Positions 1-64,000 of a DNA stretch of 64,000 nt are shown one piece after another (positions within the stretch are counted from its first letter, which is position 1; each line of letters begins with the position of its first letter). The stretch spans positions 201,115,112-201,179,111 of the forward strand of contig OX465281.1 in assembly GCA_949987705.1 (NCBI GenBank). Reading direction: 5' to 3'. The notes beneath the pieces are model-generated. The model worked only from the letters and a program-made list of their open reading frames with translations, was not told where the DNA came from and made no database searches. Position numbers and translations under genes: made by a program. Source of the DNA: Thereva unica. Taxonomy: Eukaryota; Arthropoda; Insecta; Diptera; Therevidae.

Positions 1-168
1 GAACTTTTTTTTTAAATCTTGTGCTTGTGCTATTAAGATTTACAATTTTAAAAAATTATTACCATATGAAATTTATAAAAGTATTTGAAAATTATTACTC
101 ATAATAATGCAAGAACTCGATAACCCAAGACCTTTCGACTGCCTTTCGTCGGCTTCAGACGAAAATTT

Positions 169-1817
169 TCAATTTTTTCGACCTACGCGAATAGTCCAGT
201 TGCCAGAGTCAAATTTAGACTGAAAGTCAGCACAAAATGTGATATCGCTGAAAATTGGGTCATAGGTACTTTTTGGGGTGTAGAACACAATAAAAAAACC
301 TTTGCTGCTCTAAAGTGTATGCTAACTTCACAATTTCGAAAACAAATTCGAAAATGTGGTTTTTGCGTTATATCTCGAAAAAGAAAAGAAAAATCGAAAA
401 ACTAATTACACCACGTGAAAGAGCGGAAAATTCTACTAAAAGATATGTTATAACTTATTAAAAAAATGTTTGTTTATTATTATAAAAAATTATTACAAAT
501 AAGAAAGCGAGTTCGAAAATTTGACGCGCGCCAAATCCCAGAATTCAAATATTCAAGCGAGGCGTTCGGGGAAAAACTGAAATATCTTTACTTAAAATCC
601 ACCAAAAACAAAAAACAAAAAAAGCATTTTAAAGAGGACACTCTAAGCTTTTTAAGGAAGTCATTAGTTTTTAATTTTATTGTTTTTTTCTCATAGAAAA
701 GTTTACCGGAAGTTATAATTTCTAAGATTTTCACTGATTTTTATAAAACTGATTCCTGCAACTTAAAGTTAAGCTTAAAAAAATTATTAAATATATAAAA
801 TGAAAGATAAAATCCTGAGCTTTAAGAATATATTATTCATTTTTTGATTAAGCATTCAGGTTAAAAGCAAACATTAATTAAAAACACGTTAAAAGCAAAG
901 AACATTCTTTGAAATATCATGAAGAAAAAAGACGCGCGCAGCGACGCCGGCAGCTGTGTTTTTGGAGCGCGTCTTTTGCTGCTGTCTTTATTATTGCGCA
1001 GCAAAACAAACATGGCTTCAAAAACACTCATTGCTGCCGGCGTCGCTGCGCGCGTCTTTTTTCTTCATGATATTTCAAAGAATGTTCTTTGTTTTTAACG
1101 TGTTTTTAATTAATGTTTGCTTTTAACCTGAATGCTTAATCAAAAAATGAATAATATATTCTTAAAGCTCAGGATTTTATCTTTCATTTTATATATTTAA
1201 TAATTTTTTTAAGCTTAACTTTAAGTTGCAGGAATCAGTTTTATAAAAATCAGTGAAAATCTTAGAAATTATAACTTCCGGTAAACGTTTCTATGAGAAA
1301 AAAACAATAAAATTAAAAACTAATGACTTCCTTAAAAAGCTTAGAGTGTCCTCTTTAAAATGCTTTTTTTGTTTTTTGTTTTTGGTGGATTTTAAGTAAA
1401 GATATTTCAGTTTTTCCCCGAACGCCTCGCTTGAATATTTGAATTCTGGGATTTGGCGCGCGTCAAATTTTCGAACTCGCTTTCTTATTTGTAATAATTT
1501 TTTATAATAATAAACAAACATTTTTTTAATAAGTTATAACATAGCTTTTAGTAGAATTTTCCGCTCTTTCACGTGGTGTAATTAGTTTTTCGATTTTTCT
1601 TTTCTTTTTCGAGATATAACGCAAAAACCACATTTTCGAATTTGTTTTCGAAATTGTGAAGTTAGCATACACTTTAGAGCAGCAAAGGTTTTTTTATTGT
1701 GTTCTACACCCCAAAAAGTACCTATGATCCAATTTTCAGAGATATCACATTTTGTGCTGGTCTAAGTCTCTGACAACTGGACTAGAACCCGAGACGAAAA
1801 AAATTTTTCGTTTTCGC
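169..1817. repeat. Large near-perfect foldback (inverted repeat) element
   Basis: Arms at about 225-953 and 1034-1762 are near-perfect reverse complements around a loop of about 80 nt. More degenerate pairing continues out to about 169 and 1817. The inner ends are GC-rich (GACGCGCGCAGCGACGCC). A 76-codon open frame lies in each arm (466-696 + and 1291-1521 -) and encodes the same peptide; it resembles no family I know and is probably a by-product of the palindrome. No transposase was seen, so this looks like a non-autonomous foldback transposon or a recent inverted duplication. Confidence 0.85.
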
Positions 1818-3402
1818 CATACACGAACCGGCCTCTGGCTTTGCCTTGCCGAGCTCACGATGTATGCGTTGAGTTGTGCTCAGCAGTGATGTTCATACAT
1901 GCACGCACACAACTAACGGGGTGAAAATTTTGTATGCAGATGAAAGACTTGCTATTTCTAGACTTTGGGCTCGGGTGTGTATTTTATGTATGGGGGAGAC
2001 AATTGAAACCTCTTGCACTCATTTTCATTTCTTTCGGGGACATTTCTACTAAAGGAAGCAATATTGTAATAGGGAATACGGAAGCATTTTAGTTTCGGAT
2101 AACAGTTTCGAGTAAACAGCATAGTTTCTGAACTAGAATGGACGAAGTTGCAAGAAGAGAAATCAAAAGAACGATTTATATCCTCTACTACATTACCATT
2201 AACGTACAGCATTACAAGGCCGATACGCTCGCCTCAGGTGCAAAGTAGCTACCAATATGATATGCAACGCCCACAACCAATGTATATTCAAACAAGTTCT
2301 TCCTGCATATCACCATCAACTTCAAATACCCTTCTATATGTTCAAACGGCAACACTATCCCCATCTCAAAATACAACTCTTCCGCATCAGCACAAGAATT
2401 TTATGAAAGCTATCCCATCACACATTTAACCAATGAAATATAATTTAATTTTTACTTTCCATATTAACCGAAGTTGACTTGTTTCAATTATATACCTATA
2501 ATAACTTGTTTTAATTATATGTATTAAACAAACCATCAATTTTTGCCTAGCATTAATAGCGTCTCGAAAAGATGTGTTCTTTTTTAATTTTATGTTCAAT
2601 TTTTATTAAAAGTAGTCTATATAAAACTGATACTTCGACATTCTCAAATATTTATAAAAATTTATTCCATCATTCAAATTCTTTATACAGAGGGTGGTAT
2701 TCTCCTTCTTGTCTTCTTCTACCCATTTTTTCTTTTTTGTTGCTAAATTTAATTTTTCTTCTTCCTCATCTAAAATTAATGCTATCATTGCTAACTTTGT
2801 ATTATTTATTAAACTTTGTCATTCCAAATAATAATTTAAAATCAGCAATACGGAATAAAGACAATAACAATACCCTATCTAATTTTTTTTAGGCTGAACG
2901 CAAAATATACATACGTACCGTTGACGTGACGTTTAAGTGCGAATTGAAAGCTAAATTGACGTGCCGTTGCCGTTCCGTGACGTGACGTTGACGTTTCGTA
3001 TAGTGCGAATCGACCTAAAATCGGAAAATTTATTTATGAATGATTTATTCAGAAAGTACTAGGAAATATTAAAAAATAAAAATTTATTTTTATTAAAATA
3101 ACATAGTATCCAATTGTCTTTATTGGTCTATATTTCTAAAATTGACATTCGTATCTAACATCTAAAAACGGAATTTAACGCAAAAAAGTTGAACAAAAAA
3201 ATGCTATTTGAGATTGTTTCTATTTTTTGATTTTTCTGCTCTGACATCAATTTGACGGCTTCTCCCAATTGCGCTGCTCTGCTCTGAACTTTTTAAACAG
3301 TCATCGAAAACACTTTATGACAGGCCAAAAACTGAAGTTGAATAAAATAATTTTCTATTTTCAGTATATTTGTAATAAGAGCCGACAAAATATATAATAT
3401 TC
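1818..3402. other. Intergenic, no gene recognised
   Basis: AT-rich sequence with short open frames lacking family motifs. At about 2915-3010 there is a cluster of GACGT-type repeats (GTTGACGTGACGTT, GACGTGCCGTTGCCG) that may be the end of an unidentified mobile element; its partner end was not found. Confidence 0.5.
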
Positions 3403-3554
3403 GGGGGTGTTCCACAATTCGAGTGGAATGAAAACGAATCAGAATTCAATTTCACTCGAATTAAATATGTTACATATATGAAATTGATCGAAGTGTGAAA
3501 TTTCGATTTCGAGTGTACCTATATTCGATAGAAATCGAATTGTGAAACACCGCC
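3403..3554. mobile_element. Short TIR element (MITE)
   Basis: 152-bp element whose ends are inverted repeats: GGGGGTGTTCCACAATTCGA on the left, and the right end reads GGCGGTGTTTCACAATTCGA on the opposite strand. The interior is also partly palindromic and holds no coding sequence. Superfamily not determined because no clear target duplication could be read. Confidence 0.7.
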
Positions 3555-5390
3555 GATTTTTTTCGGCCGTTATTTTTAATTTTTGCGTTTACTGTGAAAG
3601 AGAAACGAGTTGTCTTTCATTCATTTACATATCTGAAACTTTTGGGTTAATATGTTTTTCTCTTGAGAAAACTATCTGGAAAAGCCAGATTCTACCCAGC
3701 TTTGACCCAGATGACATTTTGCCAATTTTCTGGTAGGTAGGTTCCTGTTAGGTCTGTTGGGAGGGACGGACACATTCGTAATTGTTACCGTTTTTGGTAA
3801 AACGATTTGACAACGTATGCTCGTTCTTGATTGGTCCAAGGGTCTATCGTAATTAAATGACAGGGTGCATAGAACTAGCGAATCCAACCCCGCAAATGCG
3901 GGATCCGGCAATATTTTTTCGTGATCAGGAATGACCAGTAGAATCACCTCTTATAAGAACCGGGACTTAATAGACAAAGTAGGACAGATTTAGACCCTCC
4001 GAACACGAGTCGAAAGTGGGACCATGCACGAGTCGACAGAAACCATACCGATTTGAAACCTATGTAGTTTGACTGTTCTTGCCGGTCAGAAGCGATATCA
4101 GATTCGTTCGGCGCAGTTACATTGCAGCATGACCTTTCACAACCTTCTCACATAAAAGCTTACCGTTGCGTTATTTGACAAATAAAGTACCGTCAAGTGC
4201 TGTAAAATGTGAACAAAATTTACTCTCCAATGCAGGCGCTGGAGCTAGTTTAATATGCAGAATTTGAGGACCGAATTTCGTCAACAGATTTCAGTTGAGA
4301 ATAACTAAAAGTGGAATAATACGGATGTTGCCGGTCTAATTTTGGGTCCAATTTTTTACCCCCTCTCCTTTTGGCACCTCTGCTGTTTCCGTGGTCCGCT
4401 TTTTGATGATGGATTTTGATGAAAAACCACCAAATAAGACGAAAATATGAAATAAAATTTTTCGATATCACGCTTAGTTTTCGAGATATTGACACTGGAA
4501 ATTGACGTTTCGAGGTATTTCCTAAAAGATTTTAGTTGTATTAGAAGTACGATTTACGTGGCGCCGATATTTTAATAATGAATTTCGATAAAACATCAAA
4601 TATTTGTTTTCGATATGTTGCTTCGATTTTGGTATAACGTTACTTGTAGTTTTAGGTATTTTGAAGCATCAATCGTTTCCAAAGAGTTTGATCTGAGTTA
4701 ACTCAGAGTAAGCGCCCATGGAGTTTCGGTAAATCCAAGAAAACTCCACGAAACAAGTTGGATTAAGCTGGGTTTTACATATGGGTTCGTTTAAGCGCGT
4801 TTACTGCACAAATACCAATGGAGACACGAAGTAAAATTATTTATGTCACTTCAACCCAGAACCGTCATTGAGTCAACTTGAGAGAAAAAGCTTTCTGTAA
4901 ACTCAACGAATACTCTACTGCGGTTCATGGAAACACAGTAAATGTCTGCGACTAAGACAAAGGATTGATCGCGTGCGAGCGTACGGGGATTAGCCTAGCG
5001 GCTAATTGTATTGTATGCCAAACGAACTACTGTGTCAGTCACACAAAGTATTTAGGCCAATTTGAAATTATGCTGGAGTTGATCCTGATTTCTTTCATCG
5101 GTAGCATAAACTCGGCTATAGCGGGGAATAATTTCGAAATTAAAATTTATACTACTATGTAAGAAAACTCTAACGCAATCAATTCGAGCGTAGTTCAGAC
5201 TGGACCTGAATACTTTGTTTGACTGTCTCAGTACAGTGGTGGAACAGCACCGTTTTCAAAAATTCTTTTTTCCCGTATTCTGTAGTGATTCAGGAACATT
5301 CATCACCACTACCCCTTGCATTACCTCGAAAAATGAATAAATTAGGGTGTTTTTACCCCTCCAACGCACCCCGTGAATTGCAGTACTGAA
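3555..5390. other. Intergenic repeat-derived sequence
   Basis: No gene recognised. It includes a segment repeated at 38.6 kb (see 4231-4360). Around 4660-4940 there is a stretch with weak inverted GTTTCCA ends that could be a decayed MITE, but I could not delimit it. Confidence 0.4.
4231..4360 (+). repeat. Dispersed repeat, copy A (partner at 38620-38740)
   Basis: The block containing GAGGACCGAATTTCGTCAAC and GGAATAATACGGATGTTGCC recurs in the same orientation at 38620-38740 with a few substitutions, followed in both places by a similar tract containing TTTTGGC and CACCTCT. It is therefore part of an interspersed element of unknown class. Confidence 0.65.
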
Positions 5391-6768
5391 AATGTTTTAA
5401 TATTTATATGTTTCGGCTCGGAAATTGTCTATCGAAGGTTTTCGGGAACGCTGTTCACGAATTCGAGGTTAATATACATGTAGGGGTGGTTTCAACCCTT
5501 AAAAGTCCCCTCCTCCCCATGTGACAGAAAATATTGAAAAAGGACCCCGAAATTTTTCTATGGAAAATGGTTTTCGGCTAATTTGCTTGAAATTTTGCAA
5601 GTTGGCAGTTCTCAACATCTAAATCAAAAGTCTCAACGTGGACAAAGCCTCATCAACCCTTCTTCACCACGGAAATCCAAGCCCAAGGGGCTATGGGGAT
5701 ATAACTGACTTCTGAATGTAAAACAATTTATTCTTGTAGTCCAGTCAATCGCCAACCTAAACAACCACCCGTTTGACCGTACAAACACCGATCTACCACC
5801 CCTACCCTCCCACGTCCCCCACCCTCAGGACGATCCACCCTACACTACTGACAAAAAGTTTGGAAGCACTTCTAATTTTTGTAAAAAGAAATAGCAAATT
5901 AATAGTAACTAATTTTATCGATGTTGTAATAACAATATAATATTATTAACAATATAATATTATTTAATATTTTATAGTTTAACTGCTGTTTTAAATAAGT
6001 ACCTAATAATTTTTAATTAAATAATACTATATCTCATATTATTTCCAATTTAATTTGGAATATTAGAAGTGCTTCCAAACTTTTTGTCGGTAGTGTATGT
6101 CTTTTATGATTACTGAATTACCAAGAAGGTAACCAATAACATTTCAACCTTTGAAAATTTAACCCTCATGTATATCCAAAGTCTCCCCTCTCGGCCCTCA
6201 CCGCCACTACCCCCTGTCTTCAAGCTCCACCCCCCAATACTGATCCCAAGAAGATTTGGGATGGTTCGTGGGCGGGCGTTGAGAGGAGGGGTTGGATGGC
6301 CGATGTGTGAAGGGTCAAAAGGGGGGTTGTTTGGGGTACAAGAATAAATTGTATTACATATCCCCTTGGGGAGGTTTTTTGAGGGAAGGGAGGTTGATGG
6401 GGCTTTGTGCCCGTTGAGACTTTCAATTTAGATGTTGAGAACTACCAACTTTCAAAATTTCAAGAAAATTAGCCGAAAGCCATTTCCATAGAAAAAGTGT
6501 GGGTCCATTTGCAATATTTACTGTCAGGGGGGGTGGACTTTTAGTGGTTGAAACCACCCCTACATATGTGAAACGCGGATTCGTGATCAGCGGACCCCGA
6601 GAAATATATTTCGGATGCAAAATAATGTATTTTAAATATTTAAATATTATTCTTTTAGGGGTTGAAACCACCCCTACATACAAATGGACCTCGGATTCGT
6701 GATCAGCGACCCCGAAAACTCTCGAGAGACGACTTCCGAGTCGAAATATATAATACATATTTTACAAA
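5391..6768. repeat. Foldback element with internal MITE
   Basis: Left arm about 5391-5740 pairs with right arm about 6325-6768. Shared blocks include GTTGAAACCACCCCTACAT, TTAGATGTTGAGAACT and ATTAGCCGAAA on opposite strands. The right arm carries a partial direct duplication: the block with GTTGAAACCACCCCTACAT occurs at about 6548 and again at about 6660. A Tc1/mariner-type MITE sits in the loop. No transposase seen. Confidence 0.75.
5843..6095. mobile_element. Tc1/mariner-type MITE
   Basis: 253-bp element flanked by TA on both sides (5841-5842, 6096-6097). Terminal inverted repeats of about 35 bp begin CACTACTGACAAAAAGTTTG; the right end is CACTACCGACAAAAAG on the other strand. The interior is AT-rich with a short tandem duplication of AACAATATAATATT. 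The TA duplication and TIR fit a non-autonomous Tc1/mariner element. Confidence 0.85.
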
Positions 6769-8026
6769 CAAGCAGGCTTGCGAGATTGAGATTTTGATGC
6801 GGGATTGGATTCCCTACATAGAACACGTCCTAGTGATTTCTTCTTTTTTGATCTTTCTGTATTTCCTTTTGCATTACAGGGTGACTACCACATTTTTAAA
6901 ATCGCCCGCTGTTCTACTCGACCATGTATGTCCATGGAGGTTTTATTTATCCAAAAGAGTTGAATAAAATGTTAATATTATTTTTCTTCAATGTTATTGT
7001 AAAAATGCTCGATTGTAGAAGATTCAAACGAAAGGTTTGTATTTTACAATTTTAAAAATGATGTTTCAAATAATACTATTTTATAGTATTCATTACAAAA
7101 AATAATTTATATCAAATAAAATGCTTGAAAAAAGGAAAATGTTTGAGAGAAAAATCAATGAAATAAGTAAAATAATATTTAATTTAACAAAAAAAACAAG
7201 TTTTTGTGTATTTTTCATTTCTATTATAAAAATATGCAGTAAAAAAAATATCAAACAAAGGAATATGGAACATATCACAAAAAAATACTATCAAAATACA
7301 GAAAATCCAAAAAAACTTTATTAGATACATCAACAAAAGTATAACTCCCTTGTGAAAAATTGAAATTTTGTATACCTACATATATCAAATTGAATTTGGA
7401 AAATTTGTTACTTACTGGGCAGAACAATAAAACAAAACATTAAATAAAAACATGATGAAAAAGTATATATTAAAAAAAATACATACATAAATAATATATA
7501 ATAAAATAAAATGAAAATCACACTTAGAAATTCCAGTTGTAAATAGACAATAAGATTAAAGTAAAAAAAAGAAAATAGATTCTTAAAAGATAAATTTGTA
7601 GTGTTCATTGACAATAAATAAAAGTGAAAATAATAAATAAAAAGTAATGAGATTTATACATAGGACATATAGGTATTACATTAAATTAATTGATTATAGG
7701 AAAAGAAATAATTTTTGGGAAAATTTATAACGTAAAAAAAAAATAACAAAACAAAAAAAATAAATATAAAAATAAAAATTAATTAAAAAAAATGTTTATA
7801 AAAACATATAATAATTAATAAGAGGTATAAAATCATGAAATAAAAATATCAGTTTGCTTAACCAATGTTATTTTTATACCAGAGATTTTTCTATGATTAT
7901 ACAAAACAAAAAAAAACATATATTAATAAAGATATTTATATTATTATATAAATTATAAATAAGAGAAAATGTAGTTATATATATACTTAGTTATATATAT
8001 AATATTATAATGTATATACAAAAGAA

Positions 8027-8062
<36 letters not shown>

Positions 8063-8828
8063 AAATTTTATATAAAACAAAAAAAATAAATACAGAAGAA
8101 AATTTATTAAAAAATCTGATGACAATAATTCAGCAAAAATCGCTCAAATATTTTGGGAAACATATTAATAAATAATAAAATAAAAGAGTAAGTATAAATG
8201 AAAAAATAAATAGTGCTATCCCCAGCTATTATAAATTGAAAAACATTGACAATATCGACATAAACAATAATTCAGTAAAGAAAATGAAGAAAAAAAATAA
8301 ATAGCTTATAAATATATCTAATAGTAAATAAATATATATTATATAAAAATTCTATATAAGATTAAAAATGTACTGACAATAAGCTGTAGTAGATAAATTT
8401 ATGCAAAAAAATATATATAAATATAAAGTTAAAAAACAATTAATGTAATAAAGAAAAAAAAAGTTTAAAACTAGGGAAATTAAATACAATTATATTTCAT
8501 AAAAAAACTAAAAAAACCACATAAATAAATAAAAAAAAATAAAAAAAAATAAAATTAATTGTAAGCTTCCCGTAAAACAAAATGCGTGGGTTTCAGCTTT
8601 AAAAACCTATTTAGAAGTTTCACATATGGCCTAATAGAGATTCCATAAATTTTCTCAATAAGGAAAGTTTATAATAAATAAAAAAAAAGAGTAAAAACAA
8701 ACAAAAAACATGTGAAAACTTTTTTAAAAGAAAATTTATGTTTAGAAATGCGTGTTAATCTTAAACAGGTAATTAAAAAATTAAAAATTTAAAAAAAAAA
8801 CAAAAACAAGAGCATATTATTAGTATAT
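6769..8828. other. A/T-rich desert
   Basis: From about 7020 to 8820 the + strand is extremely A/T-rich and largely A-biased, with many runs of A and no coding signal. Open frames here reflect low complexity. A dinucleotide (AT)n tract lies at about 8031-8059. Confidence 0.8.
8031..8059. repeat. (AT)n microsatellite
   Basis: About 29 bases of uninterrupted AT dinucleotide repeats inside the A/T-rich desert. Confidence 0.9.
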
Positions 8829-9254
8829 AGGCCAGGCAACGAATGCTCAAAAAAAGGTATAGAGGCAAATGCTTGGAACACAATTTTTGACTTCGCAACT
8901 TTGTTTGGACTAGTTAGGAGGTGAACATATCAAAAGTCCCCGCCCGTAGCCCCAGCGGGGAGGCAGGGGAGGTTTGAAGGACCCATTTTCCGGTTTTCGC
9001 TTATATCTCGGAAACTACGCGTCCTAGCGACATGACCACTTTATACAAAATGAGAGCTGATTTCTACAAGGTTGACTTAGTCAGGTTTTTCGATATCTTG
9101 TATAGTTTTCGATATCTTGTATAGTTTCTTGAAAGTCTGTAATTTTGGAAAAAAAATTTGCATTTTTTGCTCTTTTTTATCGGATAACTCTTCAACGATG
9201 CACCTAAAAAGTAAATGCCGCCAAAAAGGTTGTAGAGCATTAAATTCCCTTCAA

Positions 9255-9285
9255 TCCTTACTAATATTATAAATGCGAAAGTAAC

Positions 9286-9316
<31 letters not shown>

Positions 9317-10606
9317 CGTACGCTCTCACGCCTAAACCACGAGACCGATTTTGATGAAATTTGATACAGAAATAGTTTAGACCTTGGAGACGGACATAGG
9401 CTACTTTTTATCGAGAAAAAAAGGGTTGAAGGAGGTGAAATGGGGTGGAATAAGTTGTACGGGGGGTTTTATTTCTTGTGTCAGATTTTCTCTAAACTAA
9501 GTAAAAATACTCCTAACCATAAATAATGAAATACGTGTTTCAGGATTTTTCGAAATTCATTCCCTGGGGGTTGAATAAATAGGTTGTAAGGGGAATTTTT
9601 TCTTTAGTCAGAATTTCTTCAAACTTAGTAAAAATTCTCCTCACCATAAATAATGAAACACGTGTTTCATTATTTTTCGAAATTCATTACCTAAGGGGGT
9701 GGTGGGGTTCAATAGGTTGTAAGGGGATTTTTTCCTTTTATTTTTTTTCTATTGTATAAAAAGTAACTGACTGACAGACAACGCACAACCTAAACCGCAA
9801 GAGCTAAAGGGCTGAAATTTTGACAGTGCATCCCTATAATGACGTGGACATCCACTAAGAAGCGATTTTTCAAAATGCATCACCTGAGAGGGTGAAACGG
9901 CGCTAACCTAAAACGCTAGAGCTAAAGGGCTGAAATTTTGACGGTGCGTACCTATAATGATGTGGACATCCACTTTTTTGAAACTCATCACCTAAGGGAG
10001 GAAATGGGGTTGAATAGGTTGTATCGGGAATTTTTTCTTCAGCCAGATTTTTTCGAATTTTGTATAAATACTATACACCATAAATAATGAAACACGGCGT
10101 CATGGATTTTTCGAAATTCAACCCCGAAGGGAGAAACAGGGTGGAAACAGTTGTATGAGAAGTTATTTATTTCAACAGTTGTTCTTAGAACTTGGTATAA
10201 AAACTATATAGCATATATAGTGAAACACATGTTTTAGCATTTCTCGAAATTCAAAATTTGTGAAACTCGAAACTCACTTTATTTAGGATTCATTTGTGAT
10301 TGCTTTATAATTTCTTGCACCCACGTAAATGGGCGAACAAACTTAACGAACGTTCGTCAAACCCTAAAATGTCACTTCTCTTGATGACAAATACATGCCA
10401 ATCTCTGCTTCAAAACTTGGAGATTTGTTGAACAGAGGTGATACACAGCAATTTGCTTACCACATTTATTAAAAAAAATGCACTAAATTAAACCTGTTTT
10501 AGGGATAATAAAGCTGACTTTTTTGTTCGTTTTTTTAAGGAAAACAGTGCACATAATAAACTGTTTTTATTTAAAAGCGTTGCAAGGCACGCGAGTTTTA
10601 TGCTAG
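9255..10606 (+). mobile_element. Non-autonomous Helitron, full-length copy
   Basis: The 5' end is TCCTTACTAATATTATAAATG preceded by A; the 3' end is CTAG followed by T. This is the A|TC...CTRR|T arrangement of Helitrons. A hairpin (GCGT, loop TGCAAGGC, ACGC) lies about 10 nt before the 3' end. The head contains the insect-wide motif TATAAATGCGAAAGTAACTC followed by a TCTG/GTCT microsatellite (about 9284-9317). The body contains repeated blocks with CTAAAGGGCTGAAATTTTGAC (about 9805 and 9925). From general knowledge this family has been described in Lepidoptera as microsatellite-associated elements. No Rep/helicase coding was seen. A second, interrupted copy is at 36214. Confidence 0.8.
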
Positions 10607-10822
10607 TAATATATAATACTTTACTATTTTATCTATTTTCCTTCAAATGTTAAAGCAATTTCAAGTATTGAGCGTGAAATCTGAAGTTTTGCGATAACTG
10701 TCGACTAACGAATATTTCAATTGCTCACCATTCCCAGTCCACGTATTGGCCGAAATATGCACCATTATGTACACATAGTGAGTACCGAACGTCTAAGTAG
10801 CACAAATATTCGTTTTGGAATA

Positions 10823-11716
10823 TACAGGGTGTATTAACGGGTATGTCGAGTATGGGTGGTGGGGGGAAATCGTTAGGTTTAACCGCTAGGGCGTTTTGAA
10901 ATTTTTTTGGTGGAAGTTTACATATCACCCTGTATTTTTGTAACCGCTTAGCCTACGTGCATGAGCAAAACACCAGTGAACGCAGAATTCCTTCACCTAT
11001 CTGTGATGGTAAACACGATGTTTCTATCTTATCAACTTTAACATCTTTTTTAACAAAAAACCAACTTCAATCTACATTTTCTCCAAAAAATACGTCATTA
11101 ACAACTATTACGCTACGACCTTTACTTTTGAAGTTATTAGCAATTTTAATGGTAAAATTGGCTCTATTTTGTCCTTTTTTAGTACTTTTCCACCTGATTT
11201 TGTCGAAAAGTACCAAATAAGCACCAAATAAGGCCAATTTTCGCATTAAAATTGCTTATAACTTCAAAAGTAAAGGTCGTAGCATAGTTGTCAGACATTA
11301 TTCATAGGAAATTGTCCAAGTTTTCCAATTTTGTAAAAAAACATATTGGTTAATCACGTCTTTTTTGGAGAAAAGGGTGGTTGAAGTGGAAATTGTAGTG
11401 AAAAAAAAAACAAAATTTTGTCTTTGATGACTCATAACTCCGAATGTTGGTGGGTTGACCCCTTGACTTTTACAGTTTTAGATAGGTGGGAGTATTCTGC
11501 GTAGATTGCTGCCTTATTCATGAAATAATCATATCTAATGGGGTTACAAAAATACAGGGTAATATGTAAACCTCTACCAAAAAAGTTTCAAAAGACCCTA
11601 GCAGCTAAACCGTTATGATTTCCCCCCCTCCCCCACCCCCCATACGATTTTTTGTTCGTCTATCGAAGACCTATCCATAGCCAGGCGTTCCGACATACTC
11701 GTTAATACACCCTGTA
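10823..11716. repeat. Foldback element with TACAGGGTGT ends
   Basis: Ends are inverted: TACAGGGTGTATTAACG on the left and its complement on the right, flanked by TA on both sides. Arms of about 350-400 bp pair imperfectly, including AAAGTAAAGGTCGTAGC-type blocks around the centre (about 11120-11285). The TA flank suggests a Tc1/mariner-like mobilising enzyme, but no coding sequence is present. Confidence 0.8.
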
Positions 11717-11817
11717 TACTTGTAGGCCCGCTGACCAGGTTTCTCATACTTAATTAAAGAAGATCTAGACCATTTTAAAGGGAAAATATGTTGCTATGTC
11801 CATATTTCTGCATATAT

Positions 11818-11995
11818 TAGTGATGAGCAAACGCAAGGACAAGACAAGACTGATCTAGTCTTATTCTTGTCTTGTTCAGGTAGTCTTGTTCTTGTTCTTG
11901 CAAGCATAACTAAGTCTTGTTCTTGTTCTTGCTCTTGCAAAATGTGCAAGAACAAGACAAGACTGCAAGAACAAGACCATTTTTGCTCATCACTA
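11818..11995. mobile_element. hAT-type MITE with 8-bp target duplication
   Basis: 178-bp element with ends TAGTGATGAGCAAA and TTTTGCTCATCACTA. The 8-bp direct repeat GCATATAT flanks it exactly (11810-11817 and 11996-12003), as expected for hAT insertions. The interior is dominated by imperfect TCTTGT/CTTGTT repeats on one side and their complement on the other. Confidence 0.9.
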
Positions 11996-12189
11996 GCATA
12001 TATGAGTATCTATAAGGCATTGGGATAGTTTTATAAATCACAACCATTAAATGAAAACGAAGTTTATTGGCATAGGAAAGTGAATTAACATAAAACATTA
12101 CAACAGTAGGCACCATTGAGTCAATTTCTTGCGATCTTGGGGTGAGAAGGATCTTCATCCTCGTCTTCGTTTTCATCTTCTTTTTCTCC

Positions 12190-12520
12190 AATATCTTCTC
12201 CTGTAGACCCCTGTAGAGAAACGGTCAGAGGATCCTCCTGGTCTTCTTCATCTTCGGAGTCAATTTGAATGACCCCATTCAGACACTTCCCCTGGCAATT
12301 TTGGCATGCTGGGAAACATTTGAGGTTTCCTTTTTTGCAGCCACACTCGCGCTGGCACAGTCTTTCTTACATCGGCTGAAAATCATTTTCAGGATATCCT
12401 CCGGTGCAGCTGCTAACTCACTGTGCAATGGGACCAGACAGTTGTTCTCCATCTTCCACCCATACAGGAGGAGGCAGGTCATTTCCCCAGCCACAGCTGA
12501 ACTTGATGGAATGTTCGGAG
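12190..12520 (-). pseudogene. Cysteine-rich C-terminal domain relic of a transposon protein
   Basis: On the - strand one frame (12279-12494) reads YGWKMENNCLVPLHSELA then APEDILKMIFSRCKKDC. A shifted frame continues with a CGCKKGNLKCFPACQNCQGK-type segment and an acidic tail. The pattern (GWKMEN...LVP..., then a dense CxC/CxxC cluster) is one I recognise from the C-termini of many invertebrate proteins of transposon origin. I cannot name the superfamily. The frame shift and isolation make it a relic. It lies inside the TIR element 8829-12737 and may be that element's own gene. Confidence 0.55.
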
Positions 12521-12737
12521 GGAATGCTGTGTGTGGTCATGTCGCTAGGACGCATAGTTTTCGAGATATAAGCGAAAACCCGAAAAATGGGTCGTTCAAA
12601 CCTCCCCTGCCTCCCCGGCTCAAGGGCTACGGCCGGGGATTTTTGATATGTTCACCTCCTAACTAATCTAAACAAAGTTGCTAAGTCAAAAATTGCGTTC
12701 CAAGCATTTGCCTCTACACCTTTTCGTTGCCTGGCCT

Positions 12738-14285
12738 ATTACGTCTTCTTAACTTTACGTTTTGAATAAAAATAAAAATAAAAAAACAAATTGTAAAAAT
12801 GCTTCAAAACATCAGCAACAAGAATTTTGTTTTAACATTTTTAGATGGTTTAGAATATGGTTGTGTTTTTGTCACACTATATCTCTCTCCATTACCATTT
12901 TTAATTAAGTTGCGTGCTAGCTTAAATTAGATGATAAGTAGAAATTAACATATACATACATAAATATAAATATAAAAAAAATATTTAAAAAAATACAAGA
13001 AGTTTGTAAATGAAACGCACATAGAAAATTACCCTTAAACTGTACCTAAAAAAAAACCTTTATACTATAAAATAAAAATTTAAAAAAAAAGAAAACAATT
13101 TAGATTGCTGTTAGGGAAAAGACATAATCTATGCTTTTTATACTATATATCAAACAGAGCCATATTTTTTTATTGTTGCTTTCTTTCTAGATACTAATTA
13201 TTCTTTCTTATAATTAAAAAAAAAGTATGATGATGTGAATATAACATAGAAAAAACAGAATAGTGAAGTTTATACTTTGCAATTTTTAAGCCCAAAAATC
13301 TATAACAAAAAAAATAAATTAGTTGCAAATGCTTATAATGTTACTTAGGAATGTTTTCTTAAGATGTTGGTTAATTATGTATATTAGTAGTATTGTGATA
13401 TAGATGTCTAGTTAACATCCATTAATATTTTTTAGAAGAATGCCTATCGATGTACTTTCTTCCGTGCATTTATTTTACTTTGATTCATCATTATTATATA
13501 CATAGTTATCATCATTCTATACTAGGGTAGGTTAAATTGGTCGCAAAGTTTGTATCATGATCCATTTCAGCGAAAATTTTAAATTTCGTGGTATTTTAAG
13601 AATTGTTCGCGAAGAAACTATATATTTTGGATGAAGTTTAAACCCCCCTCCATTTCTTAAAAATAGATATTTTACTAAATGATATTTTTTTTAGAAAAAC
13701 TTTGAAACAAATTCCTATATGTTCTGAAATAATTATAGCAGGATAATGATCTTGGGCTTATTGGATCAGGAATCTCCCCAGCTTTCCACCACTGACACTA
13801 TCAGACGTTTATTTGCATTATAATAGAAAAATTTGAAGTTCAGTTGCAAGAAATCACCTACCCAAATAACTACCATTTCCTATTACTTTTTCTTTAATAA
13901 CTATTATTTTTTATTGCAGCATAAAAAGCTTCATAAAAAAAACATGTATGGAATATCAGAAATTTTACTCACGTATATTTTGCGGTCCAATATCACTAAG
14001 CAAATTACTTGCCTAAATATAAAACAATCCTGTTTTTAAACCAAAAGAAAACCTCTAAATGTGATAGTGATCAACTCCAAATACAAGTTAAATGTGATAT
14101 TCAAAATTTATTTTAAAAATATTTTTCAATAATGTTCTCTAATATGAAACTTTGATTGTAACACTTTATAGCTAACTAACTGACGATAATGACAGTTTGA
14201 AATTCTTATTCCCTAATGTAAATGTGATCTCATTCCAACATAGAGCGAGATGACAATACTCGGGTTATTATATATGCACCCAAAT
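12738..14285. other. Intergenic, no gene recognised
   Basis: AT-rich sequence with several A-runs; open frames are short and without motifs. Confidence 0.6.
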
Positions 14286-14289
14286 ATAT

Positions 14290-14813
14290 TGTTACGTTTT
14301 TACGGCTTAACAGATTCGTAGGATTAATTAAGAAATACACTTTTTAATTATCCAAACAAAAACTTATTTATTACAAACCAAACACAATTTATTAACAAAC
14401 ACAATTCTTAGAGTTCAATATAATCACTTTCAATTTAATATCTCGCACTATTAAATTCTATTTATCGCTTTATAATTCACTTTTAAATCATTACTTTTCA
14501 CTGTTATCACTTTAGAACACTATCGTCGCTTTTCAAATCAAAACTGACTCTCTCAGCGCCTGCAAGTCGCTTTTATATGTCCAAGCTACACCTTCATCTA
14601 ACTTCTGGAACGTTCGTCCATTTTCTAGTTCCTAGTGGTATGTTCTTTCCTTTCCCTTTTGGCAAGTTTTTGAGGAGCTTGAAGTTGTCTTCAATTATCG
14701 CTCGTTCCAATTTTAGTTTAGTACATAAATCGTGAGTTCAGACTGAAAGTCCTTACCTACAATTGTTGATTCAACTTCTAACAAAACAGATGGCGCATTC
14801 ATAAATCATCACA
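14290..14813 (-). mobile_element. Solo LTR of a Ty3/gypsy-type retrotransposon
   Basis: 524 bp bounded by TG...CA (reads TGTGATGATT...CGTAACA on the - strand) and flanked by the 4-bp direct repeat ATAT (14286-14289, 14814-14817). On the - strand there is a TATAAAAG box at 14570-14577 followed about 25 nt later by an initiator-like AGTCAGT (14543-14549), the usual LTR promoter layout. No internal coding region is adjacent, so the element was probably lost by LTR-LTR recombination. It does not match the LTRs of either complete gypsy element here. Confidence 0.75.
14570..14577 (-). promoter_or_regulatory. TATA box of the solo LTR
   Basis: TATAAAAG on the - strand, correctly spaced upstream of AGTCAGT. 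Inferred from position inside the LTR; no transcript evidence. Confidence 0.5.
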
Positions 14814-16712
14814 ATATATTACCAAAAACACTTTTAGTATTTATTGCCAAAAATTAAAAAATATTTCGCTGCTTTAGAAAAAATCTTTATCTTTAATAGT
14901 TAATACACAATCTTAATTTTTTAAATAACCGACTTTTCATTTTTACTTTACCGATGCCTGCGTCATCTATGTACAAATTTAAATAAATTGTAAATATGTT
15001 CCTGCTGGTTTGGTAGAATATATGGCATCATTTAATTGCTATCATGGCTGTCGCTGTCAGTTACTTGGTTGAAGCAGTGTGGACAGTTCCTCTTTTTTGT
15101 TGTTAAAATCCAAAATGTTATATTTCGTGGAAACAAAATATTATGTATGTACTATGTAAATTTGTTTGTGTTTTGATGTGTTTAATTTGCTTCAGGATTT
15201 TTGTTTTGTTTCTCGTTATTTTGTCACAAGTTTAGGAAACTTCCGTTTCATATGTCTGTCGTTGGCTGTAAATGAGTGAAAAGGCAAATTCTGTTTCGTA
15301 CAACTGTCTTTGTTTTTGTTTCTGTTTTCTGAATTCACTCGTATCTGCTCAAATCAATTCAAAATCCCCGGAACGAGAGCAAGAAAGTTTCATTTCATAA
15401 AAATTTTTGAAGAAAAAGTCATCGAAAATGGATGTTATTTAGATAGCTGCCATTTTTTATAATTTTTTGCAAACTGAACGTCAATTTTTTTCTGCAATAA
15501 AAATTGATATACACAGTGGTTGAAAGCTGGAAAAATCCTGATCCAACACGCCCAAGATCGTTATCCTACTACATTTATTTCAGAAGTTATAGCGATTCGT
15601 TTGAAAGTGTTTTTAATTATTTTAATTATTTGGTACAAAATCTAATTTTGAAAGTAGTTGCAAGTACAAAATAAAATTTCACTTTACTTATTTTTTTCAC
15701 CAGAAATAGCATTTTAAAACTGACGGTATTACAAAAACCACAAATTTTCCAACTAAGGGGAATAAGAGAAAACTTAAGAAATATGAAGCGAAAAATATGA
15801 GTATAGAGTATAGCGGGCTTCCATAACATATGAATTGGCTGCATTCTTGCTTCTTTTGGCAAAGCTTGATTAGTTTCCCACATTGATAATCTTGAGGGGT
15901 ATTCCTTCATCATGGCGCAGCGGGAACTGAAGCGATTAAAAAAGCGTAATGAATCTATTCTTTTAAAGCAGAGGAGTGCTTCTCTTAGCCTTGCCTTACA
16001 TTTCTTTTTTAACATTGAATGTCCTAGCGGGGAAGCGATTCAATTAAGTTTATTTGCAACAATTATTAATTGTTAATAGTAATGAAGAAGGAAGCATAAT
16101 CGGTTCGGTTCTCTTTTGCCGGAGCTTTTTTTAGATTTGATTTCCTACCGCTAAAAAGGTTTTATATTCTTCACAGGGAATTATTGTAAACTATCCTTCA
16201 CAGGCACACAAACAAATTTAATAATATCATTGTTAATTTTTATTTATTTATCATACAATATTTTTCGCTCGAATTATTTTTTTCATTCATTTTGGTGCCC
16301 CTGGTCACCTGGCGCTTAGAACGACCACTCCGCTCGCTCGATCCCATGACCAGCGCTGGGCAGTTAGTCCTATAATATCCCCGCTTCCGGAATCTCTTCT
16401 TAAGTTAAGTATGCGACTTCAACTTTATTTCGGTACATATTATTAAATTATTTTAAAATTATTGCTGTTAACTTATCAAGGGACTTGAGGGAGCCCCGCC
16501 CACGGGGTTTGTGGGGGCGTTATTTTCGCCACTGCGTACAATAGGAGTATTCACCCAAAATGGTAAATTGACATTTTCGTATTTGAGTAAATTTACTCGG
16601 CCCTATTAAGTGAACACCCTACCTCGACCATGCAATTCGCCGTGTAATTTGCCGCGCAATGCAGATCTTTTTCTGTCAATATAATTTAAAGACTATTAAG
16701 AATAATTAAAAT
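14814..16712. other. Intergenic with one unassigned open frame
   Basis: Mostly AT-rich non-coding sequence. One more complex open frame is listed separately at 15626-16015. At about 16290-16370 there is a GC-richer patch (CCTGGTCACCTGGCGC) of unknown origin. Confidence 0.5.
15626..16015 (-). other. Unassigned 129-codon open frame, possible exon or relic
   Basis: The first ~65 residues have a balanced, protein-like composition (for example MKEYPSRLSMWETNQALPK, then MQPIHMLWKP). The C-terminal half (from about residue 75) is hydrophobic and AT-driven. I do not recognise the family. The first part could be a real exon or a coding relic followed by readthrough into non-coding sequence. No neighbouring exon was identified. 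Confidence 0.25.
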
Positions 16713-17807
16713 TATAGTCCAGTCGTGAGGGAAAAATGTTAATGAAACCCTCCAACAAAATGTTAACTCTCCAATTTTTTTTGTAAATAATAGTTTTTAG
16801 TGAGTAGAATATGTTAAAAAAAAGTTTCGGAAAATTGGTTGTACGCTACCCCCAAAAATAACCCCCTAAAAACAGGAAAATCAGTTTTTTACTAATATTT
16901 CTTATACAGTAAGTCTTATCATAAAACAGTGTTTACAGAATTTCCCTGACTAAAATTCTGTTTACAAATGAAACAATATTCTTCCATTTTTTTAAATAAT
17001 TGATTTTATTGCATTTGAAATTAATTAACATTAAATATGTATCTTTATGACAATGCACTAAACGCAGGTTTACAAGCAGGCGGATAAGATACTATCCACT
17101 ACGTTTAAAGTGTGAGCAAATTCCCAATATTCTTCGTTTTCACATTTTGCTCATACTTTGAACCAACATATCTTCTAAACGGAGTCACTCAAGTTTTTGT
17201 TCTTTATATCAAATAAAAGAGCACACATTTAGCTAAAAGATGAGCCTAATTAGGTTGATATACGATAATTAGTATAGCAGTTATTCAAATTTGAGTAAAT
17301 TTAAAAAAAACATTTTCTTCTTTCGTAAACACCCTGTATCTTAGGGGATAGTGGGGATAGCCCCCTCTTTAGAACAAATTTTTATTCCAAATACATCCAG
17401 GAAGCACCCCTGAAAATATTAGCCAAGTAGTCCAACAGAGAATTTATGGAACGTCTGATGACCTATACAAGTTGCGAATTAGGGGATGTGAATATTTTAA
17501 ATCTTTAAAATGGCGATATCTCATGAAAGGCAATTCGTAAGGGAAAATGTATAATATCATTTTTTGTAGATAATCGCTTAATCTACAAACTTCGTAAACA
17601 CTGTTTTATGATAAGACTTACTGTATAAGAGATATTAGTAAAAAACTGATTTTCCTGTTTTTAGGGGGTTATTTTTGGGGGTAGCGTACAACCAATTTTC
17701 CGAAACTTTTTTTTAACATATTCTACTCACTAAAAACTATTATTTACAAAAAAAATTAGAGAGTTAACATTTTTTTAGAGGTCAAAAGCCCTAACAAATG
17801 GACTATT
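16713..17807. repeat. TATAGTCCA-family foldback, member 1
   Basis: Ends TATAGTCCAGTCG (left) and TAATAGTCCATTTG (right, complement strand). Terminal arms about 16713-16945 and 17590-17807 pair closely, sharing blocks such as GGGGGTAGCGTACAACC. The right half also contains sequence (about 17320-17600) homologous to the arms of the element at 36707-38244, for example CACCCTGTATCTTAG and CCCCTGAAAATATTAGCC, so the two belong to one family. No coding sequence. Confidence 0.8.
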
Positions 17808-18617
17808 AGGCAATATCTAATTTCGTACTTTTATAAATAAGATTTACCTGTCCTTTGATAATTAATTCGTCATATCACGGGAAAACTTGTTCAAATTGAC
17901 AGAACGACAACTGATTCAATTTATTTACACACAGGAGTTAATAGTAGGACTCGTTAATTCACTGGATTAAATTTACTCGACCCGAGTAGCCGAATGCCCA
18001 TACAGACCTTTACATGGTCGATTACTTGATTTACGCCGTTTACATGCAATACTCAGCATTAAGTGAATACCCCTAATATATTTACCGTGTTTGTATATTT
18101 ACTTTAAAAATACACTCAAGTAAATAATCGTCAGTTTCCTTAATCTTCAAAAACAAAAAGCCATCTACTTTTAAGAAGTTAAAGCTTGCAAACCTGGCGC
18201 AAATTTAAGGCGTCTCTACTAATAGCAAAATACTTAAAAGAAGGGATAGCTGCAACTACTCAGGAGTAGAAAATATCGCTCAATAGAACAGAGCTAATGC
18301 CCTTCTTCTCAGGGGAAAGCTGAAAACAGTTTCATCTGGAATCGAATTAGAAATGCTTCCTTGCTGTCTTTTAGAAGCATTTTGGAAAATTTTCCTGTGC
18401 ATGGGCTACTAATAAGTCATTTTCAACTCCACGACTATCACGATGGGTATGAAAACGGAAAACGACTGCTTATTGACAAAAGATGAGTTTACAATTTATT
18501 GAAAGACAGTAAAAATTCGATGACGACTAAACCCATTTTGTTACTTAAGCGTAGTAGTTTGGTATGACATGTAAATTTGCAAATGTAAATCAAGGGAGAA
18601 ATTTCAATAAATTAAAC
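17808..18617. other. Intergenic, no gene recognised
   Basis: About 0.8 kb of moderately AT-rich sequence. I see no repeat structure or coding motif. Confidence 0.5.
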
Positions 18618-18650
18618 CAAGAGCGAGTTTACACGGGTGCATCAAATAGC

Positions 18651-19281
18651 ACTGGTCTGCACATTTTTTCTCCTTTCCAATTTAATAGTCGTATCCTAAG
18701 TATTTTTTCGCGCTGAATCCGAATCCGTTAACCAAATTGCCCTATCACGTCAGGATTTTGAGCAATCCTAACCTAAAAGTGCCAAAAAGCGTGTTTTTTG
18801 CACTTTTGCGCGTTAAATATCTCAAAACTATGGAATGATAGGGCAAATCGGACAACGGGATCGTTTTCAGCATGCCAAAATCTACAGAAAACCATGTCGA
18901 AAGCGTTAAATTTGAAAAAAACATTTTTTGTAATACTGAAAAGAAAAACTTCTTGGCGAGAAATCGACACATGATATCATCGTTGCACCGAAGTTTTTCT
19001 TTTTTTTTAAATTTAACGCTTTCGACATGGTTTTCTGTAGATTTTGGCATGCTGAAAACGATCCCGTTGTCCGATTTGCCCTATCACTCCATAGTTTTGA
19101 GATATTTAACGCGCAAAAGTGCAAAAAACACGCTTTTTGGCACTTTTAGGTTAGGATTGCTCAAAATCCTGACGTGATAGGGCAATTTGGTTAACGGATT
19201 CGGATTCAGCGCGAAAAAATACTTAGGATACGACTATTAAATTGGAAAGGAGAAAAAATGACCCGTTTTTTGCAGACCAGT
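18651..19281. repeat. 631-bp near-perfect palindrome nested in the Harbinger-like element
   Basis: Ends ACTGGTCTGCA and TGCAGACCAGT; arms of about 270 bp are almost identical inverted copies (shared blocks include TTAACGGATTCGGATTCAGC and CCTATCACGTCAGG on opposite strands), with a loop of about 85 nt. Open frames in the arms encode the same peptides on opposite strands and are not evidence of a gene. Confidence 0.85.
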
Positions 19282-19442
19282 GTAATTAAATTAAATTTGA
19301 TGCAGCGGTGTCCCTGACAATTAAAATAATCCGCTGCATTAATTTAGTTCACAGAACTTATTTGATGCACTGCCGTGTAAACAGTTGAGTGCATTAAATT
19401 GACATTTCAAGAAAAGCATATATTTTCACTTTAAAATTAAAA

Positions 19443-19586
19443 ATGGAAATGGAATTACAAATGGAATCGCGGACGAGGCGCGGTTCTAATTGGACAAATC
19501 TAGAAACAAAATTATTTATAGATATCTGCAAAGAAATAAATATTTGCACAATCATGGACACAAAATCGGTGCATCCCCGCATTTAA
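19443..19586 (+). pseudogene. Myb/SANT-like fragment, 47 codons
   Basis: Reads MEMELQMESRTRRGSNW then TNLETKLFIDICKEI before a stop. The W...ETKLFIDI pattern resembles the start of the Myb/SANT/MADF-type DNA-binding domain encoded beside the transposase in PIF/Harbinger elements. Truncated to about half a domain. Confidence 0.4.
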
Positions 19587-19713
19587 AAAATTTGGTTCAA
19601 TATTTAATCACCGAACTAAAAGTGACAGCTAATCACATATCGTGTAAACGACACGGCTTAATGCAGTGTGCATCAAATTAATTATTTGATGCACCCGTGT
19701 AAACTCGCTCCAA

Positions 19714-20583
19714 GTCATTTTTTCTCATTCTCAGTTGTCTTAACACAATAAATGAAAATTGCACAATAAAGGCGGAATTTGTGTTTTCAGAGATTCATAT
19801 TATGCAATGTTAAATTTATTACAAGGCAAAATTATATTGGTATTATTGTTATATTACTATTACATTGTTATTATGTTATTTACATAATATAGTTTATTTG
19901 TGTAACTTGATTGTTATTTTTAAAAGAGCGAACAATTATTCTTGATTTTGGACCTTGAATTATGTAGAATAAAAATCTTTGACTATATTGACTAAATGAA
20001 ACTATTATAGTGCTATTATCAAATTATGAACCAGATAACAGTTAGTTTTTCTTGAGTTTCGCGTGAGAAACTGGCCAGTTTTCGTCTAGTTTCACTAGTT
20101 TAGCATTTCTCTGTTTTTTTCTCACAAGAAACCAGCCAAAACTTATGGAAACTCGACAAATTTCTACTTGGGATGTTAATAATTTCTAATTCTTTGCCAA
20201 AAATCACACGGCAATAAATTCTCTCAATTTTCCGCATTTATTTGTCATTTAAAAACACCTTGCCAAGTTACAGATGTTTGAAGTGTCAAAAAATTAGGAC
20301 TTGAGATGAAAAAGCAGCGGCAGAACTCTGCTGCTTTTCTTGTCACGTTATCATCGTAAGCCAATAGAAACAATTCTCTGCCTCTATTGTTTTTTTGCCC
20401 TCAATATTCCGCTTTCCGTTCGTCCCATTATGTCTTAAAAGCGACTGGACTCAAAGTGAACTGTCTAAACAAACTTTCGTTTGGGGCGCCTCAAAAGGAA
20501 CAACAAAGCGAGCCCTCTAAACAGACACAATATGAACACCAGGCCTAAGCGGAACTTTGCTACCCTATTATTAACCAGTTAAA
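19714..20583. other. Intergenic, no gene recognised
   Basis: AT-rich; a small hairpin with AAAGCAGC/GCTGCTTT arms lies at about 20310-20338. Nothing else supported. Confidence 0.5.
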
Positions 20584-20584
20584 C

Positions 20585-21044
20585 TTGGGCCTCGGTAGTC
20601 TAGGGGTAAGGCGCCTGACTACTATCCCAGAGGTCCAGGGTTCGATTCCCGGCGGTGCCACGCTCCTAGCCTTTCCCAATTTCCCACCTACATAACTTTC
20701 TTTCTTTCTTCTTCCCTCTTTGCATTCCTGATTCCTTCTGTCATAGCCTTCACTAGTTCTTCCCCGCTCCACCAAGCGCATGTCATCGGTTGGTTGATGA
20801 GATTCAACTCGTTTCAGGAGGCATAACACTCCAGCCAGTTGTTCTCGATGCCCCGATGTCAGAGTCGCAAAATGGTTGGGAGTAGGTGAAATAAAATACC
20901 GCAGCTAGGTTGTGACAGTTCTTTCCTTCACTTTCTCTCTATCTTCCGACTAGAGCTGCTGTTCGACATTTCAAAAATAAAATACATGGTCGACAGTACA
21001 AAGGGGTCTTCCCTAAGTCTCTAGTGTGTCACATAAAAAAAAAC
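20585..21044 (+). mobile_element. tRNA-derived SINE, copy 1
   Basis: The head is tRNA-like, with an A-box (TAGTCTAGGGGTAAGG) and a B-box (GGTTCGATTCC), ending CGGCGGTGCCA. A unique body follows (CGCATGTCATCGG, GTTCTCGATGCCCCGATGTC) and the copy ends in a run of A (about 21031-21044). A second copy lies inverted at 30553-31022 and matches along its whole length, so this is a ~460-bp SINE and not a tRNA gene. Confidence 0.85.
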
Positions 21045-21059
21045 TGGCAAGATGCCATA

Positions 21060-21212
21060 TTAGGGTTACCTCTGAGAACATATGAGTAAGTAATTTAAAT
21101 CTTCAAAACGGCGATAACTCATGAATGACGATTAGTACGGGTAAAAGTATAATATCTGTTTTTTAGAGATAATCGTATAACCTACACACTAAAGCTATTT
21201 TATAATACGACT
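21060..21212. repeat. Fragment of the TATAGTCCA foldback family interior
   Basis: Contains a block (about 21075-21205, including GGCGATAACTCATGAA and AGAGATAATCG) homologous to the inner part of the foldback at 16713-17807 (GGCGATATCTCATGAAAGG, GTAGATAATCG). It directly abuts the next foldback. Confidence 0.5.
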
Positions 21213-21603
21213 TATAGTCCACAGTCCCTGGGGCAATCTTTTTAATGATTAGTAACAAGCTGAAGTTTCGTGAGTAGCTTCCTTTTGACAAGACGCCCAA
21301 CTTTTCTCTCTGCGAAGATTCTCGATAGTGGTGTCTAATGAAACGCGTGGTCGTCAAATATGTCGGTTTGTCGATTGCAAACATTTTGTTTAGTTTGTTA
21401 GTTGAATCAAGAGAAAATGTAATAAAAAGTCAAAAAACCGTTTGTCCTACAAAAATGTCCTAAAGGTTTGCAATCACCAAACCGACATGTTTGACGCCCA
21501 CGCGTTTTCGAGAATCTTCGCAGAGAGAAAAGTTGGGCGTCTTGTCAAAAGGAAGCTACTAACAAAACTTCAGCATTTGCCCCAGGGACTGTGGACTATT
21601 ATA
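21213..21603. repeat. TATAGTCCA-family foldback, member 2
   Basis: 391 bp with ends TATAGTCCACAGTCCCTGGG and complement. Arms of about 150 bp share GACAAGACGCCCAACTTTTC and GAAGATTCTCGA-type blocks on opposite strands. The loop resembles a fragment at about 47690-47830 (AAACGCGTGG, GTTTGTCCTACA). Confidence 0.8.
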
Positions 21604-23340
21604 GACCGTCAGCTAGTGACAGATTTAGGTGACCCATTTTCTCATTCTAGCCTCGAAGAAAGTTGAAAGGTACATCGATGTTGAGTTGGGAAATGTTAAA
21701 TTAAGGTGCTGCTGCTGGGGATAACATAGTTAAAATTTAATTCTTCGTAACAGAAATAAGAGACGTATCTATATCTAATACAAGGTAACCAGCAACCTTA
21801 TATCTCGAAAATTAGTGCAGCTGTACTATCTTTTTTTAAGCACAGCATACTTCTTTTCCAATATCTAGGTCTCATACTAGCATGGCCCAATGCTTTTATA
21901 ATCTTTCTAAAAGTTGCGCAATGTGTGATATGATCAATGTCAAACTTAAATTTCACGAATTTTTATGGATTCCCCAGAAAAGCAGTTGACGAATACCTTG
22001 ATTTTCATAACATATCAATTTTCAACATTGTCGATATTTTACAAAGACAGGCCTTCTACATAATGGCGTTCAGAAAAAACTGATACCATGAGACCACTTA
22101 ATTGTTACAGGTGAGGGTATTTACAATTACAAGTACAGATCAAAGCGAGGAAAAGGGATTGAAAATATGGTAATTTAATCAAAAAATTTATATCAATTAA
22201 TTTCCTACGTTAATGTTGGTGTGCTTAAATGAATTTAAAAAACATCAATAAGCCGAATGTAATTCCTACTTATTAATTTATACTAAACCGTATATACATA
22301 ATATAACCAGCAATCAAACTAAATTATGTAAGTATTTGTTAAATTAAAAAAACAAAACCAGCTCCTAATGATCAAAAAATAGAACATATATTTTTCTGTT
22401 CAATAATGCGCTTATAGATTTCAAGTAGTTAATAAATTAAAATTAAATCAAAAATTGCTAACCTAAAGTAAAATAAATAAAACTATTGTACTTACGTATG
22501 CCGTTAAAAAAAGATGAAAAAAAATAGTGAATATTATCAATGTTTAGTTTCTACGGATAGTTACCTAAAAACCTATTATTAAACTGTAACAAGACATGCA
22601 GTATATACCATAAATATTGTACAATGACAATAATAATAACAATAAAAAAAAATTAAAAATAATAATATAAAAAAAATGAATTGTAGAATTTTTAGATGAA
22701 CTTTTTTAAAAAGACAAGAAAAAAAAATATATTAATTAAAAATTAAATGAAAAAAATCTGTTACATATACACAGACATGTTGAATGTTTTAGATAAACAT
22801 TATATATATCCAAGTGATTGTTTACATAAAATATTATCAAATATACAAAAAAAAATAATATGAAATACAAATGGGGAATAAAAAAATAAAAATAAACCAT
22901 GTGAAATCAAACAACTATATTTGCTTCTTTTTACCAAGAAAAAAATTGTAATTTGTGTGATAGACAATAAAATTGAAAAAAAAAGAATAATAAAACATAA
23001 TGTAAAACAAAAATAAAATAAATATAATTGAATATTTTTTAAGAAATATATTTTGAACAATGTGAAAACAAATATGACCGTGACAATAAATGGAACATTT
23101 TGGAAATATTAAGCAGAAATTGTATAAATTATAAGAATTTTTTTGATTTTGTTCGTAAATGTCGATATATTACTATTGTAAAAGTGACAATAACAAACTG
23201 TGACAAATTAGTCGCAACAGATAACAAATTAGTCGCATTTCCAACCCTATTTTGTATTTAAGAAAAAAAAACGTGAAATATGAATTGGTGTTTGAAAATA
23301 GTCAGTTAGATATACTATATTTTTTGACAAAACCACTTTT
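21604..23340. other. A/T-rich intergenic sequence
   Basis: Very A/T-rich, especially 22180-23100, with no coding motif. The lowest part of the decayed hAT gene may reach into about 23300. Confidence 0.6.
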
Positions 23341-23349
23341 GAATTCGGT

Positions 23350-23659
23350 TCATTCATTTCTAATGATGCAGGTTCTTGTTCTCACTCTGAATCTGACGTC
23401 TTCGTATTGTGCGTAAACATTCTAGTTGGTTTAAATATGCATTAAAAACTTTTTCGTTTGAAGAAAATGTTTGTATTGTTTACTTCGCTTTATCCAATTA
23501 CTTCGCTTTCCGGATTTTCAGGTATATTTGTAAATTTTTAATGCGGATTGCTATTTTGTAAAGGATTTCTTTCGCTTTTGTAATTTGATCAGTACTTAAA
23601 AAATTCGATTCATATGATCTACATAAATACCAGCTAATAGCATCTCATTTTGTAATACA
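23350..23659 (-). pseudogene. hAT transposase, piece 5 (towards C-terminus)
   Basis: Last recognisable part of one hAT transposase broken across 12 kb. The - strand reads LQNEMLLAGIYVDHMNRIF, then after a frame shift STDQITKAKEILYKIAIR, which fits the hAT region around '...aa(i/l)YLDPR...LS..q...A...l'. Further frame shifts follow and the C-terminal dimerisation segment is not visible. It is separated from piece 4 by the foldback at 23660-24187. Confidence 0.6.
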
Positions 23660-24187
23660 ATTTTTTCACATTAAATTCACCCATTAGCAAATCAAATGAA
23701 TCCTTTTGCAAATTAAATTCCTCCTTTTACAAATAAAATTCACCTTTTTGTAAACTAAATTCACCCTTTTGCAAATTGAATTCATCCTTTTGCAAAGCCA
23801 ACAATACTCCCCCCATCTGACCACGACAAGAGTGGCAGTGCGACTGTTGAATTGTGATTGGGAATATAAATGAGGGAGTGATTTGGGGTTTTAAACGAAC
23901 GGAGTGACACTTTTCTTTGAAAAATGAAAAAGTGATTTTGAGATTCCCAATTGTTTTGGCGCACGCCATACTATTGGTGGCATTGCAGCGAGGCGCACCG
24001 GGTTTCAGCATTTAATATTTAATGTAGAAGTGGGTGAATGGGTGAATTTGATTTGCAGAAGGGTGAATTTTGTTTGCAAAAGGATGAATTCAATTTACAA
24101 AAAGGTGAATTTAAATTGCAAAAAGATAAATTTAATTTGCAAAAAGATTATTTTGATTTGCAAATGGGTAAATTTAATGTGAAAAAA
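23660..24187. mobile_element. Foldback element with 24-bp subterminal tandem repeats
   Basis: Ends TTTTTTCACATTAAATT and complement. Each arm is an array of about 5-6 imperfect 24-bp units (left about 23675-23800, right about 24040-24180) built on AAATTCACCTTTTTGCAAAT on one strand and inverted on the other. The unique centre is about 23800-24035. Because 24 is a multiple of three, the arrays read as an FNLQKGE-type octapeptide repeat; this is incidental. The architecture resembles Drosophila FB elements, whose long inverted ends are also made of short tandem repeats. Confidence 0.8.
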
Positions 24188-24333
24188 ACCGGTAGCAGGC
24201 CCTCCCTTTTTTTCGTTGATTATACAATTATATTGGCAGCAAGAGAAGATTTAGTTTTTTTAGATTATATATCAAGCCTCTCCATTCTGAAAAGAAGCTA
24301 ACAGGTGTCAAATCCTCAGCTTGTAGCCTCTTA
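24188..24333 (-). pseudogene. hAT transposase, piece 4
   Basis: The - strand reads KRLQAEDLTPVSFFSEWRGL then IYNLKK, and after a one-base slip in an A-run continues to SLAANIIV...STKKREGLL. The motif 'T(k)LQ.EdLTp..F..eW..l' is typical of the hAT catalytic region. It joins piece 3 in frame across the MITE when one TAA duplication is removed. Confidence 0.75.
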
Positions 24334-24570
24334 GGGTAAATTCAAAAACTCATCACTACCGCATCACTGCAGAATTCAGCTACAGACTTCAATTTGAAGT
24401 CTGTAGCTGAATTCTGCATTGATGCGGCAGTGATTAGTTTGGGTAAATTCAAAAACTCATCACTGCCGCATCACTGCAGAATTCAGCTACAGACTTCAAT
24501 TTGAAGTCTGGAGCTGAATTCTGCATTGATCAGTGATTAGTTTTTGAATTTACCCTTTTTGAATTTACCC
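24334..24570. mobile_element. PIF-type palindromic MITE with a second copy inserted in it
   Basis: Ends GGGTAAATTC...GAATTTACCC flanked by TTA (24331-24333, 24571-24573). A second ~115-bp copy of the same palindrome lies at 24441-24555, inserted near the right end of the first and flanked by TTT on both sides. The copies share CAGAATTCAGCTACAGAC and complement. A third copy is at 38462-38579 with ATA on both sides. The 3-bp duplications fit PIF/Harbinger mobilisation. Confidence 0.85.
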
Positions 24571-24573
24571 TTA

Positions 24574-24712
24574 GTTACAATATAAGGGTGCAATAAAATT
24601 CGTTCCATCTTTTCTGCTTGTTCCCAGTGATTTTGCCTAAGGAAAACACTTAGATTATCTATATCTTCTAAATAGGTTTTTAAATCAACGCTTAATCATT
24701 AATTAGGTCTAT
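24574..24712 (-). pseudogene. hAT transposase, piece 3
   Basis: The - strand reads VDLKTYLEDIDNLSVFLRQN then HWEQAEKMERILLHPYIVTK, the hAT segment where a conserved W precedes 'L.P...aT..lQ'. Upstream codons are decayed with stops. The frame is the same as in piece 2 when the 8.3-kb palindrome and the 160-bp GC-rich element are removed, each with one copy of its direct repeat. Confidence 0.75.
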
Positions 24713-24715
24713 AAT

Positions 24716-24875
24716 AGGTGTGTTCGCATACTCGCCTGCGGGTTCCATCGGGCGCCAGAAAGCGCCCGAAACCGCCAGATTTCTGTTCGTTCCTACAAAA
24801 CAGAACAGAAATCTGGCGGTTTCGGGCGCTTTCTGGCGCCCGATGGAACCCGCAGGCGAGTACGCGAACACACCT
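24716..24875. mobile_element. 160-bp GC-rich perfect palindrome (MITE)
   Basis: Ends AGGTGTGTTCG and CGAACACACCT; arms of about 70 bp are essentially perfect inverted copies with high G+C (GGGCGCCAGAAAGCGCCCG) around a ~15-nt loop. Flanked by AAT on both sides (24713-24715, 24876-24878), although a TA duplication is also possible. The composition differs sharply from the AT-rich surroundings. Confidence 0.8.
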
Positions 24876-25358
24876 AATGTCTATGGTATACAAATAAAAG
24901 GAAAGATGTTCCATTTCATACAAGGAAAGTGTACACGATTCTATAAAAAGAGCTTTCCTTCCTCCATTTCAAGCTGCCTCCAGACGAAAAATGCCCCCGC
25001 TAATTCTTTGTTTTCTATGCCACTGTCAAGAGCTTTGAGTAAGTTTTATCTGAAGAGAGCAAAAGTAAATGGAGGCAAATGATAGCGATGGATGGGAGCA
25101 TGGTCGAGTTGTTTACGCTTGCGCTTTTGAAGTGAAAACTTCTTTAGCCGCGTTGGGCACTTTTTGATAGGGGAAAATGTTATGGGTTCGCGTCACCGAC
25201 ATGCTCATGACTGGCGCACGCGCTCAATCGATTATAATCAAAAACTTTTTGATTTTGAATAAAAAAATAAATCTGACCGCCTACTATTATTCAATTAAGT
25301 ATCGAAAATGAAAATATAAAACCAGTCATTTTGAACGTCACACTTCATTACTTCATAT

Positions 25359-25841
25359 ATGGACATACATACTAAATTCACTGGAAGCATTGGTGTTAAT
25401 GTTTCTGATATAGGCGAAATATGCGTTGCTCGTTGCAGTTCCGAGAATGGGCAATACGTATTAATGGTTGCCGTTTATATTTCGCCTGGAAAATCTATGA
25501 GACAGATACAACAATTTTTATTCGAAAATTTGATGATTTATACAAAAGAAGGTTCTGAAATTCTCGAAAAAAGATTCGGCGAAAAATATGATAATGTACC
25601 GATGATTTTAAGTGGAGACTTCAATATTAACTTTGCAGATGATAAAAATCTACCATTAATTGAATTTTTAAATGCAACACTTAATTTAAATATGTCCAAT
25701 GATCGGAAACTTAGTACTACCAAATATAAAACGACGATCGATGCGGTTTTTACGCGATACTTAGATAAATTTGAATCACATTTCATTTCTTACTTAATCA
25801 CATTTTCATTTCTTACTTTAGTTACCATAACCCGATTGTAA
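25359..25841 (+). pseudogene. Endonuclease (EEP fold) C-terminal fragment of a Helentron
   Basis: The frame contains VAVYISPGKSMRQIQQFLFE, MILSGDFNINFADDKNLPL (the GDFN motif) and TTIDAVFTRYLDKFESHF, i.e. the second half of an apurinic-type endonuclease/exonuclease/phosphatase domain; YHNPI further on corresponds to the final SDHxP-type motif. The N-terminal half, with the first catalytic residues, is missing, so it cannot be active. Helentrons are known to carry such a domain at the C-terminus of the Rep/helicase protein. Copies at 39380-39751 and 59597-59968 (- strand) encode the same segment. Confidence 0.7.
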
Positions 25842-25849
25842 GTGCTAAT

Positions 25850-26105
25850 GAAATAGGATGGTCAAAATTGCTACAATTATTACATAATTTAAAAAATAAT
25901 TCTGAGATATCGGTTGAAGATGCAGCAGCATTAAATTTTATAGAAAAAAGTACACTTATTAATTAAGACGCAGTTACTTGTGCTACATATTTTAATAAGT
26001 TGGTTAATGTCCTAATGAAAATACTGCAATCAAAAAGATTTAGTCCTTTCAAGAAATATAGAATTTTGTATTACTTCAAAGGAATCGAATTTCAACATCT
26101 AAGTT
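25850..26105 (+). pseudogene. Helitron Rep-type N-terminal domain fragment
   Basis: Reads LLQLLHNLKNNSEISVEDAA ... DAVTCATYFNKLVNVLMKIL ... YYFKRIEFQH, matching the Helitron-like N-terminal domain in which 'dPVTCArhF...vL......YfyriEFQ' precedes the HxH motif. It stops just before the catalytic HxH. It lies downstream of the endonuclease fragment, the reverse of the normal Rep-helicase-endonuclease order. One in-frame stop occurs in this copy where the other two have an open codon. Confidence 0.65.
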
Positions 26106-26460
26106 CGAAGTTTTCACTTCTATCGGCAGTCCCTATAACTGCCAATTTTTTTTTTTAAAGGTTTTGTTGTTTATGAAATATCGGCATACGACATACTATG
26201 TACATACGAATGTGTATATTTTTACTATATAGGTACATTTTCTTAAAGGGATAAAATTGTTGGTGGAAATCAATGAGATTTTGTCTAAATGATACAAATC
26301 TTTAGACTTTTGGAGGAAGTGGCAATTTTGTTTGTTTTTGTCCAACTTTTCGATTTGTTACATATTTTGCAAAGTTTAGTAAAACCGTTAGTTTTATGCG
26401 AATTTTGATTTCGTTTTGATTTGCAACCAATATTCCCGGAATATGTTTATTTGGCAGATT

Positions 26461-29400
26461 CTTCTTCTTCTTAAATGGCGCTACAGTCCTTGCAGGACTC
26501 GGGCCTCTTGAAGTCTCCTCCTCCAGTCTTCTCTACGTCTTGCTAGCTCTCTCCAGTGTTTGATATACGAAGTTTTCGTATGTCTTCTAGCACGTCATCC
26601 ATCCACCTATTTCTTGGTCGTCCTACTCTTCTTCTTCCAGATGGTCTTCCATTAAAAATCCTGGCTAGCATTCTTTCTTCTGGAGCCCGTAGAACGTGTC
26701 CAAGCCATCGCAGTCTGTTCAATCTTATGTATGTAGATATGTTTATGTCGTCATACATTTGTTGAAGTTCCTCATTTGTCCTAATGCGCCATTCGTTTTG
26801 GTTAACCCTTACAGCGCCAAATATTCTTCTTAAGATCTTCCTTTCGAAGATTTTAAGCTGGTTTTCTGTTTGTTGGGTCAATGTCCAAGCCTCAGACCCA
26901 TAGCATAGAACTGGGCGGATTAACGTTTTGTATAGTCTGATTTTGCATTGTCTTGAAATTTCTTTGTTTTTAAAGACCGGGACTAGTGCGAAATAGGTTT
27001 TATTTGCGGCTACGATGCGTCTATGGATGTCGTCCTTTATATGATTTTGTGCAGTAAGCATTGTCCCTAAGTAGATGAAGTTTTCTACAATTTCCACAAT
27101 ATGATCGCCAAGGCTGATACTTCGTCCTAGCCGATGTCCTTGTTTTGATACGATCATATATTTTGTTTTTGTGTCATTTACTCGTAGATTGAACTTTGCT
27201 GAGCTTTCTACAATCTTGAAAAAGGTTTCCTTTACCTCTTGTGCTTTGCGTCCAATTATGACTATATCATCTGCGAAGGCTAGTATCTGGATGTTCCTTG
27301 TGAAGATGCTATTTGCTCCATTAAGCTGCGTTTCTCTCATTATTGCTTCGAGAGCAATGTTAAAAAGTATTGGTGAGATTGCATCTCCTTGTCGCAGACC
27401 CGATTCTTGAGGAAAATTGGTTGAGTTACAACCTCGTATTCTCACTTGTGTTTCACAATTTTTGGTCGTCATCCTGCAGAGATCTATTAATTTTCTGGGG
27501 AAACCCATTTCAGCCATCTTATTCCACAACTCTCTTTTATTTAGCAGATCGTAAGCATTTCTATAGTCTATAAAAAGAAGATGTATATCAATGTTTTCTT
27601 CCCAGCATTTTTCAAGTATTTGTCTCATTATGAAAATCTGGTCTGTTGTCGATCTGTTCGTTCTAAATCCTGCTTGGTAATCACCTACTTTATCTTCCAA
27701 GTGTGGTTTCAGTCTATTAAATAAAATATGTGAAAACACTTTGTAAGCTGTGTTCAGAAGAGATATTGGTCTGTAGTTTTTGCAGCTCATCAATTCACCT
27801 TTTTTATGGACTGGGACTATTGTGCCTAAAAGCCATTCTTCTGGCATCTTGCTGCTTCTCCATAGTTTTATGATTAGACTATGTAAGGCCTGGCATAACT
27901 TCTCCCCACCATTTTTTAAGATTTCCGTGGGTATGCCATCTGGACCTGGAGCTTTGTGATTTTTTAGTTTCGCTATGGCATTTTCAACTTCCTCCATTGT
28001 AGGATCTGGCGTATCGTTTTCTGGGTCATCTGTATTACGGTTTTCCGCTGCTCCCTGTGTTAGGCTTATATTCTCTTTGAAGAAGTCTCTAAAGTATTTC
28101 TCCCACACCTCCAGTATGTCATCGATACTACTAGCTATAGTACCATCTTCTCTTCTTACCATGGTGCAGGTGGGTTTATATCCTTTCTTAATCATGTTGA
28201 CTTCTTTGTAGAAACTTCTAGTGTCTTTGTTACTGTAGCTTTGCTTGATCGCACTTATTCTAATTCTGAAGTAATCACGTTTTTTCTTCCTTAATAACTT
28301 ATTCGTGTCTCTTCGTGCTGCTACATATTTCTCATAGTTTCCTCTAGTCATTCTTGTTAGGTACACCTGTCTTGCATGGTTTTTTATTTCAATGCTGCTC
28401 TTGCATTGATTATCAAACCAATGTCTCCTTCTTTCGTGGTTTTGTGTGCCTAATACACAGTTGTTTGTTTCTATAATTTTTTCTTTTATAGAGTTCCACA
28501 TCAGGTTTAGATCAGTTTCCATTTCCAAACTCCTTGTTATTTGCTCAAGCTTTTCTGTTAACATAATTTCATACTGTTGTTTTGATTCTACATTTCTTAA
28601 TTTTTCTATATTCCACTTTATTTGTCTATCATTGTTTCTTCTATTTATTGTCGCTAGTTTTTTCGTCCTCATTTTCCCAACAACTAGATAGTGATCGGTG
28701 TCTACATTCGCTCCTCGGAAACTTCTAACATCCAGTATGCTGCTTCCATGCCTAGTGTCAACTAGAACATGGTCAATTTGGTTATGGTGCCTGCCATCTG
28801 GTGATGTCCATGTCCTTTTGTGTATATTCTTATGGTTAAACCAGGTGCTAGCTATTGACAAACTTCTTGCGATAGCAAATTCGGCCATTCTGTTCCCGTT
28901 ATCGTTTGAATCCTCGTGCAACGAGAACTTACCAGCGTAAGGATAATAATATGGTTCCTTACCTATTTTAGCATTGAAGTCCCCTAATACGATTTTCATG
29001 TCGTAAGAAGGGATTTGGTCATAGGTCACCCTAAGAGTTTCATAGAAGTCATCTTTTTCTTGTTCTGGTTTTTCTTCTGTAGGCGCGTGCACGGTGATGA
29101 ATGTTATATTATGAAATCTGGATTTGATTCTTAAGGTTGCGATCCGATCGTTAAGCGGGTTGAAGTCTATTACGTTGTTGATTAGAGGTTTAAGTACACA
29201 GAAACCCACCCCAAAGTTTCTTCTGGAGTCATTATTACCACTGTAGAATATCGTAGCGTCTTTTCGTTCTAGGACTCCTCTACCAGTCCACCTTAGTTCT
29301 TGTAGTCCTGCGATGAGTATTCTATATCGTCTTAGCTCATCTATCATTTCTGCCATTGCTCCGGGTCTATATAATGTTCTTACATTCCATGTTGCAAACT

Positions 29401-29682
29401 TAATATCGTTTTTCCTAAAATCATTAGTCCTGGGACGTTGCTGAGGTCTTTGCCGTAAATCCTGACTGTTCCGAGGCTGATTTCTCGATTCCATAACAAG
29501 AGTTGTTTTCTGAGGAGAGGTTGTCAACCTTTCGCCCAACCCCCGACCTGGAGGGCCGGATCCGTGAATTATACCCCAACGGATAGGGTGGCCCAGCTAT
29601 ACCCCCAGGCACTGGGTACGTCCGTCGTTAGTTGGTTATCCAGGAGGCACCAGCGAGGAGGTGACGGTACGATTTTGCCCCC
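26461..29682 (-). mobile_element. Full-length RTE-type LINE
   Basis: 3.2-kb element flanked by a perfect 13-bp target duplication TATTTGGCAGATT (26448-26460, 29683-29695). The 5' end (at 29682, - strand) starts with a G-run and GCAAAATCG; the 3' end carries a short GAA-repeat tail instead of a poly(A), as usual for RTE elements. The other arm of the palindrome has the empty site with one copy of the target (about 32692-32704), which confirms the boundaries. Confidence 0.92.
26543..29539 (-). CDS. RTE endonuclease-reverse transcriptase, intact 998 aa
   Basis: Single polyprotein for target-primed reverse transcription: an apurinic-type endonuclease nicks the target and the reverse transcriptase copies the RNA there. 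The endonuclease domain is at about residues 45-290, with ATWNVRTLYRPG at 49, LQELRW at 79, LGDFNAKIG at 185, QIDHVLVD at 254 and DTDHYLV at 280. The reverse transcriptase is at about 520-800, with KAPGPDGIP at 529, the finger motif NYRPISLL, FIDYRNAYD at 656, SGLRQGDAISP and the catalytic FADD at 755-758. The C-terminal tail is basic (GRRRVGRPRNRWMDDV). No stop or frame shift is present, so it may be competent. The first Met is used as start; a short overlapping frame upstream (29424-29612) belongs to the 5' leader. Clade assignment (RTE) is from domain order and 3' tail. Codon use is richer in G/C than the surrounding DNA. Confidence 0.9.
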   Translation of the reverse strand: MGERLTTSPQKTTLVMESRNQPRNSQDLRQRPQQRPRTNDFRKNDIKFATWNVRTLYRPGAMAEMIDELRRYRILIAGLQELRWTGRGVLERKDATIFYSGNNDSRRNFGVGFCVLKPLINNVIDFNPLNDRIATLRIKSRFHNITFITVHAPTEEKPEQEKDDFYETLRVTYDQIPSYDMKIVLGDFNAKIGKEPYYYPYAGKFSLHEDSNDNGNRMAEFAIARSLSIASTWFNHKNIHKRTWTSPDGRHHNQIDHVLVDTRHGSSILDVRSFRGANVDTDHYLVVGKMRTKKLATINRRNNDRQIKWNIEKLRNVESKQQYEIMLTEKLEQITRSLEMETDLNLMWNSIKEKIIETNNCVLGTQNHERRRHWFDNQCKSSIEIKNHARQVYLTRMTRGNYEKYVAARRDTNKLLRKKKRDYFRIRISAIKQSYSNKDTRSFYKEVNMIKKGYKPTCTMVRREDGTIASSIDDILEVWEKYFRDFFKENISLTQGAAENRNTDDPENDTPDPTMEEVENAIAKLKNHKAPGPDGIPTEILKNGGEKLCQALHSLIIKLWRSSKMPEEWLLGTIVPVHKKGELMSCKNYRPISLLNTAYKVFSHILFNRLKPHLEDKVGDYQAGFRTNRSTTDQIFIMRQILEKCWEENIDIHLLFIDYRNAYDLLNKRELWNKMAEMGFPRKLIDLCRMTTKNCETQVRIRGCNSTNFPQESGLRQGDAISPILFNIALEAIMRETQLNGANSIFTRNIQILAFADDIVIIGRKAQEVKETFFKIVESSAKFNLRVNDTKTKYMIVSKQGHRLGRSISLGDHIVEIVENFIYLGTMLTAQNHIKDDIHRRIVAANKTYFALVPVFKNKEISRQCKIRLYKTLIRPVLCYGSEAWTLTQQTENQLKIFERKILRRIFGAVRVNQNEWRIRTNEELQQMYDDINISTYIRLNRLRWLGHVLRAPEERMLARIFNGRPSGRRRVGRPRNRWMDDVLEDIRKLRISNTGES

Positions 29683-30552
29683 TATTTGGCAGATTAGGAA
29701 ATGTTTCATTGTGGTCGAATATCGAAGGGAATTATTGCCTTTTACAAGGATTTCAAGATGTAAAATAGCATCCACAAATTTAAAATTATGAAAAGTGGAA
29801 AATTATGCTTTATGGTTATTTATCGACATTCACTCGGATAGAGCATTAGGCGCGTTTTTTTTAAAGTGGTTTTCCAAAAATCGGCGCTACATCGCTGACA
29901 GGCATTTAGACTTCGTTGAGTAAATCCGACATAAGGTTACAATTTTTAAAGGCAATTATCCAATTTGCCATTCACGCTACTACTCCTAAGAATTTGTTGT
30001 ACTTTTCCTTTTAAGATTTGATAATTTTTTGCTTGGAATAGTTTTTAAATGAGCTCTTATCTTTAAATTGATGCGAATGCCACAAACAAAATTTTCGAAG
30101 AAGAATGAGAATCAAATAATCTAGGATTTGTTTGTGGGGAATTGGGGATGGTAACATTCATTTTCTTTAGTTTACCAGTGTGAAAAATGAGAGTTTTTGC
30201 TTATTTTATCCGTATAAAGTTCAATTATTTTGTTTTTTAAACCCTTTATTTCAGATTTCTGAACAAGTTAGGATTCTTTTCCGTTACTCCGAGAGAGCTA
30301 AAGCAATTGTTTGAAGCCTGATCTGAGGTTAGACTTCGGATTTTAAGACCTAGCTCACAACAGTTTTCTAAATTCGACTAATACTTTACTGTTAATTGAC
30401 TGATAAACCAGCAAAAAAACTAATAACAAATTTCCAAATAGCAAATAAACCCCGGACCATAAAGAAAGAAACATACTTTTCATTTTCTTTATTTCTGTAG
30501 TCACCTGTTAACTCTCCTCTAATATTAATTTCATCGAATAACAACACAGCTT

Positions 30553-31022
30553 TGTTTTTTGTTATGTGAAATGCTAGAATCTCAGGAAAGGTCCTTTGTA
30601 CTGTGTCGACAATCTATTTTCTTCATATAGACTGCAATGTCGAACAGAAACTCTACTCCTGGAAGGAAGGAATTGCCCCAACCTACCCGCCATATTTTTT
30701 AGTCCACCTACTCCCAACCAGTACTGTCGCGACTTTGACATCGGGGAATTGAGAAACAACTCGCTGGGGTGTTATGCTTCCTGAAACGAGTTAAATCTCA
30801 TAAACCAACGGATGACATGCGCTTTGGTGGAGCGGGGAAGGGCTAAGGAAGGCTATGACAAGAGGAATCAGAAATGTAAAGAGGGAAGAAGAAGAAATAA
30901 GGAAAGTTATGAAGGTAGGAAAGTGGAAAAGGCGAAGGGCCATGGGGCTGGCCGGGATTCGAACCCGGGACCTCTGGGATGGTAGCCAGGCGCCTTATTC
31001 CCTAGGCTATCGAGGACCTTAT
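30553..31022 (-). mobile_element. tRNA-derived SINE, copy 2
   Basis: Inverted copy of the SINE at 20585. The tRNA-like head lies at about 30940-31022 (GGTTCGAATCCCGG B-box on the - strand). The body shares CGCATGTCATCCG and CCCGATGTCAAAG, and the copy ends in an A-run (T-run on +) at about 30553. The divergence between the two copies is substantial, so the family is not freshly active at these sites. Confidence 0.85.
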
Positions 31023-31486
31023 TTCTACATCCCGATGTGAAACAATCTCCTCAAGGTTTTCTTTAACCCTGTTATTAAAACCAGGTTGAATATTGCGAAC
31101 GATGCAAAAGCTAAGAGATAGTAAATTTATGTTTAAATTATCTTTAAATACTTGTAGGTTGTAGCAGGTTGCAAAAAGTAAGTTTTCGAATTCTTACTCA
31201 CATATGGCGAGGAGGCAATTAAAGACTTTTAACTATTCTACTGAGATAGTCATTTCGACACATCCTCTTTATAGGTTCACCTTCTTAGCTCTATATTCTT
31301 TGCTGCAGCTCTTCAACTTTTCCTAAGTTTTTTATATTTACTTAATAAATTTTTATATTTTGAGCGGTATAAATTTACCGATTTCGCCGATTTTAGTCAA
31401 AATGAACAGGACAATTCCATTTCGACAGAAGCAAATGAGGGATTTAGCTAAATCTGTGAGAGTTACATAAGGATTTGTTATTTTAT

Positions 31487-31731
31487 TTGAGTTTTCATAA
31501 AACCATAACTGGAATACTACAGTCATCGGTTAAATAGCTTTCTGTCGACTTCTCTTCAGAGAAGGTAATAAATGGAGTTTTGTTACTTTCAGTCCCAGAT
31601 GGAACTCCAAGGTTTAAAGTCAGAGTACTACCGTCATCGGTTAAATAACTTACTGTCGACTTGTCGTCAGAGATGATAATAACAGGAGCTTTATTATTTT
31701 CATTCCTTGAAGGAATTCCTTTTTCTTTGCA
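31487..31731 (-). other. Open frame with two 37-residue tandem repeats
   Basis: The - strand frame, open for about 80 codons without a Met start, contains two tandem units of exactly 111 bp (31609-31719 and 31498-31608). They begin GIPSRNENNKAPVI and GVPSGTESNKTPFI and both contain KST.SYLTDD. The units are diverged but keep frame and the SYLTDD core. Not recognised. It could be a relic of a protein encoded by the palindromic element. Confidence 0.4.
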
Positions 31732-32552
31732 AATGAGCTGCTAGCAAAATGAGATGCTAGCAAGTTGAGCAAACATATGAAACTTTCTTTAAGGGAGTAT
31801 CTTGCAAAGAACAAGTGTAGCCTAGCCACTTCTTATGTATAGCAGTCTTTCGCAGGGAATTTAAAGAGTTTAAGCTCTGCATTTGTTCTCTTCTTTGCTT
31901 TGCAAGAGGGTAACCCACAAATTACACCCCATTTCAAGGGTTTTTCCATTTGTAATAATAAATAATAAATTACCTAAATATCAGAAACACTGGATGTCAA
32001 TAACAAAGCTAACAAACCAAACCAAAACAACTCGCAAACAGGAAATCAACACTAGATCAAATCAAATAATATATATACTAAATAATCAAATATGTATTAT
32101 AATAAATAATAGCAAAACTTTATTTCCAAAAACTGCAGAGAACTGAGCTGAACACTATCATAATTACTTTTTAAATGACTTAATTCCTAAAAAAAAACTT
32201 TTTAAGCAATCGTAAGAAATACATACATACATCGAAAAACATAAAGAATCTCTGAAACAATTCCTTAATTTAAAATCTTTACCTAGAATAAAATATTTTA
32301 TAATAAAACCTGAAAAAAAACGCAAACGCAAATAGCTCGATTATGGTTATATCCATGGCAATCATTTTTCTTTTCCTTTATATAAATAAAATGTAAGTGT
32401 GCACTTTTCTGTTCCGTTTCCACCATTTAGGTTTTCTCCAGGCGAAAGCCGATCAATAGAACATCATAATAAAGATCGAAAAAAATCCAAGTTTTATTTA
32501 TTTTTATAAAGCCATTAGATAGAATTGTTATATTGGCTGCACTATTAAGTGA

Positions 32553-33224
32553 GAATGTCGATAAATAACCATAAAGCATAATTTTCTACTTTTCATATTT
32601 TTAAATTTGTTGATGCTATTTTACATCTTGAAATCCTTGTAAAAGGCAATAATTCCCTTCGATCTTCGACCACAATGAAACATTTCCCAATCTGCCAAAT
32701 AAACATATTCCGAGAATGTTGGTTGCAAATTAAAACGAAATCAAAATTCGCATAAAACTAACAGTTTTACTAAATTTTGCAAAATATGTAACAAATCGAA
32801 AAGTTGGACAAAAAAAACAAAATTGTCACTTCCTCCAAAAGTGTAAAGATTTTTATTATTTAAACAAAATCTCATTGATTTCCACCAACAATTTTATCCC
32901 TTTAAGAATTTGTACCTACATAGTAAAAATATACACATTCGTATGTACATATGTATGTCGTATGTCGATATTTCATAAACAACAAACCTTTAAAAAAAGC
33001 GCAAGCGTAAACAACTCGACCATGCTCCCATCCATCGCTATCATTTGCCTTTTGCTCTCTTCAGATAAAAATTACTCAAAGCTCTTGACAGTGGCATAGA
33101 AAACAAAGAATTAGCGGGGGCATTTTTCGTCTGGAGGCAGCTTGAAATGGAGGAAATAGGAAAGCTCTTTTTATAGAATCGTGTACACTTTCCTTGTATG
33201 AAATGGAACATCTTTCCTTTTATT
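32553..33224. repeat. Uninterrupted right arm of the 8.3-kb palindrome
   Basis: Inverted copy of the left arm without the RTE and Helentron-like insertions. The RTE target is single at about 32692-32704 and the Helentron site is an uninterrupted A-run at about 32990-33000. Substitutions and small indels against the left arm show the arms are not freshly duplicated. Confidence 0.85.
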
Positions 33225-33232
33225 TGTCTATG

Positions 33233-33393
33233 CTAATACCTACTACCAGCGCATCCCCTCTTTTGGGCTCGTCTTTCCAGAATAGCATCTATTTTAGGAG
33301 ATCTGGCAACATCATCATTCATCATTGCGCTCTTTTAATCCCTCATGGGACATAGGGCGGCAGCAGTGGCTACTTTTCTTAATTTTTCAATTA
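33233..33393 (-). pseudogene. hAT transposase, piece 2
   Basis: The - strand reads LIEKLRKVATAAALCP, then after a stop and frame disturbance SPKIDAILERRAQKRGCAG. This is the hAT pattern 'li.KlRk.v......p.r...L...'. Its upstream end joins piece 1 exactly in frame when the PIF-type element and one TTA are removed; its downstream end meets the 8.3-kb palindrome. Confidence 0.75.
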
Positions 33394-33514
33394 AGCCCCC
33401 CATACACGGTCAAATCGGATGTACATCCATGCTGTACAGCCAAAAATGTGATATCCCACAACTGTGCTTTTTGGTTGTACAGCTTCATTTCCTTGCGGTC
33501 GCGAAAGAGTTAGC

Positions 33515-33625
33515 ATGGATAGTAACCAAAAGCTGAAAATAGTGGTAATAGATATTTGTAGCGAAGAAAAAAAAAACCTAGAAAAAGAATAAATGTTTGG
33601 ACAAAAGAATGGCTGTTTCTTTTAA
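33515..33625 (+). pseudogene. Possible Harbinger transposase N-terminal fragment
   Basis: A start at 33515 reads MDSNQKLKIVVIDICSEEKK; after slippage in an A-run the frame gives RKRINVWTKEWLF, resembling the 'RKRR.WvR.Wl..R' start of PIF/Harbinger transposases. No homologous sequence follows, so this is the junction of an internal deletion. Confidence 0.4.
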
Positions 33626-33787
33626 TTTTTCTACAAGTTTCTCTAATCCTTTGGACCTCATTGATCTGTTTTTATATTTTTCACTTTTCACATTCCACAG
33701 CTCATCACAATAAATAATAATTTTGATAGAGGTCAATGAACTCACTCCAGAACTGGTTATTTGGTATCGACATCGCAAATATTGCAT
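33578..33787 (-). pseudogene. Possible MADF-type fragment
   Basis: The - strand frame contains DELWNVKSEKYKNRSMRSKG then LEKLVEKLKE, similar to the MADF-domain pattern 'LWd...e.Y.nk..r...w..i...l'. PIF/Harbinger elements commonly encode such a DNA-binding partner opposite to the transposase. Short and truncated; assignment tentative. Confidence 0.35.
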
Positions 33788-35156
33788 ATAACTTAAACTG
33801 ATTTAAGGAACTACGCGCGTAAAAATGACGTTTGATTATGTGTTTACATCGACAAATAAAACTCAAATGCCATTTTTAAGCATCACTGTTCTTATACATA
33901 GGTAATACCAAAACTAAGGAATAGTCCTACTATTTGTCCATTTTCTAGGAAAGTCACAATGTTGTTTCCTTACATTTTTCTCCTAAACCTAATTATCTTG
34001 TCCTAAACTCACTTTACCCTATCATAAAATATGGCTGTTTCCTATCATTACTGTACATTGTCTACCTGGTCTCAACAATTACAACGGTATATTGTCTGTG
34101 AGGGGGTTATAAACATCTCATTTCATTTTTTAGAATGAAAACAGAGTCGTAAAATTTGCAATAAGATTCTATGAATGAGTTTCTGTTGTATCTTTACCTC
34201 AGAGCTGGACAACATCGGACAACGACCCTCTCCTACACGCTCTTGCGGCCGTGAGTTGCGATCGTCCTACTCGCTTTTTCGGCTCCCAAGTGCCAGGCTC
34301 TGTTTTACCTGTTCTTTACCTAAAAAAGCAATGTTTTCCCTTCCGAGAGGGTTATGTAAGTATTTTACATAAATTCTGCAATGGAATAACGTAAATGATC
34401 CATGTTTTGAGTGTAAATTTAGCTATTTATCCTAGAAAAGGAAATATTAGTCCTACCTGCAAGTTTCCGTAAATTTAACAACAGGCCCAAACCAAACATA
34501 ATAAAAACTTTCCAATCCAAATTTGCCAAGTTTGAGGATGTTTCTGTTATCACAGATTTTAGAATTGTATAAATGGCATTCACAAAAATAATTTACTATT
34601 TGCCGTTAACAAATAATCCAAATGGATCAAAATATATTAAAATAATAGGTTTATTCGAAATTAAATAAAACAAGAGGATTTTATTAAAAGTAAACTTCTA
34701 AAGGACTTGTTTCCCTGTACTTCAACTAAAGAAGGATTAATTACAACAAAAGCATATTTGAATTAATTTGAAAAGATTTCTTTAGAATGCAGTCATATAT
34801 TTTTTATATTGTTTAAGGAATTCCGTATTTTACAAAGACTTTGTCTGTTCTTTTTTGAACTCCAAAAATTCATTAATAATTCATAAAATGACTTAAAGCC
34901 TGTTAATGAATTATTTTAATGTAATGTTTTTCGATGTTCGGTTGGAGCACTACGCCATTACTTTCATGCATGTTGGAGCACCGGTGACCACGCCTCCAAA
35001 AAATCCTACCACGCCTTCAAACAATCAAACCTAGTTTGATTTTCATCAAGCCGATGGACGTACCAATTTTTGGTCGGCCGACCGGCCCACTATCGATAGT
35101 TTTGGTTGTACATCCGCCCTTCGATGTACATCCAATTTGACCGTGTATGGGCCCCT

Positions 35157-35415
35157 TTAGAGTGATTGCATCATGCTCTTTAAGACCATCTCACATTGCC
35201 AATTGCAAGCTATGCACAGCACATCGCATACGCTGAGTTTTTAAATTGACAGATGCTTCTTCAACCATTTCATCCAAACGTTCGTCATTTTCCATTTCAA
35301 TTAGTGTTTCAGTTTCTGGTCTATTTTGAAAGAAATTTCCATAATTTAAAATTTGCATGTTCTCTTTATCTATGTGTGTCTCATTATCTATATTAATTTT
35401 TTCAGTAACTCTTAA
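35157..35415 (-). pseudogene. hAT transposase, piece 1
   Basis: The - strand reads from a likely splice acceptor (ttttttacag at 35416) through VTEKINIDNETHIDKENMQI and TLIEMENDERLDEMVEEASV to QRMRCAVHSLQLAM, a stop, and DGLKEHDAITL. 'RCA.H.LqLa..DgLk' is the conserved hAT catalytic-core segment. It is cut at 35157 by the PIF-type insertion. Exons further upstream were not found. Confidence 0.75.
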
Positions 35416-35564
35416 CTGTAAAAAATTGTATAAGAAAAGTTACTGGTGTGGATTAAATTACTTTTTTGCAAAGATATAAAAGATTAACTATACAAAATCT
35501 TACGCACGCTACGTTCTCGAAGGTTTTATAAGGAAGACTAATTTTGTGCGATGTAAAACGGCAC

Positions 35565-36095
35565 ATGGCAAGACCTTCTCAACCAAATTGACCTTCTTAA
35601 ACTGAACCACTAATTGAAATGGCAAATTCGTTTTTAATGCATTAAATTCGAAACGGTTCTTGGGGTCTCAATCAAGAATTAGTTCGATGTCCCTGTTGAA
35701 TGAATGTACAAGATCATGCAGGGAAGTTCTAGGCCGTGCTTATCTTATATTATCGAAGCCATAAGAATAACGTAGAGTACCGTCATAGTAAAGCTGTAAA
35801 GTGAGTTGGAGGAGATTGAGAGCAGGTCATTTGTTGAAACTAGAAAGAGAGCTGGTGATAGATAGCTGGGGAAAACCTGCAGAAATGGTGTGAGGGTTAA
35901 ATTCGACACCATACAATACTACCTTGATCGAACTGCCAGGAAAGAAAGTTCTCAATCTAGTTCTTTACAACAGAGTCAATACCCATACCGTATAGTTTAG
36001 TCAGCAGAGCGGAGTGCCATACTCTACCAAAAGCCTTGGATATAGCAACCAGACTAGATTCTTCCCAAACGGTGCATAATTTGGTGTGTTTCCGC
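35565..36095 (-). pseudogene. Jockey-like LINE reverse transcriptase fragment
   Basis: In shifting frames the - strand reads AISKAFGRVWHSALLTKLYG MGIDSVVKN, then a decayed 'P..F.LSPALFL...NDLLS' stretch, then YDGTLRYSYGFDN (degenerate FADD region) and HSFNRDIELIL. This is the palm of a Jockey-type reverse transcriptase with several stops. It resembles the Jockey copy at 62850-64000. Confidence 0.65.
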
Positions 36096-36332
36096 TAGAA
36101 TTTTCCAGGTTGTTGTTTGTAATGCTATGTTTTTTGTTTGTATCTTTGTAGCTCCATCGCCAACATTTTCAGTAATTTTAATACTCCTGCTCTATTCAAC
36201 ATCTAACATTCTATCCTTACTTACCTATATTATAAATGCGAAAGTAACTCTGTCTGTCTCTCTGTTAAATTTTCACGCCTAAACCGCTGAACCGATCTTG
36301 ATGAAATTTGTTACAGAGATATATTAACTAGC

Positions 36333-38326
36333 GTCTGCACTTGCCACATTTTATTGAATTGCTTATGGCATTGCTGTCAAATGTCTGGTGCGGACAGGGT
36401 AAACTTGGCCATATTTTATTGAAAGCAATATATGGAAAGAAATATTTTTTTCCATATATGTTTCAATAAAGTTGGTAAGAAATGTGACATTTATCGTTTT
36501 AAAAATGGCGTAGTTCACGTTAACATCGAAATTTTGCCTTCTTGCTATAAATGGATATACCCAAAACAATGGTTTCTTTTTTAAATTACGCATTTCTTCG
36601 AATTCCATCTGCTCTAGCAATTCTAATGTTTTTTAATTAAGCAAAATTTGTACAAATCTTTGTTGTTTTCTCCTTAGCGCCATCTTTTCAACTGAAAAGT
36701 CCGACATATAGTCCAGTCAAATTAGAGGTTTGATTGGAAGATAATTCGGAAGTTGCTGAAAATTGGAACAGCCCTTAAAAACATTATTATACATAAGCTG
36801 TAGAGACTGCCATGTGATTGGACGACTGCAAACTTTTTTATTCAAGGTCAAAGGGTCAAAATATCAGTTTTTTGCAAATATATGCTAAACCGTACGTCTT
36901 ATCAGAAAATTGTGTTTACAACGTTTGTAGATTAGGCGATTATCTACAAAAAAATATATTATACATTTTCTCGTAGGAATTGCCATTTCTGAGATATTGT
37001 CGTTTTAATAAGTTAAAATACTCATATTCTATCATTCCCGACTTGTAAAGGTCATCAAAAATTTTATAAATCCTTTGTTGGAGTACGCGGCTAATATTTT
37101 CAGGGGTGATTCCTGAATATGTTTGGAGAAAAAAATTGTTCTACAGAGGGCGGCTATCTCCACTATCCACTAAGATACAGGGTGATTAGGGAAAAAATTT
37201 TGTTTTTTTAAATTTACTGAAATTTGAATAACTCCTAAAGTAATTATCATAAAGTAGCCTAATTAGGCTCATCTTTTAGGTAAATGTGTATTCTTTTATT
37301 TGGTATAAAGCACAGCAACCTGAGTGGCTCCGTTCAAAAAATATAAGGCTCAAATCAATGCTTTGCATCTAGACCTGGCAGATTTCTTTGTTTTTCTCAG
37401 AAAATTCGTTAGTAACAGTACATTTTTTTTTGCTTTTCTGATGCACCAAACTATTACCTACAATATTTCCATACACAATAAGTGTTTATTTTGGGTAGTT
37501 TTGTAGGTAGTAGTAGTAGTAGTAGTTTTATCGTGAACAATTAAAAAGTTACTCGTCTTTCAACTGCGGCATAGTAGCATTGGTTTGAGCCTACATATTT
37601 TTCGAACGGAGCCACTCAGGTTGCTGTGCTTTATACCAAATAAAAGAATACACATTTACCTAAAAGATGAGCCTAATAAGGCTACTTTATGATAATTACT
37701 TTAGGAGTTATTCAAATTTCAGTAAATTTAAAAAAAAACAAAATTTTTTCCCTAATCACCCTGTATCTTAGTGGATAGTGGAGATAGCCGCCCTCTGTAG
37801 AACAATTTTTTTCTCCAAACATATTCAGGAATCACCCCTGAAAATATTAGCCGCGTACTCCAACAAAGGATTTATAAAATTTTTGATGACCTTTACAAGT
37901 CGGGAATGATAGAATATGAGTATTTTAACTTATTAAAACGACAATATCTCAGAAATGGCAATTCCTACGAGAAAATGTATAATATATTTTTTTGTAGATA
38001 ATCGCCTAATCTACAAACGTTGTAAACACAATTTTCTGATAAGACGTACGGTTTAGCATATATTTGCAAAAAACTGATATTTTGACCCTTTGACCTTGAA
38101 TAAAAAAGTTTGCAGTCGTCCAATCGCGTGGCAGTCTCTACAGCTTATGTATAGTAATGTTTTTAAGGGCTGTTCCAATTTTCAGCAACTTCCGAATTAT
38201 CTTCCAATTATGGCGTTTTTTCATCTATTTTGACTGGACTTATAATTTGCCCACTATTCCACATAAGCAATAAATCGTTGGCAATAACTGACAACTACTT
38301 TTCAATAACATATGGCAAGTGCAGAC
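36333..38326. mobile_element. TIR element nested in the Helitron
   Basis: Inverted ends GTCTGCACTTGCC and complement at 36333-36345 and 38314-38326, with partial pairing beyond (ACATTTTATTGAA against ATATGTTATTGAA). It interrupts the Helitron body and is itself interrupted by the foldback at 36707-38244. No transposase seen. Confidence 0.7.
36707..38244. repeat. TATAGTCCA-family foldback, member 3 (largest)
   Basis: Ends TATAGTCCAGTCAAAT and complement. Arms about 36707-37350 and 37598-38244 are near-perfect inverted copies (blocks such as AAGTTTGCAGTCGTCCAAT and GGCTATCTCCACTATCCAC on opposite strands). The loop of about 250 nt includes a short GTA repeat. Arm interiors match the foldback at 16713-17807. 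Confidence 0.85.
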
Positions 38327-38461
38327 ACGGGGTTAGACCTTATAGAAGGACATAGGCTACTTTGTCGGGAAAAAAGCTTGAAAGAGGTGAAATAGGAATG
38401 AATGGTCGTTTGAAAGTTAAAATTATTTGCATTTTACTATGTTTTGTTGTTCACAAATATA

Positions 38462-38579
38462 GAGTAAATTCAAAAACTAATCACTGCCGCTTCAATACGA
38501 ATTCAACTACAGACTTCAAATTGAAGTCTGTAACTGAATTCTACAGTGATGCGGCAGTGACGAGTTTTTGAATTTACCC
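38462..38579. mobile_element. PIF-type palindromic MITE, third copy
   Basis: 118-bp near-perfect palindrome with ends GAGTAAATTC and GAATTTACCC, flanked by ATA on both sides (38459-38461, 38580-38582). Same family as 24334-24570. Confidence 0.85.
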
Positions 38580-38619
38580 ATATTTATACTTAGGCGGCGG
38601 GGCGTTAAAGTTGTTCGGT

Positions 38620-38740
38620 TAAATACAGAAGTTTGTTTAATAGACCGGACGCTGGAGGTAGCTGAGTATGCAAAATATGAGGACCGAATTCCGTCAACTG
38701 ATTTCAAAGAGGAATAATACGGATCTTGCCGGGCCATTTT
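38620..38740 (+). repeat. Dispersed repeat, copy B (partner at 4231-4360)
   Basis: Shares GAGGACCGAATTCCGTCAAC and GGAATAATACGGATCTTGCC with copy A, in the same orientation; class unknown. It leads directly into the ~120-bp array. Confidence 0.65.
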
Positions 38741-39041
38741 TGGCTATAGGTTTCTGTTTCCGATATTTTAATTAGGTTTTTTTAAATTAATTACTTAGTA
38801 CGATTTTTTACTATTTTTGGCGCTCTACACCTCTTGCAACTGAATTTTGACTCACTTTCAGGCAACCGATTAACCCCAAATTTTGCCCATATGCTTGTTC
38901 GCGTTACAATGAAATTTGACGTTTTTGTAAAAAAATCAAGATGGCGCGATTTCGCAATCGCGTTTCCCGATACCGACATGGCTATCAATTGAAAGGGTAT
39001 TACCAGTAGAATACAATTAGCTGTGTGGCATCATTCCAAAT

Positions 39042-39353
39042 TCAAATTGGCGGCAGACATAATAGAATAAAAAAATTGGCAGTTATAGGGACTGCCGATA
39101 GAAGTGAAAACTTAGAACTTAGATGTTGAAATTCGATTCTTTTGAAGTAATACAAAATTCTATATTTCTTGAAAGGACTAAATCTTTTTGATTGCAGTAT
39201 TTTCATTAGGACATTAACCAACTTATTAAAATATGTAGCACAAGTAACTGCGTCTTCATTAATAAGTGTACTTTTTTCTATAAAATTTAATGCTGCTGCA
39301 TCTTCAACCGATATCTCAGAATTATTTTTTAAATTATGTAATAATTGTAGCAA
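39042..39353 (-). pseudogene. Rep N-terminal fragment in Helentron copy 2
   Basis: 103-codon frame containing EDAVTCATYFNKLVNVLMKI and YYFKRIEFQH; it reads through the element end into the flank. In this copy the codon that is a stop in copy 1 is open. Confidence 0.6.
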
Positions 39354-40133
39354 TTTTGGCCATCCTATTTCATTAGCACTTATTGTAAAAAAGATACAAT
39401 CGGGTTATGGTAACTAAAGTAAGAAATGAAAATGTTTGATTCAAATTTATCTAAGTATCGCGTAAAAACCGCATCGATCGTCGTTTTATATTTGGTAGTA
39501 CTAAGTTTCCGATCATTGGACATATTTAAATTAAGTGTTGCATTTAAAAATTCAATTAATGGTAGATTTTTATCATCTGCAAAGTTAATATTGAAGTCTC
39601 CACTTAAAATCATCGGTACATTATCATATTTTTCGCCGAATCTTTTTTCGAGAATTTCAGAACCTTCTTTTGTATAAATCATCAAATTTTCGAATAAAAA
39701 TTGTTGTATCTGTCTCATAGATTTTCCAGGCGAAATATAAACGGCAACCATTAATATGTATTGCCCATTCTCGGAACTGCAACGAGCAACGCATATTTCG
39801 CCTATATCAGAAACATTAACACCATGCTTCTAGTGAATTTAGTATGTATTTTTCTTTTGTTATCGTCTGAAGACATCTTCAGGATCAAGGATCCAAACAA
39901 ATTTGGAAAACAGATATTTAACACATCAGTCAAAATGACTGGTTTTATATTTTCATTTTCGATACTTAATTGAATAATAGTAGGCGGTCAGATTTATTTT
40001 TTTATTCAAAATCAAAGTTTTTGATTATAATCGATTGAGCGCGTGCGCCAGTCATGAGCATGTCGGTGACGCGAACCCATAACATTTTCCCCTATCAATA
40101 AGTGCCCAACGCGGCTAAAGAAGTTTTCACTTC
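39076..40133 (-). mobile_element. Helentron-like element, copy 2
   Basis: Inverted relative to copy 1. Ends TTGGCAGTTATAGGGACTGC (3' hairpin end) and AAGTTTTCACTTC (5' end), inserted between an A-run unit and further array sequence. Carries the same endonuclease and Rep fragments (39380-39751 and 39042-39353, - strand). Essentially identical to copy 3 at 59293, so the two moved recently from a common source. Confidence 0.8.
39380..39751 (-). pseudogene. Endonuclease fragment in Helentron copy 2
   Basis: The 123-codon frame carries ILSGDFNINFADDKN, TTIDAVFTRYLDKFES and ISYFSYHNPI, the C-terminal half of the EEP endonuclease fold. Identical in sequence to the frame in copy 3. Lacks the N-terminal catalytic residues. 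Confidence 0.65.
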
Positions 40134-40815
40134 AAAAAGTACAAAATATAACCTATCAACTTGAAATTTTGCAATTAAGATGGCGGTTCCAAGATGGCGG
40201 CTGAATTTTGGAATATGTTTCTCGACCCCCAATATGGGTATCAAATGAAAGAGTATGGCAAATAAATTAAAATTAGTAGTGTGGCGTCGTCAATTCCAAA
40301 TGGCAGCCAACCCAAAATAGCGGAGAACCTTTTTCTTTACAAGCTGCTCGGTATGGGTATCAAATCAAAGGGTATGACAACTGAGTGGAATATTATTAGC
40401 TGTTTGGGGTCATTCCAAATTCAAAATGACGACAAACACAAAATGGCGTATTACCTTTCTCTTTACAAGCTAGTCGGTATAGGTATCAAACGAAAGAGTG
40501 TGATATGTATGTAGAATACTGTTATCTGTGTAGAGTCATTCCAAATTCCAAATGGCGGCCAACAAAAAATGGCGGATTACCTTTCTCTTTACAAACTATT
40601 CGGTACGGGTATCAAATGAAAGGGTGTGACAAGTAGCATTCTATTATCTGTGTCGCGTCATTCCTAATTCAAATGGCAGCCAATACCAAATGGTGGTTTA
40701 CCTTTTCCTTTACAACACCCTGGGTGTAGGTATCAAATAAAAGTGCATGACGAGTATATTAAAGTAACATGTGTGACGTGATTTTAAATCAAATATGGCG
40801 GTCACCACAAAATGG

Positions 40816-41567
40816 CGGAAGATATATAATAGACTAAAAATAGAAAATAAAAATATAGTTTAAAAACACTTAAAACTCTTTTATTTTAAAATGAAGTAAA
40901 AAGTAAAAAATAATTTTGAATTTAGAGGTTTAGTTGCTCCAGCTAGTATATGGAAACAACATACATTTCGAAATGTAAAAAAGCCTTTCCAGTGTTAATA
41001 CAATAAGATAGGTAAAGATAGGTATTCGATTTTTTCTGGGGCACCATGTGCGTTTTTGGGCTGCACAATACATGCTAAATTTGCAAAATTGATTATTTTT
41101 TTGGCACTTTTTCCGTAAAAATTTACGCAGACGATTCGGATTAGATTTGGCTAGGTGTCTGTTGTGCAGGAAATACACAATTTTTCATCGTCGAATCTTA
41201 AAAAAGTTGTTATATACTCTAAATATTTTGAAGTATATTGCGGTATTGCGATCGCCGCGAATTTGTTGGATAATGCCATTTGAAACTCTCGCCCGATGGC
41301 CGGGTTCTGTAGGCACGTCCAATTCTTCTTGGCTGGTGGAGGTGCCTTTTTGGCGGGACGATCGTCAATGTCCTGGATCCGGTAAGCCGTAGTTCCGATA
41401 GCGCAGCAACTGATATTTTGCATTTCAACAATTCAAGGTTAGGTTACCTATTAATACTGAAAAGCATTATTATTTTCTTGATATCTTCTAGAATGATGAT
41501 TTCATTTGAAAGAAAGGAAAAAGCTAAGTTGATCAATTATATTTTCTTGTTAATATGTGTGTAGTTT
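40816..41567. other. Intergenic with a probable LINE scrap
   Basis: AT-rich to about 41130. On the - strand at about 41245-41370 the segment PAKKAPPPAKKNWTCLQNPA then REFQMALSNKFAA resembles the linker between endonuclease and reverse transcriptase of LINEs ('...L.dp.v...F...l.nRF..L'). Too short to assign. Confidence 0.3.
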
Positions 41568-41763
41568 TGTTGTGTCCTTTCCCGAATCTCGATATCCTAG
41601 ATAAGTTGTAAATTTATAAGAAAAACGTTACCTTGGTATTACACAACTTTATTCTTCTTTTTCTTCTATACAACTGACATTTTTGACATATTATGGTTGA
41701 GTGCACACTTCCATTGATACAATAGTATTAAAGTTGAGTGCACACTTCCATTGATACACTACA
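41568..41763 (-). repeat. 3' LTR of gypsy element 1
   Basis: 196 bp, identical by eye to the 5' LTR at 46031-46226. Contains an internal direct repeat (GTGCACACTTCCATTGATAC twice). Confidence 0.93.
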
Positions 41764-41782
41764 GTCTCCCACACTTAAACTA

Positions 41783-44700
41783 CTAGTACTGCAGGTAGTC
41801 CTGCAGGTATCTTGGCGGTTGCCGACTTCGTACACTTCTGGACTCCCGAGCGTTGGACTGCTGAACTTCAGATTGTTGGTTGTTCGGTTGCTGATTACTT
41901 CCTTCAGTTCCTGATGTTCGTCTCGGTAATGGCGCTGGAGCCGGATCTTCGTAGAATTGTATTTCCATCCCTTCTATTCCTGAACTCTTTCTTTGATCCG
42001 GTGGTTCTTTGACAACATCTGGTTCCTTCCTAGGGGGAACACCCGAATCGTATAGTTGATTAATATGACGCTTTAGTACATAACCATTATCCAATTCAAC
42101 CAAATAATGGAGATAACCAAATTTTCTCTTAATAGTACCAAATCTCCATGTAGGTTTGTCCTTTGTATACCATCTTGCTTGCACTCGGTCTCCCACACTT
42201 AATTTCCTAACTGGTAAGGTGTCATTCTTTGAAGTTCTCTGTTTTCTTATCGGGCGTAAAGCATCTAGTTTTATTCTCATTTCTCTTCCTAAATATTGTT
42301 GAGCTGGACTCTTCCCATTTGATAATGGTGTAGCCCTGTATCGGTACAGAATTTCACGGACCTTGGTATATATTGACGATGAATCTTCCGACATGCTATT
42401 TAACTTTGCTTTTAATGTTTTGATGTGCCTTTCTGCCAGGCCATTTGTTGCAGGGTGACCCGGTGCTATAAATTTTTGTAATATACCATTTTCTGTACAA
42501 AATGATTTGAATCGGCTACTTTGAAAAATTGTCGCGTTATCCGATACGAGGACTTCTGGCATGCCATGAGCTGCGAAAATATCCTGTAATAGTGTTATAG
42601 TTGATTCCGAAGTAGGTGCTGTTTTTTGAATTTTTACTTCTGGCCATTTTGATCTTGCATCGACTACTACTAAAAAATAATAATTTTGAAAAGGTCCTGC
42701 GTAATCAATGTGAATTCTTTCGAAATTTTCTTTTGGATCATCCCAATGGTGCGTAACGATTTTCGGAGGACTATTTTTAACCATAGCACATTGTTCGCAT
42801 GCCTTCACCAGTTTTTCTATGTCCGAATCGATCCCTTTCCAGTAACAGTATTTCCGTGCGAGCTGCTTCATCCGAACTATTCCTATGTGAGTGTAGTGTA
42901 ATTCATTTAATATCTCTTTTTGCATTTTTTTCGGAATGACCACGCGGTTTTTCTTTAGGATAACACCTTCTTGCATTGAGAATGCTGGATCTGTATTTTG
43001 ACCGTCTATTAATTCTTGTTTTACTTTTGACAGCTCCGAATCCTTCTCTATCTCTTGAGCTATAGTTGTAGCTGTGATTGCATGTGTTGAAATATGGTTG
43101 ATAATTTGGTTTTGAATATCTGTAATTTCATCTTCTATTGAATTCGATTTTTGAACTAGGTTTGGTATTGATGCTCTGGATAAACAATCGACGTGTATAT
43201 TCTCTTCTGCTTTCCTGTGTTGAATCCTATAATTGAATTCTTGAAGGAAACATGCGTATCTTAAGAGTCTGGCTGATGTCATCGCTGGAATTTTGGAATG
43301 CTCGTGAAATATTCGAGTAAGTGGCTTGTTGTCGGTGATAAGAGTGAATTCTCTTCCATAGAGATACATATAAAATTTACCAATCGCAAACACAATAGCT
43401 AAAGCTTCACGGTCCAATTGACTATAGTTTTGCTCTGCTGAAGTCAATGATCTTGAAATGAACGCAATTGGACGTTCGTTATTATTTACAGTGTGTGCTA
43501 ATACTGCTGCGATTCCTGTTGGGCTTGCGTCGCATGTTAATGTGACTGGAATCTCTGGGTTGTACGGAATCAGAATGCGGTCACTTGAGATTTCATTTCT
43601 AAGTTTGTTGAATGCTGCTTCACTATTTCTTGACCACTGAAACTTTACATCTTTTTGTAATAGTTGTCTTAATGGGAATGTTATAGTTGATAAATTTGGT
43701 ATAAATCGAGAATAGTATGTGGTCATTCCCAGAAATTTTCGTAGTTCATCTACATTCTTTGGGCGGGGCATATTTCTGACCGCTGTAACTTTTTCAGGAC
43801 ATTTAGAAATTTTATTCTTGCTTATCAAGTATCCTATGTACTTTATTTCCTTTTTGAGAAATTCGCATTTATTTTTGTTTACATGTAGATCGTGCTTTAA
43901 TAATCTTTCGAGGCATTCAATTAGGCGCCTTGTACATTCTTCAATTGAACTCCCATAAATGATGATATCATCGAAATATGAAATTGTACCTTCTAGTCCT
44001 TGCAAAATTTGGTCCAATATTCTGTTGAATTCACTTGGTGCCGTTTTAATTCCAAATGACAATCTGTTTATTTGATATGTACCTCGATGTGTTGAAATGG
44101 TTTGAATCTGTTTACTTTCCTCATTTACTTGTACGTGTAAATAAGCTTTGTATAAGTCAAGACGACAAAAATATGTTGCGTCACGTAGGTTATTTAATAT
44201 TTCGTCAATTCGTTTGATCGGATAATGTGACGATTCTAACTGTCGATTGACTCCCACTTTGTAATCTACACACAGCCTTACATTCCCGTCCGGTTTCGGT
44301 ATCACAACTAATGGTGATCCCCAATCACTGGTATTAACTTTAGAAATGATTCCACTTTCCTCTAATTTATTGAGTTCATCTTCTACTTTTTCACGTAAGG
44401 CATACGGCACTTCACGTTCTTTTATAAAAATTGGTTTTGCACCTGGCCTTAACTTCAAAACGCATTTAATATCTGGAATGCATCCAACTTCTGCTTGAAA
44501 AATTGTTTTGTATTTTTCCATAATCTTTGGCAATGAATCGACGGCGTTGGACTTCTCATAGCTTGTAGTGTTAACATCTATTTCTTGTAAACTAATTTTT
44601 AAATGTCTAATCCATACTCGACCCAATAACGGAGTATAATGGGGTGGTACGAGGTATAAAGTTTCGTATGATTTTTTTCCTTGATACTGGACAAGAACTT

Positions 44701-45949
44701 CTACTTTTCCTACGGGGTCAAAGATTTCTCCCGTATACGCTCGGAATCTTACATCCGGTTTTTTAACTGGAATATTCAGATTTAACTTATTGAAGTCCTT
44801 TTCTGATAATAGTGTATACCCTGATCCCGAATCAACTTCAAACTCTTGTGGTTTCCCGTTAAGTAGAACTTCTATGAAAAATTTACTTCCATCTATTTCA
44901 GGTACCTCCGTTTTCTCATATATGTCCACAATTTTGTTTATATTATGAAATTCGTTCTTCGCATCTTCTAAAATTTCATGGGTTACATATGTGTCTTCAA
45001 TATTGGATTTGATTCTAGTGTTCTCTAATAGTCTTTTTACACAAACCGTTCTAACATGTCCTTTTTTCTTGCAATGCTGACAGTTCAGTTGATTTTTATT
45101 TGTTCTACATTCAGGCGCTAAATGATTACCTTTGCCACAATGTAGACATAGACCTTCGATACCCAGTTCTCTGTAATTTATCTGGTTGTTTGAATTACGA
45201 TTTTTGAAAAACTTTTGATTTGCTTTGGTATTTGATTTATAATTGAACTTTGGTTTTTTCCTGCCGAAATTTGTTGATTTTATTTTATTTATTTCTATGC
45301 TAGATGGGCCCGCTTTAGCTATTTCTCTGCTGTCTAACTTTGATACTTCGTAATTTATCGCTTTCTTTACAATGTCATTGAAATTTAGTTCTTCTTCTTG
45401 AAGAAGTTTTTCTCGAATCGAATTGTCTTTTATTCCTCGTATGAACTGAGCACGTAAGAAATTATCAGCAATTGATCGGCCACAACTGCACTTAAAGTCA
45501 CTATCTAATACCCTTTCTCGTAGTTTTGCTACGTATTCATTAATATTTTCGTCTTCCTTTTGAAATTCCGATAAGAAGTGATGCTGTTCTACCAATGGAT
45601 TCTTTTTCGGGCAATAATGACTTTCTAATAAAGTGATGATCTCTGTATAAGTTAATTCACTAACCTTTTTTGGTGCTGCCAAAGAAGTTACCAAGGCGTA
45701 ATTTGTTGAACCTACGTTTTGTAGCAATAGTTTTGCACACGTTGCTTTATCATCAAAAATCTGTTTTACTTGGAAATATATTTCCAGCCTTTCCTTATAA
45801 TTTTTGAAGTTCTCCGTTTTAGGATTGAAGGCTTCAAATTGCGTAATTATGTTAAGGTTGGCAAAACCTTGACGTTGCTGTTGCCTTTCTAATGCAGTCG
45901 CCATGTTGGTCATCGCTGCTATCATCATTTCGAATTGATTCGGTTCCAT
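41783..45949 (-). CDS. Gag-Pol polyprotein of gypsy element 1, intact 1388 aa
   Basis: Encodes capsid, protease, reverse transcriptase, RNase H and integrase in one frame. Gag region about 1-310 ends in two CCHC zinc knuckles (about 268-281, CLHCGKGNHLAPEC, and 290-303, CQHCKKKGHVRTVC). The protease motif DSGSG is at about 373. The reverse transcriptase is at about 500-690, with RLDLYKAYLHV and the catalytic YFDDI at about 658. RNase H is at about 795-910 (TCDASPTG, TDNKPL). The integrase has an HHCC finger at about 1019-1053 and the D,D,E core near 1082 (HIDYAGPF), 1137 (VSDNATIF) and 1173 (GLAERHIK). The single gag-pol frame with two knuckles fits Mag-like members. No stops or shifts; start chosen as the first Met after the leader. 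Confidence 0.92.
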   Translation of the reverse strand: MEPNQFEMMIAAMTNMATALERQQQRQGFANLNIITQFEAFNPKTENFKNYKERLEIYFQVKQIFDDKATCAKLLLQNVGSTNYALVTSLAAPKKVSELTYTEIITLLESHYCPKKNPLVEQHHFLSEFQKEDENINEYVAKLRERVLDSDFKCSCGRSIADNFLRAQFIRGIKDNSIREKLLQEEELNFNDIVKKAINYEVSKLDSREIAKAGPSSIEINKIKSTNFGRKKPKFNYKSNTKANQKFFKNRNSNNQINYRELGIEGLCLHCGKGNHLAPECRTNKNQLNCQHCKKKGHVRTVCVKRLLENTRIKSNIEDTYVTHEILEDAKNEFHNINKIVDIYEKTEVPEIDGSKFFIEVLLNGKPQEFEVDSGSGYTLLSEKDFNKLNLNIPVKKPDVRFRAYTGEIFDPVGKVEVLVQYQGKKSYETLYLVPPHYTPLLGRVWIRHLKISLQEIDVNTTSYEKSNAVDSLPKIMEKYKTIFQAEVGCIPDIKCVLKLRPGAKPIFIKEREVPYALREKVEDELNKLEESGIISKVNTSDWGSPLVVIPKPDGNVRLCVDYKVGVNRQLESSHYPIKRIDEILNNLRDATYFCRLDLYKAYLHVQVNEESKQIQTISTHRGTYQINRLSFGIKTAPSEFNRILDQILQGLEGTISYFDDIIIYGSSIEECTRRLIECLERLLKHDLHVNKNKCEFLKKEIKYIGYLISKNKISKCPEKVTAVRNMPRPKNVDELRKFLGMTTYYSRFIPNLSTITFPLRQLLQKDVKFQWSRNSEAAFNKLRNEISSDRILIPYNPEIPVTLTCDASPTGIAAVLAHTVNNNERPIAFISRSLTSAEQNYSQLDREALAIVFAIGKFYMYLYGREFTLITDNKPLTRIFHEHSKIPAMTSARLLRYACFLQEFNYRIQHRKAEENIHVDCLSRASIPNLVQKSNSIEDEITDIQNQIINHISTHAITATTIAQEIEKDSELSKVKQELIDGQNTDPAFSMQEGVILKKNRVVIPKKMQKEILNELHYTHIGIVRMKQLARKYCYWKGIDSDIEKLVKACEQCAMVKNSPPKIVTHHWDDPKENFERIHIDYAGPFQNYYFLVVVDARSKWPEVKIQKTAPTSESTITLLQDIFAAHGMPEVLVSDNATIFQSSRFKSFCTENGILQKFIAPGHPATNGLAERHIKTLKAKLNSMSEDSSSIYTKVREILYRYRATPLSNGKSPAQQYLGREMRIKLDALRPIRKQRTSKNDTLPVRKLSVGDRVQARWYTKDKPTWRFGTIKRKFGYLHYLVELDNGYVLKRHINQLYDSGVPPRKEPDVVKEPPDQRKSSGIEGMEIQFYEDPAPAPLPRRTSGTEGSNQQPNNQQSEVQQSNARESRSVRSRQPPRYLQDYLQY

Positions 45950-46030
45950 TTTTCCTTATTTTTTTTTTCCTTGATTGTGTTGAATGAGGAAATTATTTGC
46001 TGTTCTTTCTTTATCCTTGTCGCCAATTAC

Positions 46031-46226
46031 TGTTGTGTCCTTTCCCGAATCTCGATATCCTAGATAAGTTGTAAATTTATAAGAAAAACGTTACCTTGGT
46101 ATTACACAACTTTATTCTTCTTTTTCTTCTATACAACTGACATTTTTGACATATTATGGTTGAGTGCACACTTCCATTGATACAATAGTATTAAAGTTGA
46201 GTGCACACTTCCATTGATACACTACA
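46031..46226 (-). repeat. 5' LTR of gypsy element 1
   Basis: 196 bp; on the - strand it begins TGTAGTGTATC and ends GACACAACA. Promoter and polyadenylation signals were not individually resolved. Confidence 0.93.
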
Positions 46227-46231
46227 AGTTT

Positions 46232-46979
46232 CTTTTCGGATTCGGTAAAGTCCTGGAATATAATATGAAATTAATTTTTCAGTTTCATCAGATATCCGAT
46301 GTGCAATTACAGATTCTCTTAAACAATCCCTTAAATATTTTGTTAGAGATCGGAGTCATATATTTTAGTTAGTTAATAGTAATTCACACTTCCGCAGAAT
46401 TAGGCTCATTTCTCAAATAATAATATTAATCAAGAATAGTAGATCCTAATATAAAGAAAATCTAATATATACAATGTAACATATCGACAAATAAGAACAA
46501 ACCATAACCAAATACATACATACGAGTATATTCATAACCAAAACGATCCCAAAAATATTTAATGTAGGGAAGCATTTTTGAAAAAAAAAAAAAAAAAAAT
46601 TGAAAATAAAAACAAAATCTTTCAAAATGGCCGCTGTAAGAAAATGCACTTGTTAATTCTTGCACAATATTTGAGATTGAACAAAACAAAAAAGATTAAA
46701 TAAAAACTTATATAAAAAATCTGAGAGTTGTTACACGAAATAAAATTATTCTTTTGTACTGAAAATTCAATCCTATTAAAAAAATTATTTTGGAGAAAAA
46801 TAAAACCATGTGGAAATGAAAGATATTTACATTGATGTTGAAATAAATGGTGTGAAATTGCATTTTTATTGTTTTATTAATTTCGTTTTTAAGCAGTTTT
46901 ATATGTAAATTTGTAAGGAAATTCTTTTAATTAGTTTTCGTTTCACTTACCTACATTTATTTTTATGATGCGAGTGACC
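46232..46979. other. Intergenic, no gene recognised
   Basis: AT-rich; a run of A at about 46578-46599. No motifs. Confidence 0.6.
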
Positions 46980-47202
46980 ATTGCCAACCTAGGTATCATA
47001 TGGGTTGACGTGCCCGCCTACCATGGTACATGGTATTTATCACCTGCAAGCACGGTATACCGTTTCTGTATACCGTGACCTGCAAGTAGCTTTGATGGAC
47101 GAGAGGGCTTTGGGGGACGCTTTAGCCCCGAGACCTGGGTGTAGGTGGAAGAAGCCACACTATCCGAGATGGTATTTGATCACAGCCTCTCAGGCAATAA
47201 AG

Positions 47203-47605
47203 CAGGGATGTAATGGAGCTCCGTAACCATAACCGAAGCTATCGGATATATCCGAAATAAAAATCTATCCGAAACCGTAACCGAAACCGATATAAAAGTT
47301 TCGAATAGGGACAGAGTCTAAATGAGACACGTTTACACCGACCGAGCCGGCATACCCGCCCAGTGATTGTTAGACCAAATGTTAACCTAGAAATAAAGCC
47401 AAATCATTACCTATTTGTATTTAGCTTTTTCAATTCCTTAAAAATATCCGAATATTACGAATGTCCGTAACTGAAACTATCCGAAACTGTCGGATAATCC
47501 GAAATAATTTCATATCCGTAACCGTATCCGAAACCGGAATAATATTATTCATTTATCCACCGTATCCATATCCAGATCCGAAATTACATATCCATAACAT
47601 CCCTA
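47203..47605. mobile_element. hAT-type MITE rich in CCGAAACC/CCGTAACC
   Basis: Ends CAGGGATGTAATGGA and (complement) TAGGGATGTTATGGA, flanked by the near-identical 8-mers CAATAAAG (47195-47202) and CAATGAAG (47606-47613), as expected for hAT. The interior is a loose repetition of TATCCGAAACCG-type motifs. The LINE frame reads TASQAIKQ before it and EGTTLWYDSSESVALVAF after it, confirming the insertion. Confidence 0.8.
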
Positions 47606-47639
47606 CAATGAAGGAACAACGCTCTGGTATGACTCCTCG

Positions 47640-47830
47640 GAGTCAGTGGCGTTGGTAGCTTTCTGCGATGGGGGTAAATTCCCTATAGTGGTTTCTAAAG
47701 AAACGCGTGGACGTTAAAGATGTCGGGTTTGGTGTTTGCAAAAATTCATTAGTAAATATTTTTTTGTTAAATTAGGAGATAATGTAACAAAGAACACGAA
47801 AAAAGTTTGTCCTACACAATTGATGGTCCA
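47640..47830. repeat. Fragment related to the loop of foldback member 2
   Basis: GTTTCTAAAGAAACGCGTGG, GATGTCGGGTTTGG and GTTTGTCCTACA correspond to sequence at about 21320-21455. It interrupts the LINE between the segment ending VALVAFCDGG and the next readable reverse-transcriptase part. Confidence 0.5.
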
Positions 47831-48846
47831 ACAGAAAGGTCGTACTCCTTCAACATTTGTCCCTGGTAGCGGTAATCCCTTGAATTCAAGGACTTTGGTT
47901 GCTTTCTTAGATATTGAAGGCGCTTTTAACAATCTGAATCTTCTGCGGTCATGGGGGCACTCCAGCGTCTGGGTGTTGACGGATGCTCCAGGTCTTTTAT
48001 AAATTAGCTGCTGAAGTGCAGGGTCATAAAGTCTGGTCGAAAGAAGTCAGACGGGTTGAAAGAGGTACACCGCAGGGCGGGCTTCTATCGCCGCTCCTTT
48101 GGAATTTAACAGCCAACGAAGTGTTGATAACTCTAAGGGAGTCTGGATGCACCACGGTGGCTTATGCTGATGATTGATATTGTGCTGGTAGTGACCGGCA
48201 AGTACATCTCAACAATAAGAGATGAAATGCAACGAGCATTGGAGGCTCTTTTTCATTCAGCTACTACAAAGGGCCTAGGCGTTAACCCAGCTAAGACTGA
48301 AGTAGTGCTTTTTGCAAGGAAGCATTGACTTCCCGATTTTCCTTCTCTAACACTCCTCCATGAAATACTGCAACATAAGGAGGATACGAAATTTCTAGGT
48401 TTCATACTGGATAGGAAACCAACGTGGAGGCCGAATCTTTAAGAGAAAGCTAATAAGGCTAAAATAAGGTCCTTTCTTATGCCAAAGAACGATCGGAGTG
48501 AATTAGGGTCTTATACCCCACATCGTCTGCAGGTTGTATACAGCCGTAACCAGACCTATGCCAACGCCTGGCACATCGGTATGGTGGATTGCATTACAGA
48601 AGGTTACGTATCGTAAGATACTGGGAAGGGTCCAAAGAACAGCTGAGCTGTGAATTAGTGGATCTTATTCCTTTGGATATACATGCCGAGAAATGGCAGC
48701 CTAGACGGCCGGCAGGACAATGGCTTTCTTGGATGGGCTCCATACTCATATGGTCACTCCTCTATACTTAGGAGGCTCGCCATCGCTGCGGACGACCTAG
48801 ATTTCACTATGTCGACATTGGAGAAAGGTTTCAATACCATCATTCT

Positions 48847-49182
48847 GGGGTCGTATTTGGTTTCTCGAGTCGATGGGTCGACTCGACAAAAACAGCTTCT
48901 CGACTTTGTCTAAGTTTCATATTTGGCATCACGACCAAATCGATAGATAAACGCGGCCATACAAAACCCTCAAATTGTGTGGTATTACTCCAAGGGCAGC
49001 AAACTACGTATATTTAATTAAAATATAAATTGTTATAAGTTTATTGCATGCATAAATTCGAGCTTTTTAATAATCGTCAAGTGTCTTTATCGACACGTAA
49101 AGAGACGATATCGTGTCGCCAAATGCCAATTTTTGTTTATCGATTGAAGACAATGTCGACTCGAGAAACCAAATACGGCCCC
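48847..49182. mobile_element. 336-bp TIR element (MITE) inside the LINE
   Basis: Ends CGTATTTGGTTTCTCGAGTC and complement, with GGGGT and GGCCCC at the outer edges. It contains a second short inverted motif (CTTTATCGACACG against CGTGTCG). Target duplication not resolved. It separates the reverse transcriptase part from the RNase H part of the LINE. Confidence 0.7.
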
Positions 49183-50149
49183 TGGACAGAGATGACTGGG
49201 CAAATGGTGTTATCCCGACTGGGTCATTATGTATCTACACAGATGGCTCTAAAATTGGGAACAGCGTTGGTTGTGGCATCTTCTACGATATATTGAACAT
49301 ACATACCTCTCCTCGTCTACCCGACCATTGCAGCGCTTCCAGGCGGAAGTCGAGGCTCTCGAATGGCTGAAGATAAATAATATATCTCATAAGAATATAT
49401 GTATGTATGTATTCTGTCGGATAGCCAGGCGGCCCTCAAGTCTCTAACTTCTGTCGTTACAACATCCACGACTATTCTGAACTGCCGCCGGTCTCTGTGT
49501 GAGACTACCTCTCGGTTTGATATAATTCTGTGTTGGGGTTCCTGGACACAGGGGAATTAGGGGAAACTGCAGGGCATATGAGCCTGCTAGACTGGTAACC
49601 GAAGTGGAAAGGACACCCCACTTAATCCAGATGAGAATGCCCTTAGCCACCAATAAACTGCCTGTGAGAAAAATCAGCTTAGCTCGAGCCGGGCATAGAC
49701 GGATCACAGCAACCGTGTGCCGCACTCTTGTTCAGTTGAAGAAAAAGGAGATAAGCCATGTAGTAAAGGTTACGACTTATGCAGAAGTTTTGGCAATGAA
49801 GATGATGAAAAAACTGTCGCCCATCATCTCTGTACATGTCCGCCACTAGCGAGAGAAGGGGACCTTTCTCGGCTCACCTTTCCTTGATGGATTGAGTGCC
49901 CAGTGTGTCTTTTTATAGCAATTCCCTGGCTGATCGATTGAACCGCTGATCTTCTTTCCTTTTATCCATAATACGAAATACTCTGCGGGTACGCATTTCT
50001 CTCCATCACCTCGAACGGACGTTCGTATTGTGGGTTCCTATGACTTAATCGTGTCTTTTGAAAAGAAACTAAAGCTGCTCTAGGCTTGATCGCGTTAATT
50101 CCATTTTGGAATTAATCTACAAATTCACATGTTTTGACATTTTCCAGTT

Positions 50150-50560
50150 AATTGCCGTTTGCTATCCTAACAGTATATTAGATTGCGTACCAGTATTTTG
50201 TTGATAGCATAGGATTACTGCCTTTAGAGTTCTTTGGACCCTTTCAATCACCCAGTCACTTACTAACTTGGCGGGTTTCTTTACTCCCGGGATGGGCCAG
50301 ACAGTTTAATTTTTCTAGGAAAAACTCATTGAGCAGCAAGGACGAGCCTGAAGTGTTCTACTCCTTGATGCGCCGCCAGAAGCTCTGCCTAATATTTTTT
50401 AGTAATTGTGAGCTTCCGAGGATAAGCCTAATGGTGTTGCAGCTCCATCCACAACTTGACTTACTGTTGCACTTATAGCGTTATCTGATGCGACGACATG
50501 AAGAATTAGAGAGCTGTTTGGATGCTTTGCCTTTCAAGCTCCATTTACGCTCACGCTGGT
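50150..50560 (-). pseudogene. Ty3/gypsy pol scrap (RNase H and integrase bits)
   Basis: The - strand reads VVASDNAISATVSQVVDGAA, then in another frame ELLAAHQGVEHFRLVLAAQ, both RNase H motifs of gypsy elements ('asDaaigavl.Q..dg.w.Pla', 'ELLA.y..ikhFR..leg'). Then WVIERVQRTLKAVILCYQQN resembles the integrase segment around 'vER.HR.LKaai'. The intervening pol sequence is deleted. Heavily decayed. Confidence 0.5.
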
Positions 50561-52007
50561 TGTCGCCACATGTGTACCTCACACCTCTTCCTCCACTTAT
50601 TAGACCGCGGGTATAACAACAAGTCGATCTCGACACAATTTTGTTATAAACAGTAGATCTTCTGAATAAAAAAATTGGCCTCCCTTGTTTTACAGCATCG
50701 AAGCCACCTAAAAAGGATTCTTCGAAGTAAGCTTAATACTAGAAATAGCGTCATATCACGTGCTGGTAGGGAAGACTCCTTAAGTCGATTTTCACATCTT
50801 ATGACATCATTCTCATTCTAAAAAGGACTATTTCTAGCTATTGCAATACCTTCTTTCTCCTATTCAAAGTTAAACCTTGTTGCTTGGATATCCGTAGTAC
50901 AAACGAAAACACCCTAAACACAAAATGCTGCTTTCAATCACCTATTCGTGATTAGTACGACGGGGAAATCTTCTTACTTAATTATCACTAATAGAGAGTA
51001 ATGATGCGTTTGCCACGCCGAGACCCCAACGCTTTTCGGATTCCATTGGAATTTAAACGTCGCTTCCAAGTATTAAGATTGGTTTTGTTTGTAGTTAGGA
51101 CGTTTAAAGTACTTATTATTCACGTATTAAAATTGACAAGCAAGTAACCTACTGGCAGGAAAGGTAGACAAATCATAAAATAGCAAATTATTGAAATTTT
51201 TTGAAACTTCCGCGATGTAGGAGCAATAAATTATAAAATCAGTTTAGTTCTACAGTTATATATTTTAATATATTTGAGAGAAAGGGTAGCTCGAAATTTA
51301 TTTTGATGGTTGGTCGGGAATAGCGTCCAGTCCCTGGAAAAGATAATATCCGATAAAAAACAAATCAATCAGTTAATATGGATTCAAAATTATTACATTC
51401 ATATTATAAGGATTTGTTGTTAGCCTGCAGTCCCGCTGATACATAACCCGATCAAATCGGTCATCCATACTCCGACGGTAGGCCTGAAATAGAAAGTGTT
51501 GAAGTGCTATAGTTTAGTCTAGCTGATTAACTCGGTGCGGAATCTTATATTATGGCTAAGTCTAGTGTTTGTTTCTGCTTATGTAAGCCTTTTCATGCGA
51601 GAAAGTTTACTTTACGTACATTGCCAATTGTTACTTTATGCAAGCCATACATCGCAAACGATGGCAGGGTCATAGCGGCAAAGATTATACCGGCGGAAGG
51701 TAAGATTTCGAACCACATTTTTCAAAAAAATTAAAAAATATAAATTTCAACACTTTACACGGCCAAAACTCTTGACACTTTGACAGATTTGAATTGTCAA
51801 ATTGTTTTTGAAACAATATTGAAATGAAACGGAACAGGTGGTTTTGATATCGGATTTTCTAGTTTCAGAACCGTCGTAATTTGTTTATTCATTTTAATTT
51901 TTTTAGTTATATCCGTTATTAAAAATATAATTAAAAATAATGACGAGGATTACAGTTAATGATTAAACAATCAAAATTAATATTTTCACCTGTTTTCACA
52001 TCTTAAT
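50561..52007. other. Intergenic, possible upstream region of TPP2
   Basis: No gene recognised. Between 51770 and 51805 there is a TTTGACA...TTGTCAAA inverted motif of a kind seen in insect promoters, and the sequence just before the LTR (51990-52007) is pyrimidine-rich. If the gypsy element at 52012-56755 inserted in the 5' part of TPP2, the TPP2 promoter and first exon should lie here; I could not identify the exon. Confidence 0.35.
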
Positions 52008-52011
52008 AAAG

Positions 52012-52331
52012 TGTCGCTGTCTGGTTGTTACTCCGTGTCACAACCATAGGCGAGCGGAAGAGAAATAAAAGTCCGTAATTATTTGGATGTTAATTAATCT
52101 TTTATTTCTAAATTTATATTTTTATTTTTATTCTTTATTTGTCAAATGTTCATTTATTTCTTTTAATTGTTCTCGATCGATTGAATTCATTCGCAGCGCA
52201 ATCTCGATTGAATGAGCTATCGAAATGTAGTAGTAAATGTCGTAGCAGCAAGTAGTTGTTTCTGCTACTAATCCGGTCAAGTTGCGGATGTTTCGGATTA
52301 TTTCCAATAGATGCTGGGAAAGACTGCCACA
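52012..52331 (-). repeat. 3' LTR of gypsy element 2
   Basis: 320 bp, identical by eye to 56436-56755. Preceded on the - strand by the purine-rich GAAGGGGGTAGC tract. Confidence 0.93.
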
Positions 52332-52350
52332 GCTACCCCCTTCTTAATAA

Positions 52351-55300
52351 TCAGGTCGTAGGAGGCTCTTGAAAGGAGACTGATTTTCTTTTGTTGACAT
52401 ATGTCTTCAATTTTCCAGTATTGGAGCTGGATAACCATTGGTTTTGTTCGTCTATTATGGTAGGTGTCTTCTCTCGTGATGAGCTGTCCGTTGAAGGTCC
52501 TGGGCTATCTTCGATGGCGGTATAAGCTGGCTTTAATCTCTCGGTTGAGACTGTGGTTTCTTTTTCGCCTATCTTAATTAAAAAATTATTGTCATTAATT
52601 CTTTTTAATACCTTGTAGGGTCCAGAATATGGTGGTTCTAATGGTTTCTTTACAGCATCTGTTCTCAGGAAAACATGGGTACAATCTTCTAAATGTTTAT
52701 GTTTGAACAAGCGACGATTGTTGTGATTTGCTGTTGGTAGTGGTTTGATTGCTCGCATATGTTCTCTGAACTTCTCGATGAATATTTGCGGATCAATGCA
52801 GGTGTCTATATCGGTGAAAAATTCTCCTGGAACTCTAAGTGGTGATCCAAATAAGAATTCGGCAGCCGAAGCATTTATGTCTTCCTTATAGCATGTCCGA
52901 AGTCCTAAAAGTACCGTGGGCAGGAGGTCCAGCCACGAAATCCCTGAGTGACACATCAAGGCGGATTTAAATGAACGGTGCCACCTCTCAATAAGTCCAT
53001 TCGATGCAGGGTGGTATGGTGAAGTGCGAATTCTTCTAGATCCTAGCATATTAGTGAGAGATTTAAATAGTTCTGACTCAAATTGTGTCCCTTGATCGGT
53101 AGTGATAGTCTTTGGTGTTCCAAATCTTGCGACCCAATTTGAATAAAATGCGGTTGCAATCGTGTCGGCGGTTATGTCCTTAAGCGGAACTGCTTCAGGC
53201 CATCTTGAGAAACGGTCGATTATAGTTAAACAGTAACGAAATCCCTGGATTAGTGGTAAAATCACAATATCCATATGGACGTGGTCGAATCGATGATCGG
53301 GTAATTCAAATGGCGTTATGGCATTTTTCTGGTGTCGTTGTATCTTTGCCTTTTGACAGGAAATGCATCTACGTGACCATTCTATTATATCGCTCCTCAT
53401 CTGTGGCCAAACGTACTTTTGTCTTATTTGTTTTGAAGTAGCTTTTCCGTTTGGGTGTGATAATCCATGTATGGAGCTAAATATACGATACCTTAAGGAT
53501 TGAGGAATATATGGGCGTATCGTTCCAGTTTCTGTATCACAGTAAACTGAACAGTCTTCCTTGAATGATAATTTTTGAAGTTTCAATGAGGTTGATCCCT
53601 TTAACAATTCCTTCAACTCTTCGTCTCTCTGTTGTTCGGTTTGTAGTTCTTCCGGTTCCACCACTGTCGGCGTAGTGATCATGCTTATACGTGAAAGTGC
53701 GTCTGCTACCGTGTTGTCTTTACCTGGAATATAAACAATATCTGTGGAAAATTGTGAGATCCAATCTAATTGTCGCAATTGACGAGGTGAGGCTTTCTCT
53801 GGTTTCTGCGCGAATGCGTGCGTTAATGGTAAATGGTCGGTTTTGATTACGAAAGTTCGGGCTTCAAGTATATGTCGAAAAAATTTGATTGAAGCGAAAA
53901 CAGCCAGAAGTTCTCTATCATATGTAGAATATCTTTGTTCTGTTGGGCTCATCTTTCGTGAAAAATAACCAAGTGGTCTCCATTCTCCTTTATCTTGTTG
54001 TTCCAGTACACCACCAATTGCTGTATCTGACGCATCGGTTGTGAGTGCAAGTGGTTTGTTCTGACCCAGATGTGCCAGTTGGACTGCATCACATAAACTC
54101 ATCCTACAAGCTTCGAAGGCTTCTTCAATTTTGTCTGACCAAACTACTGGACGTTTATCATTCTTTTTTGAGTTCTTGAGTAGTTCGTTAAGTGGGGCTT
54201 GTAACTGAGCTGCATGTGGTATACATCTTCGGAAGTAATTTAGAACGCCTAGGAATCGGCGAAGTTCTGCAACGGTTTGCGGCTTAGGATAATTCTTTAT
54301 CGCCGAGATACGCTCGGCAGGTGGTTTACAGCCGTCCTTGTTTATGACGTAACCCAAGTAGGTCACTTCGCTTGCTCCGAAGATGCACTTATTCAAGTTG
54401 ATGTGCAAGTTTGCATCGTGAAGTCGCTTGAAAACTTCTTCCAGGTGTTGACCATGTTCAACTGCATCAGCGGACATGACCAGGATGTCATCGATGTAAC
54501 AGCAAACATAATCCAGATCGCGAAAAATGCTGTCCATATAGCGTTGAAAGGACTGTGTTGCGTTCCTTAAACCGAATGGCATTACTACAAATTCAAACAA
54601 CCCAAACGGTGTGCTAATTGCCGTCTTTGGGATATGTTCTTCGGCCATTGGTATTTGGTAGTAAGCACGAACTAAATCAATTGTTGAAAAAATTTCCTTA
54701 CCATATAGTCTCTCATTGAAGTCAGTGATGTAGGCTATGGGGTAACGGTCTGGAATCGTTTGGGCATTCAGTTTCCTGTAATCCCCGCAAAGCCTCCAAC
54801 CACCGGTTTTCTTCGGAACCATATGAATTGGGCTTGACCACGAGCTGCTTGATGGTCGAATAACTCCTCCATCTAACAAGGATTCAATTTCATTTTTGGC
54901 CGTTAGAAGTTTCTCTCCAGATAGTCGACGTGGCCGTTCTGCTAATGGTCGACCTGTTGTAAAAATTTTGTGTGGCGGTGCCTTACTTGTCGACGGAGCA
55001 ACTTTAACCATTGGTAAAGTGATGCTGCGGTAATTATTTAAAATATTTTGATATTCAAAATTGTTGTCTACGGTTGTAATCGCGTAGATGGTTGTCGGTC
55101 CCAACTCTCCTTGTCTGGACAGCGCTGTGGTGCTATCCACGAGTCGCTGGTTCTTCAAATCTACAAGAAGTCCAAAATTGGTTAAAAAGTCAGCTCCAAT
55201 AATTGGTACCTGGGTTTGGGCAATAATAAATACCCACTTATATGATCTTCTCAAACCTAGGTTCAACTCCATGCGATGTACACCATAAGTGTCGATGATT

Positions 55301-55587
55301 GTTGAGTTCGCTGCATATAATTTGAAGCTGCTGAGTTTCGGGCTGTCATTGACAAAGTTGACGGGAATAATCGAAATAATAGAACCTGAATCAATGAGAA
55401 ATTTTTTGTTAGATTTTGTTTCTTTTATAAATAATCTATTTTCAGATTGGAGACATGGATTGTTATCACCGTGACGGCCTGTCTCCGTGGTCGCCACAGG
55501 AATTAGTTTCCCTTGGTAAACTCTACAAATTTGCACGGTGCACGGCATTTTGTAGCTTTGCTTCCATACTTGTTGTGGTAGTAGCAA
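52351..55587 (-). CDS. Pol polyprotein of gypsy element 2, intact frame of 1078 codons
   Basis: Protease, reverse transcriptase, RNase H and integrase. The protease motif FLIDSGS is at about 63-69. The reverse transcriptase is at about 220-410, with [22 protein letters not shown] and the catalytic YIDD at 364-367. RNase H is at about 515-635 ([30 protein letters not shown]). The integrase has an HHCC finger at about 707-745 and a D,D,E core near 773 (HMDIV), 831 (TTDQGTQF) and 868 (NGLIERW). A GPY/F-like tail ([10 protein letters not shown]) is near 1000. It overlaps Gag by 85 nt in the -1 frame, so it is probably made as Gag-Pol by ribosomal frameshifting; the first Met of the frame need not be a real start. 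No stops. Confidence 0.92.
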
Positions 55588-56471
55588 TTATTTTCGTCGC
55601 GTACAGGCGTCGTTAACCTCGTTCGACTGCGTGAACGGGGCCTCGTAGTCAATTGCTTCATCGACTTCAACACTACCTGTAGCTGTTGTTCTATCTTGTC
55701 CAGTCTGTCGTTCACACTCGGGTTTGATTCGCTTACAGCAGCTACCGGGGGCTCAAGCATGTTAGTGTGCTCGAGTATTTTGTCAGCAATTTCAGCTAAT
55801 TTGCTTAATTCTAAATCTTCAGTAGCTGAAAGGACACATTTAACACTTACCGGCATGCGCTGTAACCACAAGGACTTCATCACTTCTTCATTCATGCCTT
55901 CGGGAGCAATATTCAACATCTCTCGGAGAAGTTGTGAAGGTGTTTTATTTGTCAGCTCCAGCTCGGTAAAAAGCTTCTGTAACAACTTCTCTTTTGATTC
56001 CGTGAAGCGAGTGATCAGTTTTTCCTTCAAAGACTGGTATTTTGCGGTCTGTGGGGGTTTTCTAAGGATATCGGAGACTTGGCTGAGGATTTGTGGATCC
56101 TCGATTGACGCTAAAACGATGTAGTAGCGCTCGTCGTCGTCCACTAATCGGTGCGTGTGGAACCTGGCCTCGACTTGGGCAAACCAAAGTTCAGGGTCAT
56201 TCCTCCAGAAATGTGGCAATCTGATTTGCGATCCACCAACATTCTTCATATTGCTGTTGCTTTCGCTGCCAGATTTCTGAAGAGCTCTTGGGTTTTCTTT
56301 GTTCTTGTCCGACGCCATTTTATGCGTCCGCTTCTTTGTGGGAATCCTAGAAATAGGGCTAAAAGTCTTCGGGGCTCTAAAAGTCTTCGGGGCTCTAAAA
56401 GTCTTCGGGGCTCTTAAAGTCTTCGGGGTCACCAATGTCGCTGTCTGGTTGTTACTCCGTGTCACAACCAT
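55503..56471 (-). CDS. Gag of gypsy element 2, up to 322 aa
   Basis: Capsid-type protein of the retrotransposon. The central part (about 85-245) has the gypsy Gag pattern [19 protein letters not shown] and [17 protein letters not shown]. The C-terminus has a CHCC-type knuckle, [18 protein letters not shown] (about 297-314). The most upstream Met (56469-56471) lies inside the 5' LTR; a Met at codon 52 (56316-56318, [10 protein letters not shown]) is an alternative start after the primer site. Residues about 17-37 are an incidental APKTFR repeat encoded by tandem copies of the primer-site region. It ends 85 nt inside the Pol frame. Confidence 0.88.
56345..56430 (-). repeat. 18-bp tandem repeat around the tRNA-Trp primer site
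   Basis: On the + strand GTCTTCGGGGCTCTAAAA occurs three to four times in tandem and runs into GTCTTCGGGGTCACCAA, the complement of the primer site. Each unit repeats the CCCCGAAGAC core of the primer site but lacks the terminal TGGTGA, so only the unit next to the LTR is a full site. Confidence 0.8.
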
Positions 56472-56755
56472 AGGCGAGCGGAAGAGAAATAAAAGTCCGT
56501 AATTATTTGGATGTTAATTAATCTTTTATTTCTAAATTTATATTTTTATTTTTATTCTTTATTTGTCAAATGTTCATTTATTTCTTTTAATTGTTCTCGA
56601 TCGATTGAATTCATTCGCAGCGCAATCTCGATTGAATGAGCTATCGAAATGTAGTAGTAAATGTCGTAGCAGCAAGTAGTTGTTTCTGCTACTAATCCGG
56701 TCAAGTTGCGGATGTTTCGGATTATTTCCAATAGATGCTGGGAAAGACTGCCACA
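56436..56755 (-). repeat. 5' LTR of gypsy element 2
   Basis: 320 bp; abuts the 5' flank of TPP2. On the + strand its last bases provide an ATG (56735) that opens in frame with TPP2. Confidence 0.93.
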
Positions 56756-56899
56756 AAAGTTAAACAACAGTGTCCTCTATCGAGAAGTATCTCTACCACT
56801 GGACGATGTGATCTGAAAGCAAAAGAAATTCCATCTGTTCCGACATATCGAACACAATCAGAAAATAAAACAGAAACAGTTCTGAAAGAACAAGCAAAG

Positions 56900-57941
56900 A
56901 TGGCGAGTGGAGTTGTTGACAGTGCTTTTCCTGTTGGTTCATTAGTGCCAAAAAGTGAGACTGGTGTATTGAATTTTCTGCAAAAGTATCCAGAATATAA
57001 CGGAAGAAATGTAACAATTGCAATACTTGATTCAGGTGTAGATCCCAGGGCGACCGGCTTACAGGTAAATTTAATTTAGGTTATCTGCTTTGTCACTTTG
57101 TTTGACATCTTTTATACACTGTTAAAATTGCATTCTTTGTCCTCAGGCAACCGTTGATGGGGCCACCAAGGTGATTGAAAGATTCGATTGTTCAGGATGT
57201 GGAGATACGGATGTCTCAAAGAAGGTGACTGCCGTTGATGGGATCATTACTGGGCTCTCTGGGAGGGCCCTAAAGGTAAAGCAATCCTTGTGCTTCTTTC
57301 TGATGTTACCCAGGATATTTATTTAACAGATTACGTCCGCAATGAAAGCTCTGAATAAAACAGAAAATGAATACCACATTGGCCTGAAAAGTCTGCATGA
57401 TCTTTATCCATCAAAGATAAGGGAGAAATATGCTGCTGATATGAAGCTTAAAAAGTGGGACGAACCACATAAGACTGCAACAGCTGAAGTAGCCCGTCAA
57501 CTACATGCGTGGGAGGCTCAAAATACAGGTAAACATTCTAACTTGTCCACGTTTCATATAATTGTTTAAAAATAATTTTAGATTCACAAAATATTAGCTT
57601 AAAAGAGAAACTTAGGAAAGAAGATTTAGAAAATTCTTTGGAGTTCTTGAACTGCTTTGAAAAGAGGTTCAGTGACGTCAAGGTTACGTACGATTGTATT
57701 CTATTTCCCGGGGAGAAATGCTGGTATGCTGTTATTGATACAACAGAAACTGTAATGCCAAAAACCGTTTTAAGAGAATCGATTTTCTAACGTTTTCTTT
57801 TCTTTCAGGGTGATCTAGAAAATGCCCTCCTTATTGGAGAATATTCCAAAACTTACGAGATTAAGAATGTTGATGATTACTTATCGGTGTCGATAAACGT
57901 CCATGATGATGGGAATGTTTTAGAGATTGTCGGAATGTGTT
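56900..57941 (+). CDS. TPP2: Tripeptidyl-peptidase II, first five coding exons (partial)
   Basis: TPP2 is a giant cytosolic subtilisin-like serine peptidase that removes tripeptides from peptides released by the proteasome. Exons: 56900-57064, 57147-57275, 57330-57528, 57582-57751 and 57809-57941; all introns are GT-AG, 54-82 bp, and phases join correctly. The protein starts [20 protein letters not shown] and continues [10 protein letters not shown], with the catalytic Asp in [13 protein letters not shown] (D44). Family-typical segments follow: [78 protein letters not shown]. About 265 residues are present of the usual ~1250-1440; the exons with the active-site His and Ser lie beyond 64000. 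The frame is open upstream to the LTR (…[16 protein letters not shown]…), possibly an N-terminal extension as in longer isoforms. No lesions. Confidence 0.93.
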
Positions 57942-58492
57942 GTAAGTATCTGAACATTTTCCTTCCAACATAAAAAACGTTAAGGTTTTAAGTTAATTTT
58001 CTCAAAAGGAATAGTCCTTTGAATTTCTAGATATTTTACTGCTAGCTTCATTCTGCAACATTTTTAATTTACACGAATTTATTTATTGCGTTTTTTGTTT
58101 GTTTTTATTTTAGTTTTTTTAAACCATGACTCATGAATTGTTCGTGACCGTTCATGAACTCCTCGTGATTTAATGCATCGTGATCACTTTTTGCTACATT
58201 TTTTTCCATTTTCAAGTTATTACTAGCGCATGTTCAGCTGTTTGTCTATACTGTAGAAATGCAAAGAATGCGCAAAGATGAAACGGATAATAAATGCAAC
58301 TGTAAGCAACCATAAATCTACTTTCGTGTGCATGACGCTAAGAATGATTATAAATGATGAATGTTGCTGCTGTTTTTTCGTGCAACTTCTGTATTATTTT
58401 GTACTTAAAGAGTATCTAATAGTTTTAAGGAACTTGTAACAAATGAAGGCAGATTTTAATAGTGAAATAGAGTAAAAACTCATCGTCATATA
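57942..58492. other. TPP2 intron 5, unique part
   Basis: Begins with the donor GTAAGT at 57942. No gene or clear repeat until the MITE at 58493. The intron continues through the transposons to beyond the window; no exon with the expected PHGTHV motif was seen. Confidence 0.7.
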
Positions 58493-58740
58493 CACACCTG
58501 GACAATGAAAAAGGTACAAATTGCCAAAATGAGGATAAATTTTGCTAAAGCCCATCGAACCCGAAAAACATTCGTTTGAGCGTCAGTAGAGAGCAAATTA
58601 ATTTTTGTTTTATCGCTCCAAAGAACGGTATGCCATTATCTTTGACATTCTGGCCCGAAGCAGGATAAGTGGGCTTTAGCAAAATTTTTCGACGTCTTCG
58701 AATTTTTGGCATTTTGTACCTATTTCATTGTCCAGGTGTG
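58493..58740. mobile_element. Tc1/mariner-type MITE in TPP2 intron
   Basis: 248 bp with inverted ends CACACCTGGACAATGAAA and CACACCTGGACAATGAAATA (complement), flanked by TA on both sides. Subterminal TAAAGCCCA-type sequence is also inverted. No coding. Confidence 0.88.
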
Positions 58741-58744
58741 TATT

Positions 58745-59150
58745 TTGAATGTTCCCCATAGAGCATGGGGTTCCTGTGCTGGAAATAGAGGCGTGTTACT
58801 TTTGTAACGTGCATAGACGTGCCGATTTTTCTTTTGTTGAGTATCACATATCGAATTTCGAAGGGTACACTTTAGTGCACAACTTCTCACCCCATAGGGG
58901 TATTGTCATTTATGTATTAAAATCATTATCAGAAACCACGTCATATTTTTCTGCTTCCTATACAGAAGTCCTAATATAAGTAACGACGCCTCACATCATT
59001 ATTTTATTACTATTTCCGATCAAATCTCGAGATTTTTATCATGCAATCCTGAGTGTGAAATCATTGTTGCGGGTGATATTTATGCTCACAATATAAACCG
59101 AGTGATGTACTCAAATGGCACCAATGTTTTTTTATGTGACTAGAGGCTTA
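58745..59150 (+). pseudogene. Jockey-like LINE endonuclease fragment
   Basis: The frame 58749-58979 contains EIEACYFCNVHRRADFSFVE then YHISNFEGYTLVHNFSPHRG, typical of the Jockey endonuclease region around 'ET.l'. Shifted frames continue with TPHIIILLLFPIKSRDF and IVAGDIYAHNINRVMYSNGT (degenerate GDFNAHN...W). It probably belongs to the same LINE as 62850-64000, split by later insertions. Confidence 0.65.
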
Positions 59151-59292
59151 GGGAGGAGGAGTCCATAATTTACGTGAAACGATTCTTGCGATTTTTCGAT
59201 CTCCCCCTTTGGTGAGATGTCGTTTGAGATTTGGTTTGACCCCTTGCCCCTCCCCACTAATCTCACGTGAGATTTATCACATTTAAAAAAAA

Positions 59293-60350
59293 TTGGCAGT
59301 TATAGGGACTGCCGATAGAAGTGAAAACTTAGAACTTAGATGTTGAAATTCGATTCTTTTGAAGTAATACAAAATTCTATATTTCTTGAAAGGACTAAAT
59401 CTTTTTGATTGCAGTATTTTCATTAGGACATTAACCAACTTATTAAAATATGTAGCACAAGTAACTGCGTCTTCATTAATAAGTGTACTTTTTTCTATAA
59501 AATTTAATGCTGCTGCATCTTCAACCGATATCTCAGAATTATTTTTTAAATTATGTAATAATTGTAGTAATTTTGGCCATCCTATTTCATTAGCACTTAT
59601 TGTAAAAAAGATACAATCGGGTTATGGTAACTAAAGTAAGAAATGAAAATGTTTGATTCAAATTTATCTAAGTATCGCGTAAAAACCGCATCGATCGTCG
59701 TTTTATATTTGGTAGTACTAAGTTTCCGATCATTGGACATATTTAAATTAAGTGTTGCATTTAAAAATTCAATTAATGGTAGATTTTTATCATCTGCAAA
59801 GTTAATATTGAAGTCTCCACTTAAAATCATCGGTACATTATCATATTTTTCGCCGAATCTTTTTTCGAGAATTTCAGAACCTTCTTTTGTATAAATCATC
59901 AAATTTTCGAATAAAAATTGTTGTATCTGTCTCATAGATTTTCCAGGCGAAATATAAACGGCAACCATTAATATGTATTGCCCATTCTCGGAACTGCAAC
60001 GAGCAACGCATATTTCGCCTATATCAGAAACATTAACACCATGCTTCTAGTGAATTTAGTATGTATTTTTCTTTTGTTATCGTCTGAAGACATCTTCAGG
60101 ATCAAGGATCCAAACAAATTTGGAAAACAGATATTTAACACATCAGTCAAAATGACTGGTTTTATATTTTCATTTTCGATACTTAATTGAATAATAGTAG
60201 GCGGTCAGATTTATTTTTTTATTCAAAATCAAAGTTTTTGATTATAATCGATTGAGCGCGTGCGCCAGTCATGAGCATGTCGGTGACGCGAACCCATAAC
60301 ATTTTCCCCTATCAATAAGTGCCCAACGCGGCTAAAGAAGTTTTCACTTC
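59293..60350 (-). mobile_element. Helentron-like element, copy 3
   Basis: 1058 bp, same length as copy 2 and nearly identical (one visible difference, TAGTAATTTTGG against TAGCAATTTTGG). Ends TTGGCAGTTATAGGG and AAGTTTTCACTTC; inserted after an A-run. Carries the same endonuclease (59597-59968) and Rep fragments (about 59300-59570). Confidence 0.8.
59597..59968 (-). pseudogene. Endonuclease fragment in Helentron copy 3
   Basis: 123-codon frame identical to that of copy 2, with SGDFNINF and TTIDAVFTRYLD motifs; N-terminal half absent. Confidence 0.65.
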
Positions 60351-60733
60351 AAAAATCTCTAGTTAACTAAACTGCATTAAGAGTGCTTATTTACGGGCGT
60401 AACCACAAGCTTTAATTATAGATAACTGATAATTCGAACTCCTACTTGCCCCTCCTTTATTCCACTTGTTTTTTCCGCTTGTAGTGGACACACAACTCCC
60501 AAAACGTAAGCAATTACTCAACATGAATTTCATTACGCTAAAATTCGGCGTGTGCCTTCCTGTAGTTCTATATTCGAATGGCCTTTTCGCGGGTCAGCGG
60601 TACTTGGATTGTACGCGCAGCATGCATCGACTCGCGCATTTGGCTGGCCGGTGGCAGCTAAACAATCGAAGGGCTACTATGCTGCTTTCTGGCGTTCGCA
60701 TAAATTTTTTTGTTTAGAATTAGATGTATCTTA

Positions 60734-60870
60734 AGGCCCCCTTTCACACACAGGTCGACGGCAGGACGTGGCCTGAAAACTTTCCCGTTGAAGCCAAGTA
60801 TCACCACACATCTCCACGGCCCACTCCGCTGTCGTCTGGTCCCAAGTCCAGGGTGTGAAAGGAGGAGGGT
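60734..60870. mobile_element. Possible short MITE
   Basis: GGCCCCCTTTCACACAC near the left and GTGTGAAAGGAGGAGGG near the right are imperfect inverted repeats about 135 bp apart; AGGTCGAC also occurs inverted. Target duplication not resolved. Confidence 0.4.
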
Positions 60871-61301
60871 GGTCGACCTGCCGAATTGACCGAAGAAACT
60901 AAGCAAGAAATCGCATTTTTAAAGCGGCATAGAGGGACGTCCCGCTCGGACCGCCAGCTAACGGATCAAAGAAGAAGAGAAGACCTCCACGGCCACCAAC
61001 TGGATGGAGCCTGCAGCCCAAGAAAACTGACAATGTGTACATATGTGGGCATTGGTCGTCAGTTTGTGCCTGAAGGTCTGGGATGGTAGCACGTAAGTTG
61101 TTATAATAGACCCCTTTATACAAATTTTTTTTGTAAAACTTGAATTTTTGTATGAAGAGGTCGACTGAAACAACCTACTTGCTACTTATATTAAAAATTA
61201 CGTAATATTTTCCGAGACCCCCTCTCTCCTCCACGTGAGATTGGGTGAGATTCGGCTCGACCTCTCCCTCCCTAAATGTCTCGCGTAATTAATGGACGGC
61301 C

Positions 61302-62381
61302 TTGAGCCGCCTCGAATGTATCAACAAACTTTTGATTTGCTGGGAAGTTATCAAAGAATTTATGAAAAATCAATTAGTATCTGAACCCAAAAATCCCACC
61401 GCAATAAAACTTAAGAAAAAAGTTGATGATCTAGGATTACACGCAACTCTTTGTTTTTTGGCAGATGTCCTCTCCCTTTTCGATAACTTTAATGTTTTCT
61501 TTCAATCCGAGCAAACAAGAGTGCACTTGTTGAGTCGAAAATCATTTTTTTTGTTGTTGGATGTTGGTCGCAAATTTTTAACTCCCCAGGTGATCAAGAG
61601 AATGCAAGAAGATCGCAGCCTCTGTTCAACAATCAATTTCGGCGACTCATCAAATCAATTAGATCTAGGTTTGATAAAACTCGGACCTTCGTGCGAATCA
61701 ATTCTAGAGTTGATGGAATTCGAGGAGGCTCAGAAAGTCAGGAAAAACGCAAAATTATTTCTCGTTCAATCAGCTCAAGGTATTGCAGCAAGATTGTACA
61801 CGAACCACGAATTTTTGTGCAGTTTGGAAGTCTTCGATCCGGATTCAGCTTTGAATAAAATGGGTCGTGAAACATCACTCTCCAAAATTCTATTCATCGC
61901 TGAAACATTGGGAAAAGGCGACCAAGAAAAATTACGAACGGAATGGCAAAAATTGCCATTCGACGATTTCATTCCGGACGACATTCTTTCCAATTTGCAC
62001 GAGGCTTCAGAATTTGAAGAGTTTTGGAAAGCAATAATGACATTAGAAAATTATGACGGTTCTGTAAGATATCCTGAGTTGACAGAATTAGTCAATGCTG
62101 TAAGGACTCTTCCTCACAGTAACGCGGATGTTGAGAGAGTTTTTTCAATGTTAACCGACGTTGTTAAGGCAAAAAGGTGGAAGTTGTCGTCAAAAACGGT
62201 AGACGCTATTTGCGTGAGCAAATCTGCCGCGAAGAACTTGGGCGAACATAAATTGGATGGAGATCACTTGTTTCTGATGACAACAAAAAAAATGTACTCT
62301 CCACTAGAGCCACCACCAGGAAAGGACAACAACTGTGATTGCGACTTAACGTCACCAAGCATGAAAGAAATTAAACTATAA
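61302..62381 (+). pseudogene. hAT transposase C-terminal portion, 5'-truncated
   Basis: An open frame of 359 codons ends with a typical hAT C-terminal dimerisation domain: YPELTELVNAVRTLPHSNAD then VERVFSMLTDVVKAKRWKLS. Before it is part of the helical insertion and catalytic region (ATLCFLADVLSLFDNFNVFF, EFEEFWKAIMTLENYDGSVR). The frame opens at a TTG directly after the end of the preceding TIR element, so there is no proper start; the N-terminal zinc finger and first catalytic Asp are missing. The remaining frame is uninterrupted, so loss is recent or the piece is under weak decay. Unrelated in sequence to the broken hAT gene at 23-35 kb as far as I can compare. Confidence 0.8.
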
Positions 62382-62413
62382 GGGTTTAGTTAACATTGCA
62401 TTCTAATTGTACT

Positions 62414-62795
62414 TATAGTCCAGGAGAGATAGAAGTTGACACCATCAGAAGCCACAATTGAAACACCGGTTCTACCATAATAACACTCCCTATAATTAAA
62501 TGTCCTACAATATCCTTTTTTCGCCTTTTTTTGTCAAAAATCTGTTGATCGATTTCAATTCTCTAAAACTCATATTTCTCGTCTTTTTAAGCATAATTAT
62601 GTCCTATTTTTTGTTTTCCAAAACAAAATTTATTCGTACCTAAAACGTGAAAAAAACTTGTTTCCACCTGTTCCCTTGAACCAATTTTATCCAAAACACA
62701 TTCATTGAATTACTACGATATTTCTCTTAATTATAACGTCAAAAAATCAAAGGGTAGATTTATTTGAACTTTTTCGCTATCCCTCCTGGACTATT
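62414..62795. repeat. TATAGTCCA-family foldback, member 4
   Basis: 382 bp with ends TATAGTCCAGGAGAGATAG and complement (CTATCCCTCCTGGACTAT). Only the terminal ~20 bp pairs well; the interior is AT-rich. Grouped with the others by its end sequence. Confidence 0.65.
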
Positions 62796-62849
62796 TAAAT
62801 ATCAATTTTTAAGTCTTAAGGCTCAAACAGGACCCATCCTTTCCGTCCG

Positions 62850-64000
62850 CTCCGCACGGCTTTCCTTTGTTCTTTTTAACATTGCGTCCGCTTGATTGTT
62901 CCGGTGTTTCCTTAACAAAGAGGTCAACTCTGCCGCATTCTATTCGCTTTTGTACTATTCTATTCCCTATTCTACCAAATCTGTGAAGCCTAGGCCAAAC
63001 AGATGGTTTAATAAGGAGTGCACGAACGCAATCAAAAAAAGAAGCCGCCTTCAGAGTACTCTTGTACCCCGACCGAATCGCTTCGACGAGAGTATATAAA
63101 ACTAAGAAATTCCTGCGAAGTCAGGATAGTCAAAACCTCATTTGACAACAAGTTAAGAAGCAAGCTCATTAGTGCAAGTGGCAAGTTCTATCAAGAAAAA
63201 TTGCATCACATCCACTACCGCTTCCTTCATTTACGATGGAAAGGAATCCAAGGCCGATTTGCTAGTATCCCTGTTTGCCCCAAATTCTTCTTTACCCGAA
63301 ACTGAGGTGGGTGCCTCAAGGAGATCGATGCCGACAAATCCACTGGACCCGATAATATACCCCTTATCGTCTTAAAAAACTGCGCTTTATCTTTGACTAA
63401 AACTCTGCGCAAACTTACTTTTTGTTTTTGGCGGTTCAATTAAAATAGTATTCTATGACGTCAAATCCGAACCCCACCCGATCTCTGCGGGGGTCTCCCA
63501 CGGATTAATTTTATCACCTGGTTTATTCCTTATCTTTATAAATAACCTGTTTTCAATCTCCTTCAACCCACTTCTCAGCTTCGCTGGCGACGGTACCTTG
63601 CGTTACTCCTACAGCTTCGATACAAGACAGACACGTGCCAGATCCTGTCTTGATGACCGTGAACTAATGTCCAACTCTATAAATAGGGACGTTGAACTCA
63701 TTCTAGAGTGGGGAAGCAAGAATCGTCGAATTTAATCCCACCAAAACCAAGTACTGTCTTATTCCAAAAAAAAGTTCAACGTCTCCCCATCCTTGACAGT
63801 TGGTGAAATTGAACTAATGGCCGACCCATCCGTACACATCTTAGGCGTGACATTAGCCAAAGACTTGCGATGGAATGACCACATATTCCAAATCGCCAAA
63901 CAAGCATACCAGTGCTTGGGATTTCTTAAGAGGTGCAAATTCCTCCTACCGGCATCGGCCCGTGCTGTTATTTATAAATTCTACATTCGGCCGCTTCTCG
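62850..64000 (+). pseudogene. Jockey-like LINE, linker and reverse transcriptase, decayed, runs off window
   Basis: Ordered motifs in shifting frames: KPRPNRWFNKECTNAIKKRS (endonuclease-RT linker, about 62980), DADKSTGPDNIPLIVLKNCA (RT start, about 63330), VSHGLILSPGLFLIFINNL (about 63497), FAGDGTLRYSYSF where FADD is expected (about 63580), INRDVELILEWGSKN, NPTKTKYCLIPKKS, HILGVTLAKDLRWNDHI and RAVIYKFYIRPLL at the edge. The catalytic FADD is mutated. Several shifts. Probably the 3' part of the LINE whose endonuclease is at 58745-59150. Confidence 0.8.

What the first reader, a model, noticed from the sequence alone, without database searches (positions are those of the whole stretch)
24886..33224. 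8.3-kb palindromic element keeping empty sites for two insertions in its other arm
The left arm contains a full RTE LINE (13-bp duplication) and a Helentron-like element; the right arm is the same sequence inverted with a single RTE target and an uninterrupted homopolymer. The palindrome therefore predates both insertions, and the arms have not been homogenised by gene conversion since. It is flanked by an 8-bp direct repeat, consistent with mobility as a unit.
Basis: seen in the sequence. Interest (0 to 1): 0.8.

Follow-up and report, generated by a model that had tools for sequence, protein, structure and literature searches.

The report
Decayed P-type transposon with nested insertions
This looks like the remains of a cut-and-paste jumping gene with long mirror-image ends, into which other jumping genes later inserted on one side only; it is a tidy fossil record of successive insertions, but of a known kind.

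Summary
The locus is not an 8.3-kb palindrome. It is a transposon with terminal inverted repeats of about 0.68 kb (690 aligned columns, 21 substitutions, 6 indels) around a 2.7-kb spacer. The left arm was enlarged by a Helentron-like insertion (25129-26145) and an RTE LINE (26461-29682, 13-bp duplication). The right arm keeps both empty sites. The rest of the gene seems deleted, and a SINE-like unit interrupts it. Best reading: a dead, internally deleted P element of Galileo-like architecture. The 8-bp direct repeat exists, but its right copy overlaps the inverted repeat by 6 nt, so it is not a clean target duplication. Partial homogenisation of the outer arm is possible (2/233 against 19/457 substitutions, p = 0.018). 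No second copy could be sought in the genome: that search did not complete in 21 tries. New member of a known kind.

The parts
24887..33230 (.). whole long-TIR element as found, nested insertions included (inverted similarity from 24887 to 33230; the uninterrupted inverted match begins CAAATAAAAGG at 24891 and 33226)
24887..25128 (+). left TIR, outer block (2 substitutions and 2 indels against the right arm)
25129..26145 (+). non-autonomous Helentron-like insertion: 14-bp subterminal inverted repeats, 3' hairpin, T-run target, fragment of an endonuclease-like ORF
   Evidence: Exo_endo_phos_2 E 0.004, below cut-off; two other copies at 39069-40138 and 59286-60355
26146..26460 (+). left TIR, middle block (14 substitutions in 308 columns); its last 13 bp are one copy of the RTE target duplication
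26461..29682 (-). RTE-type LINE with an open frame of 1017 aa (endonuclease + reverse transcriptase)
29683..29831 (+). left TIR, inner block (5 substitutions in 149 columns); its first 13 bp are the second copy of the RTE target duplication
30249..30377 (-). transposase remnant, RNase H N-terminal domain, second part (LTSDQASNN)
   Evidence: PF21787 E 0.025 alone, profile 108-130
30395..30550 (-). transposase remnant, RNase H N-terminal domain, first part (LLFDEINI, FMVRGLFAIWKF), another frame
   Evidence: PF21787 E 4.7e-4 within the open frame 30395-30613, 6.6e-4 alone; 9.5e-8 when read together with the piece 30249-30377
30554..31018 (-). SINE-like unit with a tRNA-like head inside the transposase region; relative at 20587-21044 (+)
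   Evidence: ARAGORN reports a tRNA-like only in the relative; no target duplication established
31021..31193 (-). possible transposase remnant before the SINE-like unit (NIQPGFNNRVKENLEE)
   Evidence: read by eye; no Pfam match
31698..31949 (-). transposase remnant, N-terminal THAP domain broken by two frame changes
   Evidence: PF05485 E 3.1e-7 when read across; pieces alone gave no match
32553..33230 (-). right TIR, uninterrupted; empty RTE target 32689-32701, empty Helentron-like site (run of seven) 32992-32998
24878..24885 (+). left copy of TGTCTATG (right copy next row)
33225..33232 (+). right copy of TGTCTATG; overlaps the right TIR by 6 nt

Best explanation
A dead, internally deleted cut-and-paste DNA transposon of the P-element superfamily with Galileo-like long terminal inverted repeats (about 0.68 kb each). 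When active, a THAP-domain transposase made by intact relatives would have bound the ends, cut the element out and inserted it elsewhere with a short (7-8 bp) target duplication (inferred from the family, not shown here). This copy's own transposase gene, on the minus strand, keeps the THAP domain and part of the RNase H domain (shown), is frameshifted (shown), and has too little sequence left for the third catalytic residue (inferred). The arms then drifted apart. A Helentron-like element entered a T-run in the left arm, an RTE LINE entered the same arm, and a SINE-like unit entered the transposase region. The right arm was spared and so shows the pre-insertion sequence at the first two sites (shown). 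The order among the three nested insertions is not known.
For: Arms and empty sites. Transposase: PF21787 from two separate pieces in different frames at consecutive profile positions, 63-91 (E 6.6e-4) and 108-130 (E 0.025), and 9.5e-8 when read together. THAP PF05485 3.1e-7, above the curated cut-off. Of 10 of the 27 possible frame combinations scanned, THAP passes its cut-off in 2 (both with the chosen frames for the first two segments), is weak (E 0.032) in 1 and absent in 7. Order on the minus strand is THAP, then RNase H. The two aspartates that I align by eye to catalytic positions (codons at 30535 and 30323) are about 71 codons apart, against 87 residues in zebrafish THAP9 (D347, D434); about 160 codons remain before the left TIR, against 245 residues from D434 to E679 there (passage). 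Galileo precedent: TIRs of 765/757 bp, duplications of 7 or 8 bp, 33 of 191 copies with other elements inside (passages, section).
Against: No clean target duplication: the exact 8-mer overlaps the right TIR, and the alternative TCTATGGTATA/TCTATGCTAATA next to the CAAAT ends is imperfect, was noticed after the fact and is too long for this family (4 of 3000 random pairs score as high). No second copy was seen: none in this window at E 1e-5; the genome search did not complete. The read-through frames were chosen by me; the THAP pieces alone give no match, the single-frame scan of the whole spacer gave PF21787 only at E 0.012 and no THAP, and unrelated families also appear at E 0.002-0.04 among the single pieces, so one single-piece match would mean little. 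Searches for protein relatives found none. Sequence comparison with solved structures gave no P-transposase match and only weak THAP matches, E 0.078 and 0.26.
Confidence: 0.82

Rival explanations
1. A Foldback-like or other long-TIR element (not P) into which a P-type transposase remnant was later inserted or captured.
For: No clean P-type target duplication at the ends; Foldback-like elements also have very long inverted repeats (passage on Galileo's likeness to them).
Against: The remnant is spread over much of the spacer in gene order, and no inverted repeat of 25 nt or more lies wholly inside the spacer, as a separately inserted TIR element might show. The arms hold no direct-repeat family at the threshold used, while tandem repeats in the arms mark Foldback (recalled). 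Galileo shows that this mix is one kind of element.
Confidence: 0.1
2. A chimeric copy made by ectopic recombination between two inverted copies, as at Galileo inversion breakpoints; this would explain the mismatched flanks and the uneven arm divergence, and the locus would be a rearrangement breakpoint.
For: No matching target duplication; outer block 2/233 against 19/457 substitutions (p 0.018). Galileo copies at inversion breakpoints are chimeric with exchanged duplications (passages).
Against: No second breakpoint or relative was at hand. Mismatched flanks can also come from decay or from the hairpin element beside the left end (24715-24876). The divergence contrast rests on 2 substitutions in the outer block.
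Confidence: 0.12
3. Assembly artefact (false inverted join).
For: No raw reads were available to check.
Against: The arms differ by 21 substitutions, 6 indels and two large insertions with intact target structure; a false join of one sequence would give near-identical arms. The spacer holds what a transposon should hold.
Confidence: 0.02

Closest known systems
Galileo (P superfamily, Drosophila; PMC4168063 passages and one section, PMC2775673 passages)
   Same: Long TIRs of similar length (765/757 bp in the nearly complete D. willistoni copy), P-type transposase between them, mostly defective copies, nested insertions of other elements.
   Different: No nucleotide or protein comparison with Galileo could be run; no GTANTAC-type duplication seen at the ends; host here unnamed.
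Canonical P element and zebrafish Pdre2 (PMC7776569, PMC10983969; passages)
   Same: THAP plus RNase H transposase between terminal inverted repeats; 8-bp duplications expected.
   Different: Their TIRs are 31 bp and 13 bp; here about 0.68 kb. No clean 8-bp duplication here.
Helentron-associated elements, HINE/DINE-1 (PMC4067079, passages), for one nested insertion
   Same: Subterminal inverted repeats of 12-15 bp, 3' palindrome, T-rich target.
   Different: Carries a fragment of an endonuclease-like ORF (weak Pfam match); no Rep/helicase seen.

Membership tests
P-element superfamily | transposase with THAP domain and TNP-like RNase H domain | tested here: met
   PF05485 3.1e-7 and PF21787 9.5e-8 in read-through; PF21787 also in single pieces. 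The C-terminal half is missing.
P-element superfamily | terminal inverted repeats bracketing the transposase gene | tested here: met
P-element superfamily | 7-8-bp target-site duplication abutting the TIR ends | tested here: inconclusive
   exact 8-mer overlaps the right TIR by 6 nt; the alternative is imperfect
Galileo | TIRs of several hundred bp or more | tested here: met
   about 0.68 kb, against 765/757 bp
Galileo | transposase groups with Galileo; conserved terminal 40 bp; GTANTAC-like target | not tested
   no Galileo sequence was at hand; protein searches gave no relatives
Foldback | inverted repeats built of short tandem repeats (recalled) | tested here: not met
   at minimum length 25 and seed 14, direct-repeat families only at 24331-24530 and 31512-31719, outside the arms
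Helentron/HINE (nested insertion) | 12-15-bp subterminal inverted repeats, 3' hairpin, T-rich insertion site | tested here: met
   GAAGTGAAAACTTC and its exact inverse in this copy; the two other copies match 13 of 14 bases of the 3' repeat; hairpin and T-run in 3 of 3 copies; criteria
RTE LINE (nested insertion) | single ORF with endonuclease and reverse transcriptase, target duplication | tested here: met
   the clade name RTE is recalled, no tree was made

The most novel reading that the evidence does not exclude
A Galileo-type, long-TIR P-superfamily lineage living outside Drosophila, whose arms exchange sequence only where both are uninterrupted: the nested Helentron-like element would have acted as a barrier that confined gene conversion to the outer 240 bp, making the locus a natural test of how insertions block arm homogenisation.
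Probability: 0.2. Interest if true: 0.5.

Novelty: new member of a known kind. Interest (0 to 1): 0.27.

Why it matters
The spared right arm orders the layers inside one locus without outgroup sequence: the P-type element first, then the Helentron-like and RTE insertions. Long-TIR P elements caused chromosomal inversions in Drosophila (PMC2775673, passages), so a relative in another genome would be worth checking at rearrangement breakpoints. Otherwise this is ordinary nested-transposon history in repeat-rich, insect-type DNA.

Tried and rejected
Palindrome as such: rejected, a 2.7-kb spacer separates the arms. TA-type (Tc1/mariner) ends: the inverted match includes a TA at both outer ends, but the spacer encodes a P-type protein. 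Foldback: no direct-repeat family in the arms at the threshold used. Polinton/Maverick (also long TIRs): no protein of that kind among the six frames of the spacer in Pfam.

Protein relatives of the transposase: none by region search of a single-frame read-through (49 candidates, none at E 0.01 or better) nor by a 96-aa piece. Solved structures: searches gave no P-transposase match; the THAP read-through matched two THAP-type chains weakly (E 0.078, 0.26).

Other copies: none in viral contigs (one exact 30-mer) or genome contigs (one exact 26-mer); these collections are not expected to hold insect DNA. The RTE protein found no relatives in viral contigs, but 516 proteins, best 120 listed, in the protein collection (residues 590-900 as query): best an unnamed 559-aa protein at 91%; named ones include Drosophila willistoni 45%, Aedes albopictus 46%, Aphis glycines 43%, and one record labelled Pantoea (a bacterium; probably contamination). 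Rfam: no match in the window.

Literature searches, seen as listings with the starts of abstracts; 71 was too broad to be useful. No listing showed a long-TIR P element outside Drosophila, but these few searches do not establish absence from print.

Full report
Observation. The inverted arms are real. Three aligned blocks, split by two insertions in the left arm, give 690 columns with 21 substitutions and 6 indels. Inverted similarity runs from 24887 and 33230 at the outer ends to 29831 and 32553 at the inner ends. Between them lies a spacer of 2721 nt that is not palindromic, so the locus is a transposon with long terminal inverted repeats rather than an 8.3-kb palindrome.

Insertions. The RTE-type LINE occupies 26461-29682 on the minus strand and has a 1017-aa open frame with endonuclease and reverse transcriptase domains. 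It is flanked by a 13-bp duplication. The 13-mer occurs exactly three times in the window: the two flanks and, inverted, the single empty target in the right arm. The other insertion (25129-26145) begins with GAAGTGAAAACTTC, carries the exact inverse of that repeat near its 3' end, then a GGCAGT/ACTGCC hairpin, and sits in a T-run. Two further copies lie in this window (39069-40138, 59286-60355), with the same hairpin, 13 of 14 bases of the 3' repeat, and T-runs. These are the structural marks given for Helentron-associated elements in PMC4067079 (passages). Its ORF resembles an endonuclease only weakly in Pfam (E 0.004, below cut-off). In the right arm the corresponding place is an uninterrupted run of seven.

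What the element is. The spacer holds a broken transposase on the minus strand. One open piece (30395-30613) matches Pfam TNP-like_RNaseH_N at E 4.7e-4, profile 63-91; unrelated families reached E 0.002-0.04 with other pieces in the same call, so this alone would be weak. An adjacent piece in another frame (30249-30377) matches the next part of the same profile, 108-130, at E 0.025. Read together with an X at the frame change they reach 9.5e-8, above the curated cut-off. Upstream in gene order, 31949-31698 read across two frame changes matches the THAP domain at 3.1e-7, above its cut-off; its pieces alone match nothing, and the plain single-frame scan of the spacer found no THAP. As a control I scanned 10 of the 27 frame combinations: THAP passed its cut-off in 2, both with the chosen frames for the first two segments, was weak in 1 and absent in 7. 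A SINE-like unit with a tRNA-like head (30554-31018) lies between the two domains. Its relative at 20587-21044 is 77% identical by BLAST over 481 columns, or 75 substitutions in 464 aligned columns plus 21 indels.

THAP followed by a TNP-like RNase H domain is the make-up of P-superfamily transposases (PMC7776569 and PMC10983969, passages). By eye, two aspartates fit the first two catalytic positions. About 160 codons remain downstream, against 245 residues between the second and third in zebrafish THAP9, so the copy is best read as internally deleted as well as frameshifted. Introns were not considered.

Ends and mobility. If the element starts at CAAAT on both sides, an imperfect repeat TCTATGGTATA / TCTATGCTAATA abuts both ends (4 of 3000 random pairs score as high); this was noticed after the fact and is longer than P-type duplications. 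I do not regard a target duplication as shown. A hairpin element (24715-24876) beside the left end may have disturbed that flank. No other copy of the arms is in the window at E 1e-5. The search of the window's own genome did not complete in 21 tries.

Arm history. The outer block differs at 2 of 233 columns, the mid and inner blocks at 19 of 457 (Fisher p = 0.018). The block limit was set by the insertion site, not chosen to fit, but the numbers are small. Conversion confined to the outer block, constraint on the ends of a source element, or a chimeric copy could each explain it. That the arms have not been homogenised since the insertions holds for the insertions themselves; it is not established for the outer 240 bp. 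The Helentron-like copy differs from the one at 39 kb at 16 of 994 columns, which include a replaced stretch; this is only a rough hint that it is younger than the arm divergence.

Comparison. The nearest described kind is Galileo: P superfamily, TIRs of 765/757 bp in the nearly complete D. willistoni copy, duplications of 7 or 8 bp, many defective copies, nested insertions in 33 of 191 copies (PMC4168063, passages and one section). A Galileo-bearing inversion breakpoint also carries a LINE-like insertion with 13-bp duplications (PMC2775673, passage). Most named relatives of the RTE protein in the listed rows are of insects, at 38-46% identity, so the host is probably an insect.

Verdict. New member of a known kind.

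Noticed in passing
192-1784: A 1.6-kb sequence that is 95.7% its own reverse complement, a true near-perfect palindrome.
   Followed up: no
24715-24876: Compact hairpin (arms of 74 nt, 99% complementary) beside the left end of the P-type element.
   Followed up: partly
41568-46226 and 52012-56755: Two LTR-type elements with identical direct repeats (196 and 320 bp, 100%) around long open frames (1390 aa; 1078 and 336 aa), suggesting recent insertion.
   Followed up: no
39069-40138 and 59286-60355: Two Helentron-like copies that differ at 1 of 1058 columns, so very recent activity; the copy in the P-type element is a different variant.
   Followed up: partly
31512-31719: A 97-nt unit repeated after 111 nt (81% identical) in a stretch that stays open on the minus strand, just after the THAP remnant; possibly an internal repeat of the transposase.
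   Followed up: no
18662-19260: Another self-complementary stretch of 0.6 kb (89%).
   Followed up: no
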